NCBI RefSeq assembly: GCF_014170335.1
Contig: NZ_LZZS01000016.1
Location: forward strand, 1-64,000
Source of the DNA: Achromobacter sp. UMC46
Lineage (GTDB): Bacteria > Pseudomonadota > Gammaproteobacteria > Burkholderiales > Burkholderiaceae_B
Length of the DNA: 64,000 nucleotides
Direction of reading: 5' to 3'
Shown: one piece after another, positions 1 through 64,000 of the stretch
Layout: each line of letters opens with the position of its first letter
How positions within the stretch are numbered: position 1 is the first letter of the stretch
Notes under the pieces: generated by a model
Database searches by the model: none
The model's input: the letters and a program-made list of their open reading frames with translations, nothing else
Told to the model about the DNA's origin: nothing
Position numbers and translations under genes: made by a program

Positions 1-139
1 GGATTTTAGCGGGGAAGGCCCGGGCCCGCCGGGGAAAGCGGCCGCGCGAGCCTCTGGGCACGCCTGCTTGCTAGAATTTGTGCCGCCAACCTCATGCCGC
101 CAGGCGCCCGCCGGGCCGGATTGTGATGCAGAAACCGTA

Positions 140-1537
140 ATGCAGAAACGTACGAGATGGATCGGGATTGTCTTGGCTTTGGTCATCGCCGGTTTGCCGA
201 TGTCGCTGCTGATATTCGTCTTGGACGACGATCCGTACGCCGCGGCCGATAAGGGCGAATCGTATCGGGCCAGCATCTATAAGCGCTATCAGGGCGTGGT
301 CTACGCCGCCGTGCCCAGCAACGGCTATTACCCGATAGATGAGGCGGATCCGGCAAGTTTTCAGCAGTTCGACACCCCGGTCTACGACGGCCGCCAGGCG
401 GCAAAGGACGCCCGTCACGTGTATTGCGGCAACCGGATACTGCCGGGCATGTCGCCGGCATCCACGCAATACCTGGGCAATAGTTATTTCAGTGATGGGT
501 CGATGACCTATTACTGCTCGCTGTTCTCGGTGGTGAACCCCGACTTGAGCCCGGTCGAAGAGGTCTGGCAAACGATCCTCTTCGGGCTGGGGCGCGGCGC
601 GAAACCGCAGAACTACCTGTACCCCTTTGCCGCGTTGCCGGCCAGCGCGCAGCCGTACCGGGCGCTGTTGGACCGTGACCTGGCGACCGATGGCGCAAAG
701 GTGTTCTACCGCGGCAGCGAAGTCCCGCAGGCGAATCCGGACACGTTGCGGCGTCTGCCTGCGTCTCGTGACGGCAGGGCGCTACTAAGCGATGACTTCT
801 TTGGTGACGGGCGCCGAGTCTATTTCCATGAGTCGTTGCTGCCCCTGTCGGATGATCCGGGGCTCCGTGCATTCAAGGTGGGGGACCTGGATCGCGAGCC
901 GTATCTCTACGACCCGCGCGACGGCATGGTGTACGTGGGTACCCACGCTTTTGACGCGGCGCACGCGCCGTACCGGCTGCTTAGCGAGGACGGCCAGCAC
1001 GTGAACCAGGCGCTGTTTGCCGGCCGCGACGGCATCTATTTCTATAACGGCCAAAAGCGGCGAATGGAGCGGGCCGGCGATGACCCTTTCGCCTCTGGCG
1101 GGTTTACCGCGTTGTCGCCCTTCGTGTTCTGGGACGGCAAGCAGGTGCTGTTTTTGAAGGGGGCGGAATCCTGGAGTTCGTCCCGGGGCGGCGGTGGGCT
1201 GATTTCCCGTTCGACGCTGATCAAGCGCTTGAAGGACGCGCCGGGCGGCGAATGGAAGAAGCTGGGCGACGTCTATCACCAGTTCGGTTCGGTCTGGCAG
1301 AACGGCGACCAGCGCTACTACCTTGATCAGACGGGCAGCAGCCAACTGGTCTTCAGCCCCATTTACCGGATCATGGATCGCGAAACGGCGGATTTCCTGC
1401 TGCGCTCGCAACAGACCTTCGATATCAGGATGGACGATATCCGCAAGCTGATCCGGGGCGGAAAGCTGGTGGCGCCGGCCAGCGACGAGGTGCTGGAGGC
1501 AAAGGTCCGGTATCGGGGGTTTCTGTCGTGGTTCTGA
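140..1537 (+). CDS. DKNYY-repeat membrane-anchored protein
   Basis: A 465-residue protein of no known enzymatic role. One hydrophobic helix (about residues 8-30) follows a basic N-terminus (MQKRTR), so it is probably an inner-membrane-anchored protein with a periplasmic body. The body repeats short units built on D-G-(K/R)-x-V-(F/Y)-(Y/F), for example DGAKVFYRGS, DGRRVYFHES, DGIYFYNGQ and DGKQVLFLKG, which is the pattern of the DKNYY family. I chose the ATG at 140 because the helix follows at once; an in-frame upstream start at 68 would add a non-signal-like leader. A four-codon mini-ORF (126-140, MQKP then stop) overlaps this start as TAATG. No clear Shine-Dalgarno is visible. It is not obviously co-transcribed with htpG, which begins 122 bp later. 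Confidence 0.75.
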   Translation: MQKRTRWIGIVLALVIAGLPMSLLIFVLDDDPYAAADKGESYRASIYKRYQGVVYAAVPSNGYYPIDEADPASFQQFDTPVYDGRQAAKDARHVYCGNRILPGMSPASTQYLGNSYFSDGSMTYYCSLFSVVNPDLSPVEEVWQTILFGLGRGAKPQNYLYPFAALPASAQPYRALLDRDLATDGAKVFYRGSEVPQANPDTLRRLPASRDGRALLSDDFFGDGRRVYFHESLLPLSDDPGLRAFKVGDLDREPYLYDPRDGMVYVGTHAFDAAHAPYRLLSEDGQHVNQALFAGRDGIYFYNGQKRRMERAGDDPFASGGFTALSPFVFWDGKQVLFLKGAESWSSSRGGGGLISRSTLIKRLKDAPGGEWKKLGDVYHQFGSVWQNGDQRYYLDQTGSSQLVFSPIYRIMDRETADFLLRSQQTFDIRMDDIRKLIRGGKLVAPASDEVLEAKVRYRGFLSWF

Positions 1538-1659
1538 CCCGTCTTGAAAACTTCCCGATAGCCCCCACAACAGTAGGGTTTCCGGGATGCCACGCACGGT
1601 TGCCGCCCCGGAATGCGATTCCCATTCGTCCCTAATTTTTTCGACCTTCACGTAAAACT

Positions 1660-3558
1660 ATGAGCCAAACCGCCACGTCTTCCACGCCCGAAACCCTGGG
1701 GTTCCAGGCCGAGGTGAAGCAGCTGCTGCACCTGATGATCCATTCGCTGTACAGCAACAAGGAAATCTTCCTGCGCGAGCTGGTGTCGAACGCGTCGGAC
1801 GCTTGCGACAAGCTGCGATTTGAAGCCATCGACCAGCCCGAGCTGCTGGAAGGCAATGGCGAGCTGGCCATCACCGTCAGCTACGACAAGGCCGCGCGCA
1901 CCATCACGATCTCGGACAACGGGATCGGCCTGTCGCGCGACGAAGCCGTGGCCAACCTGGGCACGATCGCGCGTTCCGGCACGCGGGAATTCTTTTCCCA
2001 ACTGACGGGCGACAAGCAGAAAGACGCGCAGCTGATCGGCCAGTTCGGCGTGGGCTTTTATTCGTCGTTCATCGTGGCGGACAAGGTCACGGTGGTCAGC
2101 CGCCGCGCCGGCGCCACGGACGCGATCCAGTGGGAATCGGACGGCCAGGGCGAATTCACGATTGCCGCCGCCGAGAAGGCCTCGCGCGGCACGGACGTGA
2201 CGCTGCACCTGCGCGCCGACGAAGACGAATTGCTGAACGGCTGGAAGCTGCGCGAGATCCAGCGCCGCTACTCCGACCACATCTCCTTGCCGATCCGCAT
2301 GGCCAAGGAAGATTGGGACCAGGAGAAGGGCGAACAGGTCAAGACCGACGAACTGGAAACGGTGAACCAGGCGAACGCGCTGTGGGCCCGCAGCAAGTCG
2401 GACGTGACGGAAGAGCAGTACCGCGAGTTCTACAAGACGGTGTCGCACGACTACGACGCGCCGCTGGCCTGGACGCACAACCGCGTGGAAGGCCGCAGCG
2501 AATACACGCAACTGCTGTATGTGCCCAAGCATGCCCCGATGGACATGTGGGACCGCGACGGCCGCCATGGCGTGAAGCTGTACGTGAAGCGCGTCTTCAT
2601 CATGGACGACGCCGACCAGCTGTTGCCGTCGTACCTGCGCTTTGTGCGTGGCGTGATCGATTCCGCCGACCTGCCGTTGAACGTGTCGCGCGAAATCCTC
2701 CAGGAAAGCCGCGACGTGCGCGCCATCCGCGAAGGCTCGGCCAAGCGCATCCTGTCGCTGCTGGAAGACCTGGCCGAGAACAAGCCGGAAGACTACGCCA
2801 CGTTCTGGTCAGAGTTCGGCCAGGTGCTGAAGGAAGGCGCGGGCGAAGACTCGGGCAACCTGGAGCGCATCGCCAAGCTGATGCGTTTCGCCTCCACGCA
2901 TTCGGGCGATCAGGCGCAGACGGTGTCGTTCGCCGACTACGTGTCGCGCATGAAGGAAGGCCAGGACAAGATCTACTACGTGACGGCGGACACGTTCGCC
3001 GCGGCCAGCAACAGCCCGCATCTGGAAATCTTCCGCAAGAAGGGCATCGAAGTGCTGCTGCTGTCGGACCGCGTGGACGAGTGGATGCTGTCCTACCTGC
3101 GCGAATTCGACGGCAAGTCGCTGGTGTCGGTGGCCAAGGGCGGCCTGGACCTGGCCGAACTGGCCGACGAAGAAGAAAAGAAGCATCAGGCCGAAGTGGC
3201 CGAAGACTTCAAGCCCTTGGTCGAGCGTCTGCAAAAGACGCTGGAAGACCAGGTCAAGGAAGTGCGCGTGACCTTGCGCCTGGTGGATTCGCCGGCGTGC
3301 GTGGTGGTGGGCCAGAACGAACTCAGCCCGCACCTGCTGCGCATGCTGAAGGCCGCCGGCCAGGAAGCCCCGAACGTGAAGCCGGTGCTGGAAATCAACC
3401 CGGAACACCCGCTGCTGGCGCGCATCCGTGCGGCTGACGACGGCGAGTTCGACCAATGGGCGCGTCTGCTGCTGGATCAGGCCTTGCTGGCCGAAGGCGC
3501 GCAGATCGCGGATCCGGCCGCGTTTGTGAAGCGCTTGAACGCGCTGCTGCTGAAGTAA
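1660..3558 (+). CDS. htpG: Molecular chaperone HtpG (Hsp90)
   Basis: Cytosolic ATP-dependent Hsp90 chaperone of 632 residues, the usual bacterial length. The GHKL ATPase signatures are intact in the N-terminal domain: [15 protein letters not shown] (N box, about residues 37-51), SDNGIGL (about 85-91) and [11 protein letters not shown] (about 127-137). The middle-domain catalytic-loop region ([12 protein letters not shown], about 340-351) and a dimerisation domain follow. The start at 1660 gives [19 protein letters not shown], the normal HtpG N-terminus. The gene stands alone, with a strong terminator 20 bp after the stop. Confidence 0.97.
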
Positions 3559-3580
3559 GCGGTACGCGGAGTGAAGAGAA

Positions 3581-3606
3581 AGGCGCCTGCGAGGGCGCCT
3601 TTTTTG
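3581..3606 (+). terminator. Rho-independent terminator of htpG
   Basis: A perfect 7-bp GC-rich stem AGGCGCC / GGCGCCT with a 6-nt loop is followed directly by a run of five or more T. It lies 20 bp after the htpG stop and separates htpG from the hipBA control region. Confidence 0.9.
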
Positions 3607-3626
3607 TTTGCGCCGCGAATAAAATA

Positions 3627-3640
3627 TTCCCGATCGGTAA
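3627..3640. promoter_or_regulatory. hipBA operator site 1
   Basis: TTCCCGATCGGTAA, a palindrome around CGATCG. It is the first of four sites whose centres lie exactly 49 bp apart (3633.5, 3682.5, 3731.5, 3780.5). HipB-type repressors are known to bind several palindromes upstream of hipBA; binding here is inferred. Confidence 0.75.
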
Positions 3641-3675
3641 TTTTTAATGCATAGGTCCCATGGATTATAGAAATA

Positions 3676-3689
3676 TTACCGATCGGGAA
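3676..3689. promoter_or_regulatory. hipBA operator site 2
   Basis: TTACCGATCGGGAA, the exact reverse complement of site 1, with its centre 49 bp downstream of site 1. Confidence 0.75.
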
Positions 3690-3724
3690 TATTTTATAGA
3701 ATTAAATCGCTACCCAGTAAAAAC

Positions 3725-3738
3725 TTCCCGATCGGTAA
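3725..3738. promoter_or_regulatory. hipBA operator site 3
   Basis: TTCCCGATCGGTAA, identical to site 1 in sequence and orientation, with its centre 49 bp downstream of site 2. Confidence 0.75.
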
Positions 3739-3773
3739 TTATTTTTGGTTTTTACCTCGAAAGCGGCATAAAC

Positions 3774-3787
3774 TTACCGAACGGTAA
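3774..3787. promoter_or_regulatory. hipBA operator site 4, next to the hipB start
   Basis: TTACCGAACGGTAA, the most symmetric arm pair (TTACCG / CGGTAA) with one changed central base. It ends 14 bp before the hipB ATG and abuts the AGGAG ribosome-binding site, so bound repressor would cover transcription or translation initiation. Confidence 0.72.
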
Positions 3788-3801
3788 TTCAGGAGAATCC
3801 C

Positions 3802-4068
3802 ATGTCCCCGCAAGACCCATCCGATGGCATTCCGGCGATGCCCATGGCGATCCACTCTTCGGTCGAATTGGGCGAACTGGTGAAGGCGGTGCGGCGTTCG
3901 CAAGGTTTGCTGCAAACCGACCTGGCCGGCCTGTCTGGCACGGGCAACCGTTTCGTGGTGGATCTGGAGCACGGCAAACCGACCCTGCAATTGCAGAAGG
4001 TGCTGGACATGCTGGATCTGCTGGGTCTTGAAGTGCAGGTGGCGCCCAAGCCCGCGAGCCTGGCATGA
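3802..4068 (+). CDS. hipB: HipB-like antitoxin, XRE-family repressor
   Basis: An 88-residue helix-turn-helix protein, the same length as E. coli HipB. The XRE fold covers about residues 20-75: LGELVKAVRRSQGLLQTDLA, then LSGTGNRFVVDLEHGKP in place of the usual recognition-helix/ERG segment, and a C-terminal helix LDMLDLLGLEVQV. It should neutralise the HipA kinase and repress its own operon through the four palindromes upstream. An AGGAG lies 7 nt before the ATG. Its stop overlaps the hipA start as ATGA, giving tight translational coupling. The symbol is given by family and context; the sequence is diverged from E. coli. Confidence 0.88.
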   Translation: MSPQDPSDGIPAMPMAIHSSVELGELVKAVRRSQGLLQTDLAGLSGTGNRFVVDLEHGKPTLQLQKVLDMLDLLGLEVQVAPKPASLA

Positions 4069-5321
4069 CCGTCGCCGACGCCCTGGACCTATATCAGGCG
4101 GACCGCAAAGTCGGCCGCTTGTTCGACGAGCGGCCGTTGCGGTTTGTCTACGACGATGCGTGGTTGAACTTGCGCGGCGCGCGTGCCATCTCGCCAGCAA
4201 TTCCGCTGAACGGAGAGAATCACGCGGGTGATGCCGTACATGCCTTCTTCGAAAATCTGCTGCCCGAAGGGCATGTCCGCAAGTTTTTGCAGATCAGCTG
4301 CCACGCGACGACGGTATTCGGCTTGCTGCGCAGCGTAGGGGGCGATACCGCCAGCGGACTGACGATACTGCCGCAAGGCGAACGGCCGGCTCCTCCCCAT
4401 TACAGGCCTTCGACATGGCAGGAGGTGGCGGCGCGTTTGCGCAACGCAGCGGTGCCGGCGCTGGTGGCCGAGAACGCCGAAGGCGCGCGCATATCGCTGG
4501 CAGGCGCGCAAGACAAGTTGCTGTTGATGGTGGCGCCGGACGGCGCGCCCGCTCTGCCTGAAGGCGCGGCGCCGTCCTCGCACATCCTGAAGCCGGATAT
4601 ACAGGGCCTGGACGGCGTGTGGGCGTCTGCGTTGAATGAAACCCTGGTGATGCAGTTGGCAGACAAGCTAGGGCTGGGTGTGGCAGAAGCCCGCTATCAA
4701 CCCGACACGCGCGCGTGCCTGATCAAGCGCTATGACCGTTTGCCCGACGGCAAAGGCAGCCTGTTGCGCTTGCATCAATTGGATTTGTGTCAATTGGCGG
4801 GCACACCGTCCGATGTGAAGTACGAGGCGGACGGCGGACCGTCGCTGGCGGACTGTCGCAAGCTGCTGAAAGCCATGAGCGTCGGCGGGGCGGATTTGAA
4901 GCGGTTCCTGCAATGGGTGGTTTTCAATCTCTGCGTGGGCAATAACGATAGCCATGCCAAGAATTTGTCGGTGCTGCAGTCCAGCGACGGGCGTTACCGG
5001 TTGGCGCCGTTCTACGACTTGATGTGCACGGCGATGTATCCGGGCCTGGCCAAGAACTTCGCATTCTCGATCGGCGGGGAAATGAAGCCCGGCAGCATCG
5101 GGCCGGCGCAACTTGAGGCAATGGCCAAGGGCCTGGGCTTCAATCCGCGCTATGTCATGGCGGTGGCGAGGGCGTTGATGGCCGAGCTGCCGGCTGCATT
5201 GACCCAGGTGCAATCCGCGCTGCTGGCGCAAGCTGCCGCCGGCACCGAGCGTACATTGATTGAACGCCTGGGCCAGTGGATCACGTCGAACACCGGCAAA
5301 CACGCTAAACGGTGGGAATAA
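4065..5321 (+). CDS. hipA: HipA-like serine/threonine kinase toxin
   Basis: A 418-residue HipA-family kinase toxin; E. coli HipA (440 aa) phosphorylates glutamyl-tRNA synthetase and causes persistence. Visible parts are an N-terminal subdomain (about 1-105, with PLNGENHAGDAVHAFFENLLPEG), the glycine-rich loop ISLAGAQDK with Ser144 preceding it, HILKPD (about 173-178), the catalytic loop GNNDSHAKN with Asp295, and the metal-binding YDLM with Asp318. All catalytic positions appear intact, so the toxin should be active. The gene overlaps hipB by 4 nt upstream. Its 3' end overlaps the convergent acyl-CoA synthetase gene by 17 bp. The true target is unknown. Confidence 0.9.
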   Translation: MTVADALDLYQADRKVGRLFDERPLRFVYDDAWLNLRGARAISPAIPLNGENHAGDAVHAFFENLLPEGHVRKFLQISCHATTVFGLLRSVGGDTASGLTILPQGERPAPPHYRPSTWQEVAARLRNAAVPALVAENAEGARISLAGAQDKLLLMVAPDGAPALPEGAAPSSHILKPDIQGLDGVWASALNETLVMQLADKLGLGVAEARYQPDTRACLIKRYDRLPDGKGSLLRLHQLDLCQLAGTPSDVKYEADGGPSLADCRKLLKAMSVGGADLKRFLQWVVFNLCVGNNDSHAKNLSVLQSSDGRYRLAPFYDLMCTAMYPGLAKNFAFSIGGEMKPGSIGPAQLEAMAKGLGFNPRYVMAVARALMAELPAALTQVQSALLAQAAAGTERTLIERLGQWITSNTGKHAKRWE

Positions 5322-7410
5322 GCACCGCGTCCAGGGCCAGCGCACCGTCGCCTTCCGGCAAGGCCAGCAGCGGGTTGATCTCTGCCGAGCTGAAGTCGTT
5401 GCGCCGTGAATAGGCGAAGCGCGACAGCGCGACCAGCGCGTCGGCCAGCGCGTCGATATCGCAAGGCTTTGTGCCGCGCGCGCCTTGCAGTAGCGCATAG
5501 CCTTTGATTTCGCGGATCATCGAGAGCGCTTGCTGGCGGCCGAAGGGGGCCAGGCGGAAGCTGACGTCTTTCAGCACTTCCACGAATACGCCGCCCAACC
5601 CGAACATGACGACGGGCCCGAACACGGGGTCGCAGTGCACGCCGGCAATGCATTCCACGCCCTTCTTCGCCATGGGGGCGACCAGCACGCCGTCGATGCG
5701 CGCGTCGGGGCGATGGGCACGGACGCTGTCCAGGATGGCGGCGTAGGCGCCACGCACGGCGTCCTCGCCGGACAGGCCCAGCTTCACGCCGCCGACGTCG
5801 CTCTTGTGCAGGATGTCGGGCGACACCACTTTCATCACGACCGGGCCGCCAAGGCGGGTGGCAGCGCGCACGGCGCTGTTCGCGTCTTCGGCCAGCGTGC
5901 ACTCGGGCACGGGCAGGCCGGCCTGGCGCAACACGTCCATCGCCTGCACTTCGTTGTAGGACGCGAGCTTCGGGGCGGTCGAGGAAGCGGTGGGGAAGGT
6001 TTGATCTGGGTCGGCGTCTGCCTGGCCCGCCAGGCCCGCCACCGCGCCGATCGTCCGGATCGCGGCGCTGGGATCCGTGAACACCAGCGTGCCCAGGCGT
6101 TCGAGTTCGCGGCGGCGCTCGGGCGGGAACAGCGCGCTGATGGCCAACGGCACGTCCGGCCGGCGGGCGTGCATTTCGCGGGCGAAGGTTTCAAAGGTGG
6201 GCCACAGGGCGTCGGACGACCCCGCCGCGGCCAGGAAGACTGCCAGCGCGTCGTAGCGGCCGTCGGCCAGCATGTCTTCGGCGGTGGCCAGCAGCAGGCC
6301 GGGTTCGGACACCACCTGGCCGGTGACGTCCACCGGGTTGCGGCCGCTGGCGAACGGCACCTTTTCCAGCAATCTGGCCTGGGCGTCCGCGGCGGGTTCG
6401 GGCAGCGACAGGCCGGCGTCTTCGGCGTCGTCCGCCATCAGGGCGCCGACCCCGCCGGATATCGTGAAGATGCCCAGGCGTTTGCCTTGGGGCAAGCGCT
6501 TCCAGGTGTCCAGCGCGTAGCCCAGGTTGAAGAATTCTTCGATGGTGCGGGCGCGCACCGCGCCATATTGGCGAAACAGCGCGTCGTAGACGGCGTCGTC
6601 GCCCGCCAGCGCCGCGGTGTGCGAGGCGGCGGCTTGCGCGCCGGCCTGGGTGCGGCCGATCTTGGTGACGACGACGGGCTTGCCGGCCTCGCGCGCGGCG
6701 GACAGGGCGCGGCGCAGCTTGGCGCCGTCGCGGCAGCCTTCCATATACGTCATGATGACCCGCGTGTCGTCATCGCGGGCCAGCCATTCGATGCAGTCCG
6801 CCACGTCGATATCGGCCTCGTTGCCGGTGCTGATCCAGTGCGACAGCCCTAAGCCGCGGTCGCGCGCCATGCAGTAGGCATAGGCGCCGAAGGCGCCGCT
6901 TTGCGACACCATGCCGATGCCGCCCGGGGCGACGGTGCCGTTGGCGGGGGCGGGCGAGAACGTGGCGTAGATGTTGCGCCGGATGTTCATGAAGCCCAGG
7001 CAATTGGGGCCCAGCAGCCGGATGCCGCGTTCGCGCGCGATGGCGCACAACTGTTCCTGCATCGCGGCGCCGGATGCGCCGGTTTCCGAGAAGCCCGACG
7101 TGAACACCACCGCGCCACCGACCTGGCCCGGACGCGCCCGCTCCAGCGCCTGCGCGGCGTGCGCCGCCGGCACCGCCAGGATGACCAGATCGGCCTCGGT
7201 GTCCAGCGCGGTTAGATCAGGCGCCGCGGGCAAGCCCTGGATGGATTCCGCGCGCGGGTTGATGGGCAGGATGCGGCCGTCGTAACCATGCTGGCGCAGC
7301 AGGCTGACCGGCATGGCGCCGATTTTTCCGGGCGTGGCGGAGGCGCCCACGATGGCGATGCTGCGCGGGTTGAACAGGCGGGTCAACGAGGAATCGGAAT
7401 GCTGGGTCAT
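5305..7410 (-). CDS. ADP-forming acyl-CoA synthetase (acetate-CoA ligase type), fused alpha-beta
   Basis: A 701-residue cytosolic NDP-forming acyl-CoA synthetase: acid + CoA + ATP to acyl-CoA + ADP + Pi. Order of domains: CoA-binding Rossmann domain (about 10-130, FNPRSIAIVGASATPGKIG), succinyl-CoA-ligase-like domains with the phospho-histidine loop (ASHTAALAGDD), and a C-terminal ATP-grasp domain (from about 480, YNEVQAMDVLRQAGLPVP ... GGPVVMKVVSPDILHKSDVGG). It is the last gene of a minus-strand acyl-CoA cluster and probably activates the acid that the dehydrogenases then oxidise. The substrate is not readable from sequence. Its end overlaps hipA by 17 bp. Confidence 0.88.
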   Translation of the reverse strand: MTQHSDSSLTRLFNPRSIAIVGASATPGKIGAMPVSLLRQHGYDGRILPINPRAESIQGLPAAPDLTALDTEADLVILAVPAAHAAQALERARPGQVGGAVVFTSGFSETGASGAAMQEQLCAIARERGIRLLGPNCLGFMNIRRNIYATFSPAPANGTVAPGGIGMVSQSGAFGAYAYCMARDRGLGLSHWISTGNEADIDVADCIEWLARDDDTRVIMTYMEGCRDGAKLRRALSAAREAGKPVVVTKIGRTQAGAQAAASHTAALAGDDAVYDALFRQYGAVRARTIEEFFNLGYALDTWKRLPQGKRLGIFTISGGVGALMADDAEDAGLSLPEPAADAQARLLEKVPFASGRNPVDVTGQVVSEPGLLLATAEDMLADGRYDALAVFLAAAGSSDALWPTFETFAREMHARRPDVPLAISALFPPERRRELERLGTLVFTDPSAAIRTIGAVAGLAGQADADPDQTFPTASSTAPKLASYNEVQAMDVLRQAGLPVPECTLAEDANSAVRAATRLGGPVVMKVVSPDILHKSDVGGVKLGLSGEDAVRGAYAAILDSVRAHRPDARIDGVLVAPMAKKGVECIAGVHCDPVFGPVVMFGLGGVFVEVLKDVSFRLAPFGRQQALSMIREIKGYALLQGARGTKPCDIDALADALVALSRFAYSRRNDFSSAEINPLLALPEGDGALALDAVLIPTV

Positions 7411-7454
7411 GGTCTGTGCGATGGAGATGTCGGGAAACGCGATCAGGAATGCGC

Positions 7455-8450
7455 TTAGGAAAAGCGCACGACGCTGCGGCCGGTGCTGCCGCGTTCAAGC
7501 ATCGCGGGCAAGGCCTGCGGCAAGTCGCGGGGTTCGATCACGCGCGAGGCAAGCGCCAAGCGCAACGGGCGGTAGTCGGTGGCCAACTTCTGCCACAGCG
7601 CGCGGCGCAACGGCATCGGGCTGTTGGCGTTGATGCCCAGCAGCTTGACGCCGCGCAGGATGAACGGGATGACCGAGGCGGGCAGCTCCGCGCCGCCCGC
7701 GTTGCCGAAGGCGGCGACGACGCCGTCGGGCCGCACGCAGGCCAAGGCGTGGGCCAACAGCTTGCCGCCGACGGAGTCGATGACGCCGGCCCAGCGTGCG
7801 CTCATCAGCGGCTTGAGCGGGCCGGACAGGTCGGGCGGCGCGATGACGTCCGCGGCGCCCAGTGACCGCAAATAATCGGCGGCTTCGGGCTTGCCGGACA
7901 TGGCGCAGACCGTGTAGCCGCGCTGGCTGAGAATGTCGATGGCAATGCCCGCCACACCGCCGGTGGCGCCCGTCACCAGCACTTCGCCTTGTTCGGGCGT
8001 CAACCCGCAGTGCTCCATCCAGTGCAGCGACAAGGCGGCGGTGTAGCCGGCCGCGCCCAGCACGGCGGCGTCGCGCAAGCTGATGCCGTTCGGCAAGGGC
8101 AACACCCAATCGTGCGGCACGCGCGCGTACTCCGCGTAGCCGCCGTCGCAATCCACGCCGATGCCAAAGCCATGCACCACGACCTCTTGCCCGGGCGCAA
8201 GCGCCGGGTCGGCGGAATGGACGACGGTGCCGGAGAGGTCGATGCCGCCGATGCGCGGATACTCGCGGATGACGTTGCCGCGTCCGGCCTGGGCCAGCGC
8301 GTCCTTGTAGTTCAGGCCGGCGTAGGCCACCTTGATCAACGTGTCGCCGGCGGACAGCTGGTCCGCCGTCAGCGTGTCGAAGCGGCCTTGCGGCGCTTCG
8401 CCGGCTTGGCCGGCATGCAAGCGGTAAGCCTGGAATTCGGGGATGGACAT
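7455..8450 (-). CDS. Zinc-free MDR oxidoreductase, YhdH/AcuI (acrylyl-CoA reductase) type
   Basis: A 331-residue medium-chain NADPH-dependent oxidoreductase of the YhdH/AcuI group, whose characterised members reduce acrylyl-CoA to propionyl-CoA. Features are the catalytic-domain opening LIKVAYAGLNYKDALAQAGRG, GIDLSGTVV, and a cofactor-binding loop VTGATGGVAGIAIDIL (about residues 150-165). The zinc-binding residues of classical alcohol dehydrogenases are absent. I chose the ATG at 8450 because GGAG lies 8 nt upstream; an in-frame TTG at 8462 is possible. It sits between an acyl-CoA dehydrogenase and an acyl-CoA synthetase, which fits an enoyl-CoA substrate. Confidence 0.85.
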   Translation of the reverse strand: MSIPEFQAYRLHAGQAGEAPQGRFDTLTADQLSAGDTLIKVAYAGLNYKDALAQAGRGNVIREYPRIGGIDLSGTVVHSADPALAPGQEVVVHGFGIGVDCDGGYAEYARVPHDWVLPLPNGISLRDAAVLGAAGYTAALSLHWMEHCGLTPEQGEVLVTGATGGVAGIAIDILSQRGYTVCAMSGKPEAADYLRSLGAADVIAPPDLSGPLKPLMSARWAGVIDSVGGKLLAHALACVRPDGVVAAFGNAGGAELPASVIPFILRGVKLLGINANSPMPLRRALWQKLATDYRPLRLALASRVIEPRDLPQALPAMLERGSTGRSVVRFS

Positions 8451-8469
8451 CAGGGTCTCCAAGAGGCGG

Positions 8470-9639
8470 TCAGGCGCGCGCCAGCAGGCGGCGCGCCAGC
8501 GTGGCGCGATGCAGTTCGTTGGCGCCGTCGTAGATGCGGAAAGGGCGCATTTCCTGCCAGACCATGGCCACGGGTGTATCGTCCGACAGCCCCGACGCGC
8601 CCATCATCTGCACGGCGCGGTCGGCCACTCGGTTCACGGCTTCGGACACGAACACCTTCGTCATGGCGCTGTGCTGTTTCACGGGCAGCCCTTCGTCCAT
8701 GCGCCGCGCGCAGTCCAGCGTCATCAGGCGGCTGGCGTGCAGGTCGATGTGCGAGTCGGCGACCATGGCCTGGATCTGCTGCAGGTCGGCCAGCCGCGCG
8801 CCGAAGGATTCACGCCGTGCGACGTAGGCCTGCGCGGTTTCCAGCGCGCGGCCGGCACGGCCGATGTAGCGCATGCAATGCGACAGGCGTGCGGGTTCGA
8901 GCCGCAACTGGGCATATTCCAGGCCCCGGCCGGGTTCGCCCAGCACGGCGTCGTCGCCCACTTCGCAGCCGTCCAATTCGATCTCGGCATGGCCGCCGAT
9001 CTGGTAGACCGTGACCATGCCGATATCGCGCACGACGCGATAGCCCGGGGTGTTGGCGGGCACCACGAACAGCGTGACGCCCGCGTCCGTCTGCGCCAGC
9101 ACCAGCGCGAAGTCCGCGCCCACGCCGCCGCTGATGAACTGCTTGTGCCCATTCAGCACCCAGCGCTGGCCGCGCCGTTCGGCGCGGGTGCGCAGCATCG
9201 ACGGATCGGAACCCGCGCCCGGCGCCGGTTCGGTCATGGCGAAGCAGGCGCGCTGTTCCGCACGCACCAGGGGCTGCAGGAAGCGCTCTTGCTGGGCGGG
9301 CGTACCCAGGCGCAGCAAAGTCAGCATGTTGGGCTGGTCGGGTGCGGCGCAGTTCAGCGCAGCCGGGCCCAGGAACCCGCGTCCCGCCTCTTCAAGCACG
9401 TGGGCAAGGGCTTGCCAGCCCAGACCCAACCCGCCCCATTCGGCGGGCAGCTGCGGGGCGTACAGGCCGGCCTGGCGGGCCTGGACGCGCAGGCGCGCCA
9501 CGCAACGGTCCAAGGCGGCCACGTCACGGGCGATGGCGGGGGACTCCGCGGGGATGGCGATGTCGTCCACGAACTGGCGCACGCGGGCGCACAGGTCTTG
9601 CTGCGCGGTGTCGCCGCGGAGTTGCTCTTCGGGTCGCAT
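8470..9639 (-). CDS. Acyl-CoA dehydrogenase family protein (1)
   Basis: A 389-residue FAD-dependent acyl-CoA dehydrogenase. The three domains are recognisable: the helical N-domain (LCARVRQFVDD ... LPAEWGGLGLGWQAL), the beta domain with CFAMTEPAPGAGSDPS and NGHKQFISGG, and the C-terminal helical domain with MRYIGRAGRALETAQAYVARRESFGARL and MMGASGLSDDTPV. I begin at the ATG at 9639; the same frame stays open for 650 more codons upstream, but that stretch is antisense to two Bug genes. It is separated from the upstream Bug gene by only 5 bp. The acyl substrate is unknown. Confidence 0.88.
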   Translation of the reverse strand: MRPEEQLRGDTAQQDLCARVRQFVDDIAIPAESPAIARDVAALDRCVARLRVQARQAGLYAPQLPAEWGGLGLGWQALAHVLEEAGRGFLGPAALNCAAPDQPNMLTLLRLGTPAQQERFLQPLVRAEQRACFAMTEPAPGAGSDPSMLRTRAERRGQRWVLNGHKQFISGGVGADFALVLAQTDAGVTLFVVPANTPGYRVVRDIGMVTVYQIGGHAEIELDGCEVGDDAVLGEPGRGLEYAQLRLEPARLSHCMRYIGRAGRALETAQAYVARRESFGARLADLQQIQAMVADSHIDLHASRLMTLDCARRMDEGLPVKQHSAMTKVFVSEAVNRVADRAVQMMGASGLSDDTPVAMVWQEMRPFRIYDGANELHRATLARRLLARA

Positions 9640-9644
9640 GGGGG

Positions 9645-10622
9645 CTACTCCTCGATCTTCACGCCGGCCTGATGGACCACGGCGCGCCATTTTTCGGTCT
9701 CGGCGGCGATATGCCGGCCGAACGCGTCCGGCGTGCCGCCGACGGCTTGCATGCCCAGCCCGGCGAAATAGCGGCGCACTTCGGGATCCGCCAGCACGGC
9801 ATTGATCTGGCTGTTCAACAGGCCGATGGCGGTGGACGGGGTGCCGGCAGGCGCCATCACGCCCCACCAGGACGAGGCGATCAGGGGCACGCCCAATTCC
9901 GTCAGCGTGGGCACGTCGGGCAGTTCCGGGTTGCGTGCCGCCGCGGCGATGGCGACGGGCCGCAGGCGGCCGGCCTGCACCTGCGCATAGACCGGCGCCA
10001 GGTTGTCGAAGCTCAATTGCACCTGTCCGCCGACCAGCGCCGTCGCGGCTTCGCTGCTGCCCTTGTACGGGATGTGCCGCAACGGGATGCCGGTCTGATG
10101 GGCGAATTGCTCGCCGGCCAGATGCGGGATGCTGCCGGTGCCCGCCGTCGCGAAGGTCAGCCCTTGCTGCTGGGTGGCGGCGAGCTTGAGCGCGTCCAGG
10201 CTGCGGATGGGGCTGGCGGCCGGCAGCAGCAGATAGACCGGCACGTCGGTGGCCCACACGACCGGCGTCAGGCGCTTTTGCGCGTCGTACGGCAGTTTTT
10301 TGTAGAGCACGCTGTTGGTGGCGAGATTGGCGGTGCCCATCAACAAGGTATAGCCGTCGGGGGCGGCCGAGGCCACATAGGCCGTGCCGATCTGCGTGGC
10401 GCCGCCGGGCTTGTTCTCGACCACGATGGTCTGGCCGATCAGCGGCGCCAGCTTGCGGGCGATCATGCGGGCGGCGGTGTCGGTGCCGCCGCCCGCGGCG
10501 TAAGGCACGATCAGCCGGATAGGCTTGTCCGGGTAGGCCGCGGTGGCGGCCAGGGGCGCTCCGGCCACGCCGATCAGCGCAGCGGCGCACAGGGCGCGCA
10601 GCATGGTGGCGAATGGATGCAT
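9645..10622 (-). CDS. Bug/TctC-family periplasmic solute-binding protein (1)
   Basis: A 325-residue tripartite-tricarboxylate-family binding receptor with an N-terminal signal peptide (MHPFATMLRALCAAALIGVAG..., cleavage near ATAAYPDKP). Family marks are YPDKPIRLIVPYAAGGGTD, the GYTLLMGT segment and HIPYKGSSEA. It should bind a small carboxylate in the periplasm. No TctA/TctB membrane genes are nearby, as is usual for the expanded Bug family of Bordetella-like bacteria. It lies between a second Bug gene (18 bp) and an acyl-CoA dehydrogenase (5 bp), so it probably serves the substrate of this cluster. Confidence 0.9.
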   Translation of the reverse strand: MHPFATMLRALCAAALIGVAGAPLAATAAYPDKPIRLIVPYAAGGGTDTAARMIARKLAPLIGQTIVVENKPGGATQIGTAYVASAAPDGYTLLMGTANLATNSVLYKKLPYDAQKRLTPVVWATDVPVYLLLPAASPIRSLDALKLAATQQQGLTFATAGTGSIPHLAGEQFAHQTGIPLRHIPYKGSSEAATALVGGQVQLSFDNLAPVYAQVQAGRLRPVAIAAAARNPELPDVPTLTELGVPLIASSWWGVMAPAGTPSTAIGLLNSQINAVLADPEVRRYFAGLGMQAVGGTPDAFGRHIAAETEKWRAVVHQAGVKIEE

Positions 10623-10640
10623 GGCGATCTCCGTCCCGCG

Positions 10641-11624
10641 CTATTGGATCTTGGTGCCGGTGGATTGCACCAGCTTGCCCCACCACACGGTTTCGTCCGC
10701 GATCTGTTTGGCGAACTCGGCCGGGGAACTGCCTAGCGGTTCGGCGCCCAGTTCCTGGAAGCGGGTCCGCAGTTGCGGATCCTGCAAGGCCTTGACCACG
10801 GCGGCGTGCAGGCGGTCGACGACGGCAGGCGGGGTGCCGACCGGCGCCATCAGGCCTTTCCAGGCCATCACCACGAATCCGGGCTGGCCGGCTTCCTCGA
10901 AGGTCGGGATGTTGGGCGCCGCGGAGGCGCGCTGGTCGCTGGGCACGGCCAGGGCGCGGATGGTGCCCGCCTTCACCTGCGGCAACAGCGCCGGCATGTT
11001 GTCGATCATGAAGTCTATATGGCCGGCCACCAGATCGGTGACGGCGGGGCCAGTGCCTTTGTAGGGCACATGCTCGGCTTGCAGGCCGGCCTTTTGCTTG
11101 AGCAGTTCGCCAGCCAATTGCGCGGGCGATCCGTTGCCCGGCGAGCCGAAAGAGAGCTTGCCGGGATTGGCGCGGGCGTACTGCAAAAATTCCTGCAGCG
11201 TCGTGGCGGGTAGGGACTTCGTCACCACCATCAGGTTGTGTTCTTTTTCGATGCAGGTGATGGCCGTCAGGTCTTTGGCCGGGTTGAACGGCATGTTGGC
11301 GTACAGGCTGGGGTTGATGACCGTGGGACCGGCCGCGGCCAGCAGCAGCGTGTAGCCGTCGGGGGCGGACCGGGCGACGAAGTCGCCGCCGATGTTGCCG
11401 CCGGCGCCGGGCCTGTTCTCGACGATGACGGGCTGGCCCAGGATCGGGTGCAGCGCTTCGGCCAGCAAGCGCCCCAGGATGTCGGTGGAGCCGCCGGGGG
11501 CGAACGGGATGATCAGCCGGACGGGCTTGTCGGGGTAGGCGGCCGCGGCTTGTGGCGCCACGGCCGAGAATGCCAGCGCGGCCGCCGTGGCGGCGATCCA
11601 TTTGGGCAGGTGCTTATGCAGCAT
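10641..11624 (-). CDS. Bug/TctC-family periplasmic solute-binding protein (2)
   Basis: A 327-residue paralogue of the adjacent Bug protein, with a signal peptide (MLHKHLPKWIAATAAALAFSAVA...) and the motifs YPDKPVRLIIPFAPGGSTD, PDGYTLLLAAAGPT and HVPYKGTGPA. Two Bug genes in tandem in a single catabolic operon suggest either two ligands or one scavenging and one sensing role. An AGGAGAG-type ribosome-binding site precedes the ATG. The ligand cannot be assigned. Confidence 0.9.
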   Translation of the reverse strand: MLHKHLPKWIAATAAALAFSAVAPQAAAAYPDKPVRLIIPFAPGGSTDILGRLLAEALHPILGQPVIVENRPGAGGNIGGDFVARSAPDGYTLLLAAAGPTVINPSLYANMPFNPAKDLTAITCIEKEHNLMVVTKSLPATTLQEFLQYARANPGKLSFGSPGNGSPAQLAGELLKQKAGLQAEHVPYKGTGPAVTDLVAGHIDFMIDNMPALLPQVKAGTIRALAVPSDQRASAAPNIPTFEEAGQPGFVVMAWKGLMAPVGTPPAVVDRLHAAVVKALQDPQLRTRFQELGAEPLGSSPAEFAKQIADETVWWGKLVQSTGTKIQ

Positions 11625-11717
11625 GTCAGTCTCTCCTTTGGTTCAAAGCCCGCTTCTTCGAGCGGGCCCGATGGGCCGCTGGCTTCTACTGGCCGCGGTC
11701 CCGGGGTTCGCCCAGGC

Positions 11718-12884
11718 CTAGCGGCCGGGCGTGTAGCCCGCCTGGGTCAGCGTATGGCGGGCGATGGTCAGTTGATGGATCTGGCTGGTGCCTTCGTACA
11801 GGCGGAACAGGCGCACGTCGCGGTAGAAGCGTTCAATGCCCTGGTCGGCGATATAGCCGTAGCCGCCATGCATCTGCACGCAGCGGTCCGCCACGCGGCC
11901 GCACATTTCCGACGCGAAGTATTTGCAGATCGAGGCGTTTCCCGTCACGTCCTGGCCGGCGTCGCGTTCGCGCGCGGTCTGCAGCACCAGCGCCAGCGCG
12001 GCCTGGATTTCCGTCTGACAATCGGCCAGCATCGCCTGGATCAATTGGAAGTCCATCAGCGGTTTGCCGAACTGCTGGCGCTCGGCCACGAACCGCATGG
12101 TGTCGTCCAGCATGCGGATGGCCGGGCCGATGCACAGCGCGGCCAGATGGATGCGTTGCTTGTTCAGGACTTTCATGGCGGTCTTGAAGCCCATGCCTTC
12201 CTGGCCGCCGATGATGTTGGCGGCGGGCACGCGGCAGTCTTCGAAATGCACGGTCGATACGGGCGACCCGGCCTGGCCCATCTTGTCGTAGGGCTGGCCG
12301 GTGGACAGTCCGGGCGTGCCGCGCTCCACGATGAAGGCTGAGATCCCCTTGGCGCCCGGGGCGTCCGCATCGGTGCGCGCCATGACGGTGAACAGGCCCG
12401 CCAGCGGCGCGTTGGTGATGAAGCACTTTTCGCCGTTCAGCACAAAGCTGTCGCCGTCGCGCATGGCAGTCGTGCGCAAGGCGGTGGCGTCCGAGCCCGC
12501 GTGGGGTTCGGTCAAGGCGAAGCAGCCGGTGAGTTCGCCGGACGCCATCCGGGGCAGGTAGCGCGCTTTCTGCTGCTCGGTGCCGTCGGCCACCAGGGCT
12601 TCGGAACCGATGCCGGTATTGGTGCCGACCCGGGCGCGGAACGCCACGGAACATTGGGACAGCTCGATCGCGGCGCGGATCAGTTCTTCGGTGCTCATGC
12701 CGGCGCCGCCGTAGGCTTCGGGGATCGAGTAGCCGAACATGCCCTGGCCGGCCATGGCGCGCACCAGATCGTCCGGCACCTCGTCCAGCCTGGCCACCTC
12801 GGCTTCGCGCGGGACCAGCTGTTCGCGGACAAAGCGGCGCAGCGAATCGATAAAGGCGGGAAAGCCGTCGGGGTCCCTGATCAT
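11718..12884 (-). CDS. Acyl-CoA dehydrogenase family protein (2)
   Basis: A 388-residue acyl-CoA dehydrogenase with the full signature set: CFALTEPHAGSDATALRT (beta domain), NGEKCFITNAPLA, the region QQFGKPLMDFQLIQAMLAD, and the C-terminal MHGGYGYIADQGIERFYRDVRLFRLYEGTSQIHQL, which holds the conserved glutamate of the EGTS motif. The start at 12884 has GGAG 8 nt upstream; longer in-frame starts lack a ribosome-binding site. It is the first gene of the minus-strand cluster and lies divergent from the IclR pair, with 211 bp between. Closest in style to short-branched or glutaryl-type enzymes, but the substrate is not proven. Confidence 0.9.
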   Translation of the reverse strand: MIRDPDGFPAFIDSLRRFVREQLVPREAEVARLDEVPDDLVRAMAGQGMFGYSIPEAYGGAGMSTEELIRAAIELSQCSVAFRARVGTNTGIGSEALVADGTEQQKARYLPRMASGELTGCFALTEPHAGSDATALRTTAMRDGDSFVLNGEKCFITNAPLAGLFTVMARTDADAPGAKGISAFIVERGTPGLSTGQPYDKMGQAGSPVSTVHFEDCRVPAANIIGGQEGMGFKTAMKVLNKQRIHLAALCIGPAIRMLDDTMRFVAERQQFGKPLMDFQLIQAMLADCQTEIQAALALVLQTARERDAGQDVTGNASICKYFASEMCGRVADRCVQMHGGYGYIADQGIERFYRDVRLFRLYEGTSQIHQLTIARHTLTQAGYTPGR

Positions 12885-13095
12885 GAAGTGTCTCCGTTTT
12901 TCTAGGTGCCGTGCCTGCCGGGCGGCGTGGGCCGGTCCGGGGCGACTGGGAATCCAGGCTAGCAAAGCCTCGCCGAATCCGAGACAAGTGTTTTGCTATC
13001 TTGAACGTGCGGCGGGCCGTAACTGCCGGCCTTGCTCTATCATCGGCGGCAAGGGCCCGCGCAGTCGCCGCGGCGCCGACTTCCGGATTGCGACG

Positions 13096-13893
13096 ATGAC
13101 CACGCCCCTGGGCGGCCGCCACCCCGATCCCGCATTCGCCACCACGCTGGCGCACGGCCTGTCGCTCTTGCAGACCTTCCGGCATGGCGAACCGGCGCTC
13201 AGCAACCGCGAATTGGCGGACCGCACCGGGCTGTCCAAAGCGACCGTCTCGCGGCTGACCTATACGCTGGTCCAGCGCGGCCTGCTGCGGTACGACAGCA
13301 GCCTGCGCCGCTACCGGCTGGGCACGGCCCTGCTGTCGCTCAGCTACCCGCTGCTGGCCAGCATCAAGCTGCGGCAGCTGGCGCGGCCGCTGATGACGCG
13401 CCTGGCGAATGCGGCGGGCGGATCGGCGTCGCTGGGCATGCACCACGGCATGCACATGGTGTACTTGGAGACATGCCGCGGCCATGACGCCGTGGCGTTC
13501 CGGCCCGATATCGGGGCCATGCTGCCCATGCTGCCATCCGCCATGGGGCGCGCCTGGCTGGCGCAGGCCGATGCGGCTGAATCCGATGCGCTGCTTGCCG
13601 CGTTGCGCGCGCAGGATCCGGCGGCGTGGCAGCGGAACGTCGCCGGATGGGAGCAGGCGCGCCACGACTACGCGCAGCATGGCTATTGCCTGGGTGAAGG
13701 CGATTGGCACACCGACGTGCACGCCGTGGCGGTGCCGATGCGCCGGCGCGTGGACGGGCAGGTGTTCGTGTTCAATTGCGGCGTGCCGCTGCGGCGGCTG
13801 CGGGGCCGCGACCTGCGCCAGCGCATCGCCCCGCGCTTGCTGAACCTGGTGGCCCGGGTGGAAAAAATGCTGGAGCGCCAGGATGGCGCCTGA
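13096..13893 (+). CDS. IclR-family transcriptional regulator (1 of a tandem pair)
   Basis: A 265-residue IclR regulator: winged HTH in about residues 15-75 (FATTLAHGLSLLQTF ... LSNRELADRTGLSKATVSRLTYTL) and an effector-binding domain with DIGAMLPMLPSAMGRAWLA. It lies divergent from the acyl-CoA dehydrogenase at 11718-12884 and probably controls that cluster. The ATG at 13096 was chosen because it opens directly into the family N-terminus; the frame extends further upstream without coding signs. Its last 11 nt overlap the next gene, a paralogue, so the two are translationally coupled. Confidence 0.88.
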   Translation: MTTPLGGRHPDPAFATTLAHGLSLLQTFRHGEPALSNRELADRTGLSKATVSRLTYTLVQRGLLRYDSSLRRYRLGTALLSLSYPLLASIKLRQLARPLMTRLANAAGGSASLGMHHGMHMVYLETCRGHDAVAFRPDIGAMLPMLPSAMGRAWLAQADAAESDALLAALRAQDPAAWQRNVAGWEQARHDYAQHGYCLGEGDWHTDVHAVAVPMRRRVDGQVFVFNCGVPLRRLRGRDLRQRIAPRLLNLVARVEKMLERQDGA

Positions 13894-14656
13894 TCGCGAC
13901 CGCGACTTCGCCACCACGCTGGCGCACGGCATCGACATCCTGGCGTGCTTCCGGGCGGACCGCCCCGAGCTGGCCAACAAGGACTTCGCGCAGCAGACCG
14001 GCCTGTCCAAGAGCGCCGTGGCGCGCTTGACCCACACGCTGGTGGAATTGGGCTTCTTGCAGCGGTCGGGGCCGCCTGCGCGGTACCGGCTGGGCGCGTC
14101 CGTGCTGGCGCTGAGCTACCCCTTGTTGGCCAGCATGCACATCCGCCAGCTGGCGCGGCCGCTGATGAAGCAGCTGGCCGACCACGCCCGGGGCGCGGTG
14201 TCGCTGGTGGTGCGCGACCGGCTGCATATGGTGTTCGTGGAAACCGCCCGGTCCAACGACGCGCTGCAGACCCGCCCGGACATCGGCGGGTCGTTGCCGC
14301 TGTTGGCCAGCGCGGCCGGCAAGGCCTGGCTGTGCCGGGCGCCCGACACCGAGCGGGCGGCCGTGCTGAACCAGCTGCGCGTGGCCGATGCCGGCTACTA
14401 CGCGCAACACTTCCCCAGCCTGGAGGCCGCCGGCCACGATCTGGAGCGCAAAGGCTATTGCGGCAACAACATGCAGTGGCGCCCCGACGCCTTCGGGTTT
14501 GCGGCGCCACTGTGCCGGCCCTATCAATCGCTGTTGTACGTGTTCAATTGCGGGGTGCCCTCTGGCGACGGCCCGTATCGGGCGCGCGCGGCCGACATCG
14601 GTCCCCGGCTGGTGGCCCTGGCTCGGGAAACGGAGCAGTTGCTGGGGCTGGTCTAG
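13883..14656 (+). CDS. IclR-family transcriptional regulator (2 of a tandem pair)
   Basis: A 257-residue paralogue of the preceding IclR gene. It shares the N-terminal FATTLAHG, the HTH (LANKDFAQQTGLSKSAVARLTHTLVELGFL), the segment RYRLGASVLALSYPLLASMHIRQLARPL and the C-terminal VFNCGVP. It overlaps the upstream gene by 11 nt. The pair looks like a local duplication. Their products could act as a heteromer or respond to different acyl/aromatic effectors; that is inference. Confidence 0.88.
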   Translation: MAPDRDRDFATTLAHGIDILACFRADRPELANKDFAQQTGLSKSAVARLTHTLVELGFLQRSGPPARYRLGASVLALSYPLLASMHIRQLARPLMKQLADHARGAVSLVVRDRLHMVFVETARSNDALQTRPDIGGSLPLLASAAGKAWLCRAPDTERAAVLNQLRVADAGYYAQHFPSLEAAGHDLERKGYCGNNMQWRPDAFGFAAPLCRPYQSLLYVFNCGVPSGDGPYRARAADIGPRLVALARETEQLLGLV

Positions 14657-14768
14657 CCGGATTCGTGACCCCAAGTCAAAAGTGTTTGGCCTTCAGACGG
14701 CTTTTTCCGCAAGGATCCGGCGGTCATACTGCACGCCTGTCTTCCAGAAGTGCCCCCAAGGAATCCGC

Positions 14769-15965
14769 ATGAACCCGCAAGAAACCCAACCGGTGAAGGC
14801 CGGCCTGCCGTTATTGGCGCTCGCCGTCGGTGCATTCGGTATCGGCGTGACCGAGTTCTCCCCCATGGGCCTGCTGCCCGTCATCGCCAAGGGCGTGGAC
14901 GTGTCCATCCCCAGCGCCGGCATGCTGATCAGCGCCTACGCGATCGGCGTGATGGTCGGCGCGCCGCTCATGACGCTGGCGTTTTCGCGCTGGTCGCGGC
15001 GCAAGGCGCTGATCCTGCTGATGGCCATCTTCACCATCGGCAATATCCTGTCCGCTCTGTCCCCGAATTACACGACGCTGCTGCTGGCGCGTCTGGTCAC
15101 CAGCTTGAACCACGGGGCGTTCTTCGGCCTGGGCTCGCTGGTGGCGGCCAGCGTGGTGCCGCGCCACAAGCAGGCAAGCGCGGTGGCGACCATGTTCATG
15201 GGGCTGACCATCGCCAACGTGGGCGGCGTGCCCGCCGCGACGTGGCTGGGCCAGGTGATCGGCTGGCGCATGTCGTTTGCCGCCACCGCCGTGCTGGGGC
15301 TGGTCGCCATGCTGTCGTTGTGGTTCGCGCTGCCTGCCGGCGAGGCCGGACGCCGTCCCAACGTGCGCCATGAACTGGCCGTGCTGAAGAGCCCCGTCGT
15401 GCTGCTGGCGCTGCTGACGACCGTGCTGGGCGCGGGCGCCATGTTCACGCTGTACACCTACATCGCGCCGACTTTGGCCGACATCACCGGCGCGTCGCCC
15501 GCCTTCATTACCGGCATGCTGGTGCTGATCGGCCTGGGCTTCACGTTGGGCAACGGCCTGGGCGGCCGCATGGCCGACCGTTCGCTGGATGGCACGCTGA
15601 TCACGTTCCTGGTGATTGTCATCATCGACTTGCTGGCGTTCCCGTGGATCGGGGCCACCCCGGTCGGCGCGGCCGTTTCGCTGCTGATCTTCGGCGTGGC
15701 GACCTTCGCGGTGGTGCCGCCGTTGCAGATGGGCGTGATGCGCGCCGCGACGGATGCGCCGGGCCTGGCGTCGTCGGTGAACGTGGGCGCCTTCAACCTG
15801 GGCAACGCGGTGGGCGCCGCGGCGGGCGGCGCGGTGATTTCGGCGGGCATGGGCTATGCCGCCGTGCCGATCGCCGGTGCGATCATCGCCATGGCCGGCC
15901 TGGCCCTGGTGCTGGTGCAACGCGCCGCCAACCAGCGCCGCAGGCTGGCGGTGCAGGCCTGCTAA
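14769..15965 (+). CDS. MFS efflux transporter, AraJ/YdhP type
   Basis: A 398-residue inner-membrane major facilitator with about 12 hydrophobic segments. Family features are GAFGIGVTEFSPMGLLPVIA in helix 1, the loop 2-3 motif (FSRWSRRKALIL) and the DHA1 drug-export-type segment GLTIANVGGVPAATWLGQ. Members of this group export sugars or drugs. The ATG at 14769 opens a standard N-terminus; the frame extends upstream over the IclR gene in another frame. It stands alone between the second IclR gene and a strong terminator. Confidence 0.87.
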   Translation: MNPQETQPVKAGLPLLALAVGAFGIGVTEFSPMGLLPVIAKGVDVSIPSAGMLISAYAIGVMVGAPLMTLAFSRWSRRKALILLMAIFTIGNILSALSPNYTTLLLARLVTSLNHGAFFGLGSLVAASVVPRHKQASAVATMFMGLTIANVGGVPAATWLGQVIGWRMSFAATAVLGLVAMLSLWFALPAGEAGRRPNVRHELAVLKSPVVLLALLTTVLGAGAMFTLYTYIAPTLADITGASPAFITGMLVLIGLGFTLGNGLGGRMADRSLDGTLITFLVIVIIDLLAFPWIGATPVGAAVSLLIFGVATFAVVPPLQMGVMRAATDAPGLASSVNVGAFNLGNAVGAAAGGAVISAGMGYAAVPIAGAIIAMAGLALVLVQRAANQRRRLAVQAC

Positions 15966-15979
15966 GTCCTGCGCAGAGC

Positions 15980-16012
15980 GCCGGCCCGGGTCGACCGGGC
16001 CGGCTTTTTTTT
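15980..16012 (+). terminator. Rho-independent terminator after the MFS gene
   Basis: A perfect 10-bp stem GCCGGCCCGG / CCGGGCCGGC with a 5-nt loop and eight T follows the MFS stop by 14 bp. It also lies just beyond the end of the convergent TonB receptor gene, but the T run favours only plus-strand termination. Confidence 0.93.
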
Positions 16013-16015
16013 CGT

Positions 16016-18190
16016 CTAGAAATCGAACGACGCCGCCAGCTCGTAGGTGCGCCCCGGCGCCACCAGGACCTGGCTTGCGTCGCGTCCGCCGTAGTAGGCA
16101 TACAGCTTGTCGGTCAGGTTGCGCACGCGGAAGGTCAGCAGCGCGGGCCGGATCCGGTAGCTGACGGCTGCGTCCACCGTGGTGTAGCCGTTGATGCGGA
16201 TCTGGTTGGCGCGGTCGGTAAAGATCTTGCCGGTGTGGTTCAAGCCGACGAAGAGATTCATCGGAACGTCCTGGAAGCGGTAGCTGGCGTAAAGGTTGGC
16301 GATGCGTTCGGGCACATTTGGCGGGGTGTTGCCGATGCGCGACGCGCCGTCGCTTTCAATCAACGAATCGTAGCGGGCGTTCAGCATGGCGACGTTGCCC
16401 GACAGCGTGAGCTGCGGCGTGACGCGCCAGCCGGCCGACAACTCCACGCCGCGCGAAGATTGCTTGCCGTTGTTCACCGTCAGGGCGGCGTTGTCGGGAT
16501 CGCGCGACAGCACGTTGTCCAGCGTGATGTGATAGATGGCCGCGGTCCATTCCACGTTGTCCAGGCTTTGCTTGAAGCCCATTTCCCATTGCTCGCCCTT
16601 GGACAAGGGGAAGCTCGCACTCGACTGCGACAAGAGGAATAGCGAACCCACGGGCAGCGTGGCGTTGGTGTACTGCGCGTAGACCGAGGACGAGGGCGTC
16701 AGGTCCACTACCGAGCCCAAGCGCGCGGAACTGGCGGAATAGCGGGTGCCGAATTCGCTGCGCGTGCCGGCGTTCAGGTCGGTCACGCTGCGGTCCACGC
16801 GGATGCGGTCGTACCGGTACCCGGCCACGACGGTCCAAGGGTCGGCAAGCTTGAGCGAGTCTTCCAAGAACAGCGCGGCGCCGCGCACGTCGGTCGAGAA
16901 ATCGGTGCGGTTGCCGGCGCCGCTCATCAAGGCGGGGTCGTCGTTGTAATAGCCCACGTCAGGCTGGCGCAGCGACACGCGCAGCGCGTCGCCCGTGGCC
17001 ACCGTCCGGTTGGAGAAGCGCCGTTCGCTGTCCAGGCGCGTCTTGCTGAGCTCCCCCCCGATCACGAACTTGTTCTGCAGGCCGGCGATCTGGCCGGTGT
17101 GGGTGGCGTCGAAACGGTCGATCATGTAGCGCTGGTCGTGGGTGATCGTGGTCTGATCGCGGTCGATCCACGACGGCGCGCGGAACACCGCGGATTCCGA
17201 GTTCTTCCACAGGCGGTCGACCTTGTTCACCGCGAATTCGTTGCGCAGGCTCCAGGCAGCGCTCAGGTTGTGGGTGACGCGCGCCCGCAGCCAGTAGGAT
17301 TCCGCTTCGTTCTTGTCGTCCAGCACGTTGTAGTTGTTGCGTACCAGGTCCCGGTCAAGCACGCGGCCGTCGGGCGTGCTGACGACGCCGGTGGGCGACG
17401 TGGCCACGCTGCGGGGAACCAGCGGCGTGCCCCAGTACGCGTGGCCCGTGTCGCGGGAATAGTCGAATGACAGGTCCACGCGGGTGGCGGGCGCCACGTC
17501 GAAGGCGACCCCCGTGGTCAGGTGGTCGAGCTTGTTGGTGTTGCGTTCGATGGTGCCGATCTGGGTCTGGTTATGGCTGTAGTCGATACGGTAGGCGCCG
17601 GTCTCGCCGAAATTGTCGCCCAGGCCGATGCCGGTGCGCGTGGTGCCGTAGCTGCCGTAAGACACCATCGCTTCGCGTCCGGGGTTGTCGCGGTCGGGGC
17701 GCTTGGTCTGGAAGTTGACGATGCCGCCGATCGCGCTGTCGCCCTGCAGGACGGATGCCGGACCTTTCAGCACTTCGATGCGCTCGTAGTTCCAGGTGTC
17801 CTGGACGCGGTTGGTGGAACCGGCGCCCGACATGCGCAGGCCGTCGTACAGGTACAGAAGGTCGGTGAAGCCGCGCGAAGACAGCGTGGTGGGTGACGAA
17901 GGCAGGCCGCCGCCGGCCATGCCGGTCACCCCGCGCAACGCTTCGCTCAGCGTGCTGGCACCGCGCTGGCGCATCGCCGCTTGCGAGACGATTTCCACGG
18001 ACGCCGGCGTTTCACGCAACGTCAGGCCCAGACGCGATGCCGTGCCGCTCTTGGCGTTCAGGCTCAGCCCCTCGGTTTCGCTGGCGGCCTCGACGCGGAT
18101 GGCCGGCAGCTCTTTTTCATCCTCTTGGGCCTGAACGGCAGGCACGGCTGCGCACGCCGCGATGGCGGCGGCGGATACGACTTTCCTCAT
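16016..18190 (-). CDS. TonB-dependent outer-membrane receptor (siderophore/metallophore type)
   Basis: A 724-residue outer-membrane receptor with a signal peptide (MRKVVSAAAIAACAAVPAVQAQ), a TonB-box region right after it, a plug domain (about 50-165, with TPASVEIVSQ, LRGVTGMAGG, YLYDGLRM, IEVLKGPASVLQGDSAIGG) and a C-terminal beta-barrel ending in the aromatic SFDF. The overall pattern is that of FhuE/FpvA-like siderophore receptors. It is the last gene of an operon with a DUF3526-type ABC transporter whose promoter carries a Zur-box-like dyad, so a zinc or other metal chelate is a reasonable ligand. That ligand is inference; ferric siderophore remains the alternative. Confidence 0.92.
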   Translation of the reverse strand: MRKVVSAAAIAACAAVPAVQAQEDEKELPAIRVEAASETEGLSLNAKSGTASRLGLTLRETPASVEIVSQAAMRQRGASTLSEALRGVTGMAGGGLPSSPTTLSSRGFTDLLYLYDGLRMSGAGSTNRVQDTWNYERIEVLKGPASVLQGDSAIGGIVNFQTKRPDRDNPGREAMVSYGSYGTTRTGIGLGDNFGETGAYRIDYSHNQTQIGTIERNTNKLDHLTTGVAFDVAPATRVDLSFDYSRDTGHAYWGTPLVPRSVATSPTGVVSTPDGRVLDRDLVRNNYNVLDDKNEAESYWLRARVTHNLSAAWSLRNEFAVNKVDRLWKNSESAVFRAPSWIDRDQTTITHDQRYMIDRFDATHTGQIAGLQNKFVIGGELSKTRLDSERRFSNRTVATGDALRVSLRQPDVGYYNDDPALMSGAGNRTDFSTDVRGAALFLEDSLKLADPWTVVAGYRYDRIRVDRSVTDLNAGTRSEFGTRYSASSARLGSVVDLTPSSSVYAQYTNATLPVGSLFLLSQSSASFPLSKGEQWEMGFKQSLDNVEWTAAIYHITLDNVLSRDPDNAALTVNNGKQSSRGVELSAGWRVTPQLTLSGNVAMLNARYDSLIESDGASRIGNTPPNVPERIANLYASYRFQDVPMNLFVGLNHTGKIFTDRANQIRINGYTTVDAAVSYRIRPALLTFRVRNLTDKLYAYYGGRDASQVLVAPGRTYELAASFDF

Positions 18191-18235
18191 GATCTTTCCT
18201 GATGGACTTGATGAGTAATGGGTAAACGTTGGGCG

Positions 18236-19696
18236 TCAGACGACGCGGTAACGGCGCAACCGCCAAGCCGCAAGGCCAAGCAGGATCAGCGTAGGGGCCA
18301 GCAGTTGCAGAAGGGCGCGCAACGCTTGCGCGCGGACATCCCTGCGGTCTTCCTCTTGCCAATGGAATGCGGGCATCGCCGGAAAATCCGCCGCGGTGAT
18401 GGCGCGTCCGTGTTCGATGCGGGGCAGGAAGAACGCTTTCCAGGCGCGGTGATAGGTGTCGATCTGCGCCATGAAATGCGCGTGCCGGCGCTGCCCCGTG
18501 CCCGCCAGCGCGGTGATGCCTTCATAGGCCACGGCTGCGGGGGACAAGACGCTGTAGCGCGCCACCAGCGCCTGTTGGCGCGTGAGCTGGGCCTCGAAGC
18601 GCGCCAGCTCCGGCGCCATGGTGTCGTCCACCTGGCGTTCGACTCGGGCCTGGCCCAGGGGGCGGCCGCTGATGTGGATGCGGCCGTCGCGTGGCAGCAG
18701 GGTGTCGGGCGTGTCCATGTGTTCGTAGTCGGCCGACAGCAGTGCCGCGTTGTCGTGCATCGCTTGTGCGGTAGCGACCCGGGTGCGCGTGGCCAATTCA
18801 GCACGCGACGGCGCGGGGCTCGCGAACGCCGCTGCGATGTTCAGCAGCACTGGGGTCACCAGCACCAGCGCAACCCATCCCACCATCAGCACCATGGCGT
18901 TGGCCGCCGACGACTTGCCGAAGGCGTTGACCGCGACCACCGCGGCAAACCAGAACAGCGCATACGCGGCCACCAGCAGCACCCACCAGAGGGTCGCGTC
19001 CGACGCCTGCAACGCCTGCGGGCGCGCGATCAGCAACACGGCAAGCGGCGTCAGCACGGCCGCGCCCAGCAGCACGCCCGCGCGCACTGCGATCTTGCCC
19101 GCGATCAGCGTGGCTAGCGTCAGCGGTTGCGACAGCAGCAGCCGTAGCGTGCCGTCTTCCCTTTCGCCGGACAGCAGGTTGTAGCCCAGCGCGAAAATCA
19201 GCAGCGGCAGCAGATAGACCACCACGAACGCCAGGTCGAAATGCCCGCTGAGCAGATGCCAGGGATTTTCGATGTCGTTGTTGTGGATGAAGTTGACCTT
19301 GCTTTGGTAGGTCACCCGGAACTGGGACGGGAACAGGTCGGTCTGCCCCAGCGCCACCGGCGCCATGGCCACGCTGGGCATCATGGCGTAGTGTGCGCCC
19401 AGGCCGCCGCCCATGTTGGCGGGGCTGGCAGGGTTGCCGAACGGCGTGGGCGTTTCGGCGCCGGCCCTGATGCGGTTCAGTTGCGCCAGCTGTTCGCCGC
19501 GCGCCTGCGCATCGGCGCTTGCCAACGCCGCCTGCGCGTTGTCGCGCAGCGAGGTCTGCAGCAGGCCGTTGAAGACCGCGTAACCGACCAGCAGCAGGAA
19601 CAGGCCGCCGGCGATCCACAACAGGCGTTCTTTGGCCATCAAGCGAAGTTCGTGCCGAACGATCAACCGGAAGCGGGGAAACTGGAATGCGTGCAC
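18236..19696 (-). CDS. ABC-2 type transporter permease, DUF3526 family (distal)
   Basis: A 486-residue inner-membrane protein with an N-terminal helix (LLWIAGGLFLLLVGYAVFNGL), a long periplasmic loop (about 45-165) and a cluster of helices from about residue 175, followed by a second large loop and a C-terminal anchor (LLQLLAPTLILLGLAAWRL). The core GYNLLSGEREDGTLRLLLSQPLT is the ABC-2 / DUF3526 motif at the ATPase-coupling segment. It pairs with the other DUF3526 permease 10 bp upstream and their shared ATPase. What it moves is not known; location before a TonB receptor gene points to metal or metallophore traffic. Confidence 0.85.
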   Translation of the reverse strand: MHAFQFPRFRLIVRHELRLMAKERLLWIAGGLFLLLVGYAVFNGLLQTSLRDNAQAALASADAQARGEQLAQLNRIRAGAETPTPFGNPASPANMGGGLGAHYAMMPSVAMAPVALGQTDLFPSQFRVTYQSKVNFIHNNDIENPWHLLSGHFDLAFVVVYLLPLLIFALGYNLLSGEREDGTLRLLLSQPLTLATLIAGKIAVRAGVLLGAAVLTPLAVLLIARPQALQASDATLWWVLLVAAYALFWFAAVVAVNAFGKSSAANAMVLMVGWVALVLVTPVLLNIAAAFASPAPSRAELATRTRVATAQAMHDNAALLSADYEHMDTPDTLLPRDGRIHISGRPLGQARVERQVDDTMAPELARFEAQLTRQQALVARYSVLSPAAVAYEGITALAGTGQRRHAHFMAQIDTYHRAWKAFFLPRIEHGRAITAADFPAMPAFHWQEEDRRDVRAQALRALLQLLAPTLILLGLAAWRLRRYRVV

Positions 19697-19706
19697 CGGG
19701 GGGCTC

Positions 19707-21095
19707 CTACAGGGGTTGCTGCCGGACGACGGCGCGCCATGCGAACGCGATGCTCAGCAGCAGGCCGGCGCACAGCATCAGCAAGCCCATGGCGCCGTGC
19801 CGCAGCGCCCAGCCGGCCGGGGGCGTCTGGTACTGGAATTCAGGCACGCGCGCCCAAAGCTCGGGGCTGGCCTGATACGAAAAATGCGCGTGCTCCTGCG
19901 TGTCGGCGTGCTGCACCAGGTCTTGGCTGACGATGTCCTGGATGACGCGCCGCTGGTGTTCGGCGGCCACGGTGAAGTCCCGGTGGTGCGCGAAATCGGT
20001 GCCGGCCATGGCGGCCGAGAACGCGCGGATCGCCAGCATGGGCATCAGCCATCCCGCGCTTTCCTGCACGGTCTGCTGCCGTTCCCAGGTGTCCCACAGG
20101 CCACCGAAATGGCGGTCGTACGCGGCGTAGCTGGACTCGTCGTCCAGCTTCAGCGCCAGGCCCCATTTGTTCAGGGGCACGTCGCGGCTCCAGCGCTCGG
20201 TGGTGCCGAAGGCCTGCATCCACACGCGGTCGGACGTGGCTTTCAGGTCGCTGTTCAGCGCCTGGTTGAATTCCAGCCGCGTCGGGCTGGGGTACAGCGC
20301 GCGTGACAGTTCCGCCATCACGCGCGGCGCCACGACGGTGTTGGCGATCCAGACGGCCAGCAAAAGCGTGATGGCGATGCGGGAAGAACGCGCCGCCGCC
20401 GACACGCCCAGGGTGATGAAGACGAAGGCCGCCAGATACAGCGCATAGCCGGACGCGAGCGCGGCAAGCCGCCACAGCGCATCGGCGCGCCCGCCCGCGA
20501 TCCAGACGGCCCCCACGGCGACCAGCGCCGCCGGCGCCAGCAGCAACGCAAGGCTGATGCCCAGCGCGGCGGCCTTGCCCCACAACAAGCGCCAGGGCGC
20601 GACGCCCAGGCTCAGCGTCTGGCGCAGGATGCCCTGTTCGCGTTCGCCCGAGAAGGCGTTGAATCCCAGCACGATCACCAGCAGCGGTCCCAGCGCCTGC
20701 AGGATCCACGCGGCCGACAGGTCGCCGAAACGCTGCAGCCCCGTGGCGTCTTGCGCCGGCCGGAACTTGACCTCGCTTTGCCGGTGGGCCTGCAGCCACA
20801 CCGTGCTGCCGATGTAGGGATTGATGCCGGGGTCCAGCAACGACAGCGCCGCCTCCGGCTTGAAGACATGCATGCCCTGGTGCGCCGCGTCGTGCGGATG
20901 GCGCGCGCCCTGGCGCAGCCAGTCGCGGTAGTCGGCATTCTGCGCGGCAGCCTGTTCGGCGCGCGCGTCCTGCTGGTGCGAATAGCCCACGGCCAGCGCC
21001 GTCAGCAGCAGCAGGGCGACGATGCCGCCCGCCCAGTACAGCCGGCCGTCGCGCAGGCGTTCGCGCAGATCCTTGACGGCGATCAGCAGGATCAT
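19707..21095 (-). CDS. ABC-2 type transporter permease, DUF3526 family (proximal)
   Basis: A 462-residue paralogue of the following permease with the same plan: N-terminal helix (LYWAGGIVALLLLTALAVGY), periplasmic loop, helices from about residue 130, a second loop (about 265-425) and a C-terminal helix (LLMLCAGLLLSIAFAWRAVV). GFNAFSGEREQGILRQTLSLGV is the equivalent of the GYNLLSGERE motif in its partner. It overlaps the ATPase gene by 4 nt (ATGA) and precedes the second permease by 10 bp, so the three form one heterodimeric-permease ABC unit. Confidence 0.85.
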   Translation of the reverse strand: MILLIAVKDLRERLRDGRLYWAGGIVALLLLTALAVGYSHQQDARAEQAAAQNADYRDWLRQGARHPHDAAHQGMHVFKPEAALSLLDPGINPYIGSTVWLQAHRQSEVKFRPAQDATGLQRFGDLSAAWILQALGPLLVIVLGFNAFSGEREQGILRQTLSLGVAPWRLLWGKAAALGISLALLLAPAALVAVGAVWIAGGRADALWRLAALASGYALYLAAFVFITLGVSAAARSSRIAITLLLAVWIANTVVAPRVMAELSRALYPSPTRLEFNQALNSDLKATSDRVWMQAFGTTERWSRDVPLNKWGLALKLDDESSYAAYDRHFGGLWDTWERQQTVQESAGWLMPMLAIRAFSAAMAGTDFAHHRDFTVAAEHQRRVIQDIVSQDLVQHADTQEHAHFSYQASPELWARVPEFQYQTPPAGWALRHGAMGLLMLCAGLLLSIAFAWRAVVRQQPL

Positions 21096-21802
21096 GCGTC
21101 GGCCCTCATATGGTCCAGATACAAGGCCTGCAGGTCCGTGCCGGCGATCTGCCGGCTATCCAGGCTGTCGACCAGGCGGCCGCGCTTCATGATGCCGACG
21201 CGGGTCGCCGTCTGGCGGGCGTGGAACAGGTCGTGCGTGGTGGCCAGGATCGCCACGCCGGATTCGCTGGCCCGTTGCAGCAAGCGGGTGAACTCGGCCG
21301 CCGCCGACGGATCCAGCCCCGAGGTGGGCTCGTCCAGCAGCAAGGCGCGGGCGTTCTTGGCCAGCGCCACGGCGATCCAGACCTTCTGGCGCATGCCTTT
21401 TGAATACGCTGCGACGCGCTTGTCCGCCGCGGCGGCGTCCAGCCCCACTTCGTCCATCAACGCCGTCAGCCGTTCGCGCGGCGGGGCGTGCCCCAAGGCC
21501 AGCGCGGCGAAGTAGCGCAGGTTCTCCAGCCCGGTCAGCGTGCCGTACAGGTTCACCTGTTCCGGGATGTAGGCCACGTGCTGCTTGGTGGCCAGGGGCT
21601 CGCGCACCACGTCCAGTCCATGGATCAACGCCTGCCCGCCGTCGGGCGCGATGAAGTTCAGGAACAGGTTGATGGTGGTGGTCTTGCCGGCGCCGTTGGC
21701 GCCGAGCAGGCAATAGATCTCGCCCGGTTCGATGCGCAGATCCAGCGGATGCAGCGCGATCTGGTCGCCGTAGCGTTTGGTCAGGCCGATGGCTTCAAGC
21801 AC
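21092..21802 (-). CDS. ABC transporter ATP-binding protein partnering the DUF3526 permeases
   Basis: A 236-residue ABC ATPase: Walker A GANGAGKTTT (about residues 34-43), Q loop region YIPEQVNLYGTLTG, signature YSKGMRQKV (about 134-142), Walker B ALLLDEPTSGLDPS and switch histidine in TTHD. The GTG at 21802 is preceded by GAAGGA at 7 nt and is preferred over the in-frame ATG at 21832, which would add a non-family leader. It is the first gene of the ATPase-permease-permease-TonB receptor operon. A Zur-box-like dyad lies 40 bp upstream. Confidence 0.9.
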   Translation of the reverse strand: MLEAIGLTKRYGDQIALHPLDLRIEPGEIYCLLGANGAGKTTTINLFLNFIAPDGGQALIHGLDVVREPLATKQHVAYIPEQVNLYGTLTGLENLRYFAALALGHAPPRERLTALMDEVGLDAAAADKRVAAYSKGMRQKVWIAVALAKNARALLLDEPTSGLDPSAAAEFTRLLQRASESGVAILATTHDLFHARQTATRVGIMKRGRLVDSLDSRQIAGTDLQALYLDHMRADA

Positions 21803-21841
21803 TGCGGGTCCTTCGTGGATACAAAAAATCATTAGTGATAC

Positions 21842-21854
21842 GTTATATCATAAC
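21842..21854. promoter_or_regulatory. Zur-box-like operator of the ABC/TonB operon
   Basis: GTTATATCATAAC is a 5-3-5 dyad in an AT-rich island. It matches the core of the gammaproteobacterial Zur box (GTTATAnTATAAC) at all but one specified position. It lies 40 bp upstream of the ATPase start. Assignment to Zur is inference from the motif and the metal-type receptor in the operon; another Fur-family protein is possible. Confidence 0.5.
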
Positions 21855-21917
21855 AATAAAACCAGAAGGCTTGACGACTGCATGCGGCACCGCAACGCCT
21901 GCGGCCAGGCGGCGTCC

Positions 21918-21949
21918 AAAAAAATGAGCGCCTTTGCAGGCGCCCGCTC
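21918..21949 (-). terminator. Rho-independent terminator of the dgo operon
   Basis: Read on the minus strand after the transporter stop: a GC-rich hairpin (GAGC...GCC / GGC...GCTC with a small internal asymmetry) followed by seven T. It separates the galactonate operon from the AT-rich promoter of the ABC/TonB operon. Confidence 0.75.
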
Positions 21950-21977
21950 CAAGCGAAAATTCAAGCAAGGCTGGCGA

Positions 21978-23288
21978 TCAGGCCTCGATCCGCTCGACCT
22001 TGCCCACCAGCAGGATGTACGACAGCGCGCCCAGCAGGGCCAGCGACGACACGTACACGATCGCCGGCGCGAAGCTGGCTTTCGACACCAGGAAGCCGAT
22101 CACGATCGGCGTGCAGATCGACGACAGGTTGCCGACGAAGTTGAAGACGCCGCCCGTCAGGCCCAACAAGCGCACCGGCGCCAGCGTCGACACCAGCGAC
22201 CACGTGATCGACGCCAGTCCGTTACCGAAGAAGGCCACGGCCAGGAAGAAGATGACCCATGGCGTGGAATCGGTGAAGTTGGCGCCGATCATCGACGTCG
22301 AGATCAACAGGCCCAGGATGATGGGCAGCTTGCGCGCCAGGCCCACGGTGGCGCCGCGGCGGATCAGAAAGTCGGACAGCACGCCCGAGCACAGCACGCC
22401 GACGAACGCGGCCAGGAAGGGCACCGACGCCAGGAAGCCGGACTTGATGAAATCCATACCGCGGTACTTCACCAGATAGGTCGGGAACCACGTGAGGAAG
22501 AACCACAGCGTGGACGTCAGGCAGAACTGGCCCAGGTACACGCCCCACAGCTTGCGCTTGCTCATGACCAGCGCCAGGTCGTTCCAGTTGAACGGGGCCT
22601 TCTTGGCCTTTGCGTTGCGGTCCAGGTCGACCACGCCGCCGCCTTGCTGGATCAGTTCGATCTCGGCGGCGTTCGTGCCTTTGAACTGGCGCGGTTCGCG
22701 GTAGATCACGTACCACAGCACGCCCCAGACGATGCCCAGCAAACCGGTGCTGACAAACACCATGTGCCAGCCGTAGTGGTGCTGCAGCCAGGCCAGCACG
22801 GGCGTCAGGAACGCCAGGCCGACGAACTGGCCGGACGTGTAGAAGCCGATGGCGGTGGCGCGTTCCTTTTCCGGGAACCAGGTCGTGACCACGCGGTTGT
22901 TGATGGGGTAGGCCGGGGCTTCCAGCGCGCCGACGGCCAGCCGCAGCACGAACAGGATGACGAAGCTGCCGGCGAATCCCATGAAGAACGTGGCCGCCGA
23001 CCACAGGATCAGCGCGGCGGCGTACAGCACGCGCGGCGACACGCGGTCGACCAGCCAGCCGCCGGGGATCTGCATGGCGGCGTAGGTCCACCCGAAGGCG
23101 GACAGGATCAGGCCTTCATGCACCGTGTCCAGGCCGAACTCGTCCTTGAGCGCGGGCGCGGCGATGGACAGGTTGCTGCGGTCCAGGTAGTTGATGACGA
23201 CGGTGATGAACAGCATCACCATGATGAGGTAGCGGCTGCGGGTGGGCCGCTGGGCGCTTTGCAGGCCCGCGTGGGTGGCGGTGGACAA
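21978..23288 (-). CDS. dgoT: MFS D-galactonate (hexonate) transporter
   Basis: A 436-residue ACS-family (anion:cation symporter) MFS permease: RYLIMVMLFITVVINYLDRSN in helix 1, GWTYAAMQIPGGWLVDRVSPR in loop 2-3, then twelve helices. It is the fourth gene of a galactonate operon and should import D-galactonate with protons. The TTG at 23288 was chosen because GAGGAG lies 7 nt upstream; an in-frame ATG further up (23342) lies without a ribosome-binding site and overlaps dgoD. The exact hexonate imported is inferred from the neighbours. Confidence 0.88.
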   Translation of the reverse strand: MSTATHAGLQSAQRPTRSRYLIMVMLFITVVINYLDRSNLSIAAPALKDEFGLDTVHEGLILSAFGWTYAAMQIPGGWLVDRVSPRVLYAAALILWSAATFFMGFAGSFVILFVLRLAVGALEAPAYPINNRVVTTWFPEKERATAIGFYTSGQFVGLAFLTPVLAWLQHHYGWHMVFVSTGLLGIVWGVLWYVIYREPRQFKGTNAAEIELIQQGGGVVDLDRNAKAKKAPFNWNDLALVMSKRKLWGVYLGQFCLTSTLWFFLTWFPTYLVKYRGMDFIKSGFLASVPFLAAFVGVLCSGVLSDFLIRRGATVGLARKLPIILGLLISTSMIGANFTDSTPWVIFFLAVAFFGNGLASITWSLVSTLAPVRLLGLTGGVFNFVGNLSSICTPIVIGFLVSKASFAPAIVYVSSLALLGALSYILLVGKVERIEA

Positions 23289-23313
23289 GGGTGTCTCCTC
23301 TTCTTTTATCCGG

Positions 23314-24462
23314 TTACCACTCGGCGAAGCTGCCGTCGGCATGGCGCCAGATCGGGTTGCGCCAGCGGTGGCCCACGGCGGCGCGTTCTTTCACGTATTC
23401 CTCGTTGACCTCGATGCCCAGGCCAGGCCCTTGGGGAATCGCGACCATGCCGTCTTCGTACGCGAACACTTCCCGGTTGCTGACGTAGTCCAGCAGGTCG
23501 TTGGCGGCGTTGTAGTGGATGCCCAGGCTCTGCTCCTGGATGAAGGCGTTGTAGCAACCGGCATCGATCTGCAGGCAGGTGGCCAGCGCGATCGGACCCA
23601 GCGGGCAGTGCAGCGCCAGCGCCACGTCATAGGCTTCGGCCATGGCGGCGATCTTGCGGGTTTCGGTGATGCCGCCGGCATGCGAGGGGTCGGGCTGGAT
23701 GATGTCGACGTAGCCCTCGGACAGCACGCGCTTGAAGTCCCAGCGCGAGAACAGGCGTTCGCCCAGCGCGATGGGGGTGGACGTCAACGGCGCCAGTTCC
23801 TTGAGCGCTTCGTAGTGTTCGCTCAGCACGGGCTCTTCGATGAACATCAGCTTGAACGGGTCCAGCTCTTTCATCAGCACCTTGGCCATGGGCTTGTGGA
23901 CGCGGCCATGGAAGTCCACGCCGATGCCCACGTTGGGGCCCACCGCGTCGCGCACGGCGGCCACGTTCTCCAGACACTTTTCGACCTTGTCGAACGAATC
24001 GATGTATTGCAGTTCTTCGGTGCCGTTCATCTTCACGGCAGTGAAACCGCGGTCCACGGCGCTCTTGGCGGCTGCTGCCGTGTCGGCCGGCCGGTCGCCG
24101 CCGATCCACGAATACACGCGGATGCGGTCGCGCACGTTGCCGCCCAGCAGCTGCGACACCGGCACGCCCAGGTGCTTGCCCTTGATGTCCCACAGCGCCT
24201 GGTCGATGCCGGCCAGCGCGCTCATGTGGATGGCGCCGCCGCGGTAGAAGCCGCCGCGGTACAGCACCGTCCAGTGGTCTTCGATGTTGCGCGGGTCTTT
24301 GCCGATCAGGTAATCGGACAGCTCTTCGACGGCGGCCGCCACCGAATGGGCGCGGCCTTCGACGACGGGTTCGCCCCAGCCGACGATGCCCTCATCCGTT
24401 TCGATTTTCAGGAAGCACCACCGGGGCGGCACGATGTAGGTAGTGAGCTTGGTGATCTTCAT
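23314..24462 (-). CDS. dgoD: D-galactonate dehydratase
   Basis: Cytosolic Mg-dependent enolase-superfamily enzyme of 382 residues, the exact length of E. coli DgoD. It converts D-galactonate to 2-keto-3-deoxy-D-galactonate. Near-identical stretches to the known enzyme include [82 protein letters not shown] (metal ligand Glu), [12 protein letters not shown] and [16 protein letters not shown] (catalytic His). The C-terminus [14 protein letters not shown] also matches. It overlaps dgoA by 4 nt. Confidence 0.96.
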
Positions 24463-25112
24463 GCTTGGGTCTCCTGGGCGGGATAGGCGCGTTGCCAGGC
24501 CGCGATGAATGCGCGTGCGTTCTGGCCGGTTTCAGCGGCCGACAGGCCGGGTTTGTACAAGGCGGAGCCCAGGCCGAAGCCGCTGGCGCCCGCCTGGGCG
24601 TAAATGGACAGGTTGCCGGGCGTGACGCCGCCGACGGGAACCAGCGCGATGGGCGGGCGCATCACGGCGCGCCAGGCTTTCAGCACGACGGGGCCCAGTT
24701 GTTCGGCGGGGAACATCTTCAAGACGTCGGCGCCGGCGGCAAGCGCGGCGAATGCCTCGGTGGGCGTCGCGACCCCGGGGCAGGACGCCATGCCCAGCGC
24801 CTTGGCGGCGCGGATCACCGCGGCGTCGCTGTGCGGCATGACGATCAGTTCGCCGCCCGCGTCCCGCACGCGGGCGCAGTCGTCGGGGTTCAGCACGGTG
24901 CCGGCGCCGATCAGGCAATCGGTGGGCAGCGCGGCGCGCATCGCGCGGATGCTGTCCAGCGGGTCCGGCGAATTCAGCGGCACTTCGATCAGGCGGAAGC
25001 CGGCGCCATAGAGCTCAAGGCCGACGGCTTCTGCATCGGCGGGCGTGATGCCGCGCAGGATGGCGATCAGGCCGCAGTGGGCCATGGCGGTTTGCAGACC
25101 AGGGTGGTTCAT
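24459..25112 (-). CDS. dgoA: 2-dehydro-3-deoxy-6-phosphogalactonate aldolase
   Basis: A 217-residue class I KDPG/KDPGal aldolase, splitting 2-keto-3-deoxy-6-phosphogalactonate into pyruvate and glyceraldehyde-3-phosphate. Key motifs: [17 protein letters not shown] (with the catalytic Glu of this family represented by the conserved region [11 protein letters not shown]), [15 protein letters not shown], and the Schiff-base lysine region [13 protein letters not shown], then PVGGVTPGN. It lies between dgoK (9 bp upstream) and dgoD (4-nt overlap). Galactonate rather than gluconate specificity rests on the operon. Confidence 0.94.
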
Positions 25113-25121
25113 GTTGGGTTC

Positions 25122-26147
25122 CTAGACGGATGCCGAAGAAGGGGTTTCTGCCGCGACCAGCCCGGCGCAGAGGGCCAGGTGCCACAGGCCGCGCTCGGTG
25201 GCGTTCTGGGCCTGTTCGGGCGTGCCCAGGCCGTAGTGCCGCATGGCCAGGATGTAGCGCTGGCACAGCGCGGGTTCGCCGCACAGCACGATGCGGGGCG
25301 GTTCGCCCTGCTGGGCCAGCATCTCGGCAAGCGCCGCGACTTCGTGGCCGATCAACAGGCCCGACAGGTAGTCCGCCTGCGATGCGGACGGCAGCTCGCC
25401 GGTCAGGCCCAGCGCGCGCGTGCTGAAGATGGTGGACAGCACGCCCGCGCGTCCTGCGGGGGCGCCCGCCACTTTCACGCCGCGCTCGAACGCGGCCATG
25501 TCGGCGGCGGGGGCTTCGCTCATGGTGCGTCCCAGGATGGTGTGGCCGCGCAGCGCGGCGTAGACCTCGCCGGTCATGAACGTGTCGAAGTGCGTGACGC
25601 GGCCGCGGCGGGCGTTGACCCACTTGGAGTGCGTGCCCGGCAGGCCGATCAGCACGTTGTCCGCCTGATGCGGATCGGCTGCGCCGGCTTGGTCGAACAT
25701 CACGCCGAAGACCTGCGTTTCTTCGCCGCGCATCACGTTGGGCAGGCCGTGGCGCTGGATCAGGCCGGGCACGATATGCACCGGCGTTTCGCCGCCGCGG
25801 TCGACCTTCGTCAGCAGCGTGCCGATGCGTTCCAGATCGACAGGCACATCCAGGTAGGCGGCTTCCTTCCAGCCTTGGGCGCTGCCGACCATGCCGCAGG
25901 CGATCACCGGCAGCGCGGGCTCGGCGCGCAGCCAGTCGCCGCAGGCTTGCTCGAACGCCAGGTCGAAGCCGGACAGGGCGTGGCTGGCCGCGCCGTCCTG
26001 CAAGGGCTGCGGCAGGCGCATGATGCCCCAGGGCAAGTGGCGGGTGTCCAGCGTGCGGCCCGTGGCATCCAGGCGGTAGGCGCGCAACGATGAGGTGCCC
26101 CAGTCCAGCGCGATAAGCGCCGCGCGGGCGGGCGATCCGGTAGTCAT
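25122..26147 (-). CDS. dgoK: 2-dehydro-3-deoxygalactonokinase
   Basis: A 341-residue ASKHA-fold sugar kinase that phosphorylates 2-keto-3-deoxygalactonate at O6. The family N-terminus ALIALDWGTSSLRAYRLD, CGMVGSAQGWKEA and the PGTHSKWV segment are clear, as is the C-terminal EPALCQRYILAMRHYG. I set the start at 26147 (MTTGSPARAALIALDWG) rather than 40 codons further upstream. It is the first gene of the operon. Confidence 0.92.
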   Translation of the reverse strand: MTTGSPARAALIALDWGTSSLRAYRLDATGRTLDTRHLPWGIMRLPQPLQDGAASHALSGFDLAFEQACGDWLRAEPALPVIACGMVGSAQGWKEAAYLDVPVDLERIGTLLTKVDRGGETPVHIVPGLIQRHGLPNVMRGEETQVFGVMFDQAGAADPHQADNVLIGLPGTHSKWVNARRGRVTHFDTFMTGEVYAALRGHTILGRTMSEAPAADMAAFERGVKVAGAPAGRAGVLSTIFSTRALGLTGELPSASQADYLSGLLIGHEVAALAEMLAQQGEPPRIVLCGEPALCQRYILAMRHYGLGTPEQAQNATERGLWHLALCAGLVAAETPSSASV

Positions 26148-26273
26148 CTGATCTGTCTCGTCTCCGGCCGCAATGCCGGTTGCCGGGACCGCGTGGCGCG
26201 GCGGGGGCGGGGCGTTGCGGACCGTGTTGTCGGACGCGCCCGCCGCAACAACGCGAGGGGCGCACATTGCGAA

Positions 26274-26316
26274 AAATTCTAGATCAGCGCTTGAAAAATC
26301 TCAAAATATAGAATTT
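26274..26316. promoter_or_regulatory. Candidate operator in the dgo/iclR divergent promoter
   Basis: Perfect 8-bp inverted arms AAATTCTA (26274-26281) and TAGAATTT (26309-26316) with 27 bp between, in an AT-rich patch between dgoK and the divergent IclR gene. A second AT-rich half-site-like GGGAATTC follows at about 26330. Binding by the IclR protein is inferred from position only. Confidence 0.4.
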
Positions 26317-26345
26317 AATCCCACATACAGGGAATTCATAGCTTC

Positions 26346-27206
26346 ATGGAATTCCACCGCCTTTGCTGCTTTTACCGACGTTTCATGACCCTCGCCACCC
26401 TGTCTTCCGCTCGCTCCCCTTCGCTGGACCCCGACGCCGCCGCGCCCGCCGGCACGCAGACCCTGATGCGCGGCCTGGCCGTGGTGCAGGCCGTGGCCGA
26501 TGGTGCGCGCGACTTGAAAGAGATCTGCGCCCGCATCGGCGTGGCGCGCAGCACCACGCACCGGCTGGCCAGTTGCCTGGTGCAAGAGCGCTATCTGCGC
26601 GCCTTGCCGGGCGTGGGATATGTGCTGGGCCCGAAGCTGATCGAACTGGGCTTCCAGGCGCGCGAGGCGTTTCCGATGGCGACGCTGGCGCGGCCGTACC
26701 TGGACAGCCTGGCCGAACTGACGGGCGACACCATTCACCTGGCCGTGCGCGACAACGACGAAGTGCTGTACCTGGAAAAGATCCCCGGCAAGAAGGGGCT
26801 CGAAATGCGCTCGCGCGTGGGCCATCGCATGCCGCTGGCCGCCACGGGCGTGGGCAAGGCGCTGTTGCTGGACACTGAAGAGCCGCAATGGAAGGCGCTG
26901 CACCGCATCGGTGCGCCGGTGTCGTCGCGCACGCCGGGCGGCCAGCAAAGCTGGGAAGTGTTCCGCGACCGCATGCGCGACTACGCCGCGCATGGCTATG
27001 CGTTCGACCTGGAAGACAACGAACCCTCGATCCGCTGCGTGGCCGCGCCGGTGCGCGATGCGTCCAGCGGCATTGTGGCGGCGATCAGCGTGTCCAGCAC
27101 CGTGCCGTACATGTCGCTGGAGCGCATGCGCGAAATGGTCGCGGTGGTGCAGGGCGCCGCGGCAGGCATTTCCACGGAAATGGGCTGGAAGGTGGACCGC
27201 GGCTGA
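26346..27206 (+). CDS. IclR-family regulator of the galactonate operon
   Basis: A 286-residue IclR regulator with an N-terminal winged helix (about 35-95: GTQTLMRGLAVVQAVADGARDLKEICARIGVARSTTHRLASCLV) and an effector domain (DNDEVLYLEKIPGKKGLEMRSRVGHRMPLAATGVGKALL). It is divergent from dgoK-A-D-T and probably senses galactonate or its keto-deoxy product. E. coli uses a GntR-family DgoR for this job, so the regulator has been swapped. The start is uncertain: ATG at 26346 or ATG at 26385 (MTLATL); neither has a good ribosome-binding site. It ends 6 bp from the convergent LysR gene. Confidence 0.85.
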   Translation: MEFHRLCCFYRRFMTLATLSSARSPSLDPDAAAPAGTQTLMRGLAVVQAVADGARDLKEICARIGVARSTTHRLASCLVQERYLRALPGVGYVLGPKLIELGFQAREAFPMATLARPYLDSLAELTGDTIHLAVRDNDEVLYLEKIPGKKGLEMRSRVGHRMPLAATGVGKALLLDTEEPQWKALHRIGAPVSSRTPGGQQSWEVFRDRMRDYAAHGYAFDLEDNEPSIRCVAAPVRDASSGIVAAISVSSTVPYMSLERMREMVAVVQGAAAGISTEMGWKVDRG

Positions 27207-27212
27207 CGCGGC

Positions 27213-28163
27213 CTAGCGGGCCGGGGCCAGCGGCGGCAACGGCAGCAGCTGCGGCGCGATGCCGGCAATGACCGTCTCTAGCTGCGCCACCAATGCCTGG
27301 GCGGCGGGCGACAGCGAACGGTCGCGCCGGTGCAGCAGCCCGATGTACCGGCGTGCCGAGGCGTCGCCCAGCGCGGTGCAGCGCAGCCCGGTCAGGTTCA
27401 GTTCGGGCAGGGCCAGGCGCGGCAGCACGCTGACGCCCAGCCCCTGGCGCACCATGCCGGCGGCCGTGCCCATGTTCGTGACGTCGTACCGCAGCGCCGT
27501 GGCGGGCGCGCCGGTTTCGTCGCGCACCGCACGGTCGAACTGCTGGCGCGCATTGGACCCCTGCGACAGCAAAATCAAGTCATACCGGAGCACGTCGCGC
27601 CAATGCAGCGTGCGCCGCTGCTTGCCCAGTGGATGGCCCGCAGGGTAGATCGCGCAAAAGCAATCTTCGGTCAACGGCGTGAAGGCCAGGTCAGGCGCCG
27701 GCTCGGCCAGGGCGCCCACCGCGAATTCGATCTGGTTGGTGCGCAGCAAGGCGACCAGTTCGTCGTTGTGCGCCTCCACTACGCGCACTTTCAAGGCCGG
27801 ATGCGCTTTGCGCAGCGCGCCCACGGCGGCGGGCAGCAGCGTCAGCGCGGTCGACGGCAGGGCGCCCAGCGCGATGTTGCCCCGGCGCATGGCGGCCAGG
27901 TCGGCCAGGCCGCGGTACGCCTCTTCCAGGTCGGCGATCGGGCGTTGCACCCGGGCATGGAAATCCTGCCCGGCGGAAGTCAGGCTGATGCTGCGCGTGG
28001 TGCGCTCGAACAGCCGCAGGCCCAGCACGTCTTCCAGGTCCTGGATCAGGGCGGTGAACGATGGCTGTGTCACGCCCAGCTGATTGGCGGCATGCGTGAA
28101 CGAGCCGCTGTCCACCGCCAGCAGGAAGGCCTTGAGAGGCCGGTATTTGATATTCATAGCCAT
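27213..28163 (-). CDS. LysR-family transcriptional regulator
   Basis: A 316-residue LysR regulator: N-terminal HTH (about 6-65, with FLLAVDSGSFTHAANQLGVTQPSFTALIQDLEDVLGLRLFERTTRSISLTSAG split over the motif) and a periplasmic-binding-like effector domain from about residue 92. It is transcribed away from the aldehyde dehydrogenase gene and probably controls the aldehyde dehydrogenase-epimerase-Bug operon. A second ATG two codons in (28157) is equally possible. The inducer is unknown. Confidence 0.88.
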   Translation of the reverse strand: MAMNIKYRPLKAFLLAVDSGSFTHAANQLGVTQPSFTALIQDLEDVLGLRLFERTTRSISLTSAGQDFHARVQRPIADLEEAYRGLADLAAMRRGNIALGALPSTALTLLPAAVGALRKAHPALKVRVVEAHNDELVALLRTNQIEFAVGALAEPAPDLAFTPLTEDCFCAIYPAGHPLGKQRRTLHWRDVLRYDLILLSQGSNARQQFDRAVRDETGAPATALRYDVTNMGTAAGMVRQGLGVSVLPRLALPELNLTGLRCTALGDASARRYIGLLHRRDRSLSPAAQALVAQLETVIAGIAPQLLPLPPLAPAR

Positions 28164-28166
28164 TAA

Positions 28167-28205
28167 CTAAGAATAGGGCAGAAATATCGATTTGTGTCTA
28201 AGAAT
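28167..28205. promoter_or_regulatory. Direct repeats in the LysR/aldehyde dehydrogenase intergenic region
   Basis: CTAAGAAT occurs at 28167-28174 and again at 28198-28205, 31 bp apart (about three helical turns), between the divergent LysR and aldehyde dehydrogenase genes. This spacing suits a LysR tetramer spanning recognition and activation sites, but the pairing is inferred. Confidence 0.4.
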
Positions 28206-28259
28206 TGTCTTGCCCATGATGGCGTCTACCCGATGAACCTCCCGGATTCGAGAGACGCC

Positions 28260-29735
28260 ATGGACGCATCCCGCCCCAAGCCATTCCGATTGGGCGCCAA
28301 CTGGCGCCGCAGCCAAGACGGCGACGCCGTCATCACTTCCCTCAACCCGGCCGACGGCAGCATTGCGGGCATCGTCACGCGCGCCTTGCCGCAAGACGTG
28401 GACACGGCCGTCGCCATCGCCCAGGACGCTTTCCAGCGCCAGCCGTGGCGCAAGCTGCGCCCGGACCAGCGCGCGGCGACGCTGTACGAGATCGGCCGCC
28501 GCCTGTCGGCCGAGCGGGAACCGCTGGCTCGGCTGCAGATGCAGGACAGCGGCAAGCCCTGGAAAGAATGCCTGAACATGGTGGACAGCGCGGCGGGGCA
28601 CTTCCGCTACTACGCCGCCGTGTGCGAGACCTGGCAGAACGAAATGACCTCGCCGCGGGGCGAGTACTTTTCGATGGCGCTGGCCGAGCCGTTCGGCGTG
28701 GTCGCGGCGATCACGCCGTGGAATTCACCGATCATGAACGAGGCCCAGAAGGCCGCGCCGGCCCTGGCCGCCGGCAACGCCGTGTTGATCAAGCCGTCGG
28801 AAGAGACGCCCCAGCTGGCGCTGGAACTGGCGCGCATCTGCACCGAGGCCGGCTTGCCCGACGGCCTGTTGACTGTGTTGCCGGGCCACGGGGAAGACGT
28901 GGGCGCCGCGCTGGTCAAGCATCCCGGGGTACGCATGGTGTCGTTCACCGGCGGCACGGAAACCGGACGCGCCATCGGCGGCATCGCCGGCCAGCGGCTG
29001 ATTCCGGTGGGGTTGGAACTGGGCGGGAAATCGCCTCACATCGTGTTCGACGACGCGGATCTGGACCGCGCCGTGGCGGGCGTGATTTCGGGGATCTTCG
29101 GGTCGGCCGGGCAGAGTTGCGTCGCAGGGTCCCGCTTGTTCGTGCAGAAATCCATCTACCAGCGCTTCATGGATGCGCTGGTGGCGCGCACCGCCCAGGT
29201 GCGCGTCGGCCTGCCCGACGATCCGGCGACCCAGATGGGGCCGCTGGTGTCCCGCGCGCATCGCGACAAGGTCGCGGGCTATGTGGACATCGGCCGCGCC
29301 GAAGGCGGCCGCGTGCTGGTCGGCGGCGCGGCGCCGGCGCAGGCGGAACTGGCCAACGGCTGGTTCTACCTGCCCACGGTGATCGACGGCCTGGGCAACC
29401 AGGCGCGCGTCTGCCAGGAAGAGATATTCGGGCCGGTGCTGGTGGCGCTGCCCTTCGATGACGAAGACGACGTGATCGGCCAGGCCAACGACACGCCCTT
29501 CGGCCTGGCCGCCGGCATGTGGACGGGCGACTACGCCCGCGCCTGGCGTGTGGCGCGCGAGATCGAGGCTGGCTCCGTCTGGATCAACACCTACAAGCAA
29601 TCGCATATCGCAACGCCGTTCGGCGGCTTCAAGGCCAGCGGCATCGGACGCGAAAAAGGCCTGCACGGCTTGCGCCTCTATAGCCAGGTCAAGAGCCTGT
29701 ACTGGGGCATGCACGACAAACCCATGGGACTGTGA
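28260..29735 (+). CDS. NAD(P)-dependent aldehyde dehydrogenase
   Basis: A 491-residue ALDH-superfamily enzyme oxidising an aldehyde to its acid. The catalytic set is complete: AAITPWNSPIMNEAQK (active-site Asn), IKPSEETP (cofactor lysine), FTGGTETGRAI, LELGGKSPHIVFDDAD (general-base Glu), GQSCVAGSR (nucleophile Cys) and EEIFGPVL. The ATG at 28260 gives the family length and follows GAGAGA; in-frame GTG at 28194 and ATG at 28233 are alternatives. It begins an operon with an epimerase and a Bug protein. The substrate class is unclear (betaine-aldehyde or hydroxymuconic-semialdehyde-like enzymes look alike here). Confidence 0.9.
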   Translation: MDASRPKPFRLGANWRRSQDGDAVITSLNPADGSIAGIVTRALPQDVDTAVAIAQDAFQRQPWRKLRPDQRAATLYEIGRRLSAEREPLARLQMQDSGKPWKECLNMVDSAAGHFRYYAAVCETWQNEMTSPRGEYFSMALAEPFGVVAAITPWNSPIMNEAQKAAPALAAGNAVLIKPSEETPQLALELARICTEAGLPDGLLTVLPGHGEDVGAALVKHPGVRMVSFTGGTETGRAIGGIAGQRLIPVGLELGGKSPHIVFDDADLDRAVAGVISGIFGSAGQSCVAGSRLFVQKSIYQRFMDALVARTAQVRVGLPDDPATQMGPLVSRAHRDKVAGYVDIGRAEGGRVLVGGAAPAQAELANGWFYLPTVIDGLGNQARVCQEEIFGPVLVALPFDDEDDVIGQANDTPFGLAAGMWTGDYARAWRVAREIEAGSVWINTYKQSHIATPFGGFKASGIGREKGLHGLRLYSQVKSLYWGMHDKPMGL

Positions 29736-29740
29736 ACCAC

Positions 29741-30763
29741 ATGACGACCGACAAGAAAAGCGCGGCCCTGCCGCTGAACGAATCCCGCATCCTGATCGCC
29801 GGCGCGGCCAGCCTGGTGGGTTCCCACACCGCCGACGCCCTGCTTGCCGCCGGCGTGCGTGAAGTGATCCTGCTGGACAACTTCGCGTTCGGCACGCCCG
29901 AGGCCATCGCCCACCTGCAGGACAATCCGCGCGTGAAAGTGGTGCGCGGGGACCTGATGCGCCTGCCCGACCTGCTGGCGGCGACCGAAGGCGTGGACGG
30001 CGTGCTGCATCTTGCCGCCTACATGACCCTGGGTTTTGCCCAGACCCCATGGCAGGCGGTCGACGTGAACATCCGCGGCGCGCAGAACATGCTGGAAGCC
30101 TGCCGCGCGAACAAGGTGAAGAAGATCGTCTTCGCGTCGTCCAATGCGGTCTATGGCTACGGCACCGGCATCGCCGGCGCGCTGGCCGAGAACGGCCCCT
30201 TCCACTCCGTGGGCGCGCCGCCGGCCGCCATCCTGTACGGCGCGTCCAAGATCATGGGCGAACAGCTGTGCCGGCAGTATTACCAGAAGGCCGGGCTGGA
30301 CTACGTGGTGCTGCGGTACTCCACGGTGTACGGCGAACGCCAGCACTATCGCGCGGCCAACTCGCTGTACATCATGGAAACCTATGACCGCGTGCGCAAG
30401 GGCGAACGGCCCGTGCTGCCCGGGGACGGCACGGACACCAAGCATTTCGTGCACGTATCGGACGTGGCGCGCGCCAACGTCGCGGCATTCCAGAGCCCGG
30501 CCACGGACGTGGCGGTGAACGTGTCGGGCCCCGCGCCCATCACCACCGGCGAACTGGTGCGCCTGGTGCTGGACTATTGCAAGAGCGGCCTGCAACCCGA
30601 GATCAAGCCGGACCCGCCGGGTACCGTGCGCCTGACTTCAGGCGGCGCGTTCCACATTCCGCATGACCTGGCCGGGCAGCATATCGGCTGGGAACCCAAG
30701 GTGGGCATGGCGGAAGGCGTGGCCCGCCTGCTGGCCTGGCGCGAGGCGCAAGCATCCGCTTGA
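29741..30763 (+). CDS. NAD-dependent epimerase/dehydratase family protein
   Basis: A 340-residue extended SDR: Rossmann glycine motif ILIAGAASLVGSHTAD (variant GxxxxxG), DxxD-like GVDGVLHLAAYMT, FASSNAVYG (catalytic Ser) and YGASKIMGEQ (catalytic Tyr-x-x-x-Lys). Such enzymes act on nucleotide sugars or free sugar-like substrates. An in-frame GTG at 29732 overlaps the aldehyde dehydrogenase stop as GTGA; I favour the ATG at 29741 because GGGA sits 10 nt upstream. It is translationally linked to the dehydrogenase; the joint substrate is unknown. Confidence 0.88.
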   Translation: MTTDKKSAALPLNESRILIAGAASLVGSHTADALLAAGVREVILLDNFAFGTPEAIAHLQDNPRVKVVRGDLMRLPDLLAATEGVDGVLHLAAYMTLGFAQTPWQAVDVNIRGAQNMLEACRANKVKKIVFASSNAVYGYGTGIAGALAENGPFHSVGAPPAAILYGASKIMGEQLCRQYYQKAGLDYVVLRYSTVYGERQHYRAANSLYIMETYDRVRKGERPVLPGDGTDTKHFVHVSDVARANVAAFQSPATDVAVNVSGPAPITTGELVRLVLDYCKSGLQPEIKPDPPGTVRLTSGGAFHIPHDLAGQHIGWEPKVGMAEGVARLLAWREAQASA

Positions 30764-30806
30764 GCCGCCGCCGTATTCAAAAAAAACAGATAACGAGGAG
30801 ACAACC

Positions 30807-31766
30807 ATGTTCTTGATACGCAAGGCGGCCGCATGCGCCGCGCTGACCGTCACCGGCCTGTGCGCCGCATTGCCGGCGTGGGCCTGGCCCGATCATCCGA
30901 TTGAACTCGTCGTCGGGTTCGCACCCGGCGGCGGTACCGATCTGACGGCGCGCTCGCTCGCGGTGTTCCTGGAAAAAGAACTGGGCACGACGGTCGTGGT
31001 GCAGAACAAGCCTGGCGCCTCCAGCGCCATCGCCTTGTCGTACGTGGCGCGTGCCAAGCCCGACGGCTACACCTTGGCCATGACCAACATGCCCGGGCTG
31101 GTTTCCCTGCCAATCGAACGCAAGGCGGGCTTCACCACCGCCGATTTCACGTATCTGGCCAATCTGGTGCGCGACCCCAGCGCGTTCAGCGTCGCCAGCA
31201 ACAGCCCCTATCAAACCTTGGACGCCTTGATCGCCGCCGCCCGCGACAAGCCGGGCTCGATCAGCTACGGGTCCACCGGGGTCGGCACCGACGACCACCT
31301 GGCGCTGGTGCTGTTCCAGTCGCTGACCGGCACCCGGCTGAACCACGTGCCCTACAACGGCGCAGGGCCGCTGCGCAGTTCCGTGCTGGGTGGACATACC
31401 GTCATTGGCGGGTTGAACCTGGGCGAGGTCATGCCGTACCACGGCAAGAACATGCGCGTGTTGGCGCAGGCCAGCGACAAGCGGTCGGCATTGGGCCCTG
31501 ATGTGCCGACGTTCAAGGAGCTGGGCGTGGACCTGGTGTTCGCGTCTGAACGTGGCATCGTCGCGCCGAAGGGCCTGCCGACGGAGGTGTCGGACAAGCT
31601 GCGCAAGGCGCTGGGCAAGGTCGCCGCCAATCCGGACTTCCAAGCCCAGATGAAGCAGCAATTCACCGAGATGGACTACGTGGACGGGCCGCAGTGGCAA
31701 GAGCGTCTGAAGGGCGACGACGTGCGTCTGCGGCAGATCTGGGCGAAGACCCCCTGGGTCGAATAG
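30807..31766 (+). CDS. Bug/TctC-family periplasmic solute-binding protein (3)
   Basis: A 319-residue Bug receptor with a signal peptide (MFLIRKAAACAALTVTGLCA, cleavage near ALPAWA) and the family motifs HPIELVVGFAPGGGTDLTAR, KPDGYTLAMTNMPG and HVPYNGAGPL. GAGGAG lies 7 nt before the ATG. It follows the aldehyde dehydrogenase and epimerase genes and probably binds the substrate that these enzymes process. No membrane partner is nearby. Confidence 0.9.
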   Translation: MFLIRKAAACAALTVTGLCAALPAWAWPDHPIELVVGFAPGGGTDLTARSLAVFLEKELGTTVVVQNKPGASSAIALSYVARAKPDGYTLAMTNMPGLVSLPIERKAGFTTADFTYLANLVRDPSAFSVASNSPYQTLDALIAAARDKPGSISYGSTGVGTDDHLALVLFQSLTGTRLNHVPYNGAGPLRSSVLGGHTVIGGLNLGEVMPYHGKNMRVLAQASDKRSALGPDVPTFKELGVDLVFASERGIVAPKGLPTEVSDKLRKALGKVAANPDFQAQMKQQFTEMDYVDGPQWQERLKGDDVRLRQIWAKTPWVE

Positions 31767-31772
31767 CGCCGG

Positions 31773-32393
31773 TTACTCCAGCGGCAGCGTCAGCACGCCT
31801 TGCGGGGCAGGCCGCATCATGACGCGGCGGTACCAGGCGGACAGCGCCGGGGTGTCCGGGCGCTGGATCGGCAGGGCCAGCCAGCGGTGCGCGGCACAGA
31901 CCAGCGCGATGTCGCCGATGGTCAGGTGGCGGCCGGCGATGAATTCGCGGCCCTGCAAGGCCTGGTCCAGGATCTGCGCGCGGGCGTTCGACCGCTTGAC
32001 CGAGGTTTCGATCGCGGCATGGTCGCGCTTGTCTTCCGGCGTGCGGATCAGGCCCAGGAAGGCCGGGACCATCGCGCCTTGCCATTCCGTCGTCTGCCAA
32101 TCCATCCAGCGGTCGGCATCCGCGCGCATGCAGGCGTCTTCGGGCCACAGCGTGCCCACGCCGTAGCGCGCGGCCAGGTAGCGGACGATGGCGTTGGACT
32201 CCCACAGCACGAAGCCGCCGTCATCGATGACCGGTACGGTGCGGTTGGGATTGAGCTTGGCGAATTCCGGCGTGTCCACCACACCGAACGGCCCGCCGGC
32301 CTGGATAAAGGTGTGCGGAAGTGCCAGCTCGCGCACGGCCAGCATCACTTTTTGCACGTTGACGGAAGTCAGGCGTCCCCAGATCTTCAACAT
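31773..32393 (-). CDS. Glutathione S-transferase family protein
   Basis: A 206-residue GST. The thioredoxin-like N-domain (MLKIWGRLTSVNVQKVMLAV, with Ser10 as the likely glutathione-activating residue; NPNRTVPVIDDGGFVLWESNAI carries the cis-Pro and the glutathione-binding Glu-Ser) is followed by the all-helical domain (REFIAGRHLTIGDIALVCAAHRW). The ATG at 32393 matches the family start. It is convergent with the Bug gene, 6 bp apart. Confidence 0.9.
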   Translation of the reverse strand: MLKIWGRLTSVNVQKVMLAVRELALPHTFIQAGGPFGVVDTPEFAKLNPNRTVPVIDDGGFVLWESNAIVRYLAARYGVGTLWPEDACMRADADRWMDWQTTEWQGAMVPAFLGLIRTPEDKRDHAAIETSVKRSNARAQILDQALQGREFIAGRHLTIGDIALVCAAHRWLALPIQRPDTPALSAWYRRVMMRPAPQGVLTLPLE

Positions 32394-32412
32394 ATCCAGT
32401 CCTTGTGTTGTG

Positions 32413-33003
32413 TCAGGCGGGCGGCAGCTGCCGCCTCGCAAAGCCGCTGTCGCGCGAAAAGCGCGTCCAGTTGAAAGCGGGCCCGGGGTCGGTCTTGCGG
32501 CCCGGGGCGATGTGTTCGTGGCCCCAGGCCGCGGCCAGGGGGTAGCGCGAGCGCAACACCGGCGTTAGTTTGCGCAGGGCCAGGTATTGCTCGTCGGCGT
32601 AGGGCAGCGTGTCGGTGCCTTCCAGTTCGATGCCGATGGAGAAGTCATTGCAGCGTTCGCGCCCGCCAAAGCGCGACACGCCGGCGTGCCAGGCGCGCTG
32701 CTCGGTGGGCACGAACTGGATGATGCGCCCGTCGCGGCGGATGAAGAAGTGGGCCGACACGCGCAAACCGCGCAGACGTTCCAGCCAGGGGTGCGAGGAA
32801 TAGTCCAGCGTGTTCAGGAACAGCCCGGCGACTTCCGAGCCGCCGAACTGCCCGGGCGGCAGGCTGATGTTGTGCAGCACCAGAAGCGAGACTTGCGCGC
32901 CAGCGGGCCGCGCGTCGCGGTTGGGCGAAGGCAGGAGGGTGACACCCGGGGCCGGCGCCAGCCAGCCATGTCGATCCAGAAGCAGGGCCATGGGAGAGAA
33001 CAT
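32413..33003 (-). CDS. ampD: 1,6-anhydro-N-acetylmuramyl-L-alanine amidase AmpD
   Basis: A roughly 196-residue cytosolic zinc amidase (Amidase_2) that removes the peptide from anhydro-muropeptides during wall recycling; its loss induces AmpC in many bacteria. Zinc ligands are seen as LVLHNISLPPG (His) and GHEHIAPGRKTDPGPAF (His and Asp), with the catalytic-region Glu in SIGIELEGTD. I place the start at the ATG at 33003; 32991 (MALLLDRHGW) is also possible. Gene order ampD / PP0621-like / CcsA-like / ffh fits this group of Betaproteobacteria. Confidence 0.93.
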   Translation of the reverse strand: MFSPMALLLDRHGWLAPAPGVTLLPSPNRDARPAGAQVSLLVLHNISLPPGQFGGSEVAGLFLNTLDYSSHPWLERLRGLRVSAHFFIRRDGRIIQFVPTEQRAWHAGVSRFGGRERCNDFSIGIELEGTDTLPYADEQYLALRKLTPVLRSRYPLAAAWGHEHIAPGRKTDPGPAFNWTRFSRDSGFARRQLPPA

Positions 33004-33067
33004 GCGTGGTGAATCCAACAGGCATTATGCCGTGGTCGCCGCCGCCTCCCAAATCCGGAGTAGGGGC

Positions 33068-33322
33068 TTACTTTTTGCCTAATGCAGCGTGTTCGGCGCT
33101 GCACCAGGTCAGGCCGTTCTGCAGCACGGCTTCGGAGCGCGGCAGGTGGATGCCGCAATGCGCGCAGCGCACCATGGACTCAGGCGCGGCCGGGGCCGGC
33201 TGGTTGCGGCGGGCGCGGGGTTGCGCGTCGCCGGCTTGCTTGGCCGCGGCCATGCGGGCTGCGATGCGGGCCACGAACAGCACCGCGATGATCAGAACCA
33301 CCCAAAACAGCAACTTGCCCAC
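33068..33322 (-). CDS. Small PP0621-family membrane protein with a C-terminal zinc-ribbon-like motif
   Basis: An 84-residue protein: one N-terminal helix (LLFWVVLIIAVLFVARIAA), a flexible basic/Pro-Ala linker, and a C-terminal metal-binding-like segment (CAHCGIHLP ... WCSAEH, that is CxxC with a later Cys and His). The length and layout match PP0621-family proteins found beside ampD and ffh. The function is not known. It begins 1 bp after the end of the upstream CcsA-like gene. Confidence 0.8.
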   Translation of the reverse strand: MGKLLFWVVLIIAVLFVARIAARMAAAKQAGDAQPRARRNQPAPAAPESMVRCAHCGIHLPRSEAVLQNGLTWCSAEHAALGKK

Positions 33323-33323
33323 G

Positions 33324-34166
33324 TCAGCCTCGATGCAAAATCATTTCCAGCACGAAACGGCTGCCGGTATACGCCAGAATCAGGAAACCAAAGCCCGTCA
33401 GCGTCCAGCGCAGGGCCACGCGCCCGCGCCAGCCCCATACGTGGCGGCCCACCAGCAGCACCCCGAACGTCAGCCAGGACAGCAGGGTGAAGACGGTCTT
33501 GTGGTCGAACGGCAGGATCTTGCCGGTCAGCTTCATGGACGCGAACGATCCCGAGCCCACGGCCAGCGTCAGCACGATGAAACCGATCCAGATGATACGG
33601 AACAGCAGTTGCTCCTGCACCAGCAGCGGCGGCTGGGAGTCCAGCACGCGGCCGATGATGCTGCGTTCGGCCGGGGCGTCCAGCGGGCGGTGCAGGTGGC
33701 GGTCCAGCAGGGCCATCATCATGGCGTGCAGGGCGGCGATGGTGATCAGGCCGTAGGCGGCCAGGGCGATCAGCAGGTGGACGCGCAACCAGGCGTCGTC
33801 GGCGTGGGGCACGAATTGCCCCTGCGGGAACAGCGCCGCCAGGGCGCTGGCGATGGCGGCGGCGGGCAAAAGCAGCAATTGCAGGCCGTCGATACGCACC
33901 AGCAGGCTTTCCAGCCAGAACACCACCATGCCCAGCCAGATGGCCGCCGACAGGGCAAGTGCCCACCCAATGAACAGATGCTGGGCGCCCAGCATCGCTT
34001 GTTGCAGGCCGATTCCATGGAGAACCAGTGCCCCCAGCAGGCACAGACGGGCGATTCTGCCCGTCTTTTCCACTTCCCCGGCGCCGGCCAGACGGATCCA
34101 AAGTGATCCCCCTAGCACTGCGTACGCCAAGGCAGCCGCTGTGTGAAATACAATGCCTAGTGACAT
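33324..34166 (-). CDS. CcsA/YpjD-like cytochrome c assembly-family membrane protein
   Basis: A 280-residue inner-membrane protein with about eight hydrophobic helices and the segment VFTLLSWLTFGVLLVGRHVWGWRGRVALRWT, which contains the His of the CcsA/CcmC (cytochrome c assembly) fold. E. coli YpjD occupies the same place next to ffh. It is divergent from ffh (106 bp) and heads a small minus-strand group with the PP0621-like gene and ampD. Whether it handles haem is unproven. Confidence 0.85.
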   Translation of the reverse strand: MSLGIVFHTAAALAYAVLGGSLWIRLAGAGEVEKTGRIARLCLLGALVLHGIGLQQAMLGAQHLFIGWALALSAAIWLGMVVFWLESLLVRIDGLQLLLLPAAAIASALAALFPQGQFVPHADDAWLRVHLLIALAAYGLITIAALHAMMMALLDRHLHRPLDAPAERSIIGRVLDSQPPLLVQEQLLFRIIWIGFIVLTLAVGSGSFASMKLTGKILPFDHKTVFTLLSWLTFGVLLVGRHVWGWRGRVALRWTLTGFGFLILAYTGSRFVLEMILHRG

Positions 34167-34272
34167 AGAAACCGTTGTCTGGATGGGGCCTTGGGGTGCA
34201 TGTCACCCGAAAGCGCAGAATCCGCGCCTGCGGCCACCGTTCAATCAACTAGTTTAAGCGGAAACGCCTCTC

Positions 34273-35679
34273 ATGCTCGATAACCTAACTACACGCCTAT
34301 CGCGCGTCGTCAAGACGCTGCGCGGTGAAGCCCGCCTGACCGAGGCCAACACCCAGGAGATGCTGCGCGAAGTGCGCATGGCGCTGCTGGAAGCCGACGT
34401 GGCGCTGCCCGTTGTGCGCGAATTCGTCGCCCGCGTGAAAGACAAGGCGCTGGGCGAAGAAGTCGCCGGCAGCCTCAGCCCGGGCCAGGCCCTGGTGGGC
34501 GTCGTCCACAAGGAACTGACCGCCTTGATGGGCGGCGACCTGGGCGCCGATTCCAACGAATTGTCGCTGGCCGTGCAGCCGCCCGCCGTCATCCTGATGG
34601 CTGGCCTGCAAGGCGCGGGTAAAACCACTACCACCGGCAAACTGGCCCGCTGGCTGTCCGAAGGCCAGCACACGCAGCACGGCCGCAAGACCGGCAAGAA
34701 GAAAGTGCTGGTGGTGTCCGCCGACGTCTACCGTCCGGCCGCTATCGACCAGTTGAAGAGCGTGGCGGCGCAGGTCGGCGTGGATTTCCTGCCGTCCGAC
34801 CCCAGCCAGAAGCCCGAAGACATCGCGCGGGGCGCGGTGGACCATGCCAAGCGCCATCACTACGACGTGCTGATCCTGGACACGGCCGGCCGTCTGGGCA
34901 TCGACGAGGCCATGATGCGCGAAATCCGCGCATTGCATGATCTGGTCAAGCCGGTTGAAACGCTGTTCGTCGTGGACGCCATGCAGGGCCAGGACGCGGT
35001 CAACACCGCGCGCGCCTTTGCCGACGCGCTGCCGCTGACCGGCGTGGTGCTGACCAAGCTGGACGGCGATGCCCGCGGCGGCGCGGCCCTGTCGGTGCGC
35101 CACGTCACCGGCAAGCCGCTGAAGTTCGTCGGCGTGTCCGAAAAGCTGGATGGCCTGGAACCGTTCTACCCCGACCGCATGGCGCAGCGCGTGCTGGGCA
35201 TGGGCGACATCGTTTCGCTCGTCGAACAGGCGCAGAAGAACATCGACATCGCCGAAGCCCAGAAGCTGGCGGCGAAGATCAAGTCGGGCAACAAGTTCGA
35301 CCTGAACGATTTCCGCGACCAGCTCGGCCAGGTGAAGAAGCTGGGCGACATGGGTTCGCTGCTGGAAAAGCTGCCGGCCCAGTTTCAGCAGGCCGCCGGC
35401 CAACTGCAGGGCGGCCAGGCGGAAAAACAGCTGCGCCGCACGGAAGGCATCCTGAATTCCATGACGGCGGCCGAACGCGCCAAGCCCGAACTGATCAAGG
35501 CCTCGCGCAAGCGCCGCATCGCAACGGGTTCGGGCGTGCCGGTGCAAGAGGTCAACCGCCTGCTTGCCCAGTTCGAACAGATGCAGGGCATGATGAAGCA
35601 GATGAAGAAGGGCGGCATGGCGAAGATGATGCGCGCCATGGGCGGCATGAAGGGAATGGGCCGCTTCGGCATGAAGTGA
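34273..35679 (+). CDS. ffh: Signal recognition particle protein Ffh
   Basis: A 468-residue SRP54-type GTPase that binds 4.5S RNA and signal peptides and docks ribosomes to FtsY. N domain with LTEANTQEMLREVRMALLEADVAL, then the G domain: GLQGAGKTTTTGKLA (G1), VSADVYRPAAIDQL (G2), DTAGRLGIDEAMM (G3), TKLDGDARGGAALS (G4) and GVSEKLDGLEPF (G5). The M domain ends in the methionine-rich stretch (MQGMMKQMKKGGMAKMM...). The gene stands alone and converges on the LysM gene. Confidence 0.97.
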   Translation: MLDNLTTRLSRVVKTLRGEARLTEANTQEMLREVRMALLEADVALPVVREFVARVKDKALGEEVAGSLSPGQALVGVVHKELTALMGGDLGADSNELSLAVQPPAVILMAGLQGAGKTTTTGKLARWLSEGQHTQHGRKTGKKKVLVVSADVYRPAAIDQLKSVAAQVGVDFLPSDPSQKPEDIARGAVDHAKRHHYDVLILDTAGRLGIDEAMMREIRALHDLVKPVETLFVVDAMQGQDAVNTARAFADALPLTGVVLTKLDGDARGGAALSVRHVTGKPLKFVGVSEKLDGLEPFYPDRMAQRVLGMGDIVSLVEQAQKNIDIAEAQKLAAKIKSGNKFDLNDFRDQLGQVKKLGDMGSLLEKLPAQFQQAAGQLQGGQAEKQLRRTEGILNSMTAAERAKPELIKASRKRRIATGSGVPVQEVNRLLAQFEQMQGMMKQMKKGGMAKMMRAMGGMKGMGRFGMK

Positions 35680-35684
35680 TACCC

Positions 35685-35714
35685 AAAAAAATGGCCAGAC
35701 GTTGCGTCTGGCCA
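35685..35714 (-). terminator. Terminator between ffh and the LysM gene
   Basis: A perfect 10-bp stem TGGCCAGACG / CGTCTGGCCA with a 3-nt loop. On the minus strand it is followed by seven T, so it terminates the LysM gene. On the plus strand it lies 12 bp after the ffh stop but without a T run, so it may serve ffh only weakly. Confidence 0.85.
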
Positions 35715-35803
35715 AGTAATCGCGGCAGGCAGGGGGCGCCTTGCCGCGACACAAGCCGGAAAACGCATGGGTGTTCTCCGGGTTGTTGGATTGCGTCGCG
35801 GCG

Positions 35804-36250
35804 TCAAGCCAAAGGCGGGATGCGCAACACCTGGCCCGGGTAGATCTTGTCGGGGCTGGTCAGCATCGGCTTGTTGGCTTCGAAGATCAGCGAGTTCTTG
35901 GCGCCTTGGCCCTTGCCGTACTGCGCCTCGGCGATCTTCCACAGGTTGTCGCCCTTTTGCACCGTGTACATCTTGGCTTCGGGCGTGGCCTGCTTCACTT
36001 TCAACTGATTGTCCACCGCGGCCACGCCGACGGTATTGCCCAGCGCCAGGGAAATCTTCTCGGCGGCTTCGGTGCTGAGGGCTTCGCCCGCCACCGTGAC
36101 CTTGTCGCCATCCACCGTGATTTGCAGGCCGTCTGCGTTCAGGCCGTGCTTATCCAGCTCTTTCTTCAACTCGTCTGCCGTCGCGGCCTTGGCCTCGCTG
36201 GCGCCGAAGAGCTTTTCCCCAACGTCCTTGATGAAATTGAGCAGACCCAT
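35804..36250 (-). CDS. BON and LysM domain protein (Kbp/YgaU type)
   Basis: A 148-residue protein: short N-terminal helix (MGLLNFIKDVGEKLFG), a BON domain (about 24-85, ADELKKELDKHGLNADGLQITVDGDKVTVAGEA), and a C-terminal LysM domain (about 94-146, MYTVQKGDNLWKIAEAQYG ... ANKPMLTSPDKIYPGQVLRIP). Length and layout match E. coli Kbp (YgaU), a potassium-binding protein; many annotations simply say LysM peptidoglycan-binding. No signal peptide is seen. It lies 45 bp beyond a glycine-rich small protein gene on the same strand. Confidence 0.92.
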   Translation of the reverse strand: MGLLNFIKDVGEKLFGASEAKAATADELKKELDKHGLNADGLQITVDGDKVTVAGEALSTEAAEKISLALGNTVGVAAVDNQLKVKQATPEAKMYTVQKGDNLWKIAEAQYGKGQGAKNSLIFEANKPMLTSPDKIYPGQVLRIPPLA

Positions 36251-36295
36251 AGTGTTTCCTTTATCGATGTTGCGGTGAGAAAACGAGTAGTGCCT

Positions 36296-36616
36296 TCAGG
36301 GCGCGCGGCCCACAAGCATCTTGCGCACGATCCCGACGATCAGGGTAAGCACGGCGCCACCGACGCCGCCGCCCACCACGTCACCGGCGATCGCTGAAAG
36401 ATCCAGTCCGGTATTGCCTGCCGTTGCCGCCGCGCCCGCGCCGGCCGTGATCATGGGCGCCAGCCACGAGCCGCCTGCCAGGCCGCCGATGGCCCCTGCG
36501 ATGGTGTTGCCGAGCGGGCCCAGATTGAACTGCTGGAGCATTTTCCCCAGTCCATTGCCGCCGGCTGCGCCAGCGACAAGCTGGATGAGAAGATTGATGA
36601 TGACCGCGGTGTTCAT
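36296..36616 (-). CDS. Small glycine-rich membrane protein, function unknown
   Basis: A 106-residue, strongly hydrophobic protein rich in Gly and Ala with several glycine-zipper-like stretches (VAGAAGGNGLGKML, NTIAGAIGGLAGGSW, AIAGDVVGGGVGGAVLTLIVG). It probably forms two or three membrane helices. An AAGGAGG ribosome-binding site lies 5 nt before the ATG at 36616, which decides this start over the in-frame one at 36670. It is probably co-transcribed with the LysM gene. I do not recognise a characterised family. Confidence 0.75.
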   Translation of the reverse strand: MNTAVIINLLIQLVAGAAGGNGLGKMLQQFNLGPLGNTIAGAIGGLAGGSWLAPMITAGAGAAATAGNTGLDLSAIAGDVVGGGVGGAVLTLIVGIVRKMLVGRAP

Positions 36617-36860
36617 GATGCCTCCTTGCCCCGTGGGGCGATGTGCAACGCTAGAACAACAACACGACAACGCAACAACGCCAGCAGCAACGATTATTAC
36701 TCGCGGACTTGCCGCCAGACGAGGGGTTAACGTGTAACAGGTTGCTAGTCGCTTGGCAGACTACGCAAGAATGCTAGTCAGTTTGCAGGGAGCGTCGGGC
36801 GGCAGGCGCAAACTCCCTCGGGCGCAGGGTGCCGTGCGTCAGGACCTGATCGAAAACGCA
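36617..36860. other. Intergenic region without a gene
   Basis: This stretch (about 338 bp in all up to thiS) contains no credible reading frame. It holds the short direct repeat TGCTAGTC at 36743-36750 and 36772-36779 (29 bp apart) and a GTTA-ACGTG-TAAC dyad near 36727. These lie in the likely promoter region of the glycine-rich/LysM gene pair. Its right end holds the terminator of the thiS operon. Confidence 0.5.
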
Positions 36861-36862
36861 TA

Positions 36863-36892
36863 AGCAAAAGGGCCGCTGGATCAGCGGCCCTT
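36863..36892 (-). terminator. Rho-independent terminator after thiS
   Basis: A perfect 10-bp stem AAGGGCCGCT / AGCGGCCCTT with a 5-nt loop; on the minus strand the stem runs into TTTTGCTT. It lies about 60 bp beyond the thiS stop and ends the trmB-pip-thiS unit. Confidence 0.75.
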
Positions 36893-36954
36893 CGTGTTCG
36901 CATCGCAAGTTTGCACCGCAATAGAAACGGTGCGAAAACGGTGGGATGGTGGAC

Positions 36955-37155
36955 TCAGCCCCCGCCCACCGCCACCACGATCTCGATCTGGTCGCCGTCG
37001 GTCAGCGTGGTCTGCTCATGTTGGCTCTTGGGCACGATCTCGCCGTTGCGCTCCACCGCCACGCGCTTGCCGGCGTAGCCCAGCGTCTGCAGCAGTTCGA
37101 TAACGGTAGTGTCCAGCGGGAACTCCCGCGCGTCGCCGTTCAGGGTGATGTGCAT
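36955..37155 (-). CDS. thiS: Sulfur carrier protein ThiS
   Basis: A 66-residue ubiquitin-fold sulfur carrier for the thiazole moiety of thiamine. It starts MHITLNGDAREFPLDTTV and ends in IEIVVAVGGG, with the C-terminal Gly-Gly that becomes the thiocarboxylate. GAGGAG lies 8 nt upstream of the ATG at 37155, deciding this start. The other thiazole genes are not in the window. It is downstream of the prolyl aminopeptidase gene by 11 bp, probably on the same transcript. Confidence 0.93.
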   Translation of the reverse strand: MHITLNGDAREFPLDTTVIELLQTLGYAGKRVAVERNGEIVPKSQHEQTTLTDGDQIEIVVAVGGG

Positions 37156-37166
37156 GTCAGGTCTCC

Positions 37167-38932
<1,766 letters not shown>

Positions 38933-39047
38933 AGCCCCGAATTGTAGTGGCAGGTGCGGCGGGGCGGAGTCGGCCGTAAGGACTAAATTAGGGACGCATT
39001 TAATTCAGGACGGCGGTCGAGGCCCGCGGCGAGCGCCAAAAATCCCC

Positions 39048-39076
39048 CTGGAATCCCAAAAAAGCCGCGCTATAAT
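39048..39076 (+). promoter_or_regulatory. Likely promoter of tRNA-Gly
   Basis: A perfect -10 box TATAAT at 39071-39076 is preceded at 17 bp by a weak -35-like CTGGAA (39048-39053) and followed by a GC-rich discriminator. It lies 43 bp upstream of the mature tRNA 5' end. Confidence 0.6.
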
Positions 39077-39119
39077 CGTCGGCTCTGCTGTGGCCCCTGC
39101 GCTGCGGCACGACACCCGA

Positions 39120-39193
39120 GCGGGTGTAGTTCAATGGTAGAACGGCAGCTTCCCAAGCTTCATACGAGGGTTCGATTCCCTTCACCCGCTCCA
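39120..39193 (+). tRNA. glyU: tRNA-Gly (anticodon CCC)
   Basis: 74 nt folding as a cloverleaf: acceptor GCGGGTG / CACCCGC, D arm GTTC-AATGGTA-GAAC, anticodon loop TTCCCAA giving CCC, T arm GAGGG-TTCGATT-CCCTT, discriminator T, and an encoded CCA. It matches E. coli glyU closely. The anticodon stem GCAGC / GCTTC has a C-U mismatch at 28:42, unlike E. coli. Confidence 0.95.
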
Positions 39194-39274
39194 ATCACGC
39201 TCCATACCTTCGTTAGCGTTTGGCATGCTGGTGCTGTGCCTTTTCCAATGCGGCGATCATTCGTTGGGCGTAAC

Positions 39275-40147
39275 TCAACCTCGCAGCGCCATCGCGCGTA
39301 GCAGCGCGTCAATCTGTCCGAACGCATCCTGCTGCCACTGTTCGGGCGTGCGGTCACCCAGCGCATGCGTGTCTTCGACGAAGCGCCTCACGCAGGTGGG
39401 TCCGTGCCCCTCGAAGACGTCGAACTTGTCGGCGATGTGGCGGAAACCGCGTTCGCCGCTTGCGTGCCCCAGGAGCGGGAGACATTCCTGCGCCAGCGCC
39501 TCGATGCCATCAGGGTAGTTCCGCACGCAGTAGTAGATGTCGTAGGCATCCTTCTGCTTGTAGCGGCCCGCCAGCGCATGGCCTTTCATTGCCAGCAGCG
39601 CAGGGATGGAGCACACCGCGATCTCCACGCGGTTGGTCCCTCCGTCCGGCATTGGGCCCGCCACCGCCACCAGTTGATAGAACCGCATCGCCAAGTCAGC
39701 GCCGTCGGCCCGTTGTACGGCAAAGTCGCTGATCAGGGGAGGGGTGTTCTTGACGATCTCCGCGTCGCGCGGCATCAGGAAATCGACCACGACGTCGATC
39801 GCCTCCCCGCCATCTCGCACGGGAACCTGGCGAACCAGTTGGAAGCGCCGAAGCCCGTCGCGTTGGGCGTATCCATGGCCTTGGAGCGCACCGATCAAGG
39901 TTGCGTACTCGCCGTCACCGAGTGCTTCCGCGTCCAGACCGACGTCCACATCGAGCGTGCCGACGTGGGGCATGTCCTCATTGGCCAGCAGCAGCCAGGG
40001 TACTGCACCGCCGATGATGGCGAACTTGCCTCTGAAGCTGCCAAGTATCTGGCCGATCTCGATCAGCACGGATTTCACTGCCGCGGTCGTGCGGTCGTCA
40101 TATTCGGAGGCCGATTGTGGTTCCTGGGGCGGTGTCATTGGGGCCAT
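39275..40147 (-). CDS. AbiEii-like nucleotidyltransferase toxin
   Basis: A 290-residue protein of the AbiEii/nucleotidyltransferase-fold toxin group. The polymerase-beta-type motif is visible as FAIIGGAVPWLL (Gly46-Gly47) followed by TLDVDVGL with the D-x-D pair Asp66 and Asp68; a later basic motif KGHALAGRYKQKDAYDIYYCVRN matches the family's RxKxKDxxD helix. Such toxins transfer nucleotides to tRNA or other targets and cause growth arrest. It overlaps its antitoxin gene by 13 nt. AAGGA lies 9 nt before the ATG at 40147; an ATG at 40138 overlapping the antitoxin stop as ATGA is the alternative. The actual target is unknown. Confidence 0.75.
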   Translation of the reverse strand: MAPMTPPQEPQSASEYDDRTTAAVKSVLIEIGQILGSFRGKFAIIGGAVPWLLLANEDMPHVGTLDVDVGLDAEALGDGEYATLIGALQGHGYAQRDGLRRFQLVRQVPVRDGGEAIDVVVDFLMPRDAEIVKNTPPLISDFAVQRADGADLAMRFYQLVAVAGPMPDGGTNRVEIAVCSIPALLAMKGHALAGRYKQKDAYDIYYCVRNYPDGIEALAQECLPLLGHASGERGFRHIADKFDVFEGHGPTCVRRFVEDTHALGDRTPEQWQQDAFGQIDALLRAMALRG

Positions 40148-41196
40148 GAAAGCTTTTCCTTGCGCAGGTGGTCGGCGGCCTCGGCGCCGCGTTCGCCGGC
40201 AATGGTGAGATCGAGGTAGGTCTGAACCGGGCTCGTGCAGACTGCGCCCGGCGCAGGTTCAATGGTGTCGGCGAACAATCCTGTGTCTTTCGGCACGGTG
40301 ATGACCACGTTCTCGCCCTTTGTGGCAGGCGCGAGCTTTAGCGCTGCCTGAAGCTTGCGCAGACCATCCTCGTCAGCGAAGAAGTAGTGCGTGCCGGTGC
40401 GGCCGTAGGGCGAAAGCCACTGCGCTGCCGAGAACGATGCGAAAGCGGCACGTCTGGGAGCATCGTCAGCGCGCAACGCGGTACGGGCCGCATCTTCGAA
40501 CGTGCTGCCATGCAGATGTGTGTAGAACCGCAGACGTTCACCCGGCGGTGCTGTGTAGCTGTCCCGCCATGCGTCCAACAGTGCATCGGGTTCTGAGAGG
40601 ACGAGACCGTCTTCCGAGGCGCGTGCCCATTCCCGATTAATCAAGCCGGTGCGCACATTGCTGACGTGCCCCAGGCTGACGCCGGAAATTGTCGACAACT
40701 CGGTGACGCGCCATGCACGGCCGGGCTCGCGCAGCATGACGCGCAGAACCTGAGCTGACTTTGGCCTAAACAGCGATTTGAGTTCGCGTTGTTCGGCCAC
40801 CGGTTTGTCCGCCACCATGCGCTCGATGAACACGCTGCCAAAAGCGATCCGGGCGTTGCCCTCTAGGTCGAGATAGCTGACGTCCTTCTCTTCGCACAAC
40901 CGTCTCACCGCGGGTGAGATGTAGGGGGCGATGAAGACAGGCGTCGCCTCGGGAGCTCGCTCCGCAATGTAGTTCCGTAGCTCCAGCAAGGCGGACCGGG
41001 CGTACCGCGGTTGCCCGTTCGATTTGTATTCGCAGATAAGTAGGTGCCGTTGGCCGTTGACGAGCAGCCGAGCGATCAAGTCCGGCTCCCAATCGCCGGA
41101 TACGGCTTCGGGTTCGATGCCTTCTATCTGAAGGACCGGGACCTTTTCAAGCGCCCGGCGCAGCGCCTCGCCAGCCCGAGCTTTCACATCTTTCAT
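40135..41196 (-). CDS. AbiEi-like antitoxin with an N-terminal PD-(D/E)XK-like domain and HTH
   Basis: A roughly 353-residue protein. Residues about 30-125 look like a restriction-endonuclease fold: WEPDL (Asp39), then ICEYKSNGQPR with Glu56-x-Lys58, then TPVFIAPYISPAVRRLCEEKDVSYLDLEG in pieces. A winged helix follows (about 150-205, VLRVMLREPGRAWRVTELSTISGVSLGHVSNV) and a C-terminal domain with SPVQTYLDLTIAG. This is the arrangement of COG4861/AbiEi-type type IV antitoxins, which repress their own promoter. An in-frame ATG at 41217 lies inside an operator palindrome, so I prefer 41196. It is coupled to the nucleotidyltransferase gene. Whether the nuclease-like domain is catalytic or only a DNA-binding relic is open. 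Confidence 0.72.
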   Translation of the reverse strand: MKDVKARAGEALRRALEKVPVLQIEGIEPEAVSGDWEPDLIARLLVNGQRHLLICEYKSNGQPRYARSALLELRNYIAERAPEATPVFIAPYISPAVRRLCEEKDVSYLDLEGNARIAFGSVFIERMVADKPVAEQRELKSLFRPKSAQVLRVMLREPGRAWRVTELSTISGVSLGHVSNVRTGLINREWARASEDGLVLSEPDALLDAWRDSYTAPPGERLRFYTHLHGSTFEDAARTALRADDAPRRAAFASFSAAQWLSPYGRTGTHYFFADEDGLRKLQAALKLAPATKGENVVITVPKDTGLFADTIEPAPGAVCTSPVQTYLDLTIAGERGAEAADHLRKEKLSWPQ

Positions 41197-41208
41197 TGAA
41201 TGATCATC

Positions 41209-41226
41209 TTTCAGCATCCGCTGAAA
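41209..41226. promoter_or_regulatory. Antitoxin operator copy 1
   Basis: TTTCAGC-ATCC-GCTGAAA, a perfect 7-bp inverted repeat with a 4-bp spacer. It abuts or overlaps the antitoxin start region. A second copy lies 67 bp upstream. Confidence 0.7.
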
Positions 41227-41275
41227 ATACCATATTTTCTGAAAGTCGTTTCTAAGATTTCACTTAAAGGCCGAA

Positions 41276-41293
41276 TTTCAACATCTGCTGAAA
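41276..41293. promoter_or_regulatory. Antitoxin operator copy 2
   Basis: TTTCAAC-ATCT-GCTGAAA, the same 18-bp element as copy 1 with two changes. The AT-rich stretch between the copies (with an extra TTTCTGAAA half-site pair near 41235) should hold the promoter. AbiEi antitoxins are known to bind paired inverted repeats at their promoters. Confidence 0.7.
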
Positions 41294-41416
41294 CTATCCT
41301 GTAGAGTGAAAATGCCTATGGGCGCGAAAGGAGCAATAGTGGAGATCCATCGGGTGATTGCCGCAAGCCTTTCCCGGAATGCCTGGCCGGCTCGACTGGC
41401 CGTGACTCCATCGCCT

Positions 41417-42211
41417 TCATGTTGATGCGTGCGCCGGTTTTGCCGCCTGCGTGGTGCCGGCATTGTCGGCGGCCTTCGCCGAACGTTTCTTCAATTCCAG
41501 GATGACCTGCCCGCCGGACAGGATGTCGGTCTGGACGGCGACCCGGGCTGCCTGACTGTCGCGGTTGCGCATCGCTGCAAGCAGGGAATAGTGGCCGTCG
41601 ATCATGTCGCGTCCGCCTGCCGTATAGCACTGGGCGATCAAGGGCCCCATCTTCAGCCATAGCCGTTCCAGGATGCTCAAGAGCACCGGCATGTTGGCGA
41701 TCCGACAGTACTCGAAATGGAAGTGCTGGTTCAGGCTGATGGCGGCCAGGACGTCGCCGGCGGCCAGCGCCTGTTCGTTCTGCTCGATCAGCGCTTCCAT
41801 GCGCGCGATGTCTTCGGCCGTGGCGACTTCGGCGGCCCGCGCGGCCGCCATGCCTTCGAGCTCCAGGCGGATGTCGCGGATTTCCAGGTATTCAGGCAGC
41901 GTGACGTCGGCCACCCGGATATCGCGCGCGCTGCGCATGGTCAGCGCGCCATCCTGTACCAGGCGCAGCACGCCGTCGCGCACGGGGGTGATGCTGGTGC
42001 CCAGCTCTGCCGCCAGCTCCCGGATACGCAGCCGGTCTCCCGGCCTGAGCTGGCCTTCCATCAGGGCGCTGCAGATTTTGGTGTAGACCCGCTTGCCCAT
42101 GCTTTCGTACTGCATGGCCGAAAAGCGCGCCTCTGTCTGCGGCAGGGGCAGCGACGGCTCGGGCGCTTCTGGGATAGGGTCGGAATGAGGGCTTGCGCTC
42201 GGATGATGCAT
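41417..42211 (-). CDS. GntR-family (FadR/FCD subfamily) transcriptional regulator
   Basis: A regulator of about 264 residues: an extended Pro-rich N-terminus, a winged helix (about 50-105, GKRVYTKICSALMEGQLRPGDRLRI ... LGTSITPVRDGVLRLVQDGAL) and an all-helical FCD domain (LPEYLEIRDIRLELEGMAAARAAEVA ... NQHFHFEYCRIANMPVLL with the metal-binding His). It is divergent from the kinase/aminotransferase/ABC operon and probably represses it. Start choice is uncertain: GTG 42244, ATG 42211 (inside a TGATGCATCA palindrome) or ATG 42115. Homologues starting close to the HTH would favour 42115. Confidence 0.87.
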   Translation of the reverse strand: MHHPSASPHSDPIPEAPEPSLPLPQTEARFSAMQYESMGKRVYTKICSALMEGQLRPGDRLRIRELAAELGTSITPVRDGVLRLVQDGALTMRSARDIRVADVTLPEYLEIRDIRLELEGMAAARAAEVATAEDIARMEALIEQNEQALAAGDVLAAISLNQHFHFEYCRIANMPVLLSILERLWLKMGPLIAQCYTAGGRDMIDGHYSLLAAMRNRDSQAARVAVQTDILSGGQVILELKKRSAKAADNAGTTQAAKPAHAST

Positions 42212-42213
42212 CA
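42204..42213. promoter_or_regulatory. GntR operator copy at the regulator gene
   Basis: TGATGCATCA, a perfect 10-bp palindrome of the FadR-type (TG...CA) kind. It is repeated at the other end of the intergenic region before the kinase operon, suggesting autoregulation by the GntR protein. Confidence 0.6.
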
Positions 42214-42389
42214 AAGTACGTGCCAAGAGTCTGAAGGTCGCCACGGAAAAGTCGGTCCGGGCGGGCGGATATCGGGCGTGCTGCCCACACCCTACTTTAT
42301 CAGCCTTATAGGCGAAACCGACGGGCGGGGCCGGTTTTCCGGGATTTTGGCGCCTCCGGGATTACACCGATATCGTGATTTTTGTTTCC

Positions 42390-42406
42390 TGATGCATGAT
42401 GCATCA
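42390..42406. promoter_or_regulatory. GntR operator copy before the kinase operon
   Basis: TGATGCATGATGCATCA is a perfect 17-bp palindrome containing the same TGATGCATCA core (42397-42406) plus an overlapping second half. It lies 25 bp before the chosen kinase start and would block the operon promoter when bound. Confidence 0.65.
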
Positions 42407-42431
42407 AATATCTAAACCAGGATGTGTCGTG

Positions 42432-43538
42432 ATGCTGTCGAATGCCGCCGCCGGGATGGAAGAGCCGGTGGATGCCCTGCTGGTGAATTCGCCGCCGCCG
42501 ATCCGGCTCAAGGATGCGGAACGCGTCGCCGGCGCCTGCTACCCCGGTTACGTGCAGTGCGCCCCGTTGTCGGGCGAGCGCGACATGAATTTCCGGATCA
42601 GCCGGGCGGACGGCGAGTCGCTGACGCTGAAGTTCATCAACGGCGCGGAAAGCCTGGATGAAACGCGCATGCAGATCGCGGTGCTCAAGCACCTGGAAGC
42701 GCGCAGGCGCGGCATGGGCCCGGTGCGGGCGCCGCACCACCAGCCGGCCGACGCGGCCGGACTGACAACTGAGTATTCGGATATCAGGCCGGGTTGCGAC
42801 GATGGCTCGTCGGCCCAGGATTGGCTGGATTTTCATGTGCCGGACGTTGCCGGCCCTGTGCGGGTGCGCGCCTATGGCTACCTGCTCGGCCAGACGGGAA
42901 CGGCCATGTCGGCCGGGCCGCAGTCCTGGCACGCCGTGGGCCGAGCGGCAGCGCAGCTGGATGCGCAGCTTGCAGACTTCGAACATCCGGCGGCGCACCG
43001 CGTGTTCCTGTGGGATGCCTGTCAGGTGGCGCGCGTGCGGCCGATGCTGGGAGCGGTCGATTCCGCAGACGAACGGGGGCGCATCGCCGCCTATCTGGAC
43101 GTGTTCGAGCAGGACGTCATGCCTGCGTTGGCGGCGTTGCCCTGCCAGATCATCCACAACGATCTGTCGCCCAGCAACATCCTGGTCAATGCGGCCGGCA
43201 CGGACCTGGCGGGCATTCTGGACTTTGGCGACATGGTCCATGCGCCGCGGATCGCCGAGATAGCCATCGCCGCCTCCTACCAGATGACGGCTACCGGCAA
43301 TCCCCTGGACGTGCTGTCGGCCGTCGTGGCGGGTTACGAGTCGGTGTCTCCGCTGACGCCGCAAGAGCGGCGCCATGTGCTGGATCTGGTGTTGGCGCGG
43401 CTGGTGCAGCGCATGGCGATTCCGTCTTGGCGCGCTTTGCGTTTTCCCGGCAATGGCGCCTACATCCTGCGCAGCCGGGCGGCGGCGACGGCGTTGTTCA
43501 ACGAGCTGTACGACGAATGGAGCCAGGGCGCCCGTTGA
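42432..43538 (+). CDS. APH-type kinase, hydroxylysine-kinase-like
   Basis: A 368-residue aminoglycoside-phosphotransferase-fold small-molecule kinase. Visible motifs: GERDMNFRI and LTLKFIN (nucleotide lysine about residue 67), the Brenner motif IIHNDLSPSNILV (about 240-252) and ILDFGDMVHAPRIAEIA (metal Asp in DFGD, about 264-267). It begins an operon and is followed by an AGXT2L-type PLP enzyme. In mammals the same enzyme pair (HYKK and PHYKPL) degrades 5-hydroxylysine. The ATG at 42432 has AGGA 10 nt upstream; an earlier ATG (42396) lies inside the operator. Hydroxylysine as substrate is inference; another amino alcohol is possible. Confidence 0.8.
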   Translation: MLSNAAAGMEEPVDALLVNSPPPIRLKDAERVAGACYPGYVQCAPLSGERDMNFRISRADGESLTLKFINGAESLDETRMQIAVLKHLEARRRGMGPVRAPHHQPADAAGLTTEYSDIRPGCDDGSSAQDWLDFHVPDVAGPVRVRAYGYLLGQTGTAMSAGPQSWHAVGRAAAQLDAQLADFEHPAAHRVFLWDACQVARVRPMLGAVDSADERGRIAAYLDVFEQDVMPALAALPCQIIHNDLSPSNILVNAAGTDLAGILDFGDMVHAPRIAEIAIAASYQMTATGNPLDVLSAVVAGYESVSPLTPQERRHVLDLVLARLVQRMAIPSWRALRFPGNGAYILRSRAAATALFNELYDEWSQGAR

Positions 43539-43594
43539 GCGCGTCCTGCATGGAACTGCGCGTCGCCGCGCACGAATCGAACGAAGGACATGCG

Positions 43595-44875
43595 ATGACA
43601 GTAAACCGCAACGAGGCGCAGCAAGACTTGTTGGCGCGGCGCAAGGCGCTGGGGCCGGCCTACCGGTTGTTCTACGAAGAGCCGGTGGAGCTGGTGCGCG
43701 GCGAGGGCGTGTGGCTGTACGACGCCTCGGGACGCCGCTATCTGGACGCCTACAACAACGTGCCCGTGGTCGGGCATGCCAATCCCGCCGTGGTGGAGGC
43801 GCTATCGCGCCAGGCATCCGTGCTGAATACGCATACGCGGTATCTGCACGAGGGCGTGGTGCATTACGCCGAGCGTTTGCTGGCGCTGTTTCCGGATGCG
43901 CTGGACACCGCCATGTTCACCTGCACGGGCAGCGAGGCCAATGACCTGGCGCTGCGCATCGCCTTCGAGGCGACGGGGCGGCGGGGCGTGATCATCACCG
44001 AGAATGCCTATCACGGCGTGACGATGGCGCTGGCCGACGTGTCGCCGTCGCTGCGTCCCGTCGGGGCGCACGTCCGAACGATACCGGCGCCTTGCCTTCT
44101 GAAGGGTACGCCGCACGAGGTCGCGGCGAAATTCGCCGCCTGCGTGGATGCAGCGGCCGATGAGCTGGAAGCCGCCGGCACGCCTGTGGCCGCGTTGATG
44201 GTCGACACCGTGTTCGCCAGCGACGGCATGTATGCCGACCCCAGCGAAGCGCTGACGCTGGCGGCCGAACGCGTGCGCGCCCGCGGTGGCCTGTTCGTCG
44301 CTGACGAAGTGCAGGGCGGCTTTGCGCGGATGGGCGCCAACTGGTGGGCTTTCCAGCGCGATAGCGTGATCCCGGACATGGTGTCCATGGGCAAGCCCAT
44401 GGGCAACGGCCATCCGATCGGCGGCCTGGTCGTGCAGTCGCGCCTGGCAGAGGTCTTCGGCCTGCAGTGCCGCTATTTCAATACCTTCGGGGGCAACACG
44501 GTGTCGTCGGCCGTCGGCCTGGCCGTGCTGGACGAGCTGGCGCGCATGGATGCGCCAGCCCACGTCGAGCGCACCGGCCAGGTCATGGCGCAAGTGCTGG
44601 ACGATCTGGCGCAGCGCCACGATTGCCTGGGGCCGGTGCGCGGGCAAGGCCTGTACTGGGGTGTCGACATCGTCGCGCCCGATGGGGATGCGGCGCATGC
44701 CGCTCGCCTGACCCAACGGATCGTCAATGGCTTGCGCCAGTCCGGCGTGCTGCTCGGCACGGCTGGCCGGCAGGCTTCTACGCTCAAGATCCGTCCGCCG
44801 CTGGTGTTCCAGCCCGAGCATGCCGGCATCCTGGCGCAAGCCCTGGACGAGCAGTGCCGCGCGGCGATGCGCTGA
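43595..44875 (+). CDS. Class III PLP enzyme of the AGXT2L type (likely phospho-lyase)
   Basis: A 426-residue fold-type I PLP enzyme. It shows NTHTRYLHEGVVHYAERL, TCTGSEANDLALRIA, NAYHGVT, VADEVQGGFARMG (Asp237 under the PLP nitrogen) and SMGKPMGNGHPIGG (Schiff-base Lys267), then VRGQGLYWGVDIV. The RYLH and MGKPMGNGHP stretches are typical of ethanolamine-phosphate and phosphohydroxylysine phospho-lyases (ETNPPL, PHYKPL) rather than ordinary transaminases. With the kinase gene 56 bp upstream, phosphorylation followed by elimination of phosphate and ammonia is the simplest model. AAGGA precedes the ATG at 43595. A true aminotransferase activity is not excluded. Confidence 0.85.
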   Translation: MTVNRNEAQQDLLARRKALGPAYRLFYEEPVELVRGEGVWLYDASGRRYLDAYNNVPVVGHANPAVVEALSRQASVLNTHTRYLHEGVVHYAERLLALFPDALDTAMFTCTGSEANDLALRIAFEATGRRGVIITENAYHGVTMALADVSPSLRPVGAHVRTIPAPCLLKGTPHEVAAKFAACVDAAADELEAAGTPVAALMVDTVFASDGMYADPSEALTLAAERVRARGGLFVADEVQGGFARMGANWWAFQRDSVIPDMVSMGKPMGNGHPIGGLVVQSRLAEVFGLQCRYFNTFGGNTVSSAVGLAVLDELARMDAPAHVERTGQVMAQVLDDLAQRHDCLGPVRGQGLYWGVDIVAPDGDAAHAARLTQRIVNGLRQSGVLLGTAGRQASTLKIRPPLVFQPEHAGILAQALDEQCRAAMR

Positions 44876-44960
44876 GCGGCCAACAAGACAACCACACAAC
44901 AAGACGCTTCATAAGAAGACCGGTCCCACCCCACCACGTCGAACAAGCAAGGGAATCCTC

Positions 44961-46553
44961 ATGCGCAACACTATGTTCTTCAGAAAAACGGCACTGCATG
45001 TCCTGCTGGCGGGCGCAGCTGCCATCGGCGCAGGCGCGTCGGCCATGGCGCAGACGCATGGCGGCACGCTTAACGTCATCCTGAATCCCGAGCCACCCGT
45101 CCTGATGCTGGGCCTGAACCAGCAGACGCCCACCCAGATCGTCGGCGGCAAGATCTACGAGAGCCTGCTGACCTATGACTTCAAGCTCAATCCCCAGGCC
45201 AGCCTTGCCAAGTCGTGGACCGTTTCGCCCGATGGCCTGACCTATACCTTCGAGCTGCAGGAAGGCGTGACCTGGCACGACGGCAAGCCGTTCGGCGCCG
45301 ACGATGTGCTGTTCTCACTCAAGGAATACCTGCCCGAGGTGCACGCGCGAGCGCGCAACAACCTCAGCCATGTGGCGAACATCGAGAAGACCGGGCCGCT
45401 CACGGTCGTCATTACGCTTAAAGAGCCGTACTCGCCGTTCATCAACGCCTTTGAGGTGTCGTCCGCGCCGATTGTGCCGGCGCACATATACAAAGGCACA
45501 GACTTCCGCAACAACCCGGCCAACCAGACGCCGATCGGCACCGGGCCGTTCAAGTTCAAGGAATGGCAGCGCGGCCGCTTTGTGCTGCTGGAGCGCAACG
45601 ACAAGTACTGGCGTCCCAACCTGCCGTACCTGGACAAGATCTATTTCCAGGTGATTCCGGACGCCAATTCGCGCCTGGTCGCCCTGGAAAGCGGCTCGGT
45701 GCAGGTGGCCAGCTTTGGCGACATCGATTTCGCTTTCCTGCCGCAGATCAAGGCCAACCCGCAGTTGGAGGTCACGACCCAGGGGTACGAGTTCACCGGC
45801 TCGCACGCCGCGATCGAACTCAACCACCGCACCAAACCGATGGACGACGCGCGTTTCCGCCAGGCCATCCAGTACGCCATCGACCGCAAGTTCATCGCCG
45901 AGCGAATTTTCTTCGGCGCCGCGCGCCCGGCCACGGGCCCGGTGTCGTCGGTGACGCGCTTCTACGACGACAAGCTTCCGCGCTACGACTACGACCCGAA
46001 GAAGGCCATTGCGCTGCTCGACGAAATGGGCCTGAAGCCGGATGCCAGCGGCAAGCGCGCCAGCATCAAACTGCTGGGCCTGCCCTATGGCGATACCTGG
46101 AACAAGGTGTCCGAGTACGTCAAGAGTTCGCTGTCCAAAGTCGGGGTGGACGTCGTGCTGGAAAACACCGACGCGGGCAGCTGGGCGCGCCGCTACTCCA
46201 ACTGGGAGTTCGATGCCGTGGTCGAGTACCTGTACCAGTACTCGGATCCGGCGCTGGGCGTGGATCGTACCTATCGTTCGGACAATATCCACAAGGGCGG
46301 CTACGGCACCAACACGTCGGGCTATGTGAACAAGGACGTGGACGCCGCGCTGATCGCCGCCGCGAAGGAAGTCGACCCGGTCAAGCGCCAGCAGCTCTAT
46401 TCGCAGGCCTACGGCCAGGTCGCCAAGGATGCGCCGACCGCCTGGCTGGTCGAACTGGCGTTCCCCACCATCACCAACAAGAAGGTCAAGAACGTGACGA
46501 CGTCCGCCATCGGCGTGGCGGAAAGCTTCGCGACGACCTACATCGAGAAGTAA
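44961..46553 (+). CDS. ABC transporter substrate-binding protein, family 5 (peptide/nickel type)
   Basis: A 530-residue periplasmic binding protein with a signal peptide (MRNTMFFRKTALHVLLAGAAA, cleavage near SAMAQT). SBP family 5 marks: GKIYESLLTYDF, LAKSWTVSPDGLTYTFELQEGVTWHDGKPF, DDVLFSLK, PIGTGPFKFKEWQRG and DARFRQAIQYAIDR. It is followed by its two permeases and a double ATPase, making a complete importer. Family members bind oligopeptides, opines, nickel chelates or other amines; the operon suggests a hydroxylated or acylated amine or peptide. Confidence 0.92.
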   Translation: MRNTMFFRKTALHVLLAGAAAIGAGASAMAQTHGGTLNVILNPEPPVLMLGLNQQTPTQIVGGKIYESLLTYDFKLNPQASLAKSWTVSPDGLTYTFELQEGVTWHDGKPFGADDVLFSLKEYLPEVHARARNNLSHVANIEKTGPLTVVITLKEPYSPFINAFEVSSAPIVPAHIYKGTDFRNNPANQTPIGTGPFKFKEWQRGRFVLLERNDKYWRPNLPYLDKIYFQVIPDANSRLVALESGSVQVASFGDIDFAFLPQIKANPQLEVTTQGYEFTGSHAAIELNHRTKPMDDARFRQAIQYAIDRKFIAERIFFGAARPATGPVSSVTRFYDDKLPRYDYDPKKAIALLDEMGLKPDASGKRASIKLLGLPYGDTWNKVSEYVKSSLSKVGVDVVLENTDAGSWARRYSNWEFDAVVEYLYQYSDPALGVDRTYRSDNIHKGGYGTNTSGYVNKDVDAALIAAAKEVDPVKRQQLYSQAYGQVAKDAPTAWLVELAFPTITNKKVKNVTTSAIGVAESFATTYIEK

Positions 46554-46566
46554 GAGGGGAAACCGC

Positions 46567-47547
46567 ATGATGAGGTGGCTGCGGCCCTTACTTTCCGTGC
46601 TGGGCAAATCGGTCACGGTGCTGGTCGCAGTCGCGGTCATCAACTTTGCCCTGGTGCACATGGCGCCCGGCGACCCGGTCAGCGTGCTGGCCGGCGAAGC
46701 CGGATCGTCAGACGCGAAGTTCCTGGAACAGTTGCGCCAGGAGTTCAAGCTCGATCAACCCCTGGTGGTGCAGCTGGGAAGCTACCTGCAATCCATCGCC
46801 ACGCTGGATCTGGGATACAGCTACCGGCAGCAACGCCCCGTCTGGGACATGATCGCCGACCGCTTGCCGGCCACGCTGGTGCTGGCGATCCCGGCTTTCC
46901 TCATCGCCCTGCTGGGCGGGATCCTGCTGGGGGCGCTGGCCAGCCGCTACCGGGGAAGGTGGCTGGACTCGGTCATCACCGCGGCGTCGCTGGCGTTCTA
47001 CGCGACGCCCATCTTCTGGGTCGGATTACTGCTGGTGCTGGGGTTCTCGGTCAGCCTGGGATGGTTGCCGGCGTTCGGCTACGAGACCATGGGTTCGTCG
47101 CTGACGGGCGTGCCGCGCATGCTGGACATCGCCAAGCACGCCCTGTTGCCCATCGTCACGCTTGCGGGCTTCAACCTGGCAGTCTATACCCGTCTGGCGC
47201 GGGCCTCCATGAACGAGATACAGGGCGCCGATTTCGTCAAGACGGCGTGGGCCAAGGGCCTGTCGTCGGGCCGGGTGGTGTGGGTGCACCAGCTGCGCAA
47301 CGCCGTGCTGCCCGTCATAACGCTTGCCGGCATGCAGGCGGGCCAACTGATCGGCGGCTCGGTGCTGGTGGAAACCGTGTTCGCCTGGCCGGGCATCGGC
47401 CGGCTGGCCTTCGACGCACTGCAGCAGCGCGACTATCCCGTCCTGCTGGGGGTGTTTTTCTGCACGTCGGTGGTGGTGGTGGCGTTCAACCTGCTTACTG
47501 ACCTGATCTACCGCGTCGTCGATCCTCGCATGCAGAGTCAATCATGA
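46567..47547 (+). CDS. ABC transporter permease, DppB type
   Basis: A 326-residue inner-membrane permease with six hydrophobic helices. N-terminal SVTVLVAVAVINFALVHMAPGDPV and the coupling motif segment YTRLARASMNEIQGADFVKTAWAKGLSSGRVVWVHQLRNAVLP in pieces mark the BPD_transp_1 / DppB family. It follows the binding protein by 13 bp and overlaps the second permease by 4 nt (ATGA). Confidence 0.92.
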   Translation: MMRWLRPLLSVLGKSVTVLVAVAVINFALVHMAPGDPVSVLAGEAGSSDAKFLEQLRQEFKLDQPLVVQLGSYLQSIATLDLGYSYRQQRPVWDMIADRLPATLVLAIPAFLIALLGGILLGALASRYRGRWLDSVITAASLAFYATPIFWVGLLLVLGFSVSLGWLPAFGYETMGSSLTGVPRMLDIAKHALLPIVTLAGFNLAVYTRLARASMNEIQGADFVKTAWAKGLSSGRVVWVHQLRNAVLPVITLAGMQAGQLIGGSVLVETVFAWPGIGRLAFDALQQRDYPVLLGVFFCTSVVVVAFNLLTDLIYRVVDPRMQSQS

Positions 47548-48380
47548 AGTCATTGATCAAGCGATATTTCAGCAATGCCGGTGCGGTGGTGGGGCTGGTC
47601 TGCCTGACCGCCATCGTGCTGATGGCCCTGGGCGCCCAGTGGCTCTATCCGATCAACCCCTGGGACGCCACCGAAGCGCCGTTCCTGCATCCGTTCGAGC
47701 AGGCCGGCGCCTGGTTGGGGGCCGACTCCATGGGCCGCAATATCGCAGCGGGCATCGTGCATGGCGCGCAGGCCTCGCTGCTCGTGGGCGTGGTGGCGAC
47801 CGTGGTCGCGGTGTTCATCGGCATGCTGGTGGGCGTGCCGGCCGGTTACCTGGGCGGGCGCTGGGACGAGCTGCTGATGCGCGTGACCGAGATCTTCCAG
47901 ACCATCCCCAGCTTTCTGTTCGCCATTGTGCTGGTGGCCATATTCCAGCCCTCTTTCGGTTCGGTGATTACCGCCGTGGCGCTGGTGAGCTGGCCGCCGA
48001 TCGCCCGGCTGGTGCGCGCCGAATTCATGCGGGTCAAGTCCAGCGAGTTCGTCGAGGCCGCCACGGTGCAGGGCTATTCGCGCACCCACATCGTGTTTGC
48101 CGAAATCCTGCCGAACTGCGTGTCGCCGCTGATCGTCATGGCTTCGCTAATGGTGGCCAACGCCATCCTGCTGGAAAGCGCGATCAGCTTTCTGGGCCTG
48201 GGCGATCCCAACCTGATGACCTGGGGATACATGGTGGGCGCCTCGCGCACCTTCCTGCGCCTGGCCTGGTGGATGTGCCTGTTCCCGGGCGTGGCGATCT
48301 TCGTCACCGTGTTGGCGGTCAACCTGATGGGAGAGGGGCTCAATGATGCGCTCAATCCCCGTCTCCATCGCAAGGGGTGA
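47544..48380 (+). CDS. ABC transporter permease, DppC type
   Basis: A 278-residue inner-membrane permease partner of the DppB-type protein. Typical marks: GADSMGRNIAAGIVHGAQASLLVG, GVPAGYLGGRWDELLMRVTEIFQTIPSFL in pieces, RAEFMRVKSSEFVEAATVQG (EAA loop) and ESAISFLGLGDPNLMTWGYM. It overlaps the upstream permease by 4 nt and the ATPase gene follows after 3 bp. Confidence 0.92.
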   Translation: MKSLIKRYFSNAGAVVGLVCLTAIVLMALGAQWLYPINPWDATEAPFLHPFEQAGAWLGADSMGRNIAAGIVHGAQASLLVGVVATVVAVFIGMLVGVPAGYLGGRWDELLMRVTEIFQTIPSFLFAIVLVAIFQPSFGSVITAVALVSWPPIARLVRAEFMRVKSSEFVEAATVQGYSRTHIVFAEILPNCVSPLIVMASLMVANAILLESAISFLGLGDPNLMTWGYMVGASRTFLRLAWWMCLFPGVAIFVTVLAVNLMGEGLNDALNPRLHRKG

Positions 48381-48383
48381 GCC

Positions 48384-49982
48384 GTGGCGTCGTTGCTTCA
48401 GATTGAAAACCTGTCAATCTCACTGCCGGCGGGCGGAGACCGCGCGTTGGCGGTGGATGGCGTCAGCCTTGCCCTGAATCCGCGCGAAATCGTGTGCGTG
48501 GTGGGCGAGTCCGGGTCGGGCAAGTCCACGTTGGCGCATGCCGTGCTTGGCCTCTTGCCGCGCGGCCTGCGGATCGCCGGCGGCGATATCCGGCTGGGCG
48601 AGCTGCAGCTGGCCGGCATGCCGCTGGGCGAGCTGCGCCGCGTGCGCGGCAAGCGCATTGCCATGGTGTTCCAGGAACCGCTCAGCGCGCTCAACCCGCT
48701 GATGCGCTGCGGCCGCCAGATCGGCGAAATGTTGCGCACGCACGGCATGCGCGATGCCGCCCGGGTGAATGCGCGTGTCGCCGAGCTGCTGACCTCGGTT
48801 GGCCTGCCAGACCATGCCCGCATCGTCGATTCCTATCCCTACCAACTGTCGGGCGGACAACGCCAGCGCGTCATGATCGCCATGGCCCTGGCGCTGGAGC
48901 CCGACATCCTGATCGCCGACGAGCCGACCACGGCGCTGGACGTCACCACCCAGGCGCAGATACTGGCCCTGATCAAGGACATCCAGCAACGCAAGGGATT
49001 GGCCGTGCTGTTCATCACGCACGATTTTGGCGTGGTCTCGGAAATCGCCGACCGCATCGTCGTGATGCAGGGCGGCCGCGTGATCGAGTCCGGCTCGGCG
49101 CAGCAGGTGCTGCGCGATCCCCAGCAGGCATACACGCAGTCGTTGCTGGCGGCCGTGCCGTCGTTTCGGCCACCGCCCGCCGGAAAGGTTCAGGCCGACG
49201 CCTTGCTGACGGTAAAGAACCTGCGCAAGACGTATGTGCGCAAGGGCAAGTGGTTCGGCCCGGCCCAGCAGTTCCCGGCAGTCAAGGGCGTGTCATTCGA
49301 TATCCGGCGCGGCGAGACGGTGGGGCTGGTGGGCGAGTCCGGTTCGGGCAAGTCGACCATCGGCCGCATGCTGGCGGGTCTGGTGTCCGTCGACGATGGC
49401 GAAGTGCGGTTGCGCGGGGCCGACATGCTGGCAGACGGCGCGTTCGCCGACCCGGCACGGCGCCGTTCGGTGCAGATGATCTTCCAGGACCCGTATGGGT
49501 CGCTCAACCCCCGCCATACCGTGGCGCGCATCCTGACCGGCGGCATGCGCCGGCACGGCATGTCGGCCAGCGCGGCGATGGACAGGGCGCGCGAACTGAT
49601 GCAACTGGTCAAGCTGGATCCGTCCGCGCTGGATCGTTATCCCCATGAGTTTTCGGGGGGGCAGCGCCAGCGCCTGGGCTTTGCGCGCGCCATCGCGGTG
49701 ACGCCCGAGCTGATCGTGGCGGACGAACCTGTGTCGGCGCTGGACGTATCGGTGCAGGACCAGGTACTGGCCATGCTGCGCCAACTGAAGCATGAGCTGC
49801 ATCTTTCCATGCTCTTCATCACACACGATCTGCGCGTGGCCTCCCAGTTGTGCGACCGCGTCATCGTGCTCAAGCATGGCGAAATCGTCGAGCAGGGTTT
49901 GACCGCCCAGGTCCTGGAAAATCCGCAGCACGAGTACACCCGCGAACTGATCGCCGCGGTGCCCGGAAGAAGCTGGAAATAA
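48384..49982 (+). CDS. ABC transporter ATP-binding protein with two fused ATPase domains (DppD-DppF type)
   Basis: A 532-residue protein carrying two complete ATPase domains. Domain 1 (about 1-265): [48 protein letters not shown]. Domain 2 (about 275-530): [53 protein letters not shown]. It energises the import of the family 5 substrate. The GTG start lies 3 bp after the permease stop. Confidence 0.93.
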
Positions 49983-50012
49983 ACACACCCACACGCTTTA
50001 TAGGATCGCGCA

Positions 50013-51056
50013 GTGAAAGCATTCATCTCCCCGACCCATGACGTGCCCTGGCCTGGCAACGCCATGATCCGTGGGCTGCTCAAGCAGCACCACGATCGCG
50101 CCGAACGCAGCATCGAAATCCTTGCCGCGCTGAAGGACGACCTGCGCCTGGATTGCCAGTTCGTGCACCGCGCCGCCGAACGCCCCGCCGAATTGTTCGA
50201 AGTCCATGCCCCGGACTATCTGCACTATCTGGAAACCGCCTGGGACGAATGGTCCAAGGCGCCGGATGCGTCATTCGAAGTGCGGCCCTACATCACGACG
50301 AACCGCTATTTCCCCACGTTGCGCACGCAGATCCCGGTGACGCTCGCCGGCCGCTACCTGGGCGACGGCGGTTCGCCATTGGTCCAGGACGCCTGGGCCA
50401 ATATGAACGGCAGCGTCGACGCCGCAGTGGCGGCCGCCGACGCGATCATCGCGGGCGAACGCAGCGCCTATGCGCTGTTGCGGCCCGCGGGCCATCACGC
50501 CATGCGCGACCTGGCGATGGGCGGCTGCCACATCGCGAACACGGCGATCGCCGCGCAGCGCCTGGCCAAGCGGTTTGGCCGCGTGGCCGTGCTGGATATC
50601 GACGTGCATCACGGCAACGGCACGCAGCAGATCTTCTACGACCGCGACGACGTGTTGACCGTGTCGCTGCACGGAAAGCCCGAAACGCTATTTCCATTCA
50701 TCTGCGGCTATGCCGACGAGATTGGAAGCGGCGCCGGCGAAGGTTACAACTGCAATCTGCCCATGGAAGGCGGCACGGCGATCAGCGGCTACCTTGGCTA
50801 CTTCGACCATGCCCTTGAACGGATCAAGGATTTCGCACCGGGCGTGCTGGTGGTGGCGGCGGGCTTCGACACGTTCCGCCACGATCCGTTCGGCAACCTG
50901 GACATCGACACTGCCGACTACGCGGTACTGGGCGACCGAATCGCCCAGCTTGGCCTGCCGACCCTGTTCGTTCAGGAAGGGGGCTACAAGGTCGATACGC
51001 TGCGCGCCAACGTCAACTCGCTGGTCGAAGGCTATCTGAAACGCCAGGGAACCTAG
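50013..51056 (+). CDS. Histone-deacetylase-family amidohydrolase (acetylpolyamine amidohydrolase type)
   Basis: A 347-residue zinc amidohydrolase, close in length to the Mycoplana acetylpolyamine amidohydrolase. All catalytic parts are visible: RPAGHHA (His161-His162), LDIDVHHGNGTQQIFY (zinc Asp197 and His199), AGFDTFRHDP (zinc Asp286) and QEGGY (transition-state Tyr325). These bacterial enzymes remove acetyl groups from polyamines or other N-acetyl amines. It follows the importer genes by 30 bp and begins with GTG. In context it probably deacylates the imported amine before the kinase acts. Confidence 0.9.
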   Translation: MKAFISPTHDVPWPGNAMIRGLLKQHHDRAERSIEILAALKDDLRLDCQFVHRAAERPAELFEVHAPDYLHYLETAWDEWSKAPDASFEVRPYITTNRYFPTLRTQIPVTLAGRYLGDGGSPLVQDAWANMNGSVDAAVAAADAIIAGERSAYALLRPAGHHAMRDLAMGGCHIANTAIAAQRLAKRFGRVAVLDIDVHHGNGTQQIFYDRDDVLTVSLHGKPETLFPFICGYADEIGSGAGEGYNCNLPMEGGTAISGYLGYFDHALERIKDFAPGVLVVAAGFDTFRHDPFGNLDIDTADYAVLGDRIAQLGLPTLFVQEGGYKVDTLRANVNSLVEGYLKRQGT

Positions 51057-51058
51057 AC

Positions 51059-51781
51059 ATGACGACTGCTGAACGCGAGGCGGGCGAGGGCCGTGTGGTG
51101 CTTATCAGCGGCGCCAGCCGGGGCATCGGGCTTGCCCTGGCGCGTGAACTGCTGGCGCACGGCTGGCGGGTGTCGGCGGGAACACGCCAGCCGGTGGCGG
51201 CGTTGGCGGAGTATGGGGCGGATCGTTGCCACGGATCGCCCTTCGATGCGCGGGATCCGGCAAGTGAAGCGGCCTGGGTGGCCGCGGCGCACGGCCATTT
51301 CGGGCGAATCGACGCGATCGTCCACAACGCCGGCATCCTGAGCGGCAAGTCCGTGATCGAGGCGAGCGACGAGGACTTCGACGATATCTTCGCCGTCAAC
51401 GTCAAGTCGCCCATGCGCCTTACCCGGCTGGTGTGGCCGCATTTGCAGGCCGCTCCCGAGGGCCGCGTGCTGGTGATTGCCTCGCTGGCCGGCAAGCGCG
51501 TGCGGGCGGCGGAAGGCGGGCTGTATTCCATGAGCAAGGCCGCCGCGCTGATGCTGGCCCACGGAATCCGCCATGCGGGCGAAGGGGATCGGATCCGCTG
51601 TACGGCGATCTGTCCGGGCTTTGTTGCCACCGACATGGCCGACGGCGTGGACGACTCCGTCAAAGCGCAATTGACCCAGCCCCAGGAAGTGGCCCGGATC
51701 GCCCGGATGGCGCTGGAGCTTCCCGCCACGGCCAGCGTGGCGGAAATACCGATCAGCTGGCGGGTGGAAACGGCATTTTGA
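51059..51781 (+). CDS. SDR-family oxidoreductase (kinase/deacetylase operon)
   Basis: A 240-residue classical SDR: VVLISGASRGIGLALARELL (cofactor glycine motif), VHNAGILSG, IASLAGKR and the active-site YSMSKAAALMLAH (Tyr-x-x-x-Lys). It lies 2 bp after the amidohydrolase gene and is the last gene of the operon. It could oxidise or reduce the semialdehyde or hydroxyl product of the phospho-lyase step; that is inference. Confidence 0.9.
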   Translation: MTTAEREAGEGRVVLISGASRGIGLALARELLAHGWRVSAGTRQPVAALAEYGADRCHGSPFDARDPASEAAWVAAAHGHFGRIDAIVHNAGILSGKSVIEASDEDFDDIFAVNVKSPMRLTRLVWPHLQAAPEGRVLVIASLAGKRVRAAEGGLYSMSKAAALMLAHGIRHAGEGDRIRCTAICPGFVATDMADGVDDSVKAQLTQPQEVARIARMALELPATASVAEIPISWRVETAF

Positions 51782-51853
51782 TCGTGGAGGGAGGCCGCGG
51801 CGCCGGGCTGGTGTCCGGCTAGCCCGGGCCCGGCTGAGTACAATCTGCTCCTT

Positions 51854-52897
51854 ATGCGCTATTCCGACTTCGATCATCGCCTTGCCGCACTCGGCGCCCG
51901 GCCCGTCCATCGCGGCCGGATCGTGCGCGTCTGGCTGAACGGGCAAGCGCTCGACACCGGCACGCGGCGGCGGAGTTCAGAGGACTTTCTGCCGCTGTCG
52001 CTGCGCAATGCGCTGCCCGCCTTGACGGCGGAGCTGGACGGCCTGGCCGGTATCCGCTCTGAACATGCCGGCAACGACGGCACGCGCCTGCTCGTCGAGC
52101 TTGCCGATGGGCAGATGGTGGAAAGCGTGCTGCTGCCGCGTGACGGCCTTTGCGTTTCGTCTCAGGTCGGCTGCGCGGTGGGCTGTCGTTTCTGCATGAC
52201 CGGCAAGAGCGGCCTGATCCGTCAGGTATCAAGCATGGAGATCCTTGCCCAGGTCGTGCTGGCACGGCGTCTGGGCTCCGTGAAGAAAGTCGTCTTCATG
52301 GGCATGGGCGAACCGGCGCACAACCTGGAAAACGTGCTCGAAGCGATCGACCTGCTTGGCACCGAAGGCAATATCGGCCACAAGAACCTGGTGCTCTCCA
52401 CGGTGGGCGATCTGCGCGTGTTCGAGGCCCTGCCGCAGCAACGCGTCAAACCCGCCCTGGCGCTGTCGCTGCACTCGACCAAGGCCGAGTTGCGTGAACA
52501 CCTGTTGCCGCGCGCGCCGAAAATCGCGCCGGCAGACCTTATCGAGCTTGGCGAAAAGTACGCCCGCGACACCGGATACCCGATCCAATACCAGTGGACG
52601 CTGCTCAAGGGCGTCAACGATGGCCACGACGAACTCGACGCCGTCCTGCGGCTGCTCAAGGGCAAGTACTGCGTCCTCAACGTCATCCCGTTCAATAGTC
52701 TTGAGGGCGACGACTATCAACGCCCCGATCCAGAGCGTATCCGCGAGATCGTCCACTACCTCCATAGCCGCGGATTGTTGACCAAGGTAAGGAACAGCGC
52801 CGGGCAGGATGTGGATGGCGGCTGCGGGCAGTTGCGCGCCCGGGCCATCGGCACAACGCAGGTCGTCGCGCTGCACCGCCAGCGTGCGGCGGTGTAG
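51854..52897 (+). CDS. Radical-SAM RNA methyltransferase, RlmN-like
   Basis: A 347-residue RlmN/Cfr-family enzyme. It has the 4Fe-4S motif CAVGCRFC (Cys107, Cys111, Cys114), the conserved LCVSSQVGC (Cys100), GMGEPAHN, LSLHSTKAELR and the methyl-carrying cysteine region DVDGGCGQL (about Cys324). RlmN methylates A2503 of 23S rRNA and A37 of some tRNAs. It lacks about 37 residues compared with E. coli RlmN and is not next to ndk, pilF or ispG as the usual rlmN is, so this may be a second, specialised paralogue. It is followed by panB. Confidence 0.85.
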   Translation: MRYSDFDHRLAALGARPVHRGRIVRVWLNGQALDTGTRRRSSEDFLPLSLRNALPALTAELDGLAGIRSEHAGNDGTRLLVELADGQMVESVLLPRDGLCVSSQVGCAVGCRFCMTGKSGLIRQVSSMEILAQVVLARRLGSVKKVVFMGMGEPAHNLENVLEAIDLLGTEGNIGHKNLVLSTVGDLRVFEALPQQRVKPALALSLHSTKAELREHLLPRAPKIAPADLIELGEKYARDTGYPIQYQWTLLKGVNDGHDELDAVLRLLKGKYCVLNVIPFNSLEGDDYQRPDPERIREIVHYLHSRGLLTKVRNSAGQDVDGGCGQLRARAIGTTQVVALHRQRAAV

Positions 52898-52996
52898 CCG
52901 AAACGGCTGAGTTATCCTGCGAAAGCATGTGTGGTTCCGTATCGGCCGCACGCCATCCCAGACGATTCAATGCCACAGAAGGCCAGGCCGCCCAAG

Positions 52997-53872
52997 ATGA
53001 ATACGCCCGAGAATTCTCCGCCAGCAGCCGCTCCCTACGGATTGCGCCCGGCCGACACGCCGAAGAAGGTCAACGTCCAGACCTTCGCGGGCATGCGCGC
53101 CCAAGGCGAGAAAATCGCCATGCTGACCGCTTACGACGCGACGTTCGCGGCCGTGGCGGACGCGGCCGGGGTCGACACGCTGCTGGTGGGCGATTCGCTG
53201 GGCATGGTCTGCCAGGGGGGCAACGGCACGGTCGGGGTATCGCTTGACGACATGGCGTATCACACGCGATGCGTGGCGGAGGGCGTTCGGCGCACGCAGG
53301 GCCGCTCGCTGATCGTGGCGGATCTTCCGTTCGGCAGCTATCAGGTGTCCAAAGAGCAGGCGATCGCGTCGGCCGTAGCGCTGATGGGCGCCGGCGCGCA
53401 GATGGTCAAGCTTGAGGGCGGTGGTTGGGTGGCGGAAACGGCGCGGTTCCTGGTGGAGCGCGGGGTGCCCGTGTGCGGCCATCTTGGGCTGACGCCCCAA
53501 ACGGTCTCGTCGCTTGGCGGGTTCCGCGTGCAGGGCCGGACGGACGAGGCAGCTGCGCGCTTGCGCGAGGACAGCGCGGCGCTGGAAGCGGCTGGCGCCA
53601 CGATGCTGGTCCTGGAAATGGTGCCGGCGGCGCTTGCTGCGTCCATCACCGCCGACCTGGCCGCTTGCGCCACCATCGGCATCGGCGCGGGCCGCGGCAC
53701 CGCCGGGCAGGTGCTGGTCATGCACGACATGCTGGGCGTCAACCTGGGCCGGATGGCGAAATTCGTCCGCAACTTCATGGAAGGCAGCGACGGCGTCCAG
53801 AGCGCGATGGCAAGCTATGTGCGGGCGGTGAAGGACGGGTCGTTTCCGGACGACGCCAAACACGCTTGGTGA
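52997..53872 (+). CDS. panB: 3-methyl-2-oxobutanoate hydroxymethyltransferase
   Basis: A 291-residue TIM-barrel enzyme making ketopantoate in pantothenate synthesis with methylene-tetrahydrofolate. Family motifs: [22 protein letters not shown] in pieces, [13 protein letters not shown] (metal Asp), [27 protein letters not shown] (general-base Glu) and [21 protein letters not shown]. The start at 52997 is a choice; 52970 (MPQKARPPK) is in frame and possible. panC is not in the window. Confidence 0.95.
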
Positions 53873-53912
53873 GGTGCCGGGGTCAGCATGACGGCCAGGT
53901 TGAACGGCTTTT

Positions 53913-54665
53913 TCATGATTGCTCCCGATCGAGTTTGGCATGGCGGTACAGCGCGTCCCGGTCCAGGACCGTCAGCCCGCCGTAGTGCGTTTGCAGGACG
54001 CCGGCTCGGGCTAGTGTCACCAACGCCGTATTGCAGCGCTGCCGCGACACGCCGCACAGGCTGGCGATTTCTTCCTGCGATATCTTCAACCGGCCATTGG
54101 TGCCGGAATGCGCTTCCGCGTCCAGTTGCGCCGCGACGGCGCGCGCCACCGTGGTGTCGACGTCCAGCAGCACATTGCCGGTATACGAGGCCATCAGCCA
54201 GTTGACCCGCTGGGCCAGGTGCGTCATCAGCGCCTTGGTGAACTCGATATTGTTGTTCCACAGGCGCTCGCAGGTGTCGCGCGGCAAGATCACGATCCGG
54301 CTTGGCCGCAGCGCCACCACTTCGTATTCGAACCGTTCGCGGCGGATCATGGTGGCTTCGCCGAACCAGCTTCCGGTGCTGAAACCGGCCAGCGAAAGGG
54401 AACGCCCGTCTGACCCGCGCGACGACCATTTCACCAGCCCTTCGACCACGCCATACCAGCCGGGCGACTTGGCGCCTTCGCGGAACAGGTATTCGCCGGT
54501 GCGCAGCGACAGGATGCGCAATTCCGCGCGGACCAGGCCGCGTTCTAGCTCCGGCAAGCCGGTGTACCAGGGGACGACGTCCAGCATGTTGTCGACAGGG
54601 CATGGCGCCGGCCGGCGTTTGGCGCCGGGCGATTCGTTGCCGGTACCGGTGGGCGGTCCGCGCAT
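53913..54665 (-). CDS. Crp/Fnr-family transcriptional regulator
   Basis: A 250-residue regulator: cyclic-nucleotide-binding beta-roll (about 40-150, LRTGEYLFREGAKSPGWYGVVEGLVKW ... STGSWFGEATMIRRERFEYEVVAL) and a C-terminal winged helix (about 170-240, GRLKISQEEIASLCGVSRQRCNTALVTLARAGVL). The Fnr-type iron-sulfur cysteines are absent. It is divergent from the LivJ-like gene (139 bp) and probably controls that operon. GGGAG precedes the ATG at 54665. Confidence 0.9.
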   Translation of the reverse strand: MRGPPTGTGNESPGAKRRPAPCPVDNMLDVVPWYTGLPELERGLVRAELRILSLRTGEYLFREGAKSPGWYGVVEGLVKWSSRGSDGRSLSLAGFSTGSWFGEATMIRRERFEYEVVALRPSRIVILPRDTCERLWNNNIEFTKALMTHLAQRVNWLMASYTGNVLLDVDTTVARAVAAQLDAEAHSGTNGRLKISQEEIASLCGVSRQRCNTALVTLARAGVLQTHYGGLTVLDRDALYRHAKLDREQS

Positions 54666-54719
54666 AGTGCTCCCTATTCAGCAGTGGTGGCCCCGCACAG
54701 GTAAACCCTAGGGCGCTTT

Positions 54720-54733
54720 GTCAACTTGATGAC
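54720..54733. promoter_or_regulatory. Candidate Crp/Fnr half-site pair
   Basis: GTCA-N6-TGAC (54720-54733) is a Crp/Fnr-like dyad between the divergent regulator and the binding-protein gene. It is short and could occur by chance; the call rests on location. Confidence 0.3.
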
Positions 54734-54804
54734 TGTCCGCCTGGCAGGTCCAGTCCCAGAATAGCCGAGGCCCTAAGAGCCGAAAACCATAAGAGGAGAC
54801 AGGT

Positions 54805-56025
54805 ATGTTGTCAATGCCACGCAGGTTGTCCGGCGCCGCGATTGTTTGCGGCGCGGCCGTTACGCTCAGCGCGGGTGTTGCGCATGCGCAGATTTCCGAC
54901 GATGTCATTCGAATCGGATTCATCACCGACATGTCCGGCGTCTATTCCGGCCCCGACGGCCCCGGCGGGGCCGAGGCCATCAAGATGGCGATCGAGGAAA
55001 TGGGCGGCGAGATCAACGGCAAGAAGATCGAGCTGCTGACAGCCGACCATCAGAACAAGGCGGACATCGCCTCGGCCAAGGCGCGCGAGTGGTTCGACCA
55101 GAAGGGCCTGGACATGCTGATCGGCGGCACCAATTCCAGCACGGCGCTTGCCATGTCGAAGGTGGCGGCCGACAAGAAGAAGCCGATCATCGTGGTGGGC
55201 GCGGGCGCTCCGGCGCTGACGAACGAGCAATGCACGCCCTATACCCTGAACTACGCCTACGACACGGTCGCGCAGGCGCGCGGCACGGGGGCCGCAGTGG
55301 TCAAGGCGGGCGGCAAGAGCTGGTACTTCCTGACCGCCGACTACGCCTTCGGCAATGCGCTGCAGGCCGACACCACGAAGGTGGTCGAGGCGGCGGGCGG
55401 CAAGGTGGTGGGGTCGGTCAAGCATCCGCTGGCGTCCAGCGATTTCTCGTCCTTCCTGCTGCAAGCGCAAAGCAGCAAGGCGGAAATCCTGGCCCTGGCT
55501 AACGCCGGTGCCGACGCGACCAACGCGATCAAGGCGGCCAACGAATTCGGCATTACGAAGACGATGCGGCTGGCTGGGCTGATCATGTTCATCAACGATA
55601 TCCATGCCATGGGCCTGGATGCGGCGCAGGGGCTGTACCTGACCGACAGCTGGTATTGGAACGCGTCGGATGAGACGCGCGCATGGAGCCAGAAGTTCTT
55701 CGAACGGCGCAAGGCCATGCCGTCGTCGCTGCAGGCGGCGGACTATTCGGCGGCGTTGCAGTATCTGCGCGCCGTCAAGGCCACCGGCACCGATGACGCC
55801 GACCGCGTGTTGGCGCATATGCGCGAAAACAAGCTGAACGACCTGTACATCAAGGACGGCGTCGTCCGTCCGGACGGCCGGGTGGTGCACGACATGTATC
55901 TGCTTCAGGTCAAGACGCCCGCCGAATCGAAGGCGCCCTGGGACTATTTCAACGTGGTGCAGACCATCGACGGCAACGAGGCCTTCACGGCCAAGGCGGA
56001 AAGTCGGTGCGCGCTGTGGAAGTAA
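54805..56025 (+). CDS. LivJ-like ABC substrate-binding protein
   Basis: A 406-residue periplasmic binding protein of the branched-chain amino-acid/amide family, with a signal peptide (MLSMPRRLSGAAIVCGAAVT, cleavage near VAHAQI). Fold marks: IRIGFITDMSGVYSGPDGPGG in pieces, GKKIELLTADHQNKADIASAKAREW in pieces, GGTNSSTALAMSKVAADKKKPIIVVGAGAPAL in pieces and SWYFLTADYAFG. No permease or ATPase genes follow. AGAGGAG lies 7 nt before the ATG. It heads an operon with a BKACE enzyme and an SDR and may feed their substrate to a transporter elsewhere. Confidence 0.9.
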   Translation: MLSMPRRLSGAAIVCGAAVTLSAGVAHAQISDDVIRIGFITDMSGVYSGPDGPGGAEAIKMAIEEMGGEINGKKIELLTADHQNKADIASAKAREWFDQKGLDMLIGGTNSSTALAMSKVAADKKKPIIVVGAGAPALTNEQCTPYTLNYAYDTVAQARGTGAAVVKAGGKSWYFLTADYAFGNALQADTTKVVEAAGGKVVGSVKHPLASSDFSSFLLQAQSSKAEILALANAGADATNAIKAANEFGITKTMRLAGLIMFINDIHAMGLDAAQGLYLTDSWYWNASDETRAWSQKFFERRKAMPSSLQAADYSAALQYLRAVKATGTDDADRVLAHMRENKLNDLYIKDGVVRPDGRVVHDMYLLQVKTPAESKAPWDYFNVVQTIDGNEAFTAKAESRCALWK

Positions 56026-56034
56026 GGAGAACCC

Positions 56035-56949
56035 ATGTCTAAACGCAAAGTCATCGTGACCATCGCCCCGACGGGGGGCATGGCGCTGAAAAGCCAGAAC
56101 CCGCATCTGCCGACGCAGCCCGCGGAAATCGCCGAAGACGTATACCGGTGCTACAACGCCGGGGCCAGCGTGGTGGCTCTGCACGCGCGCCGGCCCGACG
56201 ACCTGGCCACCTGCAACGCCGATATCTACCGCGACATGAACCGGCGCATCCGCGACCGTTGCGACATCGTCCTGAATAATTCCACGGGCGGGGGCGTGCA
56301 TGGCGACATGGTCAAGGAAACGTCGCCGGGCACCTGGGAGATCCTGTGGGAAGAGCGGCTGAAAGGCATGGATGCGGGCGCCGAGATGTGCACGTTGGAC
56401 GCCACCACGCTGAACCTGGCCTTCGGCGACCGCGAATACCTGATGAACACGCCGCTGACCCGTGCGCGCGAGATGGCGGCCGCCATGCAGGCCCGCGGCA
56501 TCAAGCCGGAGTGGGAGGTGTTCAGCCCGACGCACATCCTGCAGGATGCGACGACGCTCATCAACGAGGGCCTGGACGAAGCGCCGCATTTCATCAACCT
56601 GGTGATGAACGTGCACCGGAATTTCCAGAACGCCATGCCGTTCTCGCCCCGGCATCTGCAGATGATGGTCGACCTGCTGCCGAAGAACAGCATTTTCTGC
56701 GTCAGCGGCATCGGGCCGGCGCAGCTTGAAGCCAACATCAGCGCGTTGCTGCTGGGCGGGCACGCGCGGGTGGGCCTGGAAGACAACCTTTACTACCGTC
56801 ATGGTGAGTTGGCCACCAACGTCCAGCTGACCGAACGCATCGTCCGCGTGATCCGGGAAATGGACATGGAGCCCGCCACTCCGGCCGAAGCGCGCGAGAT
56901 GCTGGGCCTGCCGCTGCAGAGCGGCATCCGGCCGGCGTTCGCGCTCTGA
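56035..56949 (+). CDS. BKACE-family beta-keto acid cleavage enzyme (DUF849)
   Basis: A 304-residue TIM-barrel enzyme of the 3-keto-5-aminohexanoate cleavage (Kce) superfamily, which converts a beta-keto acid and acetyl-CoA into acetoacetate and a CoA ester. Features: VIVTIAPTGGM, QPAEIAEDVYRCYNAGASVVALHARRPDD in pieces, NNSTGGG and GHARVGLEDNLYY (zinc/catalytic Glu). The usual zinc pair H-x-H reads A-L-H here (Ala48, His50). The gene is 9 bp after the binding protein, with AAGGAGA before the ATG. The keto acid is unknown. Confidence 0.9.
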   Translation: MSKRKVIVTIAPTGGMALKSQNPHLPTQPAEIAEDVYRCYNAGASVVALHARRPDDLATCNADIYRDMNRRIRDRCDIVLNNSTGGGVHGDMVKETSPGTWEILWEERLKGMDAGAEMCTLDATTLNLAFGDREYLMNTPLTRAREMAAAMQARGIKPEWEVFSPTHILQDATTLINEGLDEAPHFINLVMNVHRNFQNAMPFSPRHLQMMVDLLPKNSIFCVSGIGPAQLEANISALLLGGHARVGLEDNLYYRHGELATNVQLTERIVRVIREMDMEPATPAEAREMLGLPLQSGIRPAFAL

Positions 56950-56981
56950 CCCGGCTTCCGAACCTATATCGACAAAGCGAC

Positions 56982-57758
56982 ATGATCGAATCCTTGAAAG
57001 GCAAGCGCGTCCTGATTACCGCTGGGGCGCACGGTATCGGCCTGGCCATTGCGCGGAAATTCCTGCTGGCCGGCGCCGACGTGCATATCTGCGATGTGGA
57101 CGCCGGCGCCTGCCAGGCGGCGCGCGCCGCGTATCCGGCCTTGAGCGCCAGCGTGACCGACGTCTCCGACGAGGCCCAGGTGCTTGCCATGTTCGATGAC
57201 CTGGCCGGACGGTGGGGCAAGCTGGACGCGTTGATCAACAATGCGGGCGTGTCCGGCCCGACGAGCCGGCTGGAGGATACGGCGCTGGACGCGTGGCGGA
57301 CCACGCTGGACGTGAACCTGACCGGCACGTTCCTGTGCGCCCGGAGCGCCGTGCCGTTGCTGCGGACGGCGGGAGGCGGATCCATCGTCAATATCTCGTC
57401 GGTCGCGGGCCGCCTGGGCTTTTCGTTGCGCACGCCTTACAGCGCCAGCAAATTCGGCTTGGCTGGCTTGACGCAAACCTGGGCCATGGAGCTGGGCCCG
57501 GACGGCATCCGGGTGAATTCCGTCTTGCCGGGCGTGGTGGCGGGCGACCGCGTGGAACGCGTGATCGCCGCCCGCGCGTCGGCCGGGGGCGTCAGCCACG
57601 ACGAGATGCGCATGCAGCTCGTGGAGAAAGTCTCGCTGCGCCGCATGACGCAGCCTGAGGATGTGGCGAACCAGGTGGCGTTCCTGTGTTCCGATGAAGG
57701 CGCGATGATCAGCGGGCAAAGCATCTCGGTGTGCGGCAACGTCGAGTATCTGGGATAA
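56982..57758 (+). CDS. SDR-family oxidoreductase (BKACE operon)
   Basis: A 258-residue classical SDR: VLITAGAHGIGLAIARKFL (glycine motif with Ala-Gly-Ala-His), CDVDAGAC, INNAGVSGP, VNISSVAGRLGF and YSASKFGLAGLTQ (Tyr-x-x-x-Lys). It lies 32 bp after the BKACE gene. It probably oxidises a beta-hydroxy acid to the beta-keto acid that BKACE cleaves. Confidence 0.92.
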   Translation: MIESLKGKRVLITAGAHGIGLAIARKFLLAGADVHICDVDAGACQAARAAYPALSASVTDVSDEAQVLAMFDDLAGRWGKLDALINNAGVSGPTSRLEDTALDAWRTTLDVNLTGTFLCARSAVPLLRTAGGGSIVNISSVAGRLGFSLRTPYSASKFGLAGLTQTWAMELGPDGIRVNSVLPGVVAGDRVERVIAARASAGGVSHDEMRMQLVEKVSLRRMTQPEDVANQVAFLCSDEGAMISGQSISVCGNVEYLG

Positions 57759-57838
57759 GCAGGGCAAATAGAAGGCGTCCGGCCGCCGGATAGAATGGTC
57801 TGCTTCCATGGCAGATTTTCTTCTAGCGACCAGACCGC

Positions 57839-59338
57839 ATGACCCGGGCATTCGAACTTGAAACGCTGAAGATCCGCATGAATGATGCGGACGTCCAGCG
57901 ATTGGACCTGCATCAGCGCATCCAGCGGGCGCTGCGTGCCTTGATCCTGGACGGCGCGCTGGACCCGGGCGTGAAATTGCCGGCGACGCGCGCCATGGCC
58001 GCGTCGTTGGGCGTGGCGCGCGACACGGTCGAGAACGCCTACGTCCAGTTGCACCGAGACGGCTACATCGTCCGCCGCGAAGGGTCGGGCAGTTATGTGT
58101 CCGACACCGTCGGCGCCGAATTGCGCGGGGCTGCGGCGCGGCGCATCCGGCTTGCCGACGACAAGCGCGGCCTGGCCGAGCCGGGGGCGGGCCTGAGCCG
58201 CCGGGGCAAGATGATTTTCGACAGCGGCGGCGTCAGCGATCAGCGGGCGGTCCAGGCATTTGCGACGGGGCTGCCCGAGACCCGGACGTTTCCGACAGAT
58301 GTGTGGGAGCGCTTGCAGCGCCAGGCGCTGAAGGATCATCGCGATCAGGTACTGCTGCACGGTGATCCGCAAGGCGCGGCGCCGTTGCGCAAGGCGATCG
58401 CGTCCTATCTGAACCTGGAGCGGGGCGCCAAGGTGTCGCCCGACCAGATCCTGGTGCTGAGCAGCACGCGGCAGGCCCTGTTCCTGTGCGCGCAGTTGCT
58501 GGTGGACGCCGGCAAGCCGATCCTGCTGGAGAACCCGGGCTACTTCGGCGCCAAGAAGGCCTTTGAATCCGCCGAGGCCCGGATCGTGCCTATCGACGTC
58601 GACGCGCAGGGCATCCGCACGGACCTGTTGCGCGCGGACCGCAGCGGCGCCAACTGCGTGTATGTGACGCCCTCGCACCAGTACCCCACGGGCGCGACCC
58701 TGTCGCTGGCGCGGCGGCTGGAACTGACCCGCTGGGCGGCCGAGAACGGCAAGTGGATCATCGAAGACGACTACGACAGCGAATTCCACTACGACGGCTT
58801 GCCGACCGCCTGCGTCCAGGGCCTGGACAAGTACCAGCGCACGCTTTACATCGGCACCTTCAGCAAGACGCTCTATCCCGGCTTGAGGATGGGCTACATG
58901 GCGCTGCCCCGCGAACTGGTCAGCGCCTTCGCCTACGCGCGCAGCATCCTGGACGGGCATACGCCGCAGATCCTGCAACTGACGCTGGCGCGCTTCATGG
59001 AAGACGGGCATTACAACACCCATATCCGCGCCATGCGCAAGCTGTACGCCGCACGCCGCAACGCTATGCTGCGGTCGCTGGACAAGCACATGGCGGGCAT
59101 CGCCACCGCGCTGCGGCCCGAGGGCGGGCTTCAGATCCCCTGCATGCTGCTGCGCGGCTGGTCCGAGGAAAAGACGATCCGGCAGGCCGCGGCCGCAGGT
59201 CTGTTGCTGCCGGGGCTGAGCCGGCTATATGCCGGCGCGGACAAGCGGCAGGGCTGGGTACTGGGGTATTCCTCGTTGACCGAGCACGAGATCGACACCG
59301 CCATGCAGCGGTTGTCGCATGCGCTTGGAAGACGATAG
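57839..59338 (+). CDS. MocR/PdxR-type GntR-aminotransferase regulator
   Basis: A 499-residue chimeric regulator: GntR winged helix (about 18-85, LDLHQRIQRALRALILDGALDPGVKLPATRAMAASLGVARDTVENAYVQL in pieces) and a fold-type I aminotransferase-like domain that binds PLP (Schiff-base Lys343 in TFSKTLYPGLRMGY; IIEDDYDSEF as the Asp motif). Such proteins control vitamin B6, GABA, taurine or ectoine genes. It follows the SDR gene on the same strand and converges with the BenE gene, so its target is not shown by the layout. The amine degradation operon upstream or the BKACE operon are possible targets. Confidence 0.9.
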   Translation: MTRAFELETLKIRMNDADVQRLDLHQRIQRALRALILDGALDPGVKLPATRAMAASLGVARDTVENAYVQLHRDGYIVRREGSGSYVSDTVGAELRGAAARRIRLADDKRGLAEPGAGLSRRGKMIFDSGGVSDQRAVQAFATGLPETRTFPTDVWERLQRQALKDHRDQVLLHGDPQGAAPLRKAIASYLNLERGAKVSPDQILVLSSTRQALFLCAQLLVDAGKPILLENPGYFGAKKAFESAEARIVPIDVDAQGIRTDLLRADRSGANCVYVTPSHQYPTGATLSLARRLELTRWAAENGKWIIEDDYDSEFHYDGLPTACVQGLDKYQRTLYIGTFSKTLYPGLRMGYMALPRELVSAFAYARSILDGHTPQILQLTLARFMEDGHYNTHIRAMRKLYAARRNAMLRSLDKHMAGIATALRPEGGLQIPCMLLRGWSEEKTIRQAAAAGLLLPGLSRLYAGADKRQGWVLGYSSLTEHEIDTAMQRLSHALGRR

Positions 59339-59349
59339 CGGGCCACGTG

Positions 59350-60558
59350 CTACGGTTTGGCGGGGCTGCCGATCAGCGCGCGGTTGCCGCCGTGCATCAG
59401 CAGATGGGCGGTCAGCCCGGCGGCCAGCCCCCAGAACGCGCCACCCACGCCCAGCAGCGTGACGTTGGCGGCTGTGGCCAGGAAGGTGATCAGCGCGGTC
59501 TCGCGGGTACGGGCGTCGGCCATGGCGTTGGCCAGGCTGCCGCCGATGGCGCCCAGCAGCGCCAGCCCGGCCAGCGTCGTGATGAACGCCTTGGGCAACA
59601 CCATGAACAAGGTCGCCAGCGTGACGCCGAAGGTGCCCACCAGGATGTAGAGCCCCCCGCAGGCCAGCCCCGCCAGGTAGCGTTTGCGCGGGTCTTCGTG
59701 CGCGTCGGGGCCCGTGCAGATCGCGGCGGTGATGGCCGCCACGTTAAAGGCGTGCGCGCCGAACGGGGCCATGATCAGCGAGCCCAGGCCGGTGACGGTC
59801 AGGATCGGGTTGGCGCTGATCGGGTAGCCGTCGTTGCGCAGCACCAGCATGCCCGGCATGTATTGGCCCGTCAGCGTGATGACGAACAGCGGCAGCGCCA
59901 CGCCCAGCAGCGCGTGAAGCGAAAACCGGGGCATTTCGAATACCGGCGCGGCGAGGCTGAGGTGGACGGCCGAGATGTCGATGCGGTCCTGCGCGATCAA
60001 CATGGCGACGCCGATGAGCAGGATGCCGACGACGGCGAAGCGCGACGTATAGCGCTTGAGCAGCGCATACGAGACCACCAGCACGATCACCAGCGGCGGG
60101 TCGACGCTGGCGCTGCCGAAGGCATTGACGCCGAACTGCAGCAGGATACCGGCCAGCAACCCGGCCGCGATGCCGCCGGGAATCCTGCGCACCAGCTTTT
60201 CAAAGGCGCCGGACAGGCCCAGCACGATAAAGCCTGCGGCGGACACGACGTAGGCGCCGATGACTTCGCCATAGGGCGTGAACGGCATCACCGTAGCCAG
60301 GAAGGCCACGCCGGGCGTGGACCACGCCGTGATGACGGGCGCCTTGAACCGGAAGCTGAGCAGGGCGCCGGTGACGCCGACGCCGATGGAAACCGCCCAC
60401 ACCCACGACGCCGTCTGAGCGGGCGTCAGCCGGGCCAGTTCGGCGGCCTGGAACACCAGCACGAAGGTTCCGCCGTAGTTCACCAGCACCGAGATCAGGG
60501 CGGCGACGGTTGGCGAAAAGAAGTCGGCGGGTCGAAGGCGAGCCGGCGGTGTCGTCAT
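59350..60558 (-). CDS. benE: BenE-family benzoate/proton symporter-like transporter
   Basis: A 402-residue inner-membrane protein with about 12 helices of the BenE family (uracil/nucleobase-transporter fold). Marks: FFSPTVAALISVLVNYGGTFVLVFQAAELA in pieces, SFRFKAPVITAWSTPGVAFLA, GGLYILVGTFGVTLATLF and FWGLAAGLTAHLLMHGG. Known members import benzoate. No benzoate degradation genes are nearby, so the substrate may differ. Confidence 0.88.
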   Translation of the reverse strand: MTTPPARLRPADFFSPTVAALISVLVNYGGTFVLVFQAAELARLTPAQTASWVWAVSIGVGVTGALLSFRFKAPVITAWSTPGVAFLATVMPFTPYGEVIGAYVVSAAGFIVLGLSGAFEKLVRRIPGGIAAGLLAGILLQFGVNAFGSASVDPPLVIVLVVSYALLKRYTSRFAVVGILLIGVAMLIAQDRIDISAVHLSLAAPVFEMPRFSLHALLGVALPLFVITLTGQYMPGMLVLRNDGYPISANPILTVTGLGSLIMAPFGAHAFNVAAITAAICTGPDAHEDPRKRYLAGLACGGLYILVGTFGVTLATLFMVLPKAFITTLAGLALLGAIGGSLANAMADARTRETALITFLATAANVTLLGVGGAFWGLAAGLTAHLLMHGGNRALIGSPAKP

Positions 60559-60679
60559 GAATCACTCCACATTGCGTAGGGGGCCGCAGGCGCGGCCCGA
60601 ACAAGGCGCAAAGTATAGGAGTGACGTGGACTGCTAATTCATGCCACTTTGGCATCAACTAGCAGACCACCTTGGCGGG

Positions 60680-61378
60680 CTACGCCAGCACCTGCGCGGG
60701 CTGGTAGAAGCAATAGCCGCTGTTGCGCAACGTCTTGACCGGCAGCGTCTGCCCGCTGAGGTCTTCGACACGCCGCCGCAACCGCCGCATCTGCGTGTCC
60801 AGGCGGCGTTGGTCGTAGTCCAGGTAGTCGAAGCCCAGCGCTTCGATGATCTGCCGGCGGCTGATGTTCACGCCGGGCTGGCTCATCAGGCAGCGCAGTA
60901 CCAGCAGGTCTTGCTGCGATAGCGGCACGTCGGGCGAGCCGGGGATGTGCAGCCGCCGCGGACCCACTTCCAGCGTCCAGCCGGGCGCCGGCTGGCTGGC
61001 GGGCGTCTGCTGCAAGCCCAGGCGTCGGACCAGCGCCGCCAGCGTAGCGGCCAGTTCGTCCAGGTCGCAGCCCTTGCCCAGGTAATGGTCGGCGCCGAGT
61101 CCCAGGCCCGAAATCCGGTCCGCGCTGGTCTGGCGTGCGCTGAACACGACAATGCCCACGCGCTGGCCTTCCTGGCGCAGCCGCTGGATCAGGTCCAGGC
61201 CGCAACCGTCGGGAAGGCCCAGGTCGATGACCGCCAGATGGTGCCGGTCGGGATCGAAATGCCGGTCGAACTCCTGCAGGCTGGATACGCATCGCGGGGC
61301 GTAGCCGAGCTCTTCCAGGAACTCGCCCAGTTCCTGGCGCAGTACCGGTTCGTCTTCCAGCAGGATGACATCAGGCAT
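60680..61378 (-). CDS. OmpR/PhoB-type response regulator
   Basis: A 232-residue response regulator: receiver domain (VILLEDEPVL with the acidic pair; phospho-acceptor Asp52 in AVIDLGLPDG; Lys102 in YLGKGCD) and a C-terminal winged helix (LSQQDLLVLRCLMSQPGVNISRRQIIEALG in pieces, RRLDTQMRRLRRRVED). It is divergent from the histidine kinase gene at 61448 by 69 bp. I start at the ATG at 61378; the frame is open much further upstream but there it lies antisense to the kinase. Confidence 0.92.
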   Translation of the reverse strand: MPDVILLEDEPVLRQELGEFLEELGYAPRCVSSLQEFDRHFDPDRHHLAVIDLGLPDGCGLDLIQRLRQEGQRVGIVVFSARQTSADRISGLGLGADHYLGKGCDLDELAATLAALVRRLGLQQTPASQPAPGWTLEVGPRRLHIPGSPDVPLSQQDLLVLRCLMSQPGVNISRRQIIEALGFDYLDYDQRRLDTQMRRLRRRVEDLSGQTLPVKTLRNSGYCFYQPAQVLA

Positions 61379-61447
61379 GCGATGCGCCTGCGTGAAAACC
61401 GCTTGAGGGGTGGTGTAATCTGCGTGGCTGCACGGGATCGCGACTCG

Positions 61448-63490
61448 ATGAAACGGAAATATTACCCCACGGTGTGGGCTGGATTTGTGCTGTTGGCGCT
61501 GACGTTGGCCGCTGCCTTGGCGGTTGCCGGGCAGGCGCGCGCCGAGCCGTTGCATCTGAATGCCCAACTGCGGCAGGCGGATGCGGCAGGCCATCTGGAG
61601 CGCCTGGACGACCGGGACGGGACGTTGACCGTCGCTCAGGCGGCCGACGCCACCGGATGGGCCGGGATGCCCGCGGGCCTGAGCGCGGGCTTTACGCCGT
61701 CGACCGTCTGGTTGCGCCTGCCGGTCGTGGTGGACGATATCCCTCGCGGCGGATGGATGCTGCGGCTGAGCAACGCGCTGCTTGACGATGCGCGCCTCTA
61801 TGTCGGCAAGGATGGCGATTGGTCGCTGCTGGGGCACAGCGGAGAAGACGTGCCGCGGCGAGACTGGCCCGTGGACTATCGCAGCCCGGTGATCCAATTC
61901 GATCCGCCGGTTCCGGGTGAATACGTGATCGTGGCGCGCCTGCAAAGCAAGAACGCCCTGGCGACGCGCCTGGAGGTTTGGCAGCGCCTGGCGTTCGACA
62001 ACCAGTCGCGGCGCGAGGGGTTGCTGTTCGGGCTGTATTTCGGCTTCTATCTGCTGCTGATCTGTGTGCATGCCGTTTTCTGGTGGGCCACGCGCGCGCC
62101 CATGAGCGGACTGTTCCTGGCCTATATCGGCAACTGCGTGTTCAACGAAGTGATGTCGCTGGGACTGGTGCAGCAATTGACGGGCTTGCCGGTCGGCTGG
62201 AGCGACCGGATGCTGGGCATCGGCATCGCGGTCAGCCTGCCTGTGGCGCTGCGCATCGCGTCTGCCCAATTGAATCTTGCCGCGTTGTATCCGCGCCTGG
62301 TCCGCGCGACCGAATGGCTATTCTGGGGCATCGCGTTCGCGTGTTCGGCGCTGGTGGTGTCGGGGCATTATTCGTGGGGCATGCAGCCGGTCCAGTTGCT
62401 GGCCTTGTCGCTGATCGTGGGCTTCACGGCCTTGGCGTGCTATTTGCTGAAGCAAGGATGGCGGCCGGCGCGTTTCTTCGTGCTGGCGTTCGGGGTGTTC
62501 TATCTTGGCGTGCTGATCGCGTTCCTGCGCAACCTTGGCGTACTGCCGGTCAACATGTTCACGGAATACGTGTCCACCCTGGGCACCATGCTGCATATGC
62601 TGTTGCTGAGCCTGTTCATCATCGGGCGCCATGAACGGCTGCGCCGCGACAATGAGCGCCAGCAGGCCAATCTGGCGGCGGACATGGCGCGCCAGCACAG
62701 CCATGGGCTGGAACGGGAAGTGGCGCTGCGCACCGCGGAAATGCAGGGCGAGATCCAGCGCCGGGTCGAACTGGAAGACGAACTGCGCGCCTCGCTGGAG
62801 CAGGAGCGCCGCGTGTTCGCCGAGCAACGCGAATTCGTGGCGATGGTGTCGCACGAATTCCGCACGCCGCTTGCCATCATCACGACGTCAGCCCAGCAGC
62901 TGGGACGCAATCTTGCCGCGCCAGTTGAGAAAAGCCTGGCGCGCTGCGGCAATATCCGCGACGCTGCCATGCGTCTGCTGGCGCTGGTCGACGAATACCT
63001 GACCCATGACCGCATGCGCGAACCCAGCGCCGAGCTGCGCCTGACGCAATGCGACCTGCTGGCGCTGCTGGCCGATCTGGACCGCGAGTTTCCCGCGGGC
63101 CGCATCCAATGCGTCTATGGCGCGGGCGAGCATGTCCTGCTTTGCGATGCAGGCATGCTGCGCATTGCGTTGCGCAACCTGCTGGCAAATGCGGACCGGC
63201 ATTGCGCGGCGGGCAGGGCGGTCCGGGTGACGCTGCGGGAAGAGGGGGGATTCATGCACATCGACGTGGCGAATTCCGGCGACCGCATCGCACCGGCCGA
63301 GCAGGATCGCCTGTTCCAGAAGTACTACCGGGGCCCGAATGCGCTGCGCCATCCTGGCGCCGGCCTGGGGCTGTATCTGGTCAGGACGATCGCCGAGAGG
63401 CTGGGTGGTTCGGTGTTCCTGAAGAGCGCGGGCGGAGGCGAGCCCGTGTGCTTTTGCCTGAGCCTGCCCCGGGCGGCGGCGGCCGGGTGA
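61448..63490 (+). CDS. Membrane sensor histidine kinase with a 7TMR-DISM-type sensor
   Basis: A 680-residue kinase. Signal-like N-terminus (MKRKYYPTVWAGFVLLALTL), a periplasmic jelly-roll domain (about 30-180, TPSTVWLRLPVVV, WMLRLSNALLDDARLYV), seven or so membrane helices (about 190-390), a coiled coil (about 395-450), HisKA with the phospho-acceptor His469 in MVSHEFRTPL, and an HATPase domain (LRNLLANADRH N box, GAGLGLYLVRTI G box). The extracytoplasmic domain is of the carbohydrate-binding-like 7TMR-DISMED2 type. Its cognate regulator is divergent at 60680-61378. The ligand is unknown. Confidence 0.9.
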   Translation: MKRKYYPTVWAGFVLLALTLAAALAVAGQARAEPLHLNAQLRQADAAGHLERLDDRDGTLTVAQAADATGWAGMPAGLSAGFTPSTVWLRLPVVVDDIPRGGWMLRLSNALLDDARLYVGKDGDWSLLGHSGEDVPRRDWPVDYRSPVIQFDPPVPGEYVIVARLQSKNALATRLEVWQRLAFDNQSRREGLLFGLYFGFYLLLICVHAVFWWATRAPMSGLFLAYIGNCVFNEVMSLGLVQQLTGLPVGWSDRMLGIGIAVSLPVALRIASAQLNLAALYPRLVRATEWLFWGIAFACSALVVSGHYSWGMQPVQLLALSLIVGFTALACYLLKQGWRPARFFVLAFGVFYLGVLIAFLRNLGVLPVNMFTEYVSTLGTMLHMLLLSLFIIGRHERLRRDNERQQANLAADMARQHSHGLEREVALRTAEMQGEIQRRVELEDELRASLEQERRVFAEQREFVAMVSHEFRTPLAIITTSAQQLGRNLAAPVEKSLARCGNIRDAAMRLLALVDEYLTHDRMREPSAELRLTQCDLLALLADLDREFPAGRIQCVYGAGEHVLLCDAGMLRIALRNLLANADRHCAAGRAVRVTLREEGGFMHIDVANSGDRIAPAEQDRLFQKYYRGPNALRHPGAGLGLYLVRTIAERLGGSVFLKSAGGGEPVCFCLSLPRAAAAG

Positions 63491-63556
63491 GCTTGCATGG
63501 GGATAGGCGCCATCCAAGGTGTCGACACCCGACAATCTGTTGCATAAACGCATCTA

Positions 63557-63588
63557 TATGTTTCTGTCGAATTTATCGTCGAAACATA
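63557..63588. promoter_or_regulatory. Inverted repeat upstream of the ESPR protein gene
   Basis: TATGTTTC (63557-63564) and GAAACATA (63581-63588) form perfect 8-bp arms with a 16-bp spacer in an AT-rich 5' region. It may be an operator; no regulator can be named. Confidence 0.4.
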
Positions 63589-63638
63589 AAATGAGGTCAA
63601 TTCTCCGCTTACGTCGTCTATTTTCAGCGAAAAAAAGC

Positions 63639-63661
63639 CCTGAAATATCGAAAATTTCAGG
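63639..63661. repeat. Hairpin in the 5' region of the ESPR protein gene
   Basis: CCTGAAAT / ATTTCAGG, an 8-bp stem with a 7-nt loop. On the minus strand it is followed after GC by seven T, so it resembles a terminator for leftward transcription, although no minus-strand gene is seen to its right in the window. TTTCAG recurs several times around it (63622, 63656, 63706). Confidence 0.5.
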
Positions 63662-63757
63662 ACTGCTTAGATTTGCTCAGATTTGAGAACGCAATCATCG
63701 GTATATTTCAGCAGCGAAATTTACAAATTGTGACGCTGTCCGATTCAGGAATATCCG

Positions 63758-64000
63758 ATGAAAAAGCCTTCCCTCAATCACATCTACCGCCTGGTCTGGA
63801 ACGACGCCTTGGGCGTGTATGTGCCGGTTGCCGAATTCGCCGGCGCTCGTCGCAAGCGCAGCGGGTCCGCCGCCGCGTTGACGGCTGCGCTGCTGCTGTC
63901 CGGTCCGGCGCTAGCCGCCGACCTGCCGACAGGCGGCAATGTGGTGGCGGGGGCGGGGTCGATCAGCCAGAACGGTTCGGCCATGACCATCAACCAGCAA
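63758..64000 (+). CDS. ESPR-type large secreted protein (filamentous-haemagglutinin or autotransporter), partial
   Basis: The first 81 codons of a protein that runs off the window. MKKPSLNHIYRLVWNDALGVYVP is the extended signal peptide region (ESPR), followed by a basic stretch (GARRKRSGS), a hydrophobic core (AAALTAALLLSGPALAA) and the mature start DLPTGGNVVAGAGSISQNGSAMTINQQ, which is the opening of the TPS secretion/haemagglutination-activity domain. It should be exported by Sec and then by an outer-membrane partner or its own barrel; the missing C-terminus prevents a choice. Confidence 0.88.
   Translation, partial: MKKPSLNHIYRLVWNDALGVYVPVAEFAGARRKRSGSAAALTAALLLSGPALAADLPTGGNVVAGAGSISQNGSAMTINQQ

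Follow-up and report, generated by a model that had tools for sequence, protein, structure and literature searches.

A candidate inducible operon joining an HDAC-fold amidohydrolase to a kinase and phospholyase pair in Achromobacter, possibly for conjugated hydroxy-amines

The mammalian hydroxylysine route uses a kinase, HYKK, together with ammoniophospholyases (PHYKPL, ETNPPL). A bacterial phospholyase, A1RDF1 (5g4i), comes from an organism that we take to be Paenarthrobacter. PbfA, the (R)-1-hydroxy-2-aminoethylphosphonate ammonia-lyase, is a class-III lyase that works by elimination (PMC8154272). Loci of the Rhodococcus and Mycobacterium microcompartment (RMM) feature a phosphotransferase, an aminotransferase, a short-chain dehydrogenase, an amino-acid permease and a GntR regulator, and amino-2-propanol induces the short-chain dehydrogenase (SDR) via GntR (PMC4207490). 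The acetylpolyamine amidohydrolases PA0321 and PA1409 enable P. aeruginosa to use acetylputrescine and acetylcadaverine (PMC4784309). Searches of open PMC papers brought up no description of a kinase/phospholyase pair that is joined both to a deacetylase of the HDAC type and to a peptide-type importer.

The window analysed here is a stretch of 64,000 nucleotides from Achromobacter sp. UMC46. The first-pass annotation described eight plus-strand genes between 42432 and 51781 as a tight unit, and both the layout and the named domains stood up: all eight are intact open frames with the expected Pfam domains, none is broken, and the intergenic spacing runs from a 4-bp overlap up to 85 bp (Table 1). 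The kinase starts with an ATG at 42432 in a reading frame that is already open from 42396. The top NCBIfam model for the binding protein is GsiB, with 193.5 bits, below the GsiB cut-off. An RNA methyltransferase gene (51854-52897) starts 72 bp past the SDR gene, follows it in one of 80 kinase loci (L024 only), and is probably outside the unit.

Table 1. Features of the eight-gene unit and its upstream region
Feature	Position	Strand	Evidence
GntR/FCD transcriptional regulator, divergent from operon	41417..42244	-	Pfam FCD and GntR above cut-off
Probable operator site 1, ATGATGCATCAA	42203..42214		Motif comparison across loci
Probable operator site 2, ATGATGCATCAA	42396..42407		Motif comparison; ends 25 bp before kinase ATG
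APH-fold small-molecule kinase (hydroxylysine-kinase-like)	42432..43538	+	Pfam APH 67.8 bits
Class-III PLP enzyme, probable phospholyase kind	43595..44875	+	Pfam, structure-sequence scores, tree, signature columns
Family-5 (peptide type) solute-binding protein	44961..46553	+	Pfam SBP_bac_5 307.9 bits
ABC permease, Dpp/Opp type	46567..47547	+	Pfam, NCBIfam
ABC permease, Dpp/Opp type	47544..48380	+	Pfam, NCBIfam
Double ABC ATPase, Dpp/Opp type	48384..49982	+	Two ABC_tran stretches (Pfam)
HDAC-fold amidohydrolase, nearest acetylpolyamine amidohydrolases	50013..51056	+	Pfam, solved-structure matches, kept residues
SDR	51059..51781	+	Pfam adh_short 145.4 bits

We read the unit, with a probability of roughly 0.6, as an inducible operon for breaking down a cationic hydroxy-amine that arrives N-acylated or bound in a peptide. 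The sequence itself shows which genes are present, the families to which they belong, their catalytic residues, and the conservation of gene order and of operator-like sites; the reactions, their order, the direction of transport and the repression are inferred. The Dpp-type ABC importer would bring the conjugate into the cell, where the HDAC-fold amidohydrolase would cleave the amide to give the free amine. The APH kinase would phosphorylate the hydroxyl beside the amino carbon, and the PLP enzyme would eliminate phosphate and ammonia to leave an aldehyde. The SDR would probably act on the hydroxyl/ketone state of the amine, like its counterpart in the amino-propanol loci, or else reduce the product aldehyde. 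The GntR regulator would keep the genes repressed through two TGATGCATCA sites, and binding of the substrate or of an intermediate would lift the repression. Uptake, deacylation, phosphorylation and elimination had been proposed in this order before; the gene set and families support the sequence as a coherent scheme of putative activities. The accompanying claim that no described bacterial pathway joins these genes goes too far. Amino-alcohol loci that combine a phosphotransferase, an aminotransferase, an SDR and GntR are on record, and the core of the window unit (kinase, PLP enzyme, SDR and GntR) resembles these RMM loci (PMC4207490); the predicted deacylation and the peptide-type importer are what the unit adds. 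Unlike the RMM loci, it showed neither a microcompartment shell protein nor an aldehyde dehydrogenase among the 17 window genes scanned (37 kb-58 kb less two), and has the HDAC-fold amidohydrolase and the importer instead; the operon itself contains no aldehyde dehydrogenase.

The closest named relatives of the kinase are 91% identical proteins from A. marplatensis and A. agilis. The catalytic HxDxxxxN and DFG motifs are kept, and all 21 aligned relatives have the same residues at H254, D256, N261 and D276-G278. The predicted structure (pLDDT 89.2) was compared by VIA-align 2 over Foldseek's top chains, and the matches to solved structures, which include amicoumacin kinases and APHs, support an APH fold. 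A search of solved structures with the single sequence gave no match at E 0.001, and the profile search placed the RMM aminopropanol kinase, 6ef6, as the top solved match. Some sources label homologues of the kinase "hydroxylysine kinase", which is an annotation only. By fold and catalytic motifs the protein appears HYKK-like, and phosphorylation of 5-hydroxylysine is putative. A role in aminoglycoside resistance was considered and dropped, as the gene context gives no support.

The PLP enzyme belongs to PF00202 (212 bits) and its PLP lysine, K267, is invariant in the family rows. Searches of solved structures matched residues 8-418 to the phospholyase 5g4i with 386.9 bits and the enzyme to human ETNPPL, the ethanolamine-phosphate phospho-lyase (6tor), with 304.4 bits; the next class-III match, dialkylglycine decarboxylase, scored 153.4 bits. 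A quick tree was built from 91 rows, after omission of near-copies (L024, L026-L028 and others): 87 rows that include both phospholyases, and four class-III enzymes encoded elsewhere in the same genome. The 87 rows, which comprise the window enzyme, the two phospholyases and the kinase-linked relatives, separate from those four with SH-aLRT 99, long branches being flagged and the placing of the two phospholyases unsure. In this tree A1RDF1 sits on a long branch of its own, apart from the kinase-linked set, and it shares the signature columns with the window enzyme. Twelve such columns are conserved in 97% or more of the 87 family rows; both phospholyases have them, and the four other class-III enzymes have none of them. 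The score gap, the tree and the twelve columns therefore make phosphate elimination likely and support the earlier assignment to the AGXT2L type, a phospholyase kind and not an ordinary omega-transaminase. Against the NCBIfam model of PbfA the enzyme scores 156 bits (cut-off 525), and PbfA, unlike the window pair, needs no kinase.

In 87 surveyed loci the kinase gene lies next to the PLP gene, both proteins match one fused NCBIfam model, and L089 carries the two in a single 804-aa frame, all of which supports the earlier view of the two as a pair. The mammalian system likewise combines an APH-like kinase with a class-III phospholyase, but lacks the transport and deacylation steps that the operon would provide. 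An ordinary transaminase route, with the PLP enzyme as an omega-transaminase and the kinase acting on something else such as an antibiotic, could draw on the breadth of both families (PF00202, PF01636) and on the amicoumacin kinases and APHs among the fold matches, but the phospholyase signature and score gap, the conserved kinase-PLP pairing and the shared probable operator argue against it and make it highly improbable.

The HDAC-fold enzyme has as its top solved matches three acetylpolyamine amido/aminohydrolases, with 256.6, 241.7 and 228.4 bits (Marinobacter 6phr and Pseudomonas PA0321/PA1409). Residues H161, H162, D197, H199, D286 and Y325 are identical in all 31 aligned rows, and by analogy with HDACs they presumably serve as metal ligands and in catalysis. 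Residues 292-294 read PFG, and the gate motif of bacterial polyamine deacetylases is reported as PIS (PMC11532494). The enzyme is therefore filed as ApaH-like only, and a plain acetylpolyamine substrate is not assured; its closest relatives among solved structures are ApaH enzymes, which form cluster 4 of that study. The window deacetylase thus differs from the acetylpolyamine amidohydrolases in having PFG and not PIS, and in being coupled to a kinase and a phospholyase.

The same gene set was sought in other genomes, as the first-pass annotation had advised, among the best 80 of 520 named kinase loci, with relatives placed by tblastn; genes on unannotated loci were called by a home-made codon-usage predictor and have approximate borders. 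All eight genes occur in the same order in 11 of the 80 loci (8 Achromobacter, 2 Paenalcaligenes, 1 Alcaligenaceae), whose kinases are down to 45% identical, and this identical order makes the arrangement more than chance. Where the window-type set occurs, the genes are not scattered in relatives. Searches at 1e-20 found a kinase match in 17 of the 36 relatives sampled within the genus, and seven of these matches are window-type (four at 84-91%, three at 56-58%); among 24 other genomes of the order in the sample there was none at this threshold. The kinase, phospholyase, deacetylase and importer meet in three arrangements, the window type and two other gene orders. In a second Achromobacter arrangement, deacetylase, kinase and PLP genes are contiguous in 6 of the 15 distant loci L009-L023, and this arrangement adjoins a Dpp-type importer in L090, L105 and L108. 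An alphaproteobacterial arrangement is found in nine loci (Chelatococcus, Bosea, Pararhodobacter, Microvirga), most of which feature an importer, a TPP enzyme or aldehyde dehydrogenase, and an M20 hydrolase. The deacetylases of these differently ordered clusters are 40-45% identical.

Across the 80 loci an HDAC-fold gene accompanies the kinase-PLP pair in 22 and is absent beside it in 58. Two deacetylases each are present in L089, L111 and the plasmid L167. Mapping the deacetylase label onto the PLP tree takes six changes, two of them forced by starred branches. Other amide hydrolases occupy the place of the deacetylase in several loci: an ArgE/DapE-type hydrolase in L104 (the second pair of the same genome), L106, L107, L131 and L079, an amidase in L093 and L100, and a nitrilase-type hydrolase in L032. 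Amide-hydrolase genes make up 28 of 509 genes near the pair and 1 of 531 far from it (p 2.4e-8), with the families picked from near hits and near-copies kept; for the HDAC family by itself, near-copies again kept, the counts are 9/509 and 1/531 (p 0.0099). These counts exclude six loci without an adjacent kinase-PLP call as well as L127-L130 and L132, and their 200-bp gap rule missed the deacetylase of L033. When similar kinases are merged into 53 groups, an amide hydrolase lies in the gene run in 17, nearby in 3 and in neither place in 33. The expectation that a deacetylase or other amide hydrolase and an importer go with the pair is thus borne out by recurrence across loci. The HDAC-fold enzyme and importer might instead be a separate module for scavenging acetyl-diamines or peptides, merely co-located with an independent hydroxy-amine pair; the same genome has an importer-deacetylase set without a kinase pair (L128), and the 58 loci without a deacetylase fit this too. 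The single order of all eight genes in 11 loci, and the meeting of the same enzymes in other orders in other Achromobacter clusters and the alphaproteobacteria, speak against such a module, which we regard as improbable.

Clues to the substrate of the proposed catabolic operon come from related loci. The window PLP enzyme falls in a 17-row clade (SH-aLRT 99) with L071, L085, L040, L109, L032, Comamonas and Paenalcaligenes. L109 features an SDR, an aldehyde dehydrogenase and an importer of the PotABCD type, whose PotA scores 372 bits against a cut-off of 355.6. L071 features a glutaryl-CoA dehydrogenase (609 bits to solved ones), a glutarate CoA-transferase relative that overlaps the kinase (586 bits, below the cut-off of 750) and a Pot-type importer; the binding proteins of L084, L095, L098 and L109 share 45-75% identity with the one of this importer. 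In a plasmid survey, with 9 of 87 records inspected, Rahnella has a GABA transaminase (above cut-off) and a Pot-type importer, the latter also stands beside the pair in Aureimonas AU20 and Burkholderia multivorans, and a Klebsiella plasmid has a lysine/arginine/ornithine-type importer in that position. The importers of these two types, the GABA transaminase and the glutarate genes therefore favour a cationic, lysine- or diamine-like hydroxy-amine, with 5-hydroxylysine, 2-hydroxyputrescine and 2-hydroxycadaverine as candidates, and the evidence favours its uptake in N-acylated or peptide-bound form. Elimination from the three would yield allysine, 4-aminobutanal and 5-aminopentanal, respectively.

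Contrary contexts are a sugar-type importer, FGGY kinase and glycerol-3-phosphate dehydrogenase in L085, of the same PLP clade, a diol dehydratase in L056, L066, L088 and L168, and ureide genes adjoining Rhodobacteraceae loci. Purine/ureide, diol and glycerol contexts were rejected as a general role, being confined to other branches or single loci. The glycerol-type genes of L085 would suit glycerophospho-ethanolamine and so bear on a shell-less amino-alcohol catabolism of the RMM type, in which an N-acyl ethanolamine or 1-amino-2-propanol would yield acetaldehyde or propanal. The aminopropanol kinase as best solved match of the kinase profile, the ethanolamine-phosphate lyase identity of 6tor, and the phosphotransferase, aminotransferase, SDR and GntR of the RMM loci (PMC4207490) agree with this route. 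Two- or three-carbon products, however, do not fit the genes near related pairs, which encode importers for polyamines or basic amino acids by type, a GABA transaminase and glutarate enzymes; the deacetylase is nearest to polyamine deacetylases, and the route is unlikely on balance.

The divergent regulator likely has its true start at Met44 (42115), and relatives 54-97% identical to it occupy the same place in the clade-A loci. The TGATGCATCA motif flanks the gap between regulator and kinase, and ATGATGCATCA was present on one strand in all 16 regulator/kinase regions first compared. In the 6.68 Mb of the same genome, DTGATGCATCAH has three sites, two of them at 42203 and 42396; the third lies on another contig inside a 500-aa frame, which we take to resemble a type VI secretion sheath protein. 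Control of further genes in the genome was considered and set aside, the third site being intragenic and no further member having been found. TGATGCATCA occurs in 32 of the 80 named loci, always with a site at most 3 kb upstream of the kinase, and seven other palindromes used as a comparison each turn up in between 0 and 5 loci, with at most one of these having it upstream. Nearly all operator-like sites (45 of 46) lie outside predicted genes, which cover 82% of the sequence. Of the 35 loci whose regulator reaches 42% identity, 30 have the motif, as do 2 of the 45 others. It was derived from 16 regions, 14 of them within the 80 loci; of the remaining 66 loci 18 have it, and two of these (L027 and L037) are close to the first set. 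TGATGCATCA is thus the probable operator, from which GntR would act as a repressor.

The exact 12-mer occurs in 66 of 369 genomes of the class, and tblastn at 1e-8 found no kinase or GntR relative at the 30 three-kb loci fetched with it; the motif alone is therefore not diagnostic of related operons. Aureimonas loci with glutarate genes are without the exact operator, and in L172 the sole site lies inside the kinase gene and was not counted. We tentatively suggest, at rather less than even odds, that Proteobacteria degrade conjugated hydroxy-diamines or hydroxylysine by a widespread undescribed route from an HDAC-fold deacylase to a kinase and phospholyase, with GntR and TGATGCATCA kept from Achromobacter to Rahnella and Azospirillum. 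Such a route would give a concrete role to bacterial hydroxylysine-kinase-like proteins, mostly annotated as phosphotransferases, and a small-molecule substrate to an HDAC-fold enzyme; the operator would mark related operons, and the ranked candidates offer a short substrate list for direct testing. Additionally, the motif stands between the kinase and the divergent Pot-type importer in L109, and in Rahnella L169 it precedes the Pot-type binding protein, the SDR-kinase-PLP genes and the regulator.

The genome of Achromobacter sp. UMC46 carries two further related gene sets. L104, a locus on a different contig, features a second pair of kinase and PLP enzyme genes, in which the PLP enzyme is 55% identical; this pair is immediately preceded by an ArgE/DapE-type deacylase, and the locus also encodes an MFS transporter and a regulator of the MocR type. 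L128 combines an M20 hydrolase, a Dpp-type importer, an HDAC-fold enzyme and an EamA transporter, without the kinase pair.

In other genomes, the kinase-PLP pair is found in several settings. The Rhodobacteraceae-type loci L041, L044, L046, L048, L050, L058, L072 and L096 contain it, and the members that were checked have a gene for ureidoglycolate lyase, for allantoinase/OHCU decarboxylase or for a xanthine-type permease next to the pair. At L056, L066, L088 and L168, the pair is accompanied by a propanediol/glycerol-type dehydratase, an SDR and a sugar-type importer. An agmatinase-like gene that exceeds its NCBIfam cut-off adjoins the pair and two M20-type hydrolases at L079, which hints at guanidino hydroxy-amines as possible substrates.

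Pairs are also plasmid-borne, and Klebsiella accounts for 36 of the 87 plasmid matches. The Klebsiella plasmid record L172, a conjugative-type plasmid, features the pair with GntR, a lysine/arginine/ornithine-type importer and an EamA transporter, and yersiniabactin genes are present in the same record. In the Variovorax plasmid record L173, hydantoinase/oxoprolinase-type genes are followed by the pair and then an AMP-binding protein.

In the window, the two overlapping frames have no Pfam match at 1e-5. The methyltransferase gene lies immediately 3' of the SDR gene that closes the eight-gene operon, and the consecutive genes listed last are likely a further catabolic set.

Coordinates of features in the window and at compared loci
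Feature	Location	Coordinates	Strand	Bits (cut-off)
Second kinase-PLP pair locus	L104	7305-11007		
Importer and HDAC-fold set	L128	1061-9973		
Agmatinase-like gene	L079	8748-9794		195 (174)
Two overlapping frames, 290 + 360 aa	window	39275-41217	minus	
RlmN/Cfr-like RNA methyltransferase, PRK14464 type	window	51854-52897		609 (422)
Binding protein, beta-keto acid cleavage enzyme, SDR	window	54805-57758
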